From a virus: DNA of 28,765 nucleotides. The first letter of the stretch is position 1, and every line of letters begins with the position of its first letter. Positions 1 through 28,765 of this stretch are shown in pieces. The position numbers were made by a program, and so were the translations under genes. The stretch is taken from the IMG/VR virus record IMGVR_UViG_3300012582_000055, positions 1-28,765 of that record. One strand, given 5' to 3'. A model generated the notes under the pieces. It searched no databases. It worked only from the letters and a program-made list of their open reading frames with translations, and had not been told where the DNA came from.

Positions 1-929
1 ACACCAGCCTCCGATTGTCGAAACTGGGTCAAACGATGATGCAGGCGCGTCTGTTACGACACGGCAATCAATCGTCTTCCAATCTCCCTCATCGAGGTCG
101 GTGTCGCCCGGAACCTGCAACCAAACGCCAATCATTGCGTAGTTGCCGAACACGTACGTACGGTAGCCAATCTTGCCGCTACCGCTGTAGTTCGCGGTCG
201 TGGTTACGAACGGGGTTTGCATGAAGCCGATGTTGGTGCCCGGTAGGACAATGACCTTGTTCTGGTCGCTGCCTGCCATTGCATCAAACTTCTCCATGTT
301 TTCGTACTTCCACAAATCAGCGATTGAGTTGTTCACTGTCGTTGAATTGTAGATGTCGCCCAACACGTTCGGGCTGATTGCGCCCAAGAACATGCCACGC
401 TTGCATGGCAACACGTTCTTTGAAACAAGCTGCTGCTTCAATTCACGGATGGTGCCAAGGTCAAGAGTGAACGGAGATGCCAGCAATGATGACTGGTTAA
501 CCTGTGAGTCCACGGTTGACGCGCTATCTGCTACTGCGCTGTACAACTCGCTGATTGACTGCCCAGCTTGGTAGCCGAGTTCAACTGCGCTGTTGCCGAC
601 AAGTTCGTCAATCGCCGCTGCAATAGCGAACGATGAGAAGTTGGCGTAGTTGTTCCACTCGCCAATTTGTGCTGGCGATGACAACTGGCTGATGACTTCC
701 GGGTTTCCCACGGTACCATCAGAGTTCTGTACAACATCACCCGAAAGTGTATTGTATTGGAAGAACGTACGGTTTACGCCCATGTGCAGGCCCTGTACGC
801 GCTTCTCTGCTGCTCCAACGAATGCGTTGGTGTTGCCCTTCAAGTTCGGAATCAATTCCTTATCGAAAATGATTGCCTGTGCCGTTAGGACGTTTGCTAC
901 GTTTGATGCTGACGGGTTAGGTCCCGACA
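1..929 (-). CDS. Major capsid protein, N4-gp56-type (partial, 3' end outside window)
   Basis: The frame opens at an ATG at 929 and stays open for 309 codons to the left edge, so the C-terminus is missing. A GAGAG ribosome-binding site lies about 8 bases upstream. The residues around 95-135 (YANFSSF, then AIDELV, then ELGYQAG and SISELY) match the helix typical of N4-gp56 family capsid proteins, which form the HK97-like shell. The position directly after a scaffold-like gene, portal and terminase supports the call. Family assignment is from motif memory, not a search. Confidence 0.85.
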
Positions 930-973
930 TAAATTACTCTCGTCTTAAACTCCCGCTTTTGACGGGGTGACTG

Positions 974-2275
974 TTATTGAATTTTGATACCGTAGGCTAG
1001 CAGTTGCTTAACGAACTGAGGGTCGTTCTTCAACTTTGCCTTCATTACATCCGGTGCCATCTTTCTCACAGTCTGGAGAAATTCCTTTCTCGCGAGTGCT
1101 GGTTCTGGCGTTCCCGGACGTTGTGCGCTCAACGAACCCGGAACGATGCTCCCACCTACTCCCGGACGACGGGCCGCTGGTTGCACATTGAGTGCGGCGG
1201 CAGGCGTCGGAGCCGTTGCTTCAACCACTGGCGCGACGACGGCCACTGATTGTGCTGGTGTTACTGATGCTGGCACTGCGGCTGGCGGTTCCACTGCCGG
1301 GATTACCGGGGTCGCGGATGCAGCTACAGCGGCAACTGGTGCCGGATTAGCGGCCTCGGTTGCATGTTTCGTTGCTGAGGTTTCCACCTTAGCAAGTTTG
1401 TCTCCCTGTTCCTTGAGGTCTTGGAAAGCTACTTCAAGGTTGTCCAGAGTATAATCAAGGTCATTCACTTCGAGGTATTCCCCGAGTGCTTTGCTGTTGG
1501 CTTCACACGGATTGTAGTCGTGCAGGTGACGACGCATGAACTCGTTCGCAATTCTGCGACCGTCTTCGCGCCACTGTTGTTCCTTCAATTCACGCTCGCG
1601 CTTCTGGTACTCGGTATCAATCACCTGATGAATTATATCGGTGACCTTAGCCGCATCCTTACTTTCGAGCGCCAAACGAGCAGCTTCTGAAATCTGCTCT
1701 GGTGTCAAAATTGTTTTCGGTTCTTGCTTGAAGGATAGCTTCTGTCTCTTCAAACGATGGAATGCGCGGGTCGCATTCTCGTGTGCGTCTCGTTTCTTTC
1801 CAGCGAGTTCAGGAAGCGTACGTGCTTCCAAGCGAGTTGGACGACCAATCGCGGTTCCATCTTCGTCGCGAACTTGATATTCTTCGACGTAGCGGTTCGC
1901 TTTGCCGTTTGCGTCACGATAAATCGTAACACCAACTTTCTTCCACTCCGCATCCTCTTCTTCGTGTGGGTTTACTGGTGGTACAACCTCTACCACTGGA
2001 GGAACTTCTGCCGTGACTGGTACTTCTGCGGCCATCGCTGCGGCTTCCGCTGCAAGTTCTTCTGTTGAGGGAGGAACCGTACGGGCTAATTCCGCGTCAA
2101 CTACGGCTTCGCGGTTCTGAGATTCCAGCATCAACTTGGAGATGTGAGTAGCGATTCCGCTGCCTCGGTCCCCCATCAGCTTTTGCATATCGGCTGATGT
2201 CTTAGGGTCTTTTACGGCTGCGAAGATAGACTTCAAGTCCATTTGCAGCACTGCTTCGCGAGTTATTGAACTCAT
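974..2275 (-). CDS. Scaffold-like protein of the head module (433 aa)
   Basis: This 433-residue protein sits between portal and capsid genes, where tailed phages usually encode the scaffold. The N-terminal 60 residues look helical. Residues about 70-110 are rich in Ala, Glu, Val and Pro. The middle (about 110-290) is highly charged and helical, with many Lys, Arg and Glu residues. Residues about 300-390 are a low-complexity Ala/Pro/Val linker. The C-terminal 45 residues are basic and helical (KMAPDVMKAKLKN). A charged helical rod with a basic tail is what scaffolds that bind capsid protein look like, but no specific family is recognised. The start is an ATG. Confidence 0.6.
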   Translation of the reverse strand: MSSITREAVLQMDLKSIFAAVKDPKTSADMQKLMGDRGSGIATHISKLMLESQNREAVVDAELARTVPPSTEELAAEAAAMAAEVPVTAEVPPVVEVVPPVNPHEEEDAEWKKVGVTIYRDANGKANRYVEEYQVRDEDGTAIGRPTRLEARTLPELAGKKRDAHENATRAFHRLKRQKLSFKQEPKTILTPEQISEAARLALESKDAAKVTDIIHQVIDTEYQKRERELKEQQWREDGRRIANEFMRRHLHDYNPCEANSKALGEYLEVNDLDYTLDNLEVAFQDLKEQGDKLAKVETSATKHATEAANPAPVAAVAASATPVIPAVEPPAAVPASVTPAQSVAVVAPVVEATAPTPAAALNVQPAARRPGVGGSIVPGSLSAQRPGTPEPALARKEFLQTVRKMAPDVMKAKLKNDPQFVKQLLAYGIKIQ

Positions 2276-2295
2276 GTGATTTCCTTATATTAATT

Positions 2296-2667
2296 TTACT
2301 GCTGCCCTTCCGAGGAAGAGGATTTGACTATCGGCAACTGAAAACGCTTTGGCTGTTCGACAGCTACTTGCGGATTCTCTCGTTGCTGTATTACTTGATG
2401 TGCTTTACGCTGGTGTACTCGAACTGAATCGAGCACATCAGCAGAAAACTTGTTCATGGCACGGGCGGTGGTCTGCAACCCAGCTAGCTGCTCAGGATAT
2501 CGCTCCACTGTTGGATTCAACTTAATGACTTCCTCGGTTGCTTGACGACATGATTCTGCCATCAACTTCACGAGAATTTTCCATCCCGGTGCTGTCGTTA
2601 GTTGCGCTAGAGCAACTTGTTCTTCGAGAATTAGATTCTCACCCAAAAATTTGCGTTCTTCCGACAT
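2296..2667 (-). CDS. Small helical head-module protein (123 aa), function unknown
   Basis: The ORF begins at an ATG with a strong GGAAG site seven bases upstream and lies between portal and scaffold-like genes. The product is predicted mainly helical (residues 10-90) with a polar Gln/Ser-rich tail ending in SSSSEGQQ. No cysteine-rich, membrane or enzymatic motif is visible. Its place suggests a head assembly or minor head role; that is inference from position only. Confidence 0.7.
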   Translation of the reverse strand: MSEERKFLGENLILEEQVALAQLTTAPGWKILVKLMAESCRQATEEVIKLNPTVERYPEQLAGLQTTARAMNKFSADVLDSVRVHQRKAHQVIQQRENPQVAVEQPKRFQLPIVKSSSSEGQQ

Positions 2668-2728
2668 TGGTTACTTCCTTTCCCTTTCAGGTATTGTGTT
2701 GAAGGCATCCGCCGATGCCCTCACTAAG

Positions 2729-4837
2729 TTATAGAGATGTATTTGCTCCAAAGCCTTGCGATTGCTCCGGACCTGTACCTAGTAGTGCAGGCTGTGTTGA
2801 CTTCTCAATAGAAGCACGGAAGGCTTCATTACCCGCCTTACCGAGTTGCTTCTGATTTTCCAGCGTCTGTTCTTGTTCGAACTTCGCTTGCTGTGCCTTT
2901 TGTGCCGACGCTGCCTGCGCTTGCTGCAAAGCCGCTGGGCTGTTGGCATCGTGCTTCTGTTTCTCTTCCGGAGTCATTTCACGTAAGAACTTTTGGCTGA
3001 ACTTCCAACCTGCTGCGTCCGTGAATGCTTGGAAGATAGCAACTGCATCGAACTGGTATCCGGCGTCATTGGCGTTTGCCACGAACGTCGGGTTGTTCAA
3101 AAGTTGAATCATGATTGGAAGAGCCTGTGCCATTTCTTTCTTGGCACCTAGACTTGCTCCCGCTAGAACTTCGTACTCGACCTTTGCATTACGAAGGGTG
3201 ATGTGGTCCATCTTGAAGTCATTGCCAATCTTCTCTCCGAGAATGTCCTTGATGACCGAAGTCGGCAACAGGTCGTTGTCGAGGTCGTCCATTTGGTACA
3301 ACCACGGTTCGAAGACCTGACGAACGAATCGTCCGGTTGGTCCATCGAGGCGGCTTGCGTTAGCTTGAATAACTGCTGCCGCACCTGTGCCGCTTCTCAT
3401 ACCCGTCGTGCTAATGCCTGCGTGTCCCGCACCTTGAACCACCTGCTCGTTTGCGCCTGACGTTGCCGCGCCCGCTGCCTGTGATTGCTGGATGAACTCA
3501 AATGCTTGCGGTGGTACCGGAGGCATTTGTAGGAACTTGAAAGCCTTCTCAACGTCTTCTTCAACGTCGATGATGCCGCCTTGCTCCCAACGCGTGTTTT
3601 GTGTCGGTGCGTTGAAGCCCTTCTTACGTAGCGCCACAGGTTGCAAACAGTAAGCTAGCAAGTCAAGAGCGAGGTTTGTTACACCTTGCTCGACAATTTG
3701 CTCGCTTCCGATTAGCAGTCCTAACCCCTGCCCGTAAAAGCTGTCGGGGATGTTTCGCCAATTAGCCGAGTAGAACGGAATCTTTCCGAACGGATTGGCT
3801 TCATTGCGAATTAAGATGCAGTGACCGTTGTAAATCAAAACAACGATAACCTTCTCGTTGTCCCAATACTCCAACAATTCGAGCGGCGCTCTATTCGGGT
3901 CTGCCGAAGTCTTATAGCTACGAGGCTTCGCGTGCTGCAAATAACCCATCATTCCTTCCGGAATGGTCATCGCAATATTGTCTGGTCCCGGAGAAGTTGC
4001 TTTCGCAAACATGGCGCGAAGAACATCTGATTCCGGAATTTGGTAACCCTCGACACCGCGTAAGTGGTCGAGGTCTTGATATGTCGCGTAGTCGCGGTAG
4101 ACAACCCATTTTGCTCTGCGGATATCACCGACGCGGCATCCCGGGTCTACAAGAACGGTGCGAATGTCGCAGTACTTCAACCACGGATGAGAAACCTTCT
4201 TCTTATAAAACTCTATTTCGAAGTCGTCTGAATCCGGCGTATCAATCGGCGCGACAGCGAGTCCTTCTGGTGCATTCACCTTCGGCGCGTAACGCTTGTA
4301 CTTCTTTTCGGTCTTATCGTATTCGGTGTAGCCCCACTTCCAGATAGCTGTGCCTAGAAGTGCCATCTGCTCCAAACCGCGCTCGATTTCTTCCTCGAAA
4401 CGCATCGCTTGAAGTTGAAAAGTGAACAGTGCGGTCTTTGCGGAGATTACGTCCTGACTTGTGCCCGGACTTGGACGAAGCAGGAAGCACGGGTCTTCGT
4501 AGAAGATGCCGCCCATAATCTTTGGCACAATCGACGAAATGTGATTCGAAACCATGAACTTCGGCACTGCCGAGTTCGCAACATCAGTCCCGCCCGCAAC
4601 GTCATTCGTTGACATCGGTGACTGGTAGAGCAAGTCGCTCATGGTCCAGCCGGATGCCCACTGATTTACGTTGATGAAATTGTCGGCTAATTCTGTGTTG
4701 TCGAGAACGAGCTTAATCGCAGCCGTATCATTGAACTGAATTGTCCCAGTGTTCGAATCCACGTAGGTATTTTCCGGCGTGATTTCATTGGCTGGTAATT
4801 GTTCTAAACTGGCTATCTTTACGTCGATATCACTCAT
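2729..4837 (-). CDS. Portal protein (702 aa)
   Basis: The portal forms the dodecameric DNA gate at one capsid vertex. The length (about 700 residues), the position directly after terminase and the sequence character fit the long portals of podovirus and N4-like heads. The N-terminal half is a mixed alpha/beta stem and wing. Residues 368-400 (FYGQGLGLLIGSEQ onward) are the conserved glycine-rich stretch of such portals. The C-terminal 90 residues are Gln/Ala-rich and coiled. The ATG at 4837 overlaps the terminase stop as ATGA and has a GGAG site, so it is preferred over the upstream GTG at 4846. Residues 434-458 and 566-608 recur in two small proteins far upstream (25.0-26.2 kb). Confidence 0.85.
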   Translation of the reverse strand: MSDIDVKIASLEQLPANEITPENTYVDSNTGTIQFNDTAAIKLVLDNTELADNFINVNQWASGWTMSDLLYQSPMSTNDVAGGTDVANSAVPKFMVSNHISSIVPKIMGGIFYEDPCFLLRPSPGTSQDVISAKTALFTFQLQAMRFEEEIERGLEQMALLGTAIWKWGYTEYDKTEKKYKRYAPKVNAPEGLAVAPIDTPDSDDFEIEFYKKKVSHPWLKYCDIRTVLVDPGCRVGDIRRAKWVVYRDYATYQDLDHLRGVEGYQIPESDVLRAMFAKATSPGPDNIAMTIPEGMMGYLQHAKPRSYKTSADPNRAPLELLEYWDNEKVIVVLIYNGHCILIRNEANPFGKIPFYSANWRNIPDSFYGQGLGLLIGSEQIVEQGVTNLALDLLAYCLQPVALRKKGFNAPTQNTRWEQGGIIDVEEDVEKAFKFLQMPPVPPQAFEFIQQSQAAGAATSGANEQVVQGAGHAGISTTGMRSGTGAAAVIQANASRLDGPTGRFVRQVFEPWLYQMDDLDNDLLPTSVIKDILGEKIGNDFKMDHITLRNAKVEYEVLAGASLGAKKEMAQALPIMIQLLNNPTFVANANDAGYQFDAVAIFQAFTDAAGWKFSQKFLREMTPEEKQKHDANSPAALQQAQAASAQKAQQAKFEQEQTLENQKQLGKAGNEAFRASIEKSTQPALLGTGPEQSQGFGANTSL

Positions 4838-7140
4838 AGTCTCCACGGCCCTTTATTGCCGAAGATTTTCATCCTCGGGTCCTGCGGCTTCGGCGGCTCC
4901 TGTTCTATTGGCTCAGGTTGTTTCACTTCACCTGTCAGACGTTCTCTCCATGTTGGCGCTTGCCTACTTGGGGGTCCGGGATGAAGACGCGTGCCGCCAT
5001 ACTGATTTCCAAACATGCGGTCTTGCTGCATCTTTAAGAGATATCGTTTTTCGGCCTTCTCTTCCTCTTCGACTTTTTGACTCTCTTCCTGCGGAGTCAG
5101 TCTCATTCGCATGAACATCTCAGGAGGGAGTGTTCGAGAGGCTTGAGAAATAGCGTCCGGTATATCGTCCTTTCGACCCTTACGGGTCTCTCCGGTGAAT
5201 CGCTCAAATTGACGATATAACTCATCAATCCAAGGACCAGAAACAAAGTGCAAACGGTCGTCGTTAACTAATACTTCCAAAGTCTTGATACGGTTCGTCT
5301 TCTCGTTTAGGGTGTTTCCTGTTGCCACTTTACAAATGCTGTTGAGAACTTCCGGGCAATTATATTTCATTGCATACATACGAACCACAGCCATCAGAAG
5401 GTCAATTCCGTTACATGCTTCTATAAACGTGCGACTCGGTCTATGATGTCTTAAAAATCTGACGAAGTGTTCTGCGAGGTCAGTTGCTCTCCACTTATCA
5501 AAATCAATATCAACGACGATAAGTTCTTGAGTCCCGTCTTCGCGGATGTGGCGACGAATCGCAGCAAGCACACAATAATCTGAGCCTTTGTTATCCGTGT
5601 AAGCCCAATCAACGGTTACAATCAATTCTCCGGTAGTGGGGGCGGCAGAAAGAGCATAAGTTTTACGACGCAACGTCTCTTTCTCAAAGTGCGTTATTAA
5701 ATCGGTAACTTCTAGCGGGTCAGTGGCAATATTCAAGTATTGATTCTTGAAACCGCGCTCTTTGTATTCTTTCAACTTACTACGAAGCGCCTTCCAGTTC
5801 AACTTGTATGGAAACCACAACTCGACCATATTCTCGGTGATTTCGAAAATGCCGTTTCGCTTTTCCAAAAGCTGAGAATAAATAACTTGAAATTCTGGCT
5901 TTATTGTCCAGCATGACAGACATAGATACTTAAACGGCTCTGTAGAATTTATGTCATCTTCATCGGCAGATACTCCCATTCTCCAGCCGTACCAATCACT
6001 GGTAAAATAGCGAGTACCAATTATGTCGGTGAATCCCCACGACTCTACGAGTGCATTGGTGGACTTCACTCTCTCTTTCAATTTTTCGCGCAGTTCTTCA
6101 TCTGCTGAATTCTTGTCTTCGACGATATCATCCAGCTTTCGAATGTCGCATCGCTGTCCGACGAAGGACGAATCCAATGACGTAATCCAGACGTGTGGCT
6201 CCTTCGAATCGAACAACTGAGCCGGACAAATAATGGGTTGTTCTGAACGACCGTCGATGCCTGTCAGAATATACTCCGGAAAGAGCATCTGAAACGCGGA
6301 CGGCTTTCCGCGAGCAGGCAGATAAAAATACTGTTTTACTTCGCTCATCAACTGATTAGACAAACTTTTAACGGATGTCATAATCATGACGCGAATATCG
6401 GGACAGTTTAGCATCCACTGCACGGTATCTAAACCATCGATTGTTGACTTATATCCTGAGCGGGGGGCAAACAACATTAGTGTGCGCGTCTCGGAACCAT
6501 CTTCCGCGAAACGTTGCTGCTTACCAATCATTTCGTGTACGTCATCGAATGTGCAGTCTGGGAAATACATCCCATCAAAATTCTTTTGTACGAAGGCATC
6601 ACAAACCATTTGATGGGTGCCGTGAAACAGACCCTTCCCCAACAGACGCCCTAGCCAAAATAGGTCTTTACGTGCTTTGTCGCGCAAGTCGAGCCAATCA
6701 ATAAACGAAACAACTCGGTCAATTTCGTATGTTTTTCTGTGCTCAAGGCTGTTAGGGTCGATATTTTTATCGCCAATTTTAATCGCACGAATCTGAGTCT
6801 TTTGGCCGACTGGCACCGGAAGATTATTTTTCTTCTTCCCTGTTTTAGTATCTATAGCCTGTGGGTCTTCGTCGCCCACAACCGTGATAGCGCCGCCTTC
6901 ATAGATAGCGAGCAACTGCACAGCACTGCGGCATTCGCTCTTATAAAAATGACCGCTACTATCCATCTCAAATGCCCAAGCAAGATTGTCGTGATGCTCT
7001 TTCTCTCGAAGGCTCTTTTCAGCGTCTTCTACTAAAAGACTGGTAACTGAATAGGGTTCTGGCATCCCCTTATCGCGAGCACGTTTGTTTGCTTGTCTGC
7101 GGCGGGCCGCTTCTTTTGATTGGTCAGCCGTTGGCGACAT
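4834..7140 (-). CDS. Terminase large subunit (768 aa)
   Basis: This is the packaging motor. The ATPase half shows a Walker A variant at residues 225-232 (APRSGYKS) and a Walker B-like LDDIVED at about 336-342. The nuclease half has RNase H-fold acids: Asp511 in VTVDWAY, Glu573 in TFIEACNG and Asp658/659/662 in KDDIPDAIS. The N-terminal 220 residues precede the ATPase core, and the Pro-rich C-terminus may contact portal. The length is on the long side for TerL. The ATG has an ACGGAG site five bases upstream. The stop overlaps the portal start by four bases, which implies translational coupling. No small terminase subunit is recognised nearby. Confidence 0.92.
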   Translation of the reverse strand: MSPTADQSKEAARRRQANKRARDKGMPEPYSVTSLLVEDAEKSLREKEHHDNLAWAFEMDSSGHFYKSECRSAVQLLAIYEGGAITVVGDEDPQAIDTKTGKKKNNLPVPVGQKTQIRAIKIGDKNIDPNSLEHRKTYEIDRVVSFIDWLDLRDKARKDLFWLGRLLGKGLFHGTHQMVCDAFVQKNFDGMYFPDCTFDDVHEMIGKQQRFAEDGSETRTLMLFAPRSGYKSTIDGLDTVQWMLNCPDIRVMIMTSVKSLSNQLMSEVKQYFYLPARGKPSAFQMLFPEYILTGIDGRSEQPIICPAQLFDSKEPHVWITSLDSSFVGQRCDIRKLDDIVEDKNSADEELREKLKERVKSTNALVESWGFTDIIGTRYFTSDWYGWRMGVSADEDDINSTEPFKYLCLSCWTIKPEFQVIYSQLLEKRNGIFEITENMVELWFPYKLNWKALRSKLKEYKERGFKNQYLNIATDPLEVTDLITHFEKETLRRKTYALSAAPTTGELIVTVDWAYTDNKGSDYCVLAAIRRHIREDGTQELIVVDIDFDKWRATDLAEHFVRFLRHHRPSRTFIEACNGIDLLMAVVRMYAMKYNCPEVLNSICKVATGNTLNEKTNRIKTLEVLVNDDRLHFVSGPWIDELYRQFERFTGETRKGRKDDIPDAISQASRTLPPEMFMRMRLTPQEESQKVEEEEKAEKRYLLKMQQDRMFGNQYGGTRLHPGPPSRQAPTWRERLTGEVKQPEPIEQEPPKPQDPRMKIFGNKGPWRL

Positions 7141-7156
7141 TGGAACTCCGTATTAT

Positions 7157-7426
7157 TTACTGCTCCAACGCCTTCTTTGCCTGCTCTCGACTTGCGAGAG
7201 CGGTATTGATTTCCGGCGCTTCGTTACTTTTGATTCCTAAAAATTCGTGTCCCGCGTCTGCGCGAGCACTACGTGCGTGAGAATAATCTGTCTTTTCCGG
7301 TTGAGACTTTGCTTCCGGCTTTGCCGCGAATGCATTAGGCTTTCCGCCCGTTACACTCTTCGTAAAATTGTTTGCCTTGTCGAGCGCCTTCTTTGCGCCC
7401 TCAAGGATGTTCGACACTGAACTCAT
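7157..7426 (-). CDS. Small polar protein (89 aa), unknown
   Basis: The gene lies between the phosphatase and terminase genes. It starts two bases after the upstream stop, with GGGAGC just ahead of the ATG. The product is Lys/Ala-rich and probably partly disordered, with a helical C-terminus. A segment near residues 47-66 (YSHARSARADAGHEF) resembles wording in the 94-aa protein at 23774-24058 only in composition. No known family is recognised. Confidence 0.65.
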   Translation of the reverse strand: MSSVSNILEGAKKALDKANNFTKSVTGGKPNAFAAKPEAKSQPEKTDYSHARSARADAGHEFLGIKSNEAPEINTALASREQAKKALEQ

Positions 7427-7428
7427 CT

Positions 7429-8043
7429 TTAGCTCCCCGGCAAATCCATATCTTCTTCGTTGTCGCTTTCCTTAACAAGCGGTCGAGCCTCGTAACCATC
7501 TGTTGACTTGAAAATACCGATGATGCCGCCCGGTTCAACCTTCAAGCTGTCATAACTCTCATTAAAAAGACGTGAGATTTCGCGAATGACTGAGCCATGA
7601 ACACAAGCTGCTGCTGGTGCTCCACCCTCTTCGCCCACTTTAATAACGTTCAAAATTGCGGGGTCAGTGCGGTCACGAAAGTTTTGAACACTCTCGCCGC
7701 CCGGGATGGTCTCTTCCGGATTATCACGATAATGCTCTAATTTCTTGCGATTCTCTTCCGATTTTGGGAGACCTGAGAAGTCTCCGGTATCCAAGCTGTC
7801 AAGATTTTCCAACTTCGATGATTTCAGGTTCTTCTGTCTTTCCAGCGGCTCTAGTGTCTGCGCCGTACGTTTCATTCCACTGTGATACAACGCACTCAGT
7901 TTGTATGCAGCCAGAAAGTTTGGGACTTCGTTCGCCTGTTTCTGACCTTCCTCGTTCAGTGGGATATCGATATCTCCACGGAATGAATCGGACTTATTCA
8001 GGTCGGTTTCCCCGTGTCTAATGAAGAATGCGATGAGTTTCAT
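7429..8043 (-). CDS. Histidine phosphatase superfamily protein (204 aa)
   Basis: The phosphoglycerate-mutase-like signature is complete. The catalytic RHGET lies at residues 9-13 (His10 would carry the phosphate). Arg59 is in KRTAQT, the acidic Glu117 is in PGGES, and the second histidine, His149, is in VHGSVIREI. The length is normal for the single-domain branch-1 family, plus a short acidic tail. The start abuts the protease stop (TAA then ATG). The substrate cannot be told from sequence; such enzymes act on sugar phosphates, nucleotides or phosphoproteins. No signal peptide is visible, so it should act in the cytoplasm. It is an unusual passenger in a head operon. Confidence 0.88.
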   Translation of the reverse strand: MKLIAFFIRHGETDLNKSDSFRGDIDIPLNEEGQKQANEVPNFLAAYKLSALYHSGMKRTAQTLEPLERQKNLKSSKLENLDSLDTGDFSGLPKSEENRKKLEHYRDNPEETIPGGESVQNFRDRTDPAILNVIKVGEEGGAPAAACVHGSVIREISRLFNESYDSLKVEPGGIIGIFKSTDGYEARPLVKESDNEEDMDLPGS

Positions 8044-8922
8044 TTATCCTGTAAAAAGTTCCCACAACCAATCAAGAAATGTCTTACGCTTCTCCGGATG
8101 ACTGCGAACTGCCTTCTGACCCGGAGGGGGTGCTTGCGGACGTAAACCCGCACTAGCATCATCCATGAAATCTGCGAAGCGAGTACCCATCGGCATCACG
8201 ATGGTTGCCATCTGCGTGCTGGGGAAAACTGCCTCAACGAGTCCAATAATTTTGTGCGTCTTTGCATCAACAACTGCGCTGCCAGATGCACCCGGCCCAA
8301 CGCCTATGCCCACGAAGTATCGGGCACCACACTCGCGGTCACATGCTCTGCCGCCGCCATTCTCGAACTGTTTTGAAACGACCTTACCTTCTGCGACTTG
8401 TTTCACAACGCCGAGGGAGAAATTCACGTTTTGTATCAAGGTACCGATTGGTGGAATCGCTTCACCATCACGAAGAATCTCGAATACTGGATAGTCACGA
8501 ATACTATGAAAATCAAATAGCGCATAATCATAGCGGTCGCTTGATTCGAATTTCACAAGATGAATCTCATTCAAAACTGGTTTATCGTTCAACGAATCGG
8601 AGACGTAGTACTTCACGCCTTTATCCAGCAACTCATAATCGAAGCAGTGTCCTGCTGTCAAGCCGAGGAAACCACCGCTACCGTTCTTATCAACCACGGT
8701 TGCAGTACAAGTGAATCGACTCTCAAACTTACAACCCCAAAAATCTACTGGACCGAAGAATGTGTCTTCGGGCTTATACTCGCAGACCTGTTTTCCCGAA
8801 TAGACTGCCAAGGTTGCCTTAGACAATTCCTCAGAGTAATCCGGTTTCGGTTGAACCTTGGCGGACGCGGGAATTGCGAACAAGGATGCAACTAACAGCG
8901 ATAGTGCAAGAAAAAGTTTCAT
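8044..8922 (-). CDS. Exported trypsin-like serine protease (292 aa)
   Basis: From the ATG at 8922 the protein begins with a Sec signal peptide: Lys2, a hydrophobic stretch at residues 3-17, and cleavage near ASA-K at 21-22. A longer frame to 8958 would bury this signal and lacks a good ribosome-binding site, while GAGAAG precedes 8922. The chymotrypsin-fold triad is visible: His92 in TAGHC, Asp132 in RYDYALFD and Ser213 in GASGSA. Cysteines at 47, 64, 72, 93, 194 and 198 could form disulfides in the envelope. The Pro-rich C-terminus ends in a Trp-rich amphipathic segment. It may act on host envelope proteins or at release; a head-maturation role is unlikely given the signal peptide. Confidence 0.85.
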   Translation of the reverse strand: MKLFLALSLLVASLFAIPASAKVQPKPDYSEELSKATLAVYSGKQVCEYKPEDTFFGPVDFWGCKFESRFTCTATVVDKNGSGGFLGLTAGHCFDYELLDKGVKYYVSDSLNDKPVLNEIHLVKFESSDRYDYALFDFHSIRDYPVFEILRDGEAIPPIGTLIQNVNFSLGVVKQVAEGKVVSKQFENGGGRACDRECGARYFVGIGVGPGASGSAVVDAKTHKIIGLVEAVFPSTQMATIVMPMGTRFADFMDDASAGLRPQAPPPGQKAVRSHPEKRKTFLDWLWELFTG

Positions 8923-9004
8923 GTGGCTTCTCGTGAGCGGCCCTTGACAGAGCACCACCGCCCATCACGCGGTTCCCGAAGGACCCTCTGCTCCGCGTTT
9001 ACGA

Positions 9005-9301
9005 TTAAACCTTTGTCGGTGAAACGGGTGAAACTGACTGTGCAAGAACCATATCCGGCTTCTGGGCCGTGTCCTTGCCAAATGCAACTGACGCGCGGTT
9101 GATTGCGTATGGCGCTGTTGCGAATGCGCCTAGTCCGGTTAATGTCATGCCATCTGGAATCGCGTGGTTATGAATTGTCACATAAATCAAGCAGGCACAG
9201 GTGACCAATGAGTGCAATAAAGTCAGAAGACGCGATGCGCTTGGACTGCCGTTATCGCTAAATACTTGCTTCAAAAATGGAAGTAAAAGTGAAAGTCTCA
9301 T
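9005..9301 (-). CDS. Small membrane protein, holin-like (98 aa)
   Basis: Two hydrophobic segments are visible, at about residues 25-45 and 51-68, joined by a short loop. An N-terminal hydrophobic patch and a polar C-terminal tail complete the protein. Size, topology and place beside small virion genes and an exported protease fit a holin or related membrane protein, but no holin family motif is recognised. The ATG follows the upstream stop by two bases. Confidence 0.65.
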   Translation of the reverse strand: MRLSLLLPFLKQVFSDNGSPSASRLLTLLHSLVTCACLIYVTIHNHAIPDGMTLTGLGAFATAPYAINRASVAFGKDTAQKPDMVLAQSVSPVSPTKV

Positions 9302-9303
9302 TT

Positions 9304-9501
9304 TTACTTCTTGAACTTTTTCATGGTCGCAGCCATATTTGCCATGTGCTGAACGTGCGAATTCTTCGAGTTCTTTGCCTTCTCTAAGCGGTCGGCAGGA
9401 ATGTTCTCATCTTGTGGGATGTGAAGAGCCTCATGTAAGCCGCCCTTGCGCAGATGGCGCATTGCGCGATACAAGGATGGATTCTTTACCTTCGCCGTCA
9501 T
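9304..9501 (-). CDS. Small basic protein (65 aa), unknown
   Basis: A compact basic, helical protein starting MTAKVKNPSLYRAM and ending in KKFKK. Short phage proteins of this pattern (an LHEALHIP motif, then HVQHMANMA) are often found near head genes, but I cannot name a function. It lies one base after the stop of the His-rich gene, so it is probably cotranslated. Confidence 0.65.
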   Translation of the reverse strand: MTAKVKNPSLYRAMRHLRKGGLHEALHIPQDENIPADRLEKAKNSKNSHVQHMANMAATMKKFKK

Positions 9502-9502
9502 A

Positions 9503-9763
9503 TTAGGCTACCTGCTGTTGTACGCCCGGGATTGCTGCCAATGCCTTGCCCTCTTCGTCCTTTCCTTCGTCATCGTTTGGCGCTGCGGTATGGTCCATCA
9601 AGTGGTCCATCATGCCATCGTGGTCGGCTGCTGCACCGCGTACATCGCCGTCACGAACCGGGACATCGTGAACGTGACCGTGCTTTTCGTGAATGTGGTG
9701 AACAGTATGTGAACCGTCTTTGTGATGCTCGGTAACAGTGTGGCTATAGGGGTGCTTCTTCAT
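9503..9763 (-). CDS. Histidine-rich small protein (86 aa)
   Basis: Sixteen histidines in 86 residues, mostly in HxH and HH pairs between residues 4 and 59 (for example HTVHHIHEKHGHVH), suggest metal binding. The C-terminal third is acidic and then hydrophobic. It belongs to the run of very small genes between 9.0 and 10.5 kb. Whether it is structural or a metal chaperone cannot be decided from sequence. Confidence 0.65.
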   Translation of the reverse strand: MKKHPYSHTVTEHHKDGSHTVHHIHEKHGHVHDVPVRDGDVRGAAADHDGMMDHLMDHTAAPNDDEGKDEEGKALAAIPGVQQQVA

Positions 9764-9771
9764 AAATCCTC

Positions 9772-10104
9772 TTAAACCTGCTTTGCCTTACGCGTCTCTC
9801 GGGCGCGTTTGTACTCAGAACCGATTTGAACTAGCTTCTTAGTTGGCTCAACGAATTCACAACACTGATGCTCCGCATCGGTAATAATTGCCAAACCCTT
9901 TTCGTCGTGCTGAACTTCCGGGTCGGCCTTCATGACCTCTTGATTGCAGCGGTCTTTGTTGCCGACAAGATACTCGCAGTTCGCGCAGTGGTACGGACCA
10001 TCAGATGCAAACCCGGCCAGCTTTGTGCTCTTCGGCCAGATTGGTCCAACCTCGGCAATCAACGCTTTCAAGCGAGATACGATGTTCGGCCAATTCTTAG
10101 CCAT
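9772..10104 (-). CDS. Cysteine-cluster small protein (110 aa)
   Basis: The ATG at 10104 overlaps the end of the 57-aa gene by eight bases and gives a product starting MAKNWPNIV. An upstream in-frame start at 10188 would lie wholly within the neighbour. Residues about 40-85 carry CANC, a single Cys in RCNQE, and CC in QCCEFVEP. This pattern could hold zinc or an iron-sulfur cluster. The C-terminus is basic and helical. The function is unknown. Confidence 0.65.
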   Translation of the reverse strand: MAKNWPNIVSRLKALIAEVGPIWPKSTKLAGFASDGPYHCANCEYLVGNKDRCNQEVMKADPEVQHDEKGLAIITDAEHQCCEFVEPTKKLVQIGSEYKRARETRKAKQV

Positions 10105-10270
10105 CTTTCTTGCGAGCCTCTCGAACCTGTGCGTACGAAGCCTTCTTGTGAACGTGCTCCGGTACGTGTTGCCCCTTGGACGCGACATCCCATTCAGCGA
10201 GCGCCTTCTTTCCTAAGACTTCTGGATGAGCGTGAAGGTAGCCACGCTGGGCTGCTGATTTGAACGGCAT
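10097..10270 (-). CDS. 57-aa protein of the MPFKS type
   Basis: A 57-codon frame from an ATG at 10270, preceded by GGAGAG, encodes MPFKSAAQRGYLHAHPEVL and a Lys/Ala-rich tail. Short phage proteins starting MPFKS followed by a QR-x-YL motif are common beside structural genes. The start is one base after the stop of the 86-aa membrane protein, and the end overlaps the next gene by eight bases, so it is part of the coupled string. Confidence 0.7.
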   Translation of the reverse strand: MPFKSAAQRGYLHAHPEVLGKKALAEWDVASKGQHVPEHVHKKASYAQVREARKKDG

Positions 10271-10271
10271 A

Positions 10272-10532
10272 TTACTCTCCGAAGGGCTTCTCGTCCTTTC
10301 GGCCTGAGAGCTTCTTCAAATCTTCTTCAATGTGGGCTAGGTGGTTTGTGAGAAGAGTGGTCATGCCAGTCTCCATCACGTCCATGTGCTTTGTCATTCG
10401 TTCAAAGAAGTTCGCGGCAGTTTCATAAAAACCGCGAGCCTTCCACGCGCCGACAACTAATACGCCGACGATGGAGAAATCTCTTAGGGCCGATGACACC
10501 TGCCCCAACGTCAAACTCGCTGGGTCAAACAT
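10272..10532 (-). CDS. Single-pass membrane protein with coiled tail (86 aa)
   Basis: The ATG at 10532 has AAAGGA seven bases upstream and is preferred over the TTG at 10547. One hydrophobic segment (residues about 19-34, FSIVGVLVVGAW) is followed by a charged helical region up to the C-terminus. This layout fits a holin or inner-membrane spanin-like protein, but nothing more specific is visible. Confidence 0.7.
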   Translation of the reverse strand: MFDPASLTLGQVSSALRDFSIVGVLVVGAWKARGFYETAANFFERMTKHMDVMETGMTTLLTNHLAHIEEDLKKLSGRKDEKPFGE

Positions 10533-10645
10533 GTGGTGTCCTTTCAAAAGTGTGCCGGGGCTATAACCCAGCGTGCCGTGGCTTCCGCACGATTACCCGT
10601 GGTGGTCGCTTTTGTGTTCGCGTCCCAGCCAAGCGAGGAAGAGGT

Positions 10646-10668
10646 GGGGGAGACTAGAAGCCTCCCCC
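10646..10668 (-). terminator. Strong hairpin downstream of the 201-aa gene
   Basis: A seven-base-pair G/C stem (GGGGGAG with CTCCCCC) and a nine-base loop begin six bases after the stop of the 201-aa gene. No U-tract follows, so it may be a partial terminator or an mRNA 3' end stabiliser. The next 110 bases, to the start at 10532, show no ORF. Confidence 0.5.
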
Positions 10669-10674
10669 TAGAAG

Positions 10675-11280
10675 TTATTCTGCGCTGATTTGGAACTGGT
10701 ACAGACGGGCAAAATTCTGCGCCAACGACACGGAGAATGTTACACGAGCTACCAATCCAAGAACGTTGCCTTGCACAGCGGCCTGACCCTTAACGAAGTC
10801 GAGACCAGATGGCGGGTTGGTGATTGCGGTTAGCGCGATGACTGCGTTGTTCAACGAGCCTGAGAAGTAACCCGACAGAAGACCCGGGGTTGCGCCCGAG
10901 TTGTTCGTGCCGACTACGGTTGCTTCCAAGAACCAGTTGACTGCGGTTGCCGATGCTAGCGCAACTGCGCCCGTGCTTGCAATTGCCGCGTACGACGGCG
11001 ATGCCACGGTTCCAGTGTTTGCAACGAGTTCAATCGTTACGTTACCACCGCCAGTGAACGGAAGAACGTCGCCCGCTAGCTTGACACGAAATGCTTGACC
11101 TTGCAATTCCCCGAATGCTGCGACCGAAAGCTGTCCGGCTGCGCTAGCTGCTGATGGCGCTGCCGAGAAGTTTCCGATTGAGCTACCAAGGACGCGAGGA
11201 AAATACTTCGCGGCTGTTCCAACTCCACCAACGGTAGACGGGTTTAAGCCGTTTACCTGAAAATCTGCGATTACTGACAT
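10675..11280 (-). CDS. Ala/Gly-rich probable structural protein (201 aa)
   Basis: An ATG with AAAGGA upstream opens a protein rich in Ala, Gly, Val and Ser with few charges and short alternating hydrophobic runs, as in beta-sandwich virion proteins. It ends LYQFQISAE. There is no signal peptide. Codon use and style match the genes at 11420 and 12136. A decoration, fibre or tail-surface role is likely, but the protein family is not recognised. Confidence 0.65.
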   Translation of the reverse strand: MSVIADFQVNGLNPSTVGGVGTAAKYFPRVLGSSIGNFSAAPSAASAAGQLSVAAFGELQGQAFRVKLAGDVLPFTGGGNVTIELVANTGTVASPSYAAIASTGAVALASATAVNWFLEATVVGTNNSGATPGLLSGYFSGSLNNAVIALTAITNPPSGLDFVKGQAAVQGNVLGLVARVTFSVSLAQNFARLYQFQISAE

Positions 11281-11419
11281 GGTTTTCCTTTATCTACCCG
11301 CCGCCAAAAGTGTTTTAATATCCTCGGACGGAGAGCTTTAGTAGAAACGCGTTTAGAACATGCTACGCGTTTACCACTTCATTCGCGACCTTAGTCGCAA
11401 AACTTTTAATTACAAAACT

Positions 11420-11989
11420 TTATCCTAATGGAATTTCAGCCCAAAACAATGACGGAGCAACGGTTGCCGTTGTTGCTGTGGTCGAAACGACAGCTATGCC
11501 CGAGTTGGGTTGAACTATGAGCGAGCCATCCATGTCTTCTTTTAAGGTAAGAAGGTTGCTCGCTATCAAATCCAAGTATGCGCCTTGGCTGATATAGGCT
11601 GGGACTGTCGTAGCACCTACCAGCGTTCCCGCTGTATAAGTTTTTGCTTGTGCAACTCCTGCGCTTCCAACAAGTCTGTTTTGTGGTGTGTTTCCCGGGG
11701 TGGTTGCGGACGGTTGTTGTCCTGCAATCAGTTGAAAACCAAGCCCGAAACCCGTTGCTGCGGCAGGAAAAGTTATGACGGGCAATGTGATGCCCAATAG
11801 AACCAACTGAACGCCAGAAGCCGCTGGATTAAAAAGAGCGAAACTTCCCGTAGCTGTCGCTGATGCTACTCCTACTGCGGCGACGGCATAAGTTACGCCG
11901 TATACAAGCCCCGCAGTCACCAAGTCATAATAATGCGGAAAGAAATCTGAATTGTATGTTGAACCACGAAGAGCTAATCCTAAATTCAT
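11420..11989 (-). CDS. Probable virion surface protein, paralogue A (189 aa)
   Basis: The product is beta-rich and Ala/Thr/Gly-rich. It shares an arrangement with the 225-aa product at 12136-12813: SFALFNPAASGVQLVLL here versus PILALYNPLTSGKNLVVEQ there, and a C-terminal FWAEIPLG here versus FVWDEIPV there. The two are probably duplicated copies of one fold. The ATG overlaps the stop of the 45-aa gene as TAATG and has GGAG six bases upstream. No catalytic motif is seen. Confidence 0.7.
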   Translation of the reverse strand: MNLGLALRGSTYNSDFFPHYYDLVTAGLVYGVTYAVAAVGVASATATGSFALFNPAASGVQLVLLGITLPVITFPAAATGFGLGFQLIAGQQPSATTPGNTPQNRLVGSAGVAQAKTYTAGTLVGATTVPAYISQGAYLDLIASNLLTLKEDMDGSLIVQPNSGIAVVSTTATTATVAPSLFWAEIPLG

Positions 11990-12126
11990 TACTTCTCCGG
12001 AACTGCTTCGGTCTTCACTGGCTTCACTTCGGCTAGTTGCGATTGGGCTAGCGCCAACTGCTCTCGTAACTGCATGACTTCTAGGTGCATTCGCCCGAGT
12101 TCAGCAAAAATTTTATTGATATCCAT
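11989..12126 (-). CDS. 45-aa coiled-coil peptide gene
   Basis: A 45-codon frame from an ATG at 12126 (AAGGA six bases upstream) lies exactly between the two paralogous surface-protein genes. It overlaps the next start by one base. The product MDINKIFAELGRMHLEVM followed by Leu/Gln repeats looks like a short amphipathic helix, with a Lys/Val/Pro tail. Spacing and ribosome site make it a convincing small gene of unknown role. Confidence 0.65.
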   Translation of the reverse strand: MDINKIFAELGRMHLEVMQLREQLALAQSQLAEVKPVKTEAVPEK

Positions 12127-12135
12127 TTCAATCCT

Positions 12136-12813
12136 TTAGACTGGGATTTCGTCCCAAACAAATCCTGCCGTTACAAGGTGACCTGCTACCGCGTTCGAGA
12201 TGCCGTTCGCGATTGCAAGATATCCGCCCGGAGGAACGATGATACTTCCTGCCAAATCTTCTACGCCCATTCCATTCAAAATACCTGTGGCGTTCGCTGT
12301 AGCTGTTACGAGCGAAAAGTTTGCTGCTACTGGACGAAGCAATGTCGGGTTGCCGACGCCACCTGCGAGAACCGCGTTGGTAACACCGATTGCTGCCGAA
12401 CCAGATGCCTTCAAAGTCAAAGCGTTGACTGGCGTTGCTGTTTGCGCGTTTGTAATCGTTTGACCAGAGCCAACAACGTACAAGAATGCGCCAGTCTGAG
12501 TAACCGTTGCCAGTGGAGCCGCCGTCAATCCACAAAATGTTTGTTCAACAACAAGATTCTTTCCGCTTGTTAGCGGGTTGTACAAAGCTAGAATCGGAGT
12601 AAAAGTTCCAATCGCTGTCGAGAACAAGTGGGTTGCAGCTAATTGAACACCACCACCTGCGGTTGAGTTCATGAACTTGTTACCACGGTATGTCTGTTCG
12701 TAATATCGTGCTTGAAGTTCCGAGACCAACAGGTCGCTAAACTCCCCAACACCTACCGTGATATTCTGCCCGGTCTGCTTTCCGGTCTGACCTTGATTAC
12801 CTTGAAGAATCAT
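12136..12813 (-). CDS. Probable virion surface protein, paralogue B (225 aa)
   Basis: The N-terminal 40 residues are polar and Gln/Gly-rich. The remainder is a beta-rich, Ala/Thr/Val-rich domain with the ALYNPLTSG and WDEIPV signatures shared with the 189-aa neighbour. Residues about 25-45 (LLVSELQARYYEQTYRGN) look like a helical attachment segment missing from the paralogue. The stop is ten bases before the 45-aa gene. Structural, probably tail or capsid surface; family unknown. Confidence 0.7.
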   Translation of the reverse strand: MILQGNQGQTGKQTGQNITVGVGEFSDLLVSELQARYYEQTYRGNKFMNSTAGGGVQLAATHLFSTAIGTFTPILALYNPLTSGKNLVVEQTFCGLTAAPLATVTQTGAFLYVVGSGQTITNAQTATPVNALTLKASGSAAIGVTNAVLAGGVGNPTLLRPVAANFSLVTATANATGILNGMGVEDLAGSIIVPPGGYLAIANGISNAVAGHLVTAGFVWDEIPV

Positions 12814-12821
12814 GTTGTTCC

Positions 12822-14390
12822 TTAATCAGCCCAATCATCTGCGCCTTCTTCGGCTGCGATTATGTTCGGGTCAAAATCGTTGGGCTTGTTACGACCGCCC
12901 TCACAAGCTATCGCTACGAGTGCTCGTCTCATAGCTTCCAAAATAATCGTCTGTTGAGAGCGAAGGTCATTACCGGAAACCAAACTCTGGTCAGTTGATG
13001 CCCCTGCCGGAAGCGGAAGAGACACAACACTTATCGGTTGAGTTACTTGAAAGAATGCTCCGGTAACTGCTTGAGTAGCCGGAAACGAATCTGAGCTAAC
13101 TGTTACACGAGGGATACCTACTCCGCTCACACCTGTTCCTGTTACGACCGGACTTCCACCAAACTGTGAAACATTTTCAACCCAAGGAGATGTACTTTGG
13201 GTCACAGCCAACGCTGCGTTCTGCACGCTCACGTTGACGGTTGCGGCGATACTGACAGGAAGAGTTACCTCGTCCGTTGCTAGCACGACCGGAATAGAAT
13301 TTGCACTGGTCTTGGCACCGAGACTAACTGCCCCGCCGCCAACTTGAGTAAGATTCTCAGACCACGGTGCGCCGCCCTGACTAGTTGTTACCACGTCGGC
13401 TGCTGTTAATGCTCGAATCTGACGCGCATCGTAAAGCGTTGCGCCTGTTGCCAGTTCAACTTGGCTATTAAAGTTTACTGCCGTTTGCTTTAATTGAGAA
13501 CCTTGAGAACCATATACCACGCCTAGAAGACGGGCGGCACGGTCAGTCGGGTCATCAATCCACGGGGACGTTCCTTGTGTCACAGATAGCGATGCATTGT
13601 CCACTGTTACGTGTCCAAGCAAACGTGCTGCACGGTCGGTTACGTCACGAGGTTGTGTTGCCTTGATGTCGGTGTCGATTGTTGTCAGACTTGCGTCCAG
13701 CGCCAGTCCACCAGTCGTTCCGATGTTTGCAGTTATGGAACCGGAATCAACAATCACATGCTGCGCTGCGGCAAATGCTACAAATAAATCTTGAGATGCA
13801 TCCACCTTGAGCGCGCGAATCTTTGAATTAGCGCTATCCCAACCCATCGACAAAGTGCCTGTCGGAGTTGCGCCGGATGCTGTATTATCAGCGAACTGTG
13901 TTCCGCCGCCGAATGATGTAATCTGATTTCCTGCGCCATCAACGATAGCAATTGTCGGAGCCTTGGTTGTTGCGCCAAGAGCCAAGCCTGTCACACCAAC
14001 GAGATTTCCGCCGATGTTGACACCTTGATAGTCCGCGTTGACTGGGACCGCTCCACCTGTTGCGCTGGCCGCTGCGTTTCCACCAGAAATAGTTCCTTCC
14101 GCCAAATTGACGTTAAGGTTTCCGGCTGCGCTCAAACCGATGGCATGTAAAACGTTTGACGGGTTTTTGCCTAACGCGACAGTTCCAGTTGGGGTTGCCT
14201 GAGTCGTTCCATCCGCGTACTGAGTTCCACTCGCAGCCCCTGCCGCGATGTTAACTAGGATGTTTCCCGCCGCGTCAAGCTGTAATGCGCTAGCTTGCCC
14301 CGCTGCCGGATTAGGGGCAACCGGATTGTAAACGCCTCCAACAACATGAACATCTGTTGTGGCAACGCTATTCAGTGGCCCTGTACTCAT
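12822..14390 (-). CDS. Repeat-rich tail or fibre-like protein (522 aa)
   Basis: Internal repeats dominate. Residues about 57-100 and 160-205 share a unit with TQYADGTTQATPTGT or TQFADNTASGATPTGT followed by an ALG-type beta segment. DRAARLLG occurs twice. A serine-proline-tryptophan motif (TQGTSPWIDD, SQGGAPWSEN, TQSTSPWVEN) occurs three times. Such low-charge beta repeats are usual in phage tail, fibre and baseplate proteins. The acidic C-terminal 40 residues (ending GADDWAD) are different in character. The ATG has AAGGAAG upstream. Confidence 0.7.
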   Translation of the reverse strand: MSTGPLNSVATTDVHVVGGVYNPVAPNPAAGQASALQLDAAGNILVNIAAGAASGTQYADGTTQATPTGTVALGKNPSNVLHAIGLSAAGNLNVNLAEGTISGGNAAASATGGAVPVNADYQGVNIGGNLVGVTGLALGATTKAPTIAIVDGAGNQITSFGGGTQFADNTASGATPTGTLSMGWDSANSKIRALKVDASQDLFVAFAAAQHVIVDSGSITANIGTTGGLALDASLTTIDTDIKATQPRDVTDRAARLLGHVTVDNASLSVTQGTSPWIDDPTDRAARLLGVVYGSQGSQLKQTAVNFNSQVELATGATLYDARQIRALTAADVVTTSQGGAPWSENLTQVGGGAVSLGAKTSANSIPVVLATDEVTLPVSIAATVNVSVQNAALAVTQSTSPWVENVSQFGGSPVVTGTGVSGVGIPRVTVSSDSFPATQAVTGAFFQVTQPISVVSLPLPAGASTDQSLVSGNDLRSQQTIILEAMRRALVAIACEGGRNKPNDFDPNIIAAEEGADDWAD

Positions 14391-14403
14391 TTCTTAAACT
14401 TCC

Positions 14404-15069
14404 TTAAATCGTTCCGCGTCTCTTCATGTCGAGAATGATGCTAGCCACTGCCTCTGTGAACTCTCTCGTCTTAACTGAGAAAGGAACACCTTGTGGGCCT
14501 TCCGGCCCCTGCTCGCCGCGCTGACCTTGCGGTCCTTGTTCGCCTTGCTCGCCGCGCGAACCCTGTGAGCCTGTTGGACCTGCTGGACCTGTTGCGCCTG
14601 TTGCGCCCACTGGACCCGGGATATTTGATACGCCTGCTTCGCCCTGTGAACCTTGTTCACCGCGCTCGCCTTGAGGACCTTGCTCACCCTTGGCTCCGTC
14701 CTTTCCGTCGCGGCCAGCCTCGCCATCCGTGCCATGAAAACCAGTTAATCCGGTATTGCCCTTTTCGCCGCGAAAACCTTGTTCGCCTTGAAGACCTTGT
14801 TCACCGCGCTCTCCGCGCTCACCTTGTGAACCTTGAAGACCTGAGACTCCCGGAACACCTTGCGGTCCCGGCTCGCCTTGCGGTCCTTGTTGACCGCGCT
14901 CGCCTTGTGGTCCCTGAATATCTGAGACTCCCGGAACACCTTGTGGACCCGGAACACCCTGTGGGCCGATGCGCGAATTGTGGTGCGCGCGCAGTTCTTC
15001 AAGATACTTCTCAATGTGATAGACTCTTTCTTCGTATGTCAAAGAAGCGTCGAATAAATTTCTAGCCAC
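14404..15069 (-). CDS. Collagen-like (Gly-X-Y) structural protein (221 aa)
   Basis: From about residue 34 to 190 nearly every third residue is glycine in GPQ, GER, GEQ and GVP triplets, with a few interruptions such as VSDIQ. This is a collagen-like triple-helix region found in phage fibre proteins. The N-terminal 30 residues and the last 25 are non-collagenous and helical, and could trimerise. No ATG exists near the N-terminus. The best start is GTG at 15069, with GGAG six bases upstream inside the end of the preceding mini-gene; a GTG at 15090 lacks such a site. Confidence 0.8.
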   Translation of the reverse strand: MARNLFDASLTYEERVYHIEKYLEELRAHHNSRIGPQGVPGPQGVPGVSDIQGPQGERGQQGPQGEPGPQGVPGVSGLQGSQGERGERGEQGLQGEQGFRGEKGNTGLTGFHGTDGEAGRDGKDGAKGEQGPQGERGEQGSQGEAGVSNIPGPVGATGATGPAGPTGSQGSRGEQGEQGPQGQRGEQGPEGPQGVPFSVKTREFTEAVASIILDMKRRGTI

Positions 15070-15070
15070 G

Positions 15071-15163
15071 TTATCTCCAAATCCAACCACACGGACACTT
15101 CACTGTCTCACCAGCCTTCTTTCGAAGTAGACGATAACAGGACGCACAAAGACGCTCCCACAT
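15071..15163 (-). CDS. 30-aa zinc-ribbon-like mini-protein
   Basis: An ATG at 15163 with AAGGTG seven bases upstream opens a 30-codon frame. It contains CASC near residues 6-9 and CPC at residues 23-25, with basic residues between, the spacing of a tiny zinc knuckle. It stops one base before the collagen-like start, and its last codons hold that gene's ribosome-binding site. This suggests the frame is translated, at least for coupling. Confidence 0.5.
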   Translation of the reverse strand: MWERLCASCYRLLRKKAGETVKCPCGWIWR

Positions 15164-15190
15164 GGGTTTGCACCTTGGCCTGAAACAACG

Positions 15191-15220
15191 AAAAGGGCGC
15201 ACCCGAAGATGCGCCCCTTT
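15191..15220 (-). terminator. Intrinsic terminator after the 147-aa gene
   Basis: An 11-base stem (AAAGGGGCGCA with TGCGCCCTTTT, minus strand, G-U tolerated) around an eight-base loop containing UUCG is followed by a short U-run. It starts three bases after the stop at 15224 and would end transcripts arriving from the tRNA region. Confidence 0.8.
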
Positions 15221-15223
15221 GAA

Positions 15224-15667
15224 TTATGCTACGGTATATATGCCGTTGCCGCCCGTGCAAACAATCCACTTGCCCTGAAATGCAGTCAAATAAACTGTTG
15301 CGCCAGCAAATGCTGGGAAGGTGACCTGTGCGCCCGCTGCTGCGCCCATTTGCAACTTGCCTGCGCCCACTGCAACAACGTGTGCGAAGTTTGTGCTCGA
15401 CGAGATTTCAACTTCGAGACCATCATCAGCCCCAGATGTTGGTGCTGATACAGTGATAGTCGCAATCGAACCTTTCGTAATAACGAAGAAGCCCGGAACG
15501 CGACCGCTAACGGTTGAGTCTACTGCTAATTGTTGTGCGGACACTTGAATGCCGCCAAACTGACTAATAGCGTACTGAATGTTTCCGCCAACGCCCTCAA
15601 CTTGAAGAACGTCGCTACCATCAGTATTCAGATACGAACCGAGTCTTGCTGCTTGAGAACTTAACAT
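15224..15667 (-). CDS. Small beta-rich probable structural protein (147 aa)
   Basis: The ATG has AAGGA five bases upstream. The protein is Ala/Gly/Val/Thr-rich with few charges and alternating hydrophobic runs. It ends GGNGIYTVA, a style common in phage decoration and head-surface proteins. It is the last gene before the intrinsic terminator, downstream of the tRNA array. No motif names a function. Confidence 0.65.
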   Translation of the reverse strand: MLSSQAARLGSYLNTDGSDVLQVEGVGGNIQYAISQFGGIQVSAQQLAVDSTVSGRVPGFFVITKGSIATITVSAPTSGADDGLEVEISSSTNFAHVVAVGAGKLQMGAAAGAQVTFPAFAGATVYLTAFQGKWIVCTGGNGIYTVA

Positions 15668-15780
15668 GGAATCCTTAGAGATGCTTTTTGAATTTTGCTC
15701 AGACTAGACACACCCGACTCGCTTACTATTCGGACAATGTTCTGAGGCTTGATTGGGGTACTGCGTCCGGTGCTGCTCAT
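15661..15780 (-). CDS. Possible 39-aa peptide gene
   Basis: An ATG at 15780 opens 39 codons (MSSTGRSTPIKPQNIVRIV onward) that run into the 147-aa gene and overlap its start by seven bases. No strong Shine-Dalgarno is present, only CCGGGA. The product is basic and has no known motif. It fills the gap between the last tRNA and the structural genes. Confidence 0.35.
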   Translation of the reverse strand: MSSTGRSTPIKPQNIVRIVSESGVSSLSKIQKASLRIPC

Positions 15781-15793
15781 TCCCGGAGAAGAT

Positions 15794-15868
15794 TGGTTGG
15801 AGGCGAAGGACTCGAACCTTCACCGACACTTTCAGAGAGTGCCGTGCTACCGATTACACTAGCTTCCA
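15794..15868 (-). tRNA. tRNA-Gln (anticodon CTG)
   Basis: Acceptor TGGAAGC pairs GCCTCCA except for an A-C mismatch at 5-68. The anticodon loop CTCTGAA reads CAG codons. The T-loop TTCGAGT is canonical, discriminator A73, CCA encoded. Last tRNA of the array in transcription order. Confidence 0.9.
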
Positions 15869-15880
15869 ACAGAAATAAAA

Positions 15881-15959
15881 GTCGTCCCTACTAAGGCGAT
15901 GGGGTCCTTTTCCTTCGAGGTCACATCGCGCTGCTTCCTCAAAGTACCAGACCGACGAC
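15881..15959 (-). other. tRNA-sized closed-stem element without CCA
   Basis: The space between the two Gln tRNAs is closed by a six-base stem (GTCGTC with GACGAC) and followed by TTTTATTT. Inside, GCGATG pairs CATCGC. There is no T-loop and no anticodon arm. It may be a decayed tRNA or a separate small RNA. Confidence 0.35.
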
Positions 15960-15966
15960 CCGAGAT

Positions 15967-16040
15967 TGGTTGCGGCGCTAGGATTCGAACCTAGATAGCG
16001 GGATTCAAAGTCCCGCGTCCTACCGTTGAACGACATCGCA
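15967..16040 (-). tRNA. tRNA-Gln (anticodon TTG)
   Basis: The anticodon loop CTTTGAA reads CAA. Acceptor TGCGATG against CGCCGCA again has an A-C mismatch at 5-68. T-loop TTCGAAT, A73, CCA encoded. Confidence 0.9.
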
Positions 16041-16048
16041 ACAGAAAC

Positions 16049-16122
16049 TGGAAGCGCGATGCGGGCCGTTACTCCCGCGTCCTCTTGATTAGAATCAAGT
16101 GCTCACTCTGAGCTACCCGCGC
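16049..16122 (-). other. Degenerate tRNA-like RNA (TCT or CTA at the anticodon)
   Basis: Acceptor GCGCGGG, TA at 8-9 and D-stem GCTC/GAGC are normal. The anticodon stem CTTGA/TCAAG holds only six loop bases (TTCTAA), so the anticodon could be TCT or CTA. The T-loop is AGTAACGG instead of TTC-type, and two bases instead of one precede CCA. Probably a pseudogene or a tRNA-like RNA. Confidence 0.5.
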
Positions 16123-16131
16123 GTAGAAAAT

Positions 16132-16205
16132 TGGTCCCAAGTCACCGAGTCGAGCGGTGTCTACCTGTGTTTCAAACAGGGGTGCAACCCTTACACCAAC
16201 AGGGG
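16132..16205 (-). tRNA. tRNA-Phe (anticodon GAA)
   Basis: The loop TTGAAAC in stem CCTGT/ACAGG reads TTC. Acceptor CCCCTGT against ACTTGGG has two adjacent mismatches (4-69 and 5-68). The T-loop is CTCGACT rather than TTC-type, A73, CCA encoded. Function is plausible but weakened. Confidence 0.75.
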
Positions 16206-16212
16206 AAAGAAA

Positions 16213-16467
16213 TTATTTTTGTTCTCGTGGCAGAGTCATTTCCTGCCAACAAACTTCAACACCGTTATCTTGCTGGACGCATTGATAACCGGGAGGAATA
16301 TCTTTCTCCGAGGCTACTGCATCACAAACGATTGTGCCATCCGCGTGAGTGTTACAAACCCAAATGTACTGAGGCGGTCGAGTCTCGATGACCGGGAATC
16401 TTGGTTGAACTCTTTTCGGACAGCCAGAAAGAAACAAGCACGCGGCCAAAAGAATTGCAAGTCTCAT
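16213..16467 (-). CDS. Small lipoprotein (84 aa), possible outer-membrane lysis factor
   Basis: A type-II signal is clear: Arg2, a hydrophobic core, then the lipobox LSGC at residues 13-16, so Cys16 would be lipidated after cleavage. The mature part is short and Pro-rich, then has four further cysteines that could form disulfides. AAAGGA lies six bases before the ATG. Size and lipobox recall outer-membrane spanins or superinfection-exclusion lipoproteins, but no matching inner-membrane partner is adjacent. Confidence 0.75.
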   Translation of the reverse strand: MRLAILLAACLFLSGCPKRVQPRFPVIETRPPQYIWVCNTHADGTIVCDAVASEKDIPPGYQCVQQDNGVEVCWQEMTLPREQK

Positions 16468-16482
16468 AATGGTCCTTTAAGA

Positions 16483-16571
16483 TGGAGGAAAGTTACGGAA
16501 TCGAACCGTATCCCGCCTTACGACGAGTCGCTGTTTTCGAGACAGCTACCGACCATTCAGTGCTACTTTCC
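16483..16571 (-). tRNA. tRNA-Ser (anticodon CGA)
   Basis: A class II tRNA with a long variable arm. Acceptor GGAAAGT pairs ACTTTCC perfectly, and the loop CTCGAAA reads TCG. Discriminator is T rather than the usual G. CCA encoded. Its first nine bases overlap the end of the HNH gene upstream. Confidence 0.9.
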
Positions 16572-16982
16572 GTTTGCACAATCTCGACAGATATACGCCA
16601 AGCCATTCCAGCGATTCTGGCGGACTGTAAAATTCTTTATTGGCAGAAACTGCTTATGTCCACCACACCATGCCGTTCCTTCTGGCGCGATTCTTCGGTG
16701 TCCACCTTTATAAACATGCTGCTTGTTACAGGCGGAATGAGAAAATGCTATATTGCTCAAATCCCAGAACAAATCTGCGGAGCGCCCTTCCCACGGCTGC
16801 TTGTGCTCGATACTCATTTGGTCGGCAGAAACAATTTCTTCTCTGCACACAGAACATAAGTTCTCTTTCAATCTAACTAACAAATTGAAAAGCAGATTCT
16901 TTCTCAATCGGTTAGTTGCGGTGCCATGAGGCATCCCGAGTAATTGCGCGATACGCGCACTTCTATTATCTGTTTTATTCAT
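16563..16982 (-). CDS. HNH endonuclease 1 (139 aa)
   Basis: Residues 43-95 carry the HNH pattern: a CSVC zinc knuckle, the catalytic-type His in SIEHKQPWE, an Asn in DLSNIAFSH, and Cys in SACNK. A second pair, C-x2-C in ICRDC near the C-terminus, may hold another zinc. An N-terminal helical DNA-reading segment (ARIAQLLGMPHGTATNRL) resembles a helix-turn-helix. GGGAG precedes the ATG. The TAG stop lies inside the acceptor end of tRNA-Ser(CGA). Likely a free-standing homing nuclease that targets tRNA loci. Confidence 0.85.
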   Translation of the reverse strand: MNKTDNRSARIAQLLGMPHGTATNRLRKNLLFNLLVRLKENLCSVCREEIVSADQMSIEHKQPWEGRSADLFWDLSNIAFSHSACNKQHVYKGGHRRIAPEGTAWCGGHKQFLPIKNFTVRQNRWNGLAYICRDCANGK

Positions 16983-17018
16983 CGATGACTCCCTTGGGGT
17001 CTTTGATGTATTTACAAA

Positions 17019-17107
17019 TGGCGGAGAACCGTCGAATCGAACGGCGTCACCCCTTTCAGGGTGTCACGGTTTTCAAGACCGATGCCCACCATTAGGCGCT
17101 GTTCTCC
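17019..17107 (-). tRNA. tRNA-Ser (anticodon TGA)
   Basis: Class II with long variable arm. Acceptor GGAGAAC pairs GTTCTCC, the loop CTTGAAA reads TCA, G73 as expected for serine, CCA encoded. Confidence 0.93.
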
Positions 17108-17114
17108 GTAAAAT

Positions 17115-17200
17115 TGGCGGAACGAAGAGGACTCGAACCTCTACGACCTTTCGGTCGCTGGTTTAGCAAACCAGTCCGGCTACCATTTCGGCACCGTTCC
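17115..17200 (-). tRNA. tRNA-Ser (anticodon GCT)
   Basis: Class II. Acceptor GGAACGG against TCGTTCC, the loop TTGCTAA in stem CTGGT/ACCAG reads AGC/AGT, G73, CCA encoded. It lies seven bases from tRNA-Ser(TGA). Confidence 0.92.
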
Positions 17201-17265
17201 GTCGAAAATCATATTTCGTACGTCGAAGTTTGCCTTGAAAGCAAACTACTCATCGAAAAACAAAT

Positions 17266-17339
17266 TGGCAGGCCGCGTAGGAATTGAACCCACTCTCGCC
17301 GGGTTGGAGCCGGATGTGCTACCGTAACACTTGCAACCT
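17266..17339 (-). tRNA. tRNA-Trp (anticodon CCA)
   Basis: The anticodon loop CTCCAAC reads TGG. Acceptor AGGTTGC pairs GCGGCCT using G-U at 4-69 and 5-68. G73 is the normal tryptophan discriminator, CCA encoded. Confidence 0.9.
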
Positions 17340-17386
17340 GTAGAAAATTGCCGACCGTACTAGCCAATATACGCACAAAGTTTTTG

Positions 17387-17473
17387 AGGCCCAGCACAGT
17401 TTCGAACTGTGAGCGTCGGACTTCCTCGGGCGCGTGGCTGGCCGTGTCACAGCCCTTTGGACTCGCGTAGACC
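17387..17473 (-). other. tRNA-like element with normal T-arm, no readable anticodon
   Basis: GGTCTAC pairs CTGGGCC (one mismatch), and the T-arm CACAG-TTCGAAA-CTGTG is canonical. The middle holds a GGCTG/CAGCC stem with a nine-base loop, and CCA is absent (TCA instead). It is 87 bases long. Best read as a decayed class II tRNA or a tRNA-like RNA. Confidence 0.45.
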
Positions 17474-17483
17474 AAGTAATGAT

Positions 17484-17571
17484 TGGTGGATAGTGTAGGA
17501 CTCGAACCTACGTAGGACCAAAGGCCCGACTGGTTTACAGCCAGCTAGAATTGCCGCTATCTGAACCATCC
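17484..17571 (-). tRNA. tRNA-Tyr (anticodon GTA)
   Basis: Class II, with a bacterial-type long variable arm. The loop CTGTAAA in stem GCTGG/CCAGT reads TAC/TAT. Acceptor GGATGGT with ACTATCC, A73, CCA encoded. Confidence 0.92.
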
Positions 17572-17581
17572 ACGAAAACTG

Positions 17582-17800
17582 TTATGCTCTAAAACCTGCT
17601 GGTCTTTCCGGTCTCTCGATGCCGGATGTTATTCCGCCTCGCGCTGCTCGCGCGCCACTGTATGATGCGCCAGAAAACTCATGTTGCTGCGGGGCACCAA
17701 AAATACTGGGACTTGAAAGAGCCGATGGTGCTTGCGAATTTGCGCCGCTAAATTTTTCTGGGTGCAATCCCTCAAACCATTCTATGAAATTCTTTGCCAT
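17582..17800 (-). CDS. Small unknown protein (72 aa)
   Basis: The ATG at 17800 has GAGG five bases upstream and is preferred over the longer frame to 17824. The N-terminus MAKNFIEWFEGLHPEKF is helical. The rest is Ser/Ala/Gly/Pro-rich and probably disordered. The gene ends ten bases before tRNA-Tyr. No family is recognised. Confidence 0.55.
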   Translation of the reverse strand: MAKNFIEWFEGLHPEKFSGANSQAPSALSSPSIFGAPQQHEFSGASYSGARAARGGITSGIERPERPAGFRA

Positions 17801-17816
17801 GCGTCCTCGCAAAACT

Positions 17817-17890
17817 TGGAGCACCGCACTGGAATCGAACCAATGCCTCGGCCTTACGAGGGGCGCGTCCTGCCACTGGACTAGCAGTGC
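17817..17890 (-). tRNA. tRNA-Thr (anticodon CGT)
   Basis: The loop CTCGTAA reads ACG; the anticodon stem CGCCC/GGCCG has one C-C mismatch. Acceptor GCACTGC pairs GCGGTGC, T73, CCA encoded. Confidence 0.88.
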
Positions 17891-17896
17891 TCAAAA

Positions 17897-17940
17897 CTTG
17901 GCGGGTCCCACCAACGCATTGCGCTGTATTTTCCCCGTAG
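17897..17940 (-). other. Hairpin remnant in tRNA spacer
   Basis: The 50 bases between tRNA-Gly(GCC) and tRNA-Thr(CGT) end in a GGTG-GGACC-CGCC hairpin followed by CCA and AAGTTTT, like the 3' end of a tRNA. It may be a deleted tRNA that kept its 3' processing signal. Confidence 0.3.
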
Positions 17941-17944
17941 AAAT

Positions 17945-18018
17945 TGGAGCGGAAGGCGGGAATCGAACCCGCGCCCGGACCTTGGCAAGGTCCTGTTCTA
18001 CCACTATACCACTACCGC
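17945..18018 (-). tRNA. tRNA-Gly (anticodon GCC)
   Basis: The loop TTGCCAA in stem GGACC/GGTCC reads GGC/GGT. Acceptor GCGGTAG against CTTCCGC has a U-U mismatch at 5-68. T73, CCA encoded. Its first seven bases overlap the end of HNH gene 2. Confidence 0.92.
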
Positions 18019-18383
18019 TCAGAAAATTGTCTTAGCTTAGGAGCAAGCAACATCATGTGCTCATACTCCCAAAATTCACCTTTGATACGATTGCATTTCC
18101 AGCAACACGGTACAACGTTATTTGCCTCGTGTCCTTTCGCACTGTTCTTTCTATCTAATCCGTGTCCTGTTGGGCTTAAAATCCCGAGACAGTAGTGACA
18201 TTTATTATCTTGAATAAGTGCCACATAAAAATTCAGACTCCACAAAGGGTCCGTTGACGGAGTTTCCTCGACTCTCAGTTTCTTCTTAAGATGCGTATGT
18301 CTGCCGTGAGGTAACCGAGCAATCCTACTTGCTTTATTCCGCTTCTTTTCCTTGCGAACTTCTGGCGTATCTATTTTTCTCAT
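18012..18383 (-). CDS. HNH endonuclease 2 (123 aa)
   Basis: The ATG at 18383 has GGAGGG four bases upstream; a longer frame to 18527 would run through a tRNA gene. The HNH core is at residues about 61-101: CHYC, then the GHGLDRKN segment with the catalytic-type His and Asp, NNVVPCCWKCN with the paired cysteines, and RIKGE. The N-terminal 45 residues are very basic. The TAG stop is within the acceptor of tRNA-Gly(GCC). This is a second free-standing homing nuclease candidate, not closely similar to HNH 1. Confidence 0.87.
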   Translation of the reverse strand: MRKIDTPEVRKEKKRNKASRIARLPHGRHTHLKKKLRVEETPSTDPLWSLNFYVALIQDNKCHYCLGILSPTGHGLDRKNSAKGHEANNVVPCCWKCNRIKGEFWEYEHMMLLAPKLRQFSER

Positions 18384-18409
18384 GTCACCCTCCCGAAAGA
18401 GTGATAGTC

Positions 18410-18429
18410 GGGGAGGTTCGGGCCTCCCC
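18410..18429 (-). promoter_or_regulatory. GC-rich hairpin upstream of HNH 2
   Basis: A seven-base stem (GGGGAGG with CCTCCCC) with a six-base loop lies between tRNA-Thr(TGT) and the HNH 2 start. No U-run follows. It could slow transcription, protect a processed end, or control HNH translation. Confidence 0.45.
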
Positions 18430-18450
18430 AACAAATTGTAGCTACAAACT

Positions 18451-18533
18451 TGGAGCAGGATAGAGGACTCGAACCTCTGAGGATTTCTCGGCGGTTTACA
18501 AAACCGCTGCTGTCGCCACTGAGCCAATCCTGC
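18451..18533 (-). tRNA. tRNA-Thr (anticodon TGT) with extra-long variable arm
   Basis: The loop TTTGTAA in stem GCGGT/ACCGC reads ACA. Acceptor GCAGGAT pairs ATCCTGC perfectly. T73, CCA encoded. The variable region is 12 bases and can pair GAG with CTC, a class II feature that is abnormal for threonine tRNA. Confidence 0.85.
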
Positions 18534-18543
18534 TTTGAAAACT

Positions 18544-18617
18544 TGGAGCTTCGTAAAGGAATTGAACCTTTACTTCCGCATTACCAATGCGGCGTTCTGC
18601 CGTTGAACTAACAAAGC
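18544..18617 (-). tRNA. tRNA-Thr (anticodon GGT)
   Basis: The loop TTGGTAA in stem CCGCA/TGCGG reads ACC/ACT. Acceptor GCTTTGT with ACGAAGC, T-loop TTCAATT, T73, CCA encoded. Confidence 0.93.
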
Positions 18618-18625
18618 CCGGAAAC

Positions 18626-18796
18626 TTATTTGCAAGACTCGAATATCGTCGCTGCTGATTTCATCGCCCAATACGTGAGGTCGGTGGTTAAGTCCCAAAC
18701 TTCTCCGGTGCGACAATCGCGAGCGGTCAACTTAAGACCTTTCGGCAAATTCACACGGTACCCGGAAAATGTTCGTACGACGATTCGTTCTCTCAT
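18626..18796 (-). CDS. Small protein between tRNAs, no Shine-Dalgarno (56 aa)
   Basis: The ATG at 18796 directly follows the tRNA-Gly(TCC) tail, as CCA-ATTTT-ATG, so after tRNA processing the mRNA would be nearly leaderless. The product is basic, then amphipathic (MRERIVVRTFSGYRVNLP onward), with a central DCRTGEVWDLTTDLTYW motif. It ends eight bases before tRNA-Thr(GGT). No family is recognised. Confidence 0.5.
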   Translation of the reverse strand: MRERIVVRTFSGYRVNLPKGLKLTARDCRTGEVWDLTTDLTYWAMKSAATIFESCK

Positions 18797-18801
18797 AAAA
18801 T

Positions 18802-18875
18802 TGGAGCGGGTAATCGGACTCGAACCGATACACTCAACTTGGAAGGATGAGGTGCTGCCATTACACCACACCCGC
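18802..18875 (-). tRNA. tRNA-Gly (anticodon TCC)
   Basis: The loop CTTCCAA reads GGA/GGG; stem TCATC/GTTGA has a U-U mismatch at 30-40. Acceptor GCGGGTG with TACCCGC, T73, CCA encoded. Confidence 0.9.
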
Positions 18876-18883
18876 TCAGAAAA

Positions 18884-18974
18884 TTTGCGATGGCGTATTG
18901 ACCGCCTCACGCACTCGTCGGTGCGCCCGGTAGTGACCGGGCTAGCCCACTCTACGAATGGGCGCGTTTGCAAA
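18884..18974 (-). other. Cloverleaf tRNA-like RNA without CCA (91 nt)
   Basis: An outer stem TTTGC/GCAAA encloses four arms in tRNA order: GCCCA/TGGGC, CCCGG/CCGGG with a six-base loop TCACTA, GCAC/GTGC in the variable-arm position, and GGCG/CGCC with loop GTCAATA. The outer stem is followed by TTTTC, not CCA. The intact helices argue against random decay. Confidence 0.5.
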
Positions 18975-18976
18975 AT

Positions 18977-19050
18977 TGGTTGCAGGGGTGGGAGACGAAC
19001 CCACGGAGGTCTGCTTATGAGACAGACTTGAATACCCATTCTCCGCTGCA
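18977..19050 (-). tRNA. tRNA with CAT anticodon (elongator Met likely)
   Basis: The loop CTCATAA reads ATG, or ATA if the C34 were lysidine-modified. Acceptor TGCAGCG with CCCTGCA has a C-C mismatch at 6-67, and base pair 1-72 is T-A, so it is not a typical initiator. The D-arm is unusually small. A73, CCA encoded. A separate Ile(TAT) tRNA makes elongator Met the likelier call. Confidence 0.85.
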
Positions 19051-19058
19051 ATTGAAAC

Positions 19059-19139
19059 TTATTTGTGCATCATCCATGCGATATAAACGATGGAGATGAT
19101 TACGCCCAAGACGTTACAAACTGTTCGCACCACTGCCAT
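19059..19139 (-). CDS. Possible 26-aa transmembrane peptide
   Basis: A 26-codon frame from an ATG at 19139 overlaps the end of the 80-aa gene by 26 bases in another frame. It consists of a hydrophobic segment (VCNVLGVIISIVYIAW) with a basic N-side. It stops eight bases before the tRNA with anticodon CAT. No ribosome site better than AGAAG is visible, so coupling would be needed. Confidence 0.35.
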   Translation of the reverse strand: MAVVRTVCNVLGVIISIVYIAWMMHK

Positions 19140-19356
19140 CTTCTGGTCTAGACTGAGCGACGGCTTTGTCATCTTTCTTCTTTGTGCGACCTTCGTACCA
19201 CTTACGTCGCAACCCTAGGTATTCTAGTTGTGCCTTCAAAGATTCTTCCGCTGCGATTCTCATCGCCCGGTCGTCTCTCCAAATCCCAACTAGGAAGTAC
19301 AGGGCGACCAAATCAACTGCCAGTGCTGCAACTGAAGCTGCGTCTGCTACAGTCAT
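19114..19356 (-). CDS. Small membrane protein (80 aa)
   Basis: Residues 9-26 form one hydrophobic segment (ALAVDLVALYFLVGIW inside it). A charged helix follows (residues 28-55), then a Lys/Asp-rich tail. GGTGA lies before the ATG. An N-terminal anchor with a soluble helical rest would fit an inner-membrane spanin or a regulator. It lies between tRNA-Ile(GAT) and the CAT-anticodon tRNA, with a possible overlapping membrane peptide downstream. Confidence 0.55.
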   Translation of the reverse strand: MTVADAASVAALAVDLVALYFLVGIWRDDRAMRIAAEESLKAQLEYLGLRRKWYEGRTKKKDDKAVAQSRPEDGSGANSL

Positions 19357-19371
19357 GTGTCACCCAAAAAT

Positions 19372-19445
19372 TGGTAGCCAATGAAGGACTCGAACCTTCA
19401 TTTCCCGCTAATCAGGCAGGCGTCTTGCCGTTATACCAATCGGCT
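19372..19445 (-). tRNA. tRNA-Ile (anticodon GAT)
   Basis: The loop CTGATTA in stem CCTGC/GCGGG reads ATC/ATT. Acceptor AGCCGAT with ATTGGCT (G-U at 5-68), A73, CCA encoded. Confidence 0.92.
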
Positions 19446-19451
19446 ACAAAA

Positions 19452-19814
19452 CTATTTGCGCGTCAAGTACTTCATCCAATCATCGTCACGCTGTTTACTT
19501 TCTTCCCAGCGTTCCATGATTTGTTCCATTGTCATCCATGTCGGACTGCACACGTATGCGAACGGATTGTTGTACTCGCGACCGCGCTCCCACAAACTTT
19601 GATTGCCGTCTCTGCTCCAACCGTATACTTCATTGTTGGCGCATTCGTAGATGTCGGGCATCAGAAAATCATCCCAGTCTACGTTGTTTGCCAGAGCGTT
19701 TCGAAGCGCGTGATTCTGCGTGCGACGAAGACTTCTGGCTGCATCCATCTTGTCATTGTGGGCGCTGCGGTTCCCAGTAACAGACGAATACGGCTTGCGA
19801 TAACTCTTTGACAT
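19452..19814 (-). CDS. Unknown protein (120 aa) inside the tRNA array
   Basis: The ATG has GGAGG eight bases upstream, one of the best Shine-Dalgarno sites in the locus. The product is polar, basic in the first 45 residues, then acidic and aromatic (DWDDFLMPDIYECANNEV and a Trp-rich C-terminal helix). There is no membrane segment or known motif. It lies between tRNA-Ala and tRNA-Ile(GAT) and reads like a real, well-translated gene. Confidence 0.7.
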   Translation of the reverse strand: MSKSYRKPYSSVTGNRSAHNDKMDAARSLRRTQNHALRNALANNVDWDDFLMPDIYECANNEVYGWSRDGNQSLWERGREYNNPFAYVCSPTWMTMEQIMERWEESKQRDDDWMKYLTRK

Positions 19815-19867
19815 GGTGTTAACCTCCGTAGGTTTACCTAATACATGTCATGTTATCTCCTTGAAAT

Positions 19868-19941
19868 TGGTGGACCATGAGGGAATCGAACCCTCAACAC
19901 CTCGGTGCAAGCGAGGTAGTATCCCGTTTACCTAACGGCCC
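19868..19941 (-). tRNA. tRNA-Ala (anticodon TGC)
   Basis: The loop CTTGCAC in stem CCTCG/CGAGG reads GCN. Acceptor GGGCCGT with ATGGTCC; the usual alanine G3-U70 pair is present. A73, CCA encoded. Confidence 0.93.
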
Positions 19942-19950
19942 AAAACTTGT

Positions 19951-19999
19951 GTCAACCTTTTTCGGCTGACTTTCACAAAATCAACCTCTTTAGGCTGAC
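19951..19999 (-). repeat. Two tandem 20-nt stem-loops
   Basis: Two copies about 30 bases apart (19951-19970 and 19981-19999) fold as GTCAGCC, a six-base A-rich loop, then GGTTGAC or GGTTGAT. Loops differ (GAAAAA, TAAAGA) while stems are kept. They fill the spacer between tRNA-Ala and tRNA-Glu(TTC). Confidence 0.6.
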
Positions 20000-20007
20000 T
20001 CGAAACT

Positions 20008-20083
20008 TGGCAGAGCTAATCGGATTCGAACCGATGTGAGCACCTTGAAAGGGTGCCATCCTAGGCCACTAGATGATAACTCC
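20008..20083 (-). tRNA. tRNA-Glu (anticodon TTC)
   Basis: The loop CTTTCAA in stem GCACC/GGTGC reads GAA/GAG. Acceptor GGAGTTA with TAGCTCT, G73, CCA encoded. Confidence 0.93.
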
Positions 20084-20092
20084 ACTGAAACT

Positions 20093-20166
20093 TGGTACCC
20101 GTAGGCGGATTCGAACCGCCGTTACTTCCGTGAGAGGGAAGCGTCCTGCCGCTAAACGATATGGGC
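20093..20166 (-). tRNA. tRNA-Glu (anticodon CTC)
   Basis: The loop CTCTCAC in stem CTTCC/GGAAG reads GAG. Acceptor GCCCATA with TACGGGT has an A-C mismatch at 5-68. A73, CCA encoded. Confidence 0.9.
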
Positions 20167-20176
20167 ACTGAAAAAT

Positions 20177-20267
20177 TGGTTGTCGGCTTCGGATTCGAAC
20201 CGAACAGCAACGCTAATCTAGCGCGAAGGCTTTATAAGAGCCTGCTCCGAACCGTTCGGAACCGACA
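20177..20267 (-). tRNA. tRNA-Ile (anticodon TAT), class II-shaped
   Basis: The loop CTTATAA in stem AGGCT/AGCCT reads ATA. Acceptor TGTCGGT with GCCGACA, A73, CCA encoded. A perfect five-pair variable arm (CGCTA/TAGCG) and an unusual D-arm make it 91 bases, quite unlike normal isoleucine tRNAs. Charging identity is therefore uncertain. Confidence 0.82.
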
Positions 20268-20273
20268 AAAATC

Positions 20274-20362
20274 TGGGAACCCAGGGGTCATTCACCCCCG
20301 CCATCCTACGAGTCCGGTACCGGATATCGTAAGCGTTCACTCTACCGCGAACTGCGTCCCCA
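20274..20362 (-). other. Cloverleaf tRNA-like RNA without CCA (89 nt)
   Basis: Seven-pair outer stem TGGGGAC/GTTCCCA; D-like arm GTTC/GAAC with a GG-containing loop; anticodon-position stem TACGA/TCGTA whose 15-base loop contains the palindrome TCCGGTACCGGA; T-position arm GGGG/CCCC with loop TGAATGA. It is followed by GATTTTT instead of a discriminator plus CCA. Confidence 0.5.
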
Positions 20363-20369
20363 CAGAAAT

Positions 20370-20445
20370 TGGTACCCAATGAGTGAATCGAACACTCCCG
20401 GTCTCGGTGTAAGCGAGATGCATACGACCAGTTTGCTAATCGGGT
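20370..20445 (-). tRNA. tRNA-Val (anticodon TAC)
   Basis: The loop CTTACAC in stem TCTCG/CGAGA reads GTN. Acceptor ACCCGAT with ATTGGGT, A73, CCA encoded. Only valine tRNA seen. Confidence 0.92.
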
Positions 20446-20459
20446 ACAGAAAATTGTGC

Positions 20460-20526
20460 CTTCCCTAGTAAGTTCAACAGACCGAGAAGGTCTTGCCACG
20501 GATATCTGCTCGTTTACTCGCCGTGG
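20460..20526 (-). other. Two hairpins in long tRNA spacer
   Basis: Minus strand: CCACGG/CCGTGG with a 19-base loop, then AGACC-TTCTC-GGTCT. The segment lies between tRNA-Lys(TTT) and tRNA-Val and has no ORF or T-loop. Identity unknown. Confidence 0.35.
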
Positions 20527-20533
20527 TAAAAAT

Positions 20534-20608
20534 TGGTCGGTCGCCAGAGATTCGAACTCTGACCCCATCGCTTAAAAGGCGAGTATGCAACCTTAACACT
20601 TGCAACCG
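20534..20608 (-). tRNA. tRNA-Lys (anticodon TTT)
   Basis: The loop CTTTTAA reads AAA/AAG. Acceptor CGGTTGC with GCGACCG, T-loop TTCGAAT, A73, CCA encoded. Confidence 0.92.
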
Positions 20609-20617
20609 ACTGAAAAT

Positions 20618-20693
20618 TGGTGGACTGCCCGGGACTTGAACCCGGAACACGTTCCTTAAGAGGGAAGTATGTTGCCGCTAACACCTGCGGTCC
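20618..20693 (-). tRNA. tRNA-Lys (anticodon CTT)
   Basis: The loop CTCTTAA in stem TTCC/GGAA reads AAG. Acceptor GGACCGC with GCAGTCC has a C-A mismatch at 5-68. A73, CCA encoded. It follows the RNase P RNA by eight bases. Confidence 0.92.
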
Positions 20694-20701
20694 ACTGAAA
20701 C

Positions 20702-21027
20702 TTTTTCTGGTCGCGCTGTAGCCCGGTTTCTGTCGAGGACGAACATTCCTCTAAGCCTTCTACCCGGCTCTCATCGCGCTCAACAAACGCTCAAGCCCTA
20801 TTTGAAGTTGCACCTGTGTGGAGTGCCTTCGCTCGAATGAATCCGGAAATTACCCGGAAGAATCCGGAACTTCCGGAATACGAAGCCTTACCCGTGCGAT
20901 TACTCGCCCCGCAACTTCCACGGCACAGTGTTGAGATGTGACCGGAACTTCCTCCATACCCATATAGCGGTTGATTACGATGTAATCTGCCGCTATAACG
21001 GTACAGCGTTCGTCTACGCTACCAAAA
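20702..21027 (-). ncRNA. rnpB: RNase P RNA, bacterial A-type-like (about 326 nt)
   Basis: RNase P RNA is the catalytic RNA that cuts tRNA precursors at the mature 5' end. Both universal signatures are present: GAGGAAGTTCCGG (20942-20954) corresponds to the 5' core GAGGAAAGUCCGG, and GACAGAAACCGGGCTACA (20717-20734) to the 3' core GACAGAAnCCGGCUUA. TCCGGT and ACCGGG from these form helix P4. P2 is a perfect seven-pair GACGAAC/GTTCGTC, P1 pairs GGTAGCG with CGCGACC, and P3 is a long hairpin (TATAGCGG and GATTAC arms). CAAATAGGGCTTGAGCG and GCCGGGTAGAAGGCTTAGAG match the P15-P18-side segments of the E. coli RNA. It sits between tRNA-Lys(CTT) and tRNA-Cys in the same orientation, presumably cotranscribed. 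Ends are approximate. Confidence 0.93.
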
Positions 21028-21028
21028 T

Positions 21029-21172
21029 GTGGGGCTTAACTTTTCGTTAGTAAGCCTCTGAAAGAAACGACCCGGCTTGCCAGACTATGCTGGGGCCGAG
21101 AAACTTTTCGAAACCTTACGTGGCGGCACTATCATGCGCTTATGGGGCTGGATACCCCCGCTGGGGTTTCGA
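21029..21172 (-). other. Structured spacer between RNase P RNA and tRNA-Cys
   Basis: A 63-base element (21109-21171) is closed by a perfect seven-pair stem CGAAACC/GGTTTCG and contains a GGGG/CCCC hairpin and a GTG/CAC hairpin; it is followed by AAAAGTTTC. The rest (21029-21100) holds a GGCTT/AAGCC stem with inner AAC/GTT pairing. No ORF, T-loop or CCA. Confidence 0.4.
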
Positions 21173-21175
21173 ACT

Positions 21176-21249
21176 TGGAGCACTGTGTTGGAATCGAACC
21201 AACGATGACTGTTTTGCAGACAGGTAGCTTACCACTTGCCTAACAGTGC
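21176..21249 (-). tRNA. tRNA-Cys (anticodon GCA)
   Basis: The loop CTGCAAA reads TGC/TGT. Acceptor GCACTGT pairs ACAGTGC perfectly. T73, the cysteine discriminator, CCA encoded. The tRNA immediately upstream of the RNase P RNA. Confidence 0.94.
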
Positions 21250-21284
21250 GAATCTCCGACGCGGTTTCCCGCGCCTTTGTCAAT

Positions 21285-21368
21285 TGGTACGCGCCGAGGG
21301 AATCGGACCCTCATGACTTTCGTCGGGGCGTTTTAAGTGCCCTGCGTATGCCTTTCCGCCACGCGCGT
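21285..21368 (-). tRNA. tRNA-Leu (anticodon TAA)
   Basis: Class II. The loop CTTAAAA reads TTA/TTG; stem GGGCA/CGCCC has an A-C pair next to the loop. The T-loop is TCCGATT (second T to C). Acceptor CGCGC paired, A73, CCA encoded. Confidence 0.88.
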
Positions 21369-21373
21369 AAATT

Positions 21374-21460
21374 TGGTCGCCCACACAGGAGTTGAACCTG
21401 TACGCCCTCTCGGGCGGCGGGTTTTGAATCCGCTGCGTCTGCCAGTTCCGCCAGCAGGCG
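21374..21460 (-). tRNA. tRNA-Leu (anticodon CAA)
   Basis: Class II. The loop TTCAAAA reads TTG. Acceptor CGCCTGC with GTGGGCG, variable arm GCCC-GAGA-GGGC, A73, CCA encoded. It shares the A-C closing mismatch of the anticodon stem with Leu(TAA). Confidence 0.92.
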
Positions 21461-21462
21461 AT

Positions 21463-21537
21463 TGGTAGCCCATGAAGGACTCGAACCTTCATCGCTCGGT
21501 TCGTAGCCGAGCATCCTATCCATTGAACGAACAGGCC
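21463..21537 (-). tRNA. tRNA-Arg (anticodon ACG)
   Basis: The loop CTACGAA in stem CTCGG/CCGAG; A34 would need deamination to inosine to read CGT/CGC/CGA. Acceptor GGCCTGT with ATGGGCT, A73, CCA encoded. Only two bases separate it from tRNA-Leu(CAA). Confidence 0.92.
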
Positions 21538-21547
21538 ACTGTAAAAT

Positions 21548-21622
21548 TGGAGGTCCCACTCGGATTCGAACCGAGATAGCTGCCTTAGAAGTGCAGCGTC
21601 CTATCCGTTGAACGACAGGACC
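21548..21622 (-). tRNA. tRNA-Arg (anticodon TCT)
   Basis: The loop CTTCTAA reads AGA/AGG. Acceptor GGTCCTG with TGGGACC, T73, CCA encoded. Its 5' end abuts the stop codon of the 33-aa zinc mini-gene. Confidence 0.93.
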
Positions 21623-21724
21623 TTAAACTTTTCCCGTCCCCTTGCAGTTCGTGCACGAGCGTTGTCGCCCCCACGGGTCACACGGACCCAACTTCGAACC
21701 ATTGCAATTAGGACAGACTTTCAT
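21623..21724 (-). CDS. 33-aa double-CxxC mini-protein
   Basis: An ATG at 21724 forms part of the spacer after tRNA-Leu(TAG), as CCA-ATTTT-ATG, and opens 33 codons. Two zinc-binding pairs, CPNCNG and CTNCKGTGKV, copy the CxxCxGxG style of DnaJ zinc fingers in miniature. The stop touches the first base of tRNA-Arg(TCT). There is no Shine-Dalgarno, so translation would be leaderless after tRNA processing. Confidence 0.5.
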   Translation of the reverse strand: MKVCPNCNGSKLGPCDPWGRQRSCTNCKGTGKV

Positions 21725-21729
21725 AAAAT

Positions 21730-21813
21730 TGGTGCCGCGCGAGGGACTCGAACCCCCACTCCCGAAGGAACTAGTTTCTAAAACTAGCGCGTCTGCCATT
21801 CCACCAGCACGGC
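21730..21813 (-). tRNA. tRNA-Leu (anticodon TAG)
   Basis: Class II. The loop TTTAGAA in stem CTAGT/ACTAG reads CTN. Acceptor GCCGTGC with GCGCGGC, variable arm TCC-TTCG-GGA, A73, CCA encoded. Confidence 0.93.
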
Positions 21814-21856
21814 ACAGAAAACTTTGCGGATGTTAATAAACGAGTAGAAGTTAAAT

Positions 21857-21941
21857 GTGGAATCCATCCGCCAACCCACAAGATACTCTTGCTCGTTATT
21901 CTTAGAACTTGCCGGACGCTCTACCGTGGAGCTACATCCAC
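21857..21941 (-). other. tRNA-like element with canonical D-arm, no CCA
   Basis: Outer stem GTGGA/TCCAC, TA at positions 8-9 and a perfect D-arm (GCTC, CACGGTA, GAGC) look like a tRNA 5' half. The remainder has a CAAGA/TCTTG hairpin and no recognisable anticodon arm or TTC loop. TCCAC is followed by ATTTAAC. Decayed tRNA or tRNA-like RNA. Confidence 0.4.
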
Positions 21942-21979
21942 TTCCTCGCGCCGCATACACGGCTCACTCGCGAAGTTGC

Positions 21980-22068
21980 GTGGAGTCGGGATTCGAACCC
22001 GAACCTTCCGGCTCTTCCGCCTGCCAGTTATTCATGCAGGACTTAATCACCTTGGGCTGACACTGGTG
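21980..22068 (-). other. tRNA-like element with canonical T-arm
   Basis: The T-arm TCGGG-TTCGAAT-CCCGA is perfect, preceded by a GC-rich arm and a CCTGC/GCAGG stem with an 11-base loop, as in a distorted class II tRNA. No complementary 5' acceptor is found and CCA is absent (CTCCACGCAA). Probably a tRNA remnant. Confidence 0.4.
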
Positions 22069-22414
22069 GTTCCCGTCGAGCGGCTTTCAGGTAGCGGTCA
22101 CCGCGCTGCTCGACTTGATGTCGTCGCGGGACCATCGCTTTGCCATCACAATAAATTCTCTGTAATGGACTTAAATCCGAGGAACTATTTATCAACGCGC
22201 GGTTCCCGGACGCGCCTTGGGTGAGTATCACCTCACCGTGTGCCTTCTGACCCTTTACCAGCTAGCGAGTCTGCTGTCGGGGGCGACCCGAAGCATTGCG
22301 GCACTGTTGCAACATCTTTTTGACTGACAGGGCGGTGGCATACGGCGGAACTTTCAGCATTGTTCCTTCCGCTGTCCTTCGCTTTGGCCTACGCTGACAG
22401 TAGGTCAGTCAAAA
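22067..22414 (-). ncRNA. Large structured RNA region of unknown identity (about 350 nt)
   Basis: No convincing ORF is present, but helices follow each other closely. An 11-pair stem TTTTGACTGAC/GTCAGTCAAAA (22404-22414 with 22317-22327) encloses a 98-base unit. Further hairpins are GGTGAG/CTCACC (22220-22237), GCGCG/CGCGC (22197-22215), and an eight-pair CCATTACA/TGTGATGG (22143-22168). TGGTCCC/GGGAACCA encloses GTCGAGC/GCTCGAC (22067-22134). It is flanked by tRNA-Pro(CGG) and a tRNA remnant on the same strand. It may be one RNA or several. Confidence 0.5.
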
Positions 22415-22416
22415 CT

Positions 22417-22494
22417 TGGTCGGGAAAGCAGGATTTGAACCTGCGGTCTCTTCTTTCCGAAAGAAGCGGGAACTCCAGACTTCCCTACTTCCCG
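22417..22494 (-). tRNA. tRNA-Pro (anticodon CGG)
   Basis: The loop TTCGGAA in stem CTTCT/AGAAG reads CCG. Acceptor CGGGAAG with TTTCCCG, A73, CCA encoded. Its TAG at positions 8-10 acts as the stop codon of the HNH 3 frame. Confidence 0.92.
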
Positions 22495-22844
22495 ACAGTA
22501 AAATTGGCTGGGGCAGCAGGACTCGAACCTGCAATGCGCTTACGCGCTGGGTGGGTAACAGCCACCTGCTGTACCAATTGAGCCACACCCCAGTAGATTT
22601 CATCCTCGACTTCCGCGTGACAATTCGCACAAAGCAAATCACACTTGTCGAGTTCGGCTCTAATCTTTTCCCAACTTCTAGTTGAAGAAATAGATAGACC
22701 GAATAATTTTGTTTTCGGGTCTCGATGATGAAACGTAAGTGCTCGAAAGCACTTTGCGTATCCGCATCGCCCACATTTCCCGCCGAGATATTCGACGGCG
22801 CGCCGCTTCGTTCTACGACGCCATTCTATCACTTTATTATTCAT
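22485..22844 (-). CDS. HNH endonuclease 3, frame running through tRNA-Asn
   Basis: The ATG at 22844 has AAGGTGAG upstream. The first 85 residues form a compact HNH protein: basic N-terminus, CGRCGY zinc pair, catalytic-type FHHRDP with paired histidines, and LLCANCHAEVE with the second cysteine pair. No stop follows; the frame continues through the whole of tRNA-Asn and ends at the TAG inside tRNA-Pro(CGG), adding about 33 residues encoded by tRNA sequence. Either the original stop was lost or the tail is tolerated. It is probably a homing nuclease. Confidence 0.78.
   Translation of the reverse strand: MNNKVIEWRRRTKRRAVEYLGGKCGRCGYAKCFRALTFHHRDPKTKLFGLSISSTRSWEKIRAELDKCDLLCANCHAEVEDEIYWGVAQLVQQVAVTHPARKRIAGSSPAAPANFTVGK
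22505..22592 (-). tRNA. tRNA-Asn (anticodon GTT), class II-shaped
   Basis: The loop CTGTTAC in stem GGTGG/CCACC reads AAC/AAT. Acceptor TGGGGTG with TGCCCCA, G73, CCA encoded. The 17-base variable region forms GCGC-GTAA-GCGC, abnormal for asparagine. The whole gene is overlapped by the HNH 3 frame. Confidence 0.85.
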
Positions 22845-22856
22845 CAGACTCACCTT

Positions 22857-22935
22857 TTGGTGGTCTAATGGTAAGACTGACAGCCACTCGGTTTGAGTCC
22901 GAGAACTTTTACTACCCGGGCGTTACTCCGGTAAA
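22857..22935. other. Ambiguous tRNA-like spacer (D-arm on plus strand)
   Basis: On the plus strand GTCT-AATGGTA-AGAC is a perfect D-arm and CTCGG-TTTGAGT-CCGAG an anticodon- or T-arm-like hairpin. On the minus strand the block CCGGAGTAACGCCCGG resembles the odd T-arm of the degenerate tRNA at 16049-16122. TTTTAC/GTAAAA closes one end. It lies between tRNA-Asp and the HNH 3 ribosome site. Orientation is uncertain. Confidence 0.3.
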
Positions 22936-22937
22936 AT

Positions 22938-23014
22938 TGGCGCGACTGACGGGATTCGAACCCGTGATTTCTCCCGTGACAGGGGAGTGTCGTGGGCCGC
23001 TAGACCACAATCGC
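22938..23014 (-). tRNA. tRNA-Asp (anticodon GTC)
   Basis: The loop CTGTCAC in stem CTCCC/GGGAG reads GAC/GAT. Acceptor GCGATTG with CAGTCGC, G73 as usual for aspartate, CCA encoded. Confidence 0.93.
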
Positions 23015-23025
23015 GCGGAAAATTT

Positions 23026-23122
23026 GGGCTTTTCGAAGAGCAACCGTTACCCACCTTGCGGCGAATAAGCCCGTGGATGCTCTGCCCCGAGTGTCCTTCC
23101 CACCGGACAGGGTGGCTCGGTT
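23026..23122 (-). ncRNA. Structured spacer with pseudoknot potential
   Basis: Two six-pair helices interleave: GGGCTT/AAGCCC (23067-23072 with 23026-23031) and AGAGCA/TGCTCT (23078-23083 with 23037-23042), the arrangement of an H-type pseudoknot. Upstream lies CCGAG/CTCGG enclosing CCACC/GGTGG. No ORF or tRNA signature between tRNA-Pro(TGG) and tRNA-Asp. Confidence 0.45.
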
Positions 23123-23129
23123 TGAAACT

Positions 23130-23208
23130 TGGTCGAGGAACCAGGATTCGAACCTGGGGTCTCATGCTTCCAAAGCACGCGGGAACGGCCAAACTTCCCC
23201 ATTCCTCG
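23130..23208 (-). tRNA. tRNA-Pro (anticodon TGG)
   Basis: The loop TTTGGAA reads CCN. Acceptor CGAGGAA pairs TTCCTCG perfectly, T-arm CCAGG/CCTGG, A73, CCA encoded. Confidence 0.93.
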
Positions 23209-23216
23209 AAAAACTC

Positions 23217-23276
23217 TTACACCAGACAATCCGGTACTTCGATAACTTCGTCGTCGATTGGCTCTGGGTCAATCAT
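23217..23276 (-). CDS. Possible 19-aa acidic peptide
   Basis: An ATG at 23276 opens 19 codons (MIDPEPIDDEVIEVPDCLV) ending nine bases before tRNA-Pro(TGG). AGGGG lies 10 bases upstream, at the base of a hairpin. Too short to judge; listed because an ATGA overlap joins it to an even shorter frame upstream. Confidence 0.3.
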   Translation of the reverse strand: MIDPEPIDDEVIEVPDCLV

Positions 23277-23285
23277 AAATTTGTG

Positions 23286-23342
23286 CCCCTATCCCTCGCG
23301 GGCGCTGGATAGGCTTGGCGGTCACTATTCTGGGGCGACCCC
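23286..23342 (-). other. Double hairpin upstream of the 19-aa frame
   Basis: Minus strand: GGGG-TCG-CCCC, then CCTATCC/GGATAGG with a 12-base GC-rich loop, ending beside the AGGGG of the 19-aa frame. It could be a translation control element or another small RNA of the locus. Confidence 0.4.
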
Positions 23343-23366
23343 AATGCCATGACAGGCGCGTTATCG

Positions 23367-23435
23367 TTAATCCGAAATCTCGATGAAACCTTCATGCCCA
23401 TCCGCGATTGTGAAACCGCTGTCGTGTTCTTTCAT
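23367..23435 (-). CDS. Possible 22-aa peptide
   Basis: The ATG at 23435 has AAAGG seven bases upstream. The initiation region GGTTTCACGATGAA is repeated exactly before the 53-aa gene. The product MKEHDSGFTIADGHEGFIEI is acidic. The repeated start region suggests duplication of a translation signal. Confidence 0.4.
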   Translation of the reverse strand: MKEHDSGFTIADGHEGFIEISD

Positions 23436-23445
23436 CGTGAAACCT

Positions 23446-23607
23446 TTATCCTTCGAACGTGTCGCGAGTGACGATGACTCCGTCGAACCCGCCTTCGGTG
23501 ATGCCACGACATTCCCAGCCATCGAATCCGATGCTGCCGCCGAAGTTCACAGTGTAGATGCCGGGTGAAATCGTTGTTGCTCGACCCAAACTCTCTGTGT
23601 CCTTCAT
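23446..23607 (-). CDS. Small protein with leaderless-type start (53 aa)
   Basis: The ATG at 23607 follows the -10 box of a strong promoter by nine bases, so the mRNA would carry only a few bases of leader. The product is Gly-rich and beta-like with one Cys (NFGGSIGFDGWECRGITEGG inside it). It is followed 10 bases later by the 22-aa frame with the same start context. Function unknown. Confidence 0.55.
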   Translation of the reverse strand: MKDTESLGRATTISPGIYTVNFGGSIGFDGWECRGITEGGFDGVIVTRDTFEG

Positions 23608-23616
23608 CGTGAAACC

Positions 23617-23645
23617 ATCCTAGCACATCTTGCAAACTTTGTCAA
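23617..23645 (-). promoter_or_regulatory. Sigma70-like promoter P1
   Basis: TTGACA (23640-23645) and TAGGAT (23617-23622) are separated by 17 bases, with TGTGC just before the -10. It points at the 53-aa gene, whose ATG lies nine bases beyond the -10. Confidence 0.82.
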
Positions 23646-23659
23646 GCACTTTCTTTGAA

Positions 23660-23729
23660 AATTTTCGGGGCAGTTTTGGCTCGTGCTAGCTGCCCCTGTA
23701 GGAGGTGCTGCGTAAGCTACTGCGATTCG
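23660..23729 (-). ncRNA. Possible small RNA from promoter P2
   Basis: Promoter P2 would start RNA near 23729. About 33 bases later comes a strong hairpin, GGGGCAG/CTGCCCC (23667-23696), followed by GAAAATTTTC, a weak U-run. No ORF of note lies between. It may be a short RNA of about 65 nt or a leader ahead of P1. Confidence 0.4.
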
Positions 23730-23735
23730 AGGACC

Positions 23736-23764
23736 ATGCTACCACAGTTCCCGAATTTTGTCAA
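23736..23764 (-). promoter_or_regulatory. Sigma70-like promoter P2
   Basis: TTGACA (23759-23764), 17-base spacer, TAGCAT (23736-23741), with CTGTGG directly before the -10, the same extension as promoter P3. Confidence 0.82.
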
Positions 23765-23773
23765 GCGAAATCT

Positions 23774-24058
23774 TTAGACGCCCGGATAGTGATGCGCGAA
23801 CTTCGGAGTCGCTGGCTGGTCACCGTGCTTACCAACCTCTTCCTTGCTCGACGGAAGACCCTTGTGCGAGCCGTTGGCGCTTACGCCCAACGAGTTCGAA
23901 CGTCCGGCCTTCAATGAGGCGTGGTCGTGCGAAGCATCCGAAACCTTCTCGGCCTTCGGTACTGCGCGACCCGGATACTTGTGTGCATGCGGCTGGTCGC
24001 CACTCTGCGCTTTTTCCGGTGCATGAGCCTGCGATGCTGCTGTGGTGTTTTCTGACAT
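23774..24058 (-). CDS. Polar, disordered small protein (94 aa)
   Basis: The ATG has GAGGT eight bases upstream. The product is rich in Ala, Ser, His, Lys and Pro, with no hydrophobic core, and is probably disordered. Histidine pairs occur near both ends. It lies between tRNA-His and promoter P2, downstream of promoter P3. No family recognised. Confidence 0.6.
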   Translation of the reverse strand: MSENTTAASQAHAPEKAQSGDQPHAHKYPGRAVPKAEKVSDASHDHASLKAGRSNSLGVSANGSHKGLPSSKEEVGKHGDQPATPKFAHHYPGV

Positions 24059-24087
24059 CTGAATTACCTCTGTACGTCTCTAAATTT

Positions 24088-24162
24088 TGGGGTGAAGAGC
24101 GGGAATCGAACCCTGCGCCGAGGGATTCACAGTCCCCCGTGCTACCATTACACCATCGACAC
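24088..24162 (-). tRNA. tRNA-His (anticodon GTG)
   Basis: The loop CTGTGAA reads CAC/CAT. C73 and a G at position -1 (24163) are the histidine identity marks. Acceptor GTGTCGA against TCTTCAC has mismatches at 4-69 and 5-68, and the T-stem is weakened at its base. CCA encoded. First tRNA after promoter P3. Confidence 0.87.
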
Positions 24163-24178
24163 CATAGAGAGTATTTAG

Positions 24179-24207
24179 ACTCTACCACAGAAGCCTGACG
24201 ATGTCAA
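24179..24207 (-). promoter_or_regulatory. Sigma70-like promoter P3, head of the tRNA array
   Basis: TTGACA (24202-24207), 17-base spacer, TAGAGT (24179-24184), with CTGTGG before the -10. Transcription would begin about nine bases before tRNA-His, so it is the natural promoter for the stable-RNA locus. Confidence 0.82.
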
Positions 24208-24215
24208 GTAAAATT

Positions 24216-24389
24216 TTACAGAAGTGCCTTCAAGCGGGCAACAACGTTCGCTTTCGAAGAATACACTTCCGCTTCAATCTTAGCAATCTCAGCCTTGACA
24301 TTGGCTACCGTCAAGTTGGCCGGATGCTTTACTCGCCCTGCGCCGAAGCCTAGAGCGAAAAATACGGCAACTGCGAGCAATGTGAACAT
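24216..24389 (-). CDS. Single-pass membrane peptide with helical tail (57 aa)
   Basis: The ATG at 24389 has AAGGA five bases upstream. Residues 2-17 are hydrophobic (FTLLAVAVFFALGFGAG) and the rest is a charged heptad-like helix ending in LKALL. The layout resembles a small inner-membrane spanin or anchor. The gene ends nine bases before promoter P3 and is the last of the operon from 27.5 kb. Confidence 0.6.
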   Translation of the reverse strand: MFTLLAVAVFFALGFGAGRVKHPANLTVANVKAEIAKIEAEVYSSKANVVARLKALL

Positions 24390-24397
24390 TGGGTTCC

Positions 24398-24604
24398 TTA
24401 GTTATTCGGCCCGTGAGTCTTGTGGTCAGCCTCGTGGGAATTGATTGGGTAACGATTCAAACCTGTTTGCTGCTTGGCGCAACGGACAGCCGCGCCCTTC
24501 TCACATGGTGCCTCTGGCTGTACGTGCGTGTCAACTGCTGGCACGCCTACGCGAGTCGGCTTCTGGTCGTGCTCAGACTTCCATGAGTCCGGTGTGATTA
24601 CCAT
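24398..24604 (-). CDS. Small polar protein (68 aa), unknown
   Basis: The ATG has AGAGGATG upstream. The product is hydrophilic with two cysteines (residues 34 and 42) and several His. No motif is recognised. The stop overlaps the ribosome site of the 57-aa membrane gene. Confidence 0.55.
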   Translation of the reverse strand: MVITPDSWKSEHDQKPTRVGVPAVDTHVQPEAPCEKGAAVRCAKQQTGLNRYPINSHEADHKTHGPNN

Positions 24605-24658
24605 TTCATCCTCTACTTCCTGCTTACACCGAATCTTTCATCGGAGACTAAGCGGATG

Positions 24659-24844
24659 TTACTTTTGCGGAATGTGCTCCACGAGCCTTCCGCCCGTGAG
24701 AGATGCCGGGTCCTTCCCGCGCATGATGGCGCGCATGGAAGCTCCCTTGTATTCGTAAACTCTGTGGCCGTCCGGGTTTTCAAATTTGATGCGGACGGTG
24801 TTGTTGTCGATTTTCTCTTTCGACAGAATGTTTTTCTTGCTCAT
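24659..24844 (-). CDS. Small basic protein (61 aa), unknown
   Basis: The ATG at 24844 overlaps the previous stop as ATGA and follows GCAAGG. The product begins with a Lys-rich stretch, then a beta-like segment (TVRIKFENPDGHRVYEY), then a basic helix (MRAIMRG). Possibly nucleic-acid binding; no family recognised. Confidence 0.6.
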   Translation of the reverse strand: MSKKNILSKEKIDNNTVRIKFENPDGHRVYEYKGASMRAIMRGKDPASLTGGRLVEHIPQK

Positions 24845-25056
24845 GCCTTGCTCGTGCAAGCGTAGGAGAATAGCGTTCTAGCTAAACTCTGAACCTGCGA
24901 TGGAGTCAATGTTATGTTGACGGTCTCTCCACAAGAGCCATCGTTCTTCGCTTCACCGCGAACGGTGATTACGAGATTCTGATGCTCATCGACGTTGAGA
25001 GACAAATACTCCGGATAGCTGCTACTCGGAGCAGTGTATGCGAATACGTTATTCAC
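24841..25056 (-). CDS. Small beta-rich protein (71 aa), GTG start
   Basis: GTG at 25056, with AAAAGG six bases upstream, is the best start; the longer frame to 25167 would lie inside the neighbour. The start overlaps the stop of the 61-aa portal-like gene. The product has alternating beta residues (LNVDEHQNLVITVRGE) and a C-terminal helix with SQVQSLARTLF. Function unknown. Confidence 0.6.
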   Translation of the reverse strand: MNNVFAYTAPSSSYPEYLSLNVDEHQNLVITVRGEAKNDGSCGETVNITLTPSQVQSLARTLFSYACTSKA

Positions 25057-25234
25057 TGGAAACCTTTTCAGCCGCTCGCTGTGCCCGATTGATAAATTCA
25101 AACACCTCAACGGGAAGCGGCGGCATCGGAAGGAAGTCAATCGAAGAATCAGCTTCCCACATCTCATCAGACCAATTCATCGGGTCTTGTTGTCGAAGAA
25201 GAACTTCGGCAACGCGACTCGCGCTCGGTTCCAT
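25049..25234 (-). CDS. 61-aa protein resembling a portal segment
   Basis: Residues 33-56 (FLPMPPLPVEVFEFINRAQ onward) align without gaps to portal residues 435-458 (FLQMPPVPPQAFEFIQQSQ onward), with about half the positions identical including the MPP-x-P and FEFI cores. The remaining N-terminal 30 residues are acidic and unrelated. Start TAATG is coupled to the upstream gene; no separate ribosome site. It could bind a portal partner or compete with portal in assembly, or be a remnant. Confidence 0.65.
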   Translation of the reverse strand: MEPSASRVAEVLLRQQDPMNWSDEMWEADSSIDFLPMPPLPVEVFEFINRAQRAAEKVSSE

Positions 25235-25446
25235 TACTGGGCTGGCGCTAGGCCAACTGCTGGCGCTACCGCTTCTACAACAGCGGATTCAGCCACGGCT
25301 GGTGCGGCCACGGATACGGCAGCGGCTACATCAAGTGGTGCGGCGCGAAGAATGATTCGTGCTGCCAAAATCTTTTCGTAGTCCGATAGTCCGCCCTCAG
25401 CTTCTGGCGTTTCGAGTACCTTGAGTGCTTCGTCTACTGCGCTCAT
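25234..25446 (-). CDS. Ala/Val-rich small protein (70 aa)
   Basis: The ATG at 25446, with GGAG seven bases upstream, is preferred to the in-frame ATG at 25458, which lies within the neighbouring gene. The N-terminal 40 residues are helical and charged; the last 30 are an Ala/Val/Pro run like the linker of the scaffold-like protein. Function unknown. Confidence 0.6.
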   Translation of the reverse strand: MSAVDEALKVLETPEAEGGLSDYEKILAARIILRAAPLDVAAAVSVAAPAVAESAVVEAVAPAVGLAPAQ

Positions 25447-25447
25447 C

Positions 25448-25861
25448 TTAATCTCCATTCAGACCGTTATTCAATGCGGTCACTCGCGGGATGTTGTTCC
25501 AATTTCGGTCGAGCATATCGCTGGCATTCACCTTGACAACGGTGTGCTCATGCGGCTCGATGAAGCGAACCTCTGTGCCCCATTCAATCTTAACAAGGTG
25601 GTCACCGAGATTTTGGAAAATGAAAATCTGTCTATAATCGCTCGGGTCCATCTGGACCGTACACTGCACTCCTGCTTCCGAACAATAAGTGTTGAACTGG
25701 CGCGTCATGTACTTGCCAGCATCGGCGGATACGTGAAGTCTGCTGAGTGCTTGTCGATTCTCTGTTGGTTGTGCTAGAGGTCGTGGTGCTGCCTCTTGTG
25801 GGCGGCGCGGCACGATGGCTTCGTACAACACCTTCAAAAAGTTCTTAGCGGTGCCGCTCAT
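25448..25861 (-). CDS. Unknown protein (137 aa)
   Basis: The start overlaps the previous stop as ATGA. The N-terminal 45 residues are basic and Pro-rich. The C-terminal 85 look like a small beta-rich domain (CTVQMDPSDYRQIFIFQNLG and WGTEVRFIEPHEHTVVKV). Two cysteines occur at residues 59 and 66. No family is recognised. It is a full member of the coupled operon. Confidence 0.65.
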   Translation of the reverse strand: MSGTAKNFLKVLYEAIVPRRPQEAAPRPLAQPTENRQALSRLHVSADAGKYMTRQFNTYCSEAGVQCTVQMDPSDYRQIFIFQNLGDHLVKIEWGTEVRFIEPHEHTVVKVNASDMLDRNWNNIPRVTALNNGLNGD

Positions 25862-26142
25862 GCGAATGCTCTCGCGTGAAGGTCTGCAATACTACGGCCT
25901 GCGGCTGCACCCAACTCATCAGCAGCTTGTGCCACAATTGAATCCATCGCCGCTATTAAAGCGAAGTCACTGAAACTTGAATAATCTGCGTACTGCTCCA
26001 CTAAGTGAGGCATGAATGGAGTATATGGCGCTATTTCTTTTGCCACGCACTCGGGTCCCATCACGGTCGATAGGCTTGGGGCGACTGCGGCCCCGGCTAT
26101 CCCCACCCCTAGCCATTTGAAAAACTTGCGGCGATTCATCAT
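25858..26142 (-). CDS. Tat-signal protein with a capsid-like segment (94 aa)
   Basis: The N-terminus MMNRRKFFKWLGVGIAGAAV has a twin-arginine motif (NRRKFFK) and a hydrophobic core, predicting folded export through the Tat system. Residues 47-90 (LVEQYADYSSFSDFALIAAM onward, then DELGAAAGRSIADL) follow the conserved helix of N4-gp56 capsid proteins and resemble this phage's capsid (YANFSSF...ELGYQAGQSISEL). Exporting a capsid-like helix makes little sense for head building, so this could be a signal-bearing fusion, a decoy or a chance arginine pair. Starts and stops overlap both neighbours. Confidence 0.62.
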   Translation of the reverse strand: MMNRRKFFKWLGVGIAGAAVAPSLSTVMGPECVAKEIAPYTPFMPHLVEQYADYSSFSDFALIAAMDSIVAQAADELGAAAGRSIADLHARAFA

Positions 26143-26813
26143 GTCTCGGTAATCGCTTTTAGAATAGCTGCTGGATTGAATGCATGACCCGCCTTGACTA
26201 CGTACTTTGTGAATGACGGGTTATTCATCAATTCCAAAACGAGAGGATAAGCCTTTTTCAGTTCTGCGCGGGCATTCGCTTTTTCTAATTCTTGTACGCG
26301 ACGGTCGAGGTCTGCGGTTACGTCGTAGACACCCGCTAACTTCGAGTTCACGGTTTGTTGGTCAATGGCGCTTGGTCCGACCTTTGCAAGAGCAACTTGA
26401 CTCTCGACTTGACCTACGCGTTCGTTAAGGCGCTGGATGGTCTTCAACAGACTTTCCACGTCTTGGCGAACTTGGTCGAATCCTTTCTGGGTCGAATCAC
26501 GGAGATTCGTCAACGATTGAACGTTATTCTGGTCGCGAAGCGTTTGACGGCCTTCGCGGTCCTCTGCCTCTTTCTTCAACTTATCGATGCTTTCGCCTTG
26601 ATAAATCAATGCTAGGTGCGCACGTTCTGCTTTCTCTTTAGCCTCGACTGCGATGCCTACTGCTCTCTCAGCTTTGAGACGAACCTCGTCGCGGAGTGCG
26701 GCGACAGCATCGGTGTTCTGACGCGTCTGACGCGCAACATTCACCAAGCGGTCAGAGAACTTGTCGAGCAAAGTTGCGACCTTGCTCAGAATCTGGGACT
26801 TCGTATTTGACAT
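26139..26813 (-). CDS. Coiled-coil protein with portal-like C-terminus (224 aa)
   Basis: Residues 5-180 are charged heptad-like helices with many Gln, Arg, Glu and Lys, predicting a long coiled coil. The last 40 residues (KKAYPLVLELMNNPSFTKYV onward) align to portal residues 566-605 (KKEMAQALPIMIQLLNNPTF onward), sharing L-x-NNP-x-F, AG and F-x-x-x-AI. AAGGAAG precedes the ATG. It may bridge portal and another component. The name is descriptive only. Confidence 0.7.
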   Translation of the reverse strand: MSNTKSQILSKVATLLDKFSDRLVNVARQTRQNTDAVAALRDEVRLKAERAVGIAVEAKEKAERAHLALIYQGESIDKLKKEAEDREGRQTLRDQNNVQSLTNLRDSTQKGFDQVRQDVESLLKTIQRLNERVGQVESQVALAKVGPSAIDQQTVNSKLAGVYDVTADLDRRVQELEKANARAELKKAYPLVLELMNNPSFTKYVVKAGHAFNPAAILKAITET

Positions 26814-26825
26814 TGGGTACTTCCT

Positions 26826-27488
26826 TTACTTTCCGCGTTTGCGGGATTGGGTCTTTCTCTTTCGAATCTTCTTTAGTTGTACCGGGGTGCTATTTGAAGG
26901 CACCACCGTTGCGGTTGCTTTTCGCTTCTTGATGCGAGCGTATGCTGCGTGGATGTCGCGCTCCACTTCTGACTCTGGAGCTTCTTTCGGGTCTGGATGC
27001 GGAAATACGCCACCGAGAATCGGGTCGCCCGATTTAATGCGCCCACTTTCTAGTCCAAAATTTAGTACATTTAGAAATACGTCGGTCGATTCTCTAACAC
27101 GACGGCGGTATTCGTCCGAATAAGTCGGCACGGGTCCTGGGTCGCCTCTCTTGCTGAACCATTCTGAGGAAGCCTTGGTATTAGTGCTGGGAAGGTCGTA
27201 CAGTTCATTGTATGCGGATATCAATTCCTTCTGGTCGCTGCGAATCTTCAAACCACAATTGTAGAGGCATTTGATTTCTGTAACGCCATCAGGGAATGTG
27301 AAGATGCTGAGATTGTAATCTTTCGAGGCGGCAGTAAGTCCGCGCGACCGCCCACCACCTTTAAGATGGTTGCAGGGGTAGCGTAACTTGCTCTTGAATA
27401 ATTGAAGCACGCTCGCAAGGGTGTACTTCCCCGGAACAAGTTTGTTCAACTGCTCAACGAGGAATTGCTCGACTGTCTGTACTTCCAT
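26826..27488 (-). CDS. Unknown basic-tailed protein (220 aa), first gene of the operon
   Basis: The N-terminal 110 residues appear globular (alpha/beta) with two cysteines (CLYNC near residue 75). The middle is Pro/Ser-rich. The last 40 residues are strongly basic (KKIRKRKTQSRKRGK), suited to nucleic-acid binding. AAGGA precedes the ATG, and a perfect seven-pair hairpin lies just ahead of that site. No family is recognised. Confidence 0.65.
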   Translation of the reverse strand: MEVQTVEQFLVEQLNKLVPGKYTLASVLQLFKSKLRYPCNHLKGGGRSRGLTAASKDYNLSIFTFPDGVTEIKCLYNCGLKIRSDQKELISAYNELYDLPSTNTKASSEWFSKRGDPGPVPTYSDEYRRRVRESTDVFLNVLNFGLESGRIKSGDPILGGVFPHPDPKEAPESEVERDIHAAYARIKKRKATATVVPSNSTPVQLKKIRKRKTQSRKRGK

Positions 27489-27504
27489 TGGGCGCTTCCT
27501 TGGT

Positions 27505-27521
27505 CCCCAACTAAGTTGGGG
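27505..27521 (-). promoter_or_regulatory. Hairpin ahead of the operon's first gene
   Basis: CCCCAAC-TTA-GTTGGGG is a perfect seven-pair inverted repeat located four bases upstream of the AAGGA ribosome site of the 220-aa gene. It could control translation, or be an operator if read as DNA. Confidence 0.55.
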
Positions 27522-27800
27522 GATTGTGTTGCTGAAAATCGTTTACTGATTCTGGCTCGATGCCATCGTGTTACCGTTAAAGTCGTTCACTTCTAACTCC
27601 TGCGCGCGGTGCGCGGCGGTCTAGCTCGTTCGAGCCGCCCGGGTGGAACGGACGGGCTGGCGGGTGCGGCCCGGGTGATTGCCGGGGGACCCTAGTCACA
27701 GTGACAGCCGGGTATGCTAGGACACGTTGCCACGTAAACGAATTCGGCAGGTCGAGACCCCCTTGGGGCGACTACGGCATGCCAGACCCCCGGGGGGTTA
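27522..27800. other. GC-rich non-coding stretch with hairpins
   Basis: No gene is supported. Inverted repeats include GGCGG/CCGCC enclosing GCTCG/CGAGC (27615-27639), CCTAG/CTAGG enclosing GTCAC/GTGAC (near 27690-27720), a GTCG...CCCC/GGGG...CGAC hairpin, and a C5/G6 palindrome near 27787-27797. It may be transcribed as a structured leader or serve as a protein-binding region. Confidence 0.45.
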
Positions 27801-27802
27801 AC

Positions 27803-27843
27803 TTTGGCAACCGGATTGCTGGGGGAGCAAGTTCTCTTCCAAA
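27803..27843 (+). repeat. G5-loop stem-loop, copy 1
   Basis: An outer stem TTTGG/CCAAA and inner stem TTGCT/AGCAA enclose a GGGGG loop in 41 bases. A second copy with the same architecture lies at 28017-28057. Strand of action is unknown. Confidence 0.65.
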
Positions 27844-27965
27844 CTCTATGTCATTGATTACATTACACTTAGCGTTTCGCTGCGAGTTCGCTGTCGGCCA
27901 AGTCATCCAGTTCATTGCGCGTTGCGAATCGTTGCCCGAGAGGTTGGCAATTAATGCGCTATTAA

Positions 27966-27994
27966 TTGACAGACGGTCGAAAGCGCGCTAAGTT
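27966..27994 (+). promoter_or_regulatory. Weak plus-strand promoter candidate
   Basis: TTGACA, a 17-base spacer and TAAGTT lie upstream of stem-loop copy 2. The -10 is poor and no plus-strand gene follows, so this is tentative. Confidence 0.3.
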
Positions 27995-28016
27995 ACTGAT
28001 AACACTCAACTTCGGG

Positions 28017-28057
28017 TTTGGCATTGCGCTTGCTGGGGGAGCAAGTTCGTTGCCAAA
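28017..28057 (+). repeat. G5-loop stem-loop, copy 2
   Basis: TTTGGC/GCCAAA outside, TTGCT/AGCAA inside, GGGGG loop; 41 bases. Compared with copy 1 the outer stem gains a sixth pair while intervening bases differ, as expected if the fold rather than the sequence is kept. Confidence 0.65.
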
Positions 28058-28438
28058 CTTGAAAACCGTTGAAAACAAAGGACTTGCGCGATGAAAAGTT
28101 AGCTTTAGGAATTTTCTGGTAATCACGCGACATACGCGTTGAGTTGTCACTATCTTGTAAGCCGTTGATATCATGCGAGTTGTTGGTGTTTCGCGGTGTT
28201 GTAATTGGGTTGATTCTAAACGAATCGTCACCGGGAAAGGTCACCTGAGACTAGGCAAAGGATGCGTGGTTGGGGTCATGATTCCACGCGCGAGACCTAT
28301 TTCATTTGTTTTCTATGAGTTGTGCTGAGATAAATCCTCAACGCGCTAGCCTCGCGCATCAGTCGCGCTCTGGTCACGCGTGTCACTCGCGGTCATCCGA
28401 GCATGCTGTCATTGTGTCTTTGGAGTCGTATGACACTA
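28058..28438. other. Non-coding stretch, no gene recognised
   Basis: No ORF with start signals is seen on either strand. One inverted repeat, GCGTGG/CCACGC, spans 28264-28289. GTATGACAC (28428-28436) is repeated inverted at 28483-28491. Composition is mixed and nothing else stands out. Confidence 0.4.
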
Positions 28439-28545
28439 TTTTTGCCACTTAACTCTATGGGAACACAGGTCTTACACGAATTGTGTCATACAGAAAGTGG
28501 GGGCGGACAGACAGACACGCATGCAAAGTGATATCACTTTTGTAC
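28439..28545 (+). repeat. Left arm of large imperfect inverted repeat
   Basis: Read on the plus strand this arm parallels the minus strand of 28658-28765: TTTTGC, CTTAA-type, TATGGGAACACA (exact), GAATTGTG, CATAC, GGGGGCGG, ACACGC, then the palindrome. Both arms could even encode peptides starting MGTQ, but the frames differ and are short. Confidence 0.65.
28525..28540. promoter_or_regulatory. 16-bp palindrome AAAGTGATATCACTTT, copy 1
   Basis: A perfect 16-bp palindrome within a longer shared TGCAAAGTGATATCAC context. Its twin lies at 28663-28678, centres 138 bp apart. This is the form of a dimeric repressor or initiator binding site. Confidence 0.75.
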
Positions 28546-28657
28546 ACGATGCTAAAAACGTATAAGTCCTTTAGAATCAACAAAAGTCTTATAAGTCTAT
28601 GATAACACTGTATTTATTTTATATTTCTAAACAAACCTCACATTCACGTAGCTAGTC
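28546..28657. other. AT-rich core between the inverted arms
   Basis: About 110 bp rich in A and T, with TATAAGTC twice (near 28560 and 28590) and a long AT tract (28605-28635). It could unwind as an origin or carry promoters firing outward; no -35/-10 pair of good quality was found. Confidence 0.5.
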
Positions 28658-28765
28658 GGTGCAAAGTGATATCACTTTTGTGCAGCGTGTGTTATCCCGC
28701 CCCCGGTATTTCGTATGCCACAATTCCAGTATCTCTTGTGTTCCCATACACTTAAGCCCGCAAAA
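28658..28765 (-). repeat. Right arm of large imperfect inverted repeat
   Basis: The minus-strand sequence from the window edge mirrors 28439-28545, so the repeat may continue beyond the window. The exact part includes TATGGGAACACA (complement at 28737-28748). Confidence 0.65.
28663..28678. promoter_or_regulatory. 16-bp palindrome AAAGTGATATCACTTT, copy 2
   Basis: Identical to the copy at 28525-28540, at the inner end of the right arm. Confidence 0.75.

Follow-up and report, generated by a model that had tools for sequence, protein, structure and literature searches.

The small-gene operon of a 28.8-kb viral contig (the window, by which we mean the whole stretch of DNA analysed) encodes three short proteins that share segments with the phage's own head proteins, one of them headed by a putative signal for the twin-arginine (Tat) pathway. 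The locus may be read as a set of self-mimics, i.e., small accessory proteins that would carry pieces of the phage's own capsid and portal proteins and, elsewhere, of the terminase nuclease, some of them apparently tagged for Tat. We infer, with a probability of about 35%, that these mimics are decoys engaging host factors that recognise head proteins.

Results

Layout of the window

The structural block occupies the low end of the window, where the large terminase (TerL), the portal protein, a scaffold-like protein and the 5' part of the major capsid protein (MCP) gene lie on the minus strand, and the operon occupies the high end (Table 1). Most operon genes overlap, several by just 1–20 bases, so the gene of the 94-residue protein very probably shares one transcript with its neighbours. 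The zinc-knuckle-like stretch of the first operon gene recurs in relatives in a protein whose gene directly follows MCP; the motif C-x-H-x-KGG ... C-x-x-CG is shared by the window protein and the product of L136:6593–7174, which is likewise encoded after MCP. Among cultured phages no DNA-level relative of the operon was found, and a search of viral contigs with p26139 alone returned no close relative of this coiled-coil protein.

The window also holds 32 tRNA genes on one strand (15794–24162, −), covering most amino acids and interspersed with HNH-like and other small ORFs. In the structural block, the nearby ORFs 11420 and 12136 are similar to each other (E 1e-8 in the all-against-all comparison of window proteins).

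Table 1. Features of the window discussed in the text.
Feature	Position	Strand
Major capsid protein (MCP), 5' part; gene truncated by the contig end	1..930	-
Mimicked MCP stretch, residues 86-132	535..675	-
Portal protein; two stretches mimicked	2729..4846	-
Portal stretch mimicked by p26139, residues 567-610	3017..3148	-
Portal stretch mimicked by p25049, residues 430-463	3458..3559	-
66-aa operon ORF, downstream	24659..24859	-
108-aa operon ORF, downstream, overlapping	24841..25167	-
p25049, 61-aa protein, C-terminal part portal-like	25049..25234	-
Portal-like segment of p25049, residues 27-59	25058..25156	-
74-aa alanine-rich operon protein, between mimics	25234..25458	-
137-aa operon protein	25448..25861	-
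94-aa protein: Tat-like signal and MCP spine-helix-like C-terminal part	25858..26142	-
MCP-like segment, residues 45-90 of the 94-aa protein	25873..26010	-
Tat-like signal, residues 1-24 of the 94-aa protein (NRRKFFK and hydrophobic core)	26071..26142	-
p26139, 224-aa predicted coiled-coil protein; 4-base overlap with the Tat gene	26139..26813	-
Portal-like segment of p26139, residues 181-223	26145..26273	-
Operon first gene, 220 aa; C-H/C-C zinc-knuckle-like stretch	26826..27488	-

The 94-residue protein joins a Tat-like signal to a piece of MCP

The open reading frame was confirmed, and its product reads MMNRRKFFKWLGVGIAGAAVAPSLSTVMGPECV...VEQYADYSSFSDFALIAAMDSIVAQAADELGAAAGRSIADLHARAFA. When all window proteins are compared with each other, residues 5–90 match the phage's own MCP (E 1.6e-10), with residues 45–90 aligned to MCP residues 85–131, the start of the MCP long helix. 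Because composition correction was off in this comparison, 2000 shuffle controls were run for each of the three mimics: the 94-residue protein scores 101 against MCP, compared with 37 for the next best protein of the window, and 0/2000 shuffles reach 101 (maximum 51). The profile of the Tat-protein family matches the MCP profile with 97.9% probability over 52 columns (E 4.3e-13). By sequence comparison, then, the C-terminal part is homologous to the start of the long helix of the phage's own MCP.

The sequence-only reading had assigned residues 47–90 to an N4-gp56 capsid helix, and a capsid profile match was its own test of this. The helix stands as a homologue of the phage's own MCP, but the public capsid profiles (Pfam, PHROGs and NCBIfam) give no match to the 94-residue protein, and of the MCPs only that of the distant Tunturi_3 matches the N4-gp56 model, below its cut-off. 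The capsid link therefore rests on the comparison with the phage's own protein, and in substance the profile match is obtained with an MCP profile made from relatives (E 3.9e-10). The likeness to N4-gp56 type (HK97-fold) capsid proteins is confined to the aligned helix; at 94 residues, with a Tat-like signal in front, the protein lacks the rest of the capsid fold and has neither the complete HK97 fold nor its length, the partial MCP segment alone being homologous. Structure prediction models a single helix well (residues 57–93) and the remainder with low confidence. For MCP itself, no solved structural homologue was found by sequence, and the predicted structure has a mean pLDDT of 27.6, so that the segments could not be placed on the fold.

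The N-terminal part scores 20.9 bits on the Pfam TAT_signal profile (E 3.3e-4), narrowly missing the curated cut-off of 22.7 bits; single Tat proteins of relatives score 14.9–22.0 bits, also below the cut-off. NRR[KS]F[FL] opens 9/9 aligned homologues, in which the RR pair and N-R-R-x-F are invariant, and the hydrophobic core is typical; the protein has both the arginine pair and the core of a Tat substrate. The Tat-like signal that had been read from NRRKFFK plus a hydrophobic core is borne out, and homologues lacking the RR pair, which were to speak against it, did not appear. Export through Tat is probable, and only probable because the single proteins score just under the curated cut-off.

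Two neighbours resemble the portal protein

The C-terminus of p26139 matches residues 568–610 of the phage's own portal (43 residues, E 5e-7), and p25049 matches portal residues 431–463 (33 residues, E 3e-6), with 0/2000 shuffles reaching the score in either case. These shared stretches are all that the two proteins have of the portal fold, and neither bears an export signal. The claim of two portal-like neighbours, and hence of three head-protein mimics in one operon, is upheld. In several relatives a member of this coiled-coil gene family again precedes the Tat/MCP gene, and mimicry reaches far beyond the operon.

The mimicry recurs in related genomes

A portal-guided search gave 71 related loci, and the reading covered 27 genomes or fragments (group 1). 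They encode 10 distinct Tat proteins, 9 of which bear the MCP helix. That of G029, the tenth, instead carries a strand-like MCP piece, YRTYVMGEQAVIA, similar to MCP 256–267, plus a C-terminal MCP piece; the MCP helix is found there in the gene next to the Tat gene, fused to portal residues 412–462. The strand piece also precedes the helix in the Tat proteins of G003, G007/G030, G023 and G024, an order permuted relative to MCP. Relatives of the 137-residue operon protein in G030 and G011 carry a piece like MCP 46–63, as does a neighbouring ORF in G013. The two portal segments likewise recur in small proteins of related genomes: the piece from portal residues 566–610 is present in the window, G007/G030, G009, G012 and G016, with 61% identity to the phage's own portal in G009.

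Searches with five MCP pieces (44–66, 86–132, 152–188, 250–271 and 304–341) were each paired with a reversed-sequence control. All five pieces give forward matches outside MCP at E ≤ 0.05, while the best reversed match for any piece has E 0.35. For a control of specificity, 51 gene families from the 27 genomes were taken, with a length of 180 residues or more and members in 5 genomes or more, and remote fragments of each were sought among small ORFs within the same genome. MCP yields 16 fragment matches in 13 genomes (a few being split MCP exons) and portal 6 in 5 genomes; the other families yield none or isolated fragments, except for the zinc-knuckle-like stretch shared by the first operon gene and the gene near MCP.

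In G017 and G029 a GroES (Cpn10 E 2e-31 and 5e-32) adjoins a 94-residue protein whose C-terminus resembles that of MCP (L167:739–1332, −; L261:17175–17740, +).

A second phage group carries the signal on other head proteins

A second group was reached by the Tat signal alone: the Tat alignment matched its proteins at residues 1–24 only, and a Tat-only query added more contigs. Here TerL and portal flank the Tat gene, and its signal is near-identical to that of group 1 and the best conserved part of the proteins within group 2. The 11 distinct Tat proteins comprise three fusions to the TerL nuclease, three to portal, three that are weakly decoration-like and two without similarity. The TerL fusions (G042, G038 and L245) have 35–38% identity to TerL (E 5e-35 and 6e-36), one match extending over 226 residues, and form one clade with support 97/97. 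Their first catalytic Asp is replaced by Q, E and E, and the third is lost (DDR to YMR, YVR and WVR), so that two of the three catalytic acids of the large terminase nuclease are gone. The portal fusions (G040, L244 and G037; E 4e-10) carry portal residues 406–461, which by alignment are the counterpart of a stretch mimicked in group 1. The decoration-like similarity in G035, G037 and G041 (16 columns, P 3.5e-5) is suggestive only.

Two group 2 TerL genes are enlarged by intein-like insertions, to 915 aa (L245:1–2748) and 1344 aa (L217, G035 25597–29631). An unrelated, AT-rich phage (G043) encodes a Tat-like protein beside TerL and another small protein (L233:9131–9511 and 7221–7610), each weakly like its own MCP; for the Tat protein the score is marginal (58, with a shuffle maximum of 54).

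A cultured phage has such a gene

The nearest cultured relatives are the phages Tunturi_1, Tunturi_2 and Tunturi_3 (PMC11924767), of which Tunturi_1 was isolated on Tunturiibacter psychrotolerans X5P2 (PMC11924767). Tunturi_1 gp97 (59906–60217), annotated only as a hypothetical protein, consists of a Tat-like signal and, behind it, 52 residues that are homologous to residues 5–56 of its own MCP (40% identity; score 77, shuffle maximum 55), and Tunturi_2 has the same gene. Tunturi_3 encodes a 170-residue Tat-like protein (L074:42137–42649, −; NRVFFLYGPLA) with a faint, not significant likeness to MCP 46–63.

Age and origin of the mimics

The MCP mimics have a nucleotide identity of ~0.5 to their own MCP genes, and the shared residues are mostly in different codons; a recent DNA copy or an origin by homing at the site was rejected on these grounds. 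Synonymous sites are saturated and the amino acids of the MCP-like part change less than those of the linker (pN 0.38 vs 0.55), which indicates that the mimics are old and have been kept as proteins. For the mimics of G003, G023 and G024 the MCP of the distant Tunturi_3 gives a slightly better score than the phage's own MCP does, so that these mimics are not fresh copies. The portal mimics, by contrast, seem to follow their own portal, as judged from letters shared in two pairs, a small number (EAWQFI in both proteins of G029; VFEFI and AFEFI in the window).

In several relatives the MCP gene has interruptions that recur at the same codons (~30, 94, 120, 204, 273 and 315), suggesting several introns; the regions concerned are L188 (G016), L173 (G011), L165 (G024), L194–L195 (G022) and L286 (G010). 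Rfam gives no intron match in the MCP region of G016. An origin of the mimics at intron boundaries was considered and set aside, since the edges of the mimicked segments are off the intron sites.

Discussion

How could such proteins work as decoys? The mimic would be bound in place of unassembled capsid, portal or terminase by the host factors that recognise these, and the Tat signal, belonging to a route for folded proteins, would hold the decoy, with or without a bound factor, at the inner membrane or beyond it, apart from genuine head assembly. The homology of the three operon proteins to the phage's own MCP and portal, the way in which these two families stand out among 51, and the five MCP segments found in small ORFs speak for decoys. 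The Tat fusions to portal and TerL in the second group, the loss of catalytic acids in the TerL mimics and the cultured gp97 would fit as well, and the mimicked set (MCP, portal and terminase) overlaps proteins that bacterial immunity is reported to sense. That close relatives attach one signal to different head proteins at a single locus, and that it occurs in some genomes only, looks more like an arms race than like a fixed assembly role. We rank decoys first because of this pattern and the overlap with immune-sensed proteins. Several points weigh against them. Tat export would take the decoy out of the cytoplasm, the usual site of head-protein sensing; a mimic of the trigger could activate the sensor instead of blocking it; two of the window mimics have no signal, and single Tat scores fall under the Pfam cut-off; and a GroES beside an MCP C-terminus mimic in two relatives points to capsid folding or assembly.

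Close behind we place interference with assembly or its timing, in itself less likely than not. The sequence-only reading's idea of a system directed at head assembly, satellites or competing phages would belong here, as one reading among several. The mimics would occupy the partner surfaces of capsid, portal and terminase, either timing or nucleating the phage's own heads, perhaps tethered through Tat, or blocking rival phages and satellites. The pieces do derive from interacting head proteins, the nuclease-dead TerL mimics resemble dominant negatives, the group 2 gene sits between TerL and portal, and the phage GroES of G017 and G029 would have a place here. However, the mimicked protein differs between close relatives and whole segments are absent in many genomes, poisons would also harm the phage that carries them, and a cytoplasmic role leaves the Tat signal unexplained.

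Less likely again, the mimics may be products of recombination: partial duplications of head genes, perhaps seeded at intron or intein breaks, joined to other small genes and kept as generic helices or domains, with no mimicry involved. The six interrupted MCP codons and the enlarged TerL genes of L245 and G035 would provide such breaks, but the similarity is at the protein level with saturated synonymous change, the segment boundaries do not coincide with the intron positions, both phage groups took the same portal stretch and fragments concentrate in head genes. It is quite doubtful that the signal is the active part, for example by loading the Tat or lysis machinery, with the head fragment as passenger; its conservation in group 2 and its joining to varied C-terminal parts would be explained, whereas the MCP-like part in group 1 is more conserved than the linker, and portal and MCP mimics also exist without a signal. 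Chance resemblance of amphipathic helices, conceivable for segments as short as those of the window (33–50 residues), was ruled out by the shuffle (0/2000) and reversed-sequence controls, the latter without a strong match, and accords neither with recurrence in many genomes nor with the 226-residue TerL case.

Avs senses the terminase. CapRel and Lit/Gol sense MCP, a short MCP peptide being enough for Lit (PMC9712102), and SpbK and Avs4 sense portal (PMC12847820). The hallmark proteins recognised by these systems are those mimicked here. They are host sensors, however, whereas the mimics are phage proteins. SaPI/PICI and P4 elements encode proteins that interfere with capsids or packaging, and the SaPI proteins include paralogues of packaging genes. 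Like the Tai proteins (PMC11364771), they come from phages or mobile elements and redirect or block the assembly of phages, as the present mimics may do, but in our case the phage's own genome encodes multiple short pieces from more than one head protein, some of them Tat-tagged. The literature searched, with most subscription journals outside its coverage, yielded no description of phage proteins joining a Tat signal to head-protein pieces and no phage decoy built from head fragments; phage counter-measures built from pieces of sensed head proteins do not appear to be described.

It is plausible, at somewhat less than even odds, that soil acidobacteria are host to tailed phages with a modular arsenal: capsid, portal and terminase pieces, short or of domain length and catalytically dead, which are joined interchangeably to a Tat signal and serve as decoys or poisons against sensors in the host or against rival phages. 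If the mimics are decoys, they mark the recognised faces of head proteins and could help to identify the sensors; should they be brakes on assembly, they would represent a new form of interference. With Tunturi_1 gp97, a cultured phage carries such a gene, which makes the question testable now.

Follow-up and report, generated by a model that had tools for sequence, protein, structure and literature searches.

Small genes in soil phage groups were found to encode fast-changing proteins in which pieces of the phage's own head proteins stand behind an export leader or a coiled coil. The existence of a protein class that pairs a leader or coiled coil with head-protein pieces is firm. This architecture suggests that the pieces may act as baits for whatever recognizes the head proteins. 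The window analyzed here is a whole IMG/VR virus record (28,765 bases), for which 71 related IMG/VR loci were fetched for comparison; the comparison genomes are metagenomic contigs, many of which are incomplete.

Genomic Setting and Parent Genes

Nearly all genes of the window are carried by the minus strand, including 32 tRNA genes (15.8-24.2 kb). The latter occupy 8.4 kb (15794-24162) between the small-gene cassette described below and the structural genes, with HNH-like small ORFs among them. The structural genes include the large terminase subunit TerL (7140-4834, minus strand), the portal protein (2729-4846, minus strand; PF23899 SU10_portal in Pfam, 1.6e-16; phrog_1216, 2.3e-24), a small gene between the portal and a scaffold candidate (minus strand), the scaffold candidate itself (974-2275, minus strand), which lies between the portal and the major capsid protein (MCP), and the MCP (1-930, minus strand; phrog_1357 major head protein, 1.8e-4), whose gene is cut by the contig end. 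The segments of the portal gene that are parental to the pieces lie at 3017-3148 and 3455-3556 (minus strand). The PDB match of the portal is only partial (9d83), and the names crown and clip/stem used below for portal pieces follow from portal domain order, not from structure. A collagen-like GXY-repeat protein is also encoded within the structural genes (14404-15090).

The portal places Tunturiibacter phage Tunturi_3, an acidobacterial podovirus (PMC11924767), as the closest annotated relative (35% identity), and the window MCP is 36% identical to the annotated MCP of the same phage. The window phage lineage is a distant relation of Tunturi_3.

A Coiled-Coil Protein with a Portal-Derived C-Terminus

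The focal gene (26139-26813, minus strand), delineated by its ORF, its homologs, and AF2 prediction, encodes a 224-aa coiled-coil protein with a portal-derived C-terminal segment. It is located ~22 kb from the portal gene on the same strand, consistent with a preliminary description which had placed it far from the head genes. The same description had aligned its last 40 residues to portal residues 566-605. The match is real, with slightly different limits: residues 180-223 (26145-26276, minus strand), a portal crown-like segment detected by blastp, HMM, and shuffle test, align without gaps to portal residues 567-610, with 16 of 44 residues identical (36%; blastp, 2e-8), and the previously noticed words NNP-x-F and AG-x-x-F...AI are common to both sequences in this alignment. 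The alignment score of 91 far exceeds those of 2000 shuffles (mean 27, maximum 48; Gumbel p about 5e-10). An HMM built from 20 related portals matched the focal ORF at iE 2.9e-6, with zero decoy matches in a search of about 2,600 ORFs and an equal number of reversed decoys. The N-terminal 178 residues showed no match to the portal (shuffle test, p = 0.10), nor did the C-terminus match TerL (shuffle test, p 0.96). The similarity is limited to the 44-residue segment, and a PF23899 search gave no match to the focal ORF. These results support descent of the focal C-terminus from the portal, two to three helices of which it reproduces.

AF2 predicts helices at residues 2-70, 76-143, and 152-196 (mean pLDDT 80), which agrees with the long coiled coil proposed earlier, and short helices at 199-207 and 214-223 in the portal segment. 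The best-kept stretch of the family is the coiled-coil core REGRQTLRDQNNVQSL...RLNERVGQVESQ (26397-26567, minus strand). No match to the focal ORF was found by tblastn against annotated phages or by a single-sequence scan of viral contigs, and a scan with alignment A5 returned only already known members.

It had been suggested that this protein is a portal-docking or scaffold-like regulator. Portal descent of the segment is supported; the scaffold-like part of the proposal is not. The slot between portal and MCP is already filled by the candidate at 974-2275, ~22 kb from the focal gene; the focal C-terminus and the scaffold candidate look alike by eye (KNDPQFVKQLLAYGIKI), but the similarity is not significant (E 0.11, shuffle p 0.07); and most coiled-coil homologs lack the portal segment and have other C-terminal modules. 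It is possible that the focal protein is a portal-binding or portal-mimicking regulator.

A Partner Gene with a Tat-Type Leader and an MCP Helix

The stop codon of the focal gene overlaps by 4 nt (ATGA) with a partner gene (25858-26142, minus strand), whose 94-aa product consists of a Tat-type leader and an MCP segment. The leader, MNRRKFFKWLGVGIAGAAVAPS (26062-26139, minus strand), matches PF10518 with an E-value of 3.3e-4 and 20.9 bits, under the cutoff of 22.7. Among ten leaders tested, the PF10518 cutoff was passed by one (a homolog) and that of TIGR01409 by four (several group-B leaders, see below), the copy in the window being below. In the alignment of family A1 (9 members), NRR.F is invariant and is followed by a weakly hydrophobic stretch. 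Motif and composition of the leader fit a Tat-type signal, which would direct export or membrane insertion.

The second part of the partner is a segment of the long MCP helix: residues 47-90 (25873-26004, minus strand) correspond to MCP residues about 89-131, as indicated by blastp (4e-13 against the MCP of the same phage), HMM (2.6e-10), and AF2, which predicts one helix at 45-93 with pLDDT of about 90. The partner does not contain a complete HK97-like fold, its MCP part being mainly one long helix. A second MCP strand may be present in related linkers, with a weak match. Bacterial genomes scanned for the Tat-MCP protein gave no match.

The linkers of Tat-MCP-type proteins are also variable. 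In G012, G014, G007, G009, G020, and G022, cysteine-rich variants (CTCG...IGTAEEWCPVHG; C.C..RSFWEG.C..C), possibly zinc-binding, stand in place of the YTTYVMGQDA linker; the latter is similar to residues 254-267 of the MCP.

Other Genes of the Cassette and Specificity of the Pieces

The partner gene is followed by a gene for a 137-aa protein (25448-25861, minus strand), which has an ATGA overlap with it and homologs in G001, G007, G016, G004, G009, G008, and G014. Upstream of the focal gene is a gene encoding 220 aa (26826-27488, minus strand), 59-63% identical in G001, G004/G023, G014, G020, and G002; a cysteine-containing segment of 72 residues in its product is common (44%) to small portal-adjoining genes in G006 and G008.

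A further portal piece was detected in a 61-aa ORF (25049-25234, minus strand), residues 27-60 of which correspond to portal residues 431-464, a clip/stem-like segment. The evidence for this piece is moderate (blastp, 0.009 among 12,729 ORFs; regional HMM, 1e-4; shuffle p 2.6e-6). In G022, a 125-aa ORF (23144-23521) contains the MCP helix fused to portal 410-460, both of which are kept in separate ORFs in the window. Stand-alone pieces of portal 562-612 occur in G006, G008, and G011. Pieces of MCP 156-176 and of a 353-aa protein encoded near the tail genes were also observed in small ORFs (G018, 32579-32872; G014, 11443-11712).

When 42 protein families (each at least 230 aa) were compared across 20 genomes, portal and MCP were the parents of the isolated pieces within unrelated small ORFs. 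Partial matches of other families were mostly tail-fibre/collagen-type repeats or split genes, apart from one case in the tail region of G011. No reversed decoy matched portal or MCP, and no portal, MCP, or TerL pieces were found in the control phages T7, N4, Tunturi_4, and Tunturi_3. The Tunturi_3 'portal protein' ORF111 (198 aa), suspected from its label to be a homolog, gave no match.

Recurrence and Evolution in Related Genomes

The Tat-MCP gene was detected in ten distinct related genomes (G000, G001, G004/G023, G007, G012, G014, G016, G017, G018, and G022), on the same strand and upstream of the portal; in G022, leader and MCP helix are two adjacent ORFs. Homologs of the coiled-coil protein are present in G016, G001, G014, G020, G004/G023, and G002, and the coiled-coil gene directly precedes the Tat-MCP gene in G000, G001, G004/G023, G014, G016, and G020, the ORF at this position in G020 having a weak MCP helix match only. 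The coiled-coil core is kept and the C-terminus is swapped between genomes: the portal segment is attached to the coiled coil in the window and, weakly, in G004/G023 (0.003-0.03, moderate evidence), most homologs lack it, and some of the other C-terminal modules are also found as separate ORFs in other genomes. The coiled-coil protein is shown to consist of a conserved coiled coil and an interchangeable C-terminus, and its gene is part of a small-gene cassette that precedes the structural operon.

Between genomes, portals are 84-92% and MCPs 94-98% identical, whereas identity is 28-51% for the focal coiled coil and 41-60% for the Tat-MCP protein. Identity by codon position (2 > 1 >> 3) and dN lower than a largely saturated dS indicate purifying selection. 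The MCP pieces resemble the MCP of their own genome no more than they do other MCPs, and therefore represent old, separate, and fast-evolving lines rather than fresh copies. The group A TerL proteins also occur as two types about 43-46% identical beside portals 84-92% identical, which points to TerL allele swapping.

A Second Phage Group and Cultured Phages

A scan with the leader identified phages with unrelated TerL and portal (group B). Their leader, MNRRSFFKFLGIGAATAAVAP, precedes varying passengers and is always located between TerL and portal; the passengers differ at this one locus while the TerLs are 57-75% identical. Four contigs have a copy of the TerL nuclease behind the leader (G038, 9e-35; L254, 2e-33; L251, 6e-33; G034, 9e-29). 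In these copies, the motif I Asp (GVDTADG) is replaced by Q or E and the FDD before RASAQ is absent, while the motif II E is kept; given the replaced Asp and the lost FDD, the copies are predicted to be nuclease-inactive. Three other contigs have a portal piece in the same position (G035/G036, 3e-8; G033, 1e-5). A domain without known parent here is common to G031, G033, and G037, and others are unassigned; the group-B passengers that match no known parent here include those of G032, L255, and the G031/G037/G033 second ORF. Profile alignment of the group-A and group-B portals failed, hence we make no claim that the pieces of both groups come from the same portal region. In addition, one group-B contig (L242, G031) encodes a 1344-aa TerL (210-4244), in which an insertion of about 340 aa splits the alignment to other group-B TerLs and is suggestive of an intein.

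In G039 (L278), whose TerL is distant from the others, a leader protein (9131-9511) is encoded directly upstream of TerL. Its passenger matches residues 192-235 of the MCP of the same contig (p about 2e-4, moderate) and no other large ORF, and is probably an MCP piece.

Cultured phages also contain such a protein. Tunturi_1 has a single Tat-like ORF, ORF97 (59906-60217), whose passenger corresponds to MCP residues 5-56 (8e-8), and Tunturi_2 has the same protein. A scan of viral contigs with ORF97 found none. ORF96 of Tunturi_1 was considered as a further MCP piece and was not significant.

Possible Functions

The partner with its Tat-type leader and MCP segment, the third ORF with a portal piece, and the recurrence of TerL and MCP pieces elsewhere move the reading from a docking factor to a family of head-protein mimics. 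Mimicry is favored over an enzymatic or fixed structural role by three features: a passenger that is swapped behind a constant leader, evolution that is fast next to conserved parents, and a dead copy of an enzyme. We tentatively favor, as plausible rather than probable, that the pieces are head-protein mimics or baits, and most likely serve as decoys to sequester host proteins that sense MCP, portal, or terminase. The pieces would bind whatever recognizes these proteins, the leader would deliver the bait to the inner membrane or the Tat translocase, and the coiled coil would render the bait multivalent or bridge it. The most likely target would be a host sensor of late phage proteins, known examples of which are CapRel and Thoeris for MCP, SpbK for the portal clip, and Avs1-4 for terminase and portal. 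Ahead of the appearance of real capsid parts, the cassette would retain such a sensor at the membrane or export it by Tat hitchhiking.

This decoy model follows from two lines of background: the parents are known sensor triggers, and Tat can carry hitchhiking partners. MCP triggers bacterial sensors (PMC9712102, PMC12578639); the portal clip/stem is a sensor trigger as well (PMC12847820), terminase and portal trigger Avs1-4 (PMC12931631), and partner proteins are exported via Tat hitchhiking (PMC4273604). In its most specific form, Tat-leader baits made from own late proteins would, in several lineages, clear host capsid, portal, and terminase sensors from the cytosol before assembly via hitchhiking or membrane trapping, with the coiled coil as a second bait and multivalent trap; we regard this full version as speculative and unlikely.

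Several observations argue against decoys. Known sensors are cytosolic, so export would need hitchhiking or tethering. SpbK and Avs4 bind the clip, the stem, and part of the wing, whereas the focal piece resembles the crown. Coiled-coil homologs mostly lack the portal segment, most members have a leader that scores under the curated Pfam cutoff, and Tunturi_3, the closest isolate, shows no such piece. In addition, conservation among head proteins is highest in MCP, portal, and TerL, so that their overlap with sensor targets could be a coincidence.

Membrane-tethered adaptors of assembly or packaging are a possible but doubtful alternative. Here, the pieces would insert at portal, capsid, or motor interfaces, and the leader would tether prohead assembly to the inner membrane; at the portal vertex, the coiled coil would serve as an accessory or initiation factor. 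Prohead initiation in T4 occurs at the membrane, every identified parent is a head or packaging protein, the dead TerL copy retains its fold and not its catalytic acids, and the genes share the strand of the structural operon and lie within or upstream of it, all of which would suit adaptors. However, the type of piece varies among close relatives at one locus, fast-evolving pieces beside parents 84-98% identical are not the pattern of a conserved fit to a partner that is itself conserved, and Tunturi_3 lacks the pieces.

Fragments taken from oligomeric proteins are a classic type of dominant negative, and swappable pieces fit competition between related phages; the proteins might therefore interfere with co-infecting or superinfecting phages, as dominant-negative subunits or by membrane capture of a rival's late proteins. 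As the pieces show no greater similarity to other MCPs than to their own, self-inhibition would be expected unless timing or affinity separates the two, and we consider interference rather unlikely. It is improbable that the proteins are Tat-pathway or membrane effectors whose passenger is arbitrary filler taken from genes of the same phage: the leader varies least and certain group-B passengers (G032, L255, and the second ORF of G031/G037/G033) have no known parent here, but MCP, TerL, or portal features are still recognizable in passengers over long divergence, and the parents that were identified all belong to the head or packaging proteins. Non-functional debris from partial gene duplications, which short pieces and variable junctions might suggest, is highly improbable in view of the conserved position, the 4-nt coupling in several genomes, frames open in about 10 genomes, and the above pattern of codon-position identity and dN/dS.

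Phage head proteins are prime triggers of bacterial immunity. If the mimic and decoy reading is correct, a leader with swappable pieces of MCP, portal, or dead terminase nuclease would give a direct handle on how phages hide these proteins, and ORF97 of Tunturi_1 and Tunturi_2 is a cultured example with which the class is testable now. If the function is assembly instead, head-protein pieces reused behind similar leaders in several lineages would represent a new phage protein architecture.

Comparison with Known Systems

Such proteins were not described in the libraries and papers searched (mostly non-subscription literature), and no phage decoy built from trigger fragments was found in these papers. 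The SU10-type portal (PF23899, phrog_1216) supplied the focal C-terminal segment as well as the segment in the 61-aa ORF; unlike it, the pieces hold 34-44 of about 705 residues and are placed on unrelated N-terminal parts. Phage scaffolding proteins are likewise helical and coiled coil and may have a head-binding C-terminus, but the focal gene is located elsewhere, has a separate candidate for that role in the same genome and no significant match to it, evolves fast, and has a swapped C-terminus. The leaders share with Tat signal peptides (PF10518, TIGR01409) the (N/S)RRxFFK motif and an Ala/Gly-rich, weakly hydrophobic stretch, and differ from typical ones in their borderline profile scores, unclear cleavage site, and passengers that are pieces of phage head proteins. 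ORF97 of Tunturi_1 and Tunturi_2, annotated as 'hypothetical protein', resembles the window partner in joining a Tat-type leader to an MCP piece, yet belongs to another phage lineage and carries another part of MCP (residues 5-56). Finally, the triggers of the sensors Avs1-4, CapRel, Thoeris ThsB, and SpbK (MCP, portal, and terminase) are the parents of the pieces; these sensors are host proteins, whereas the pieces are encoded by the phage.
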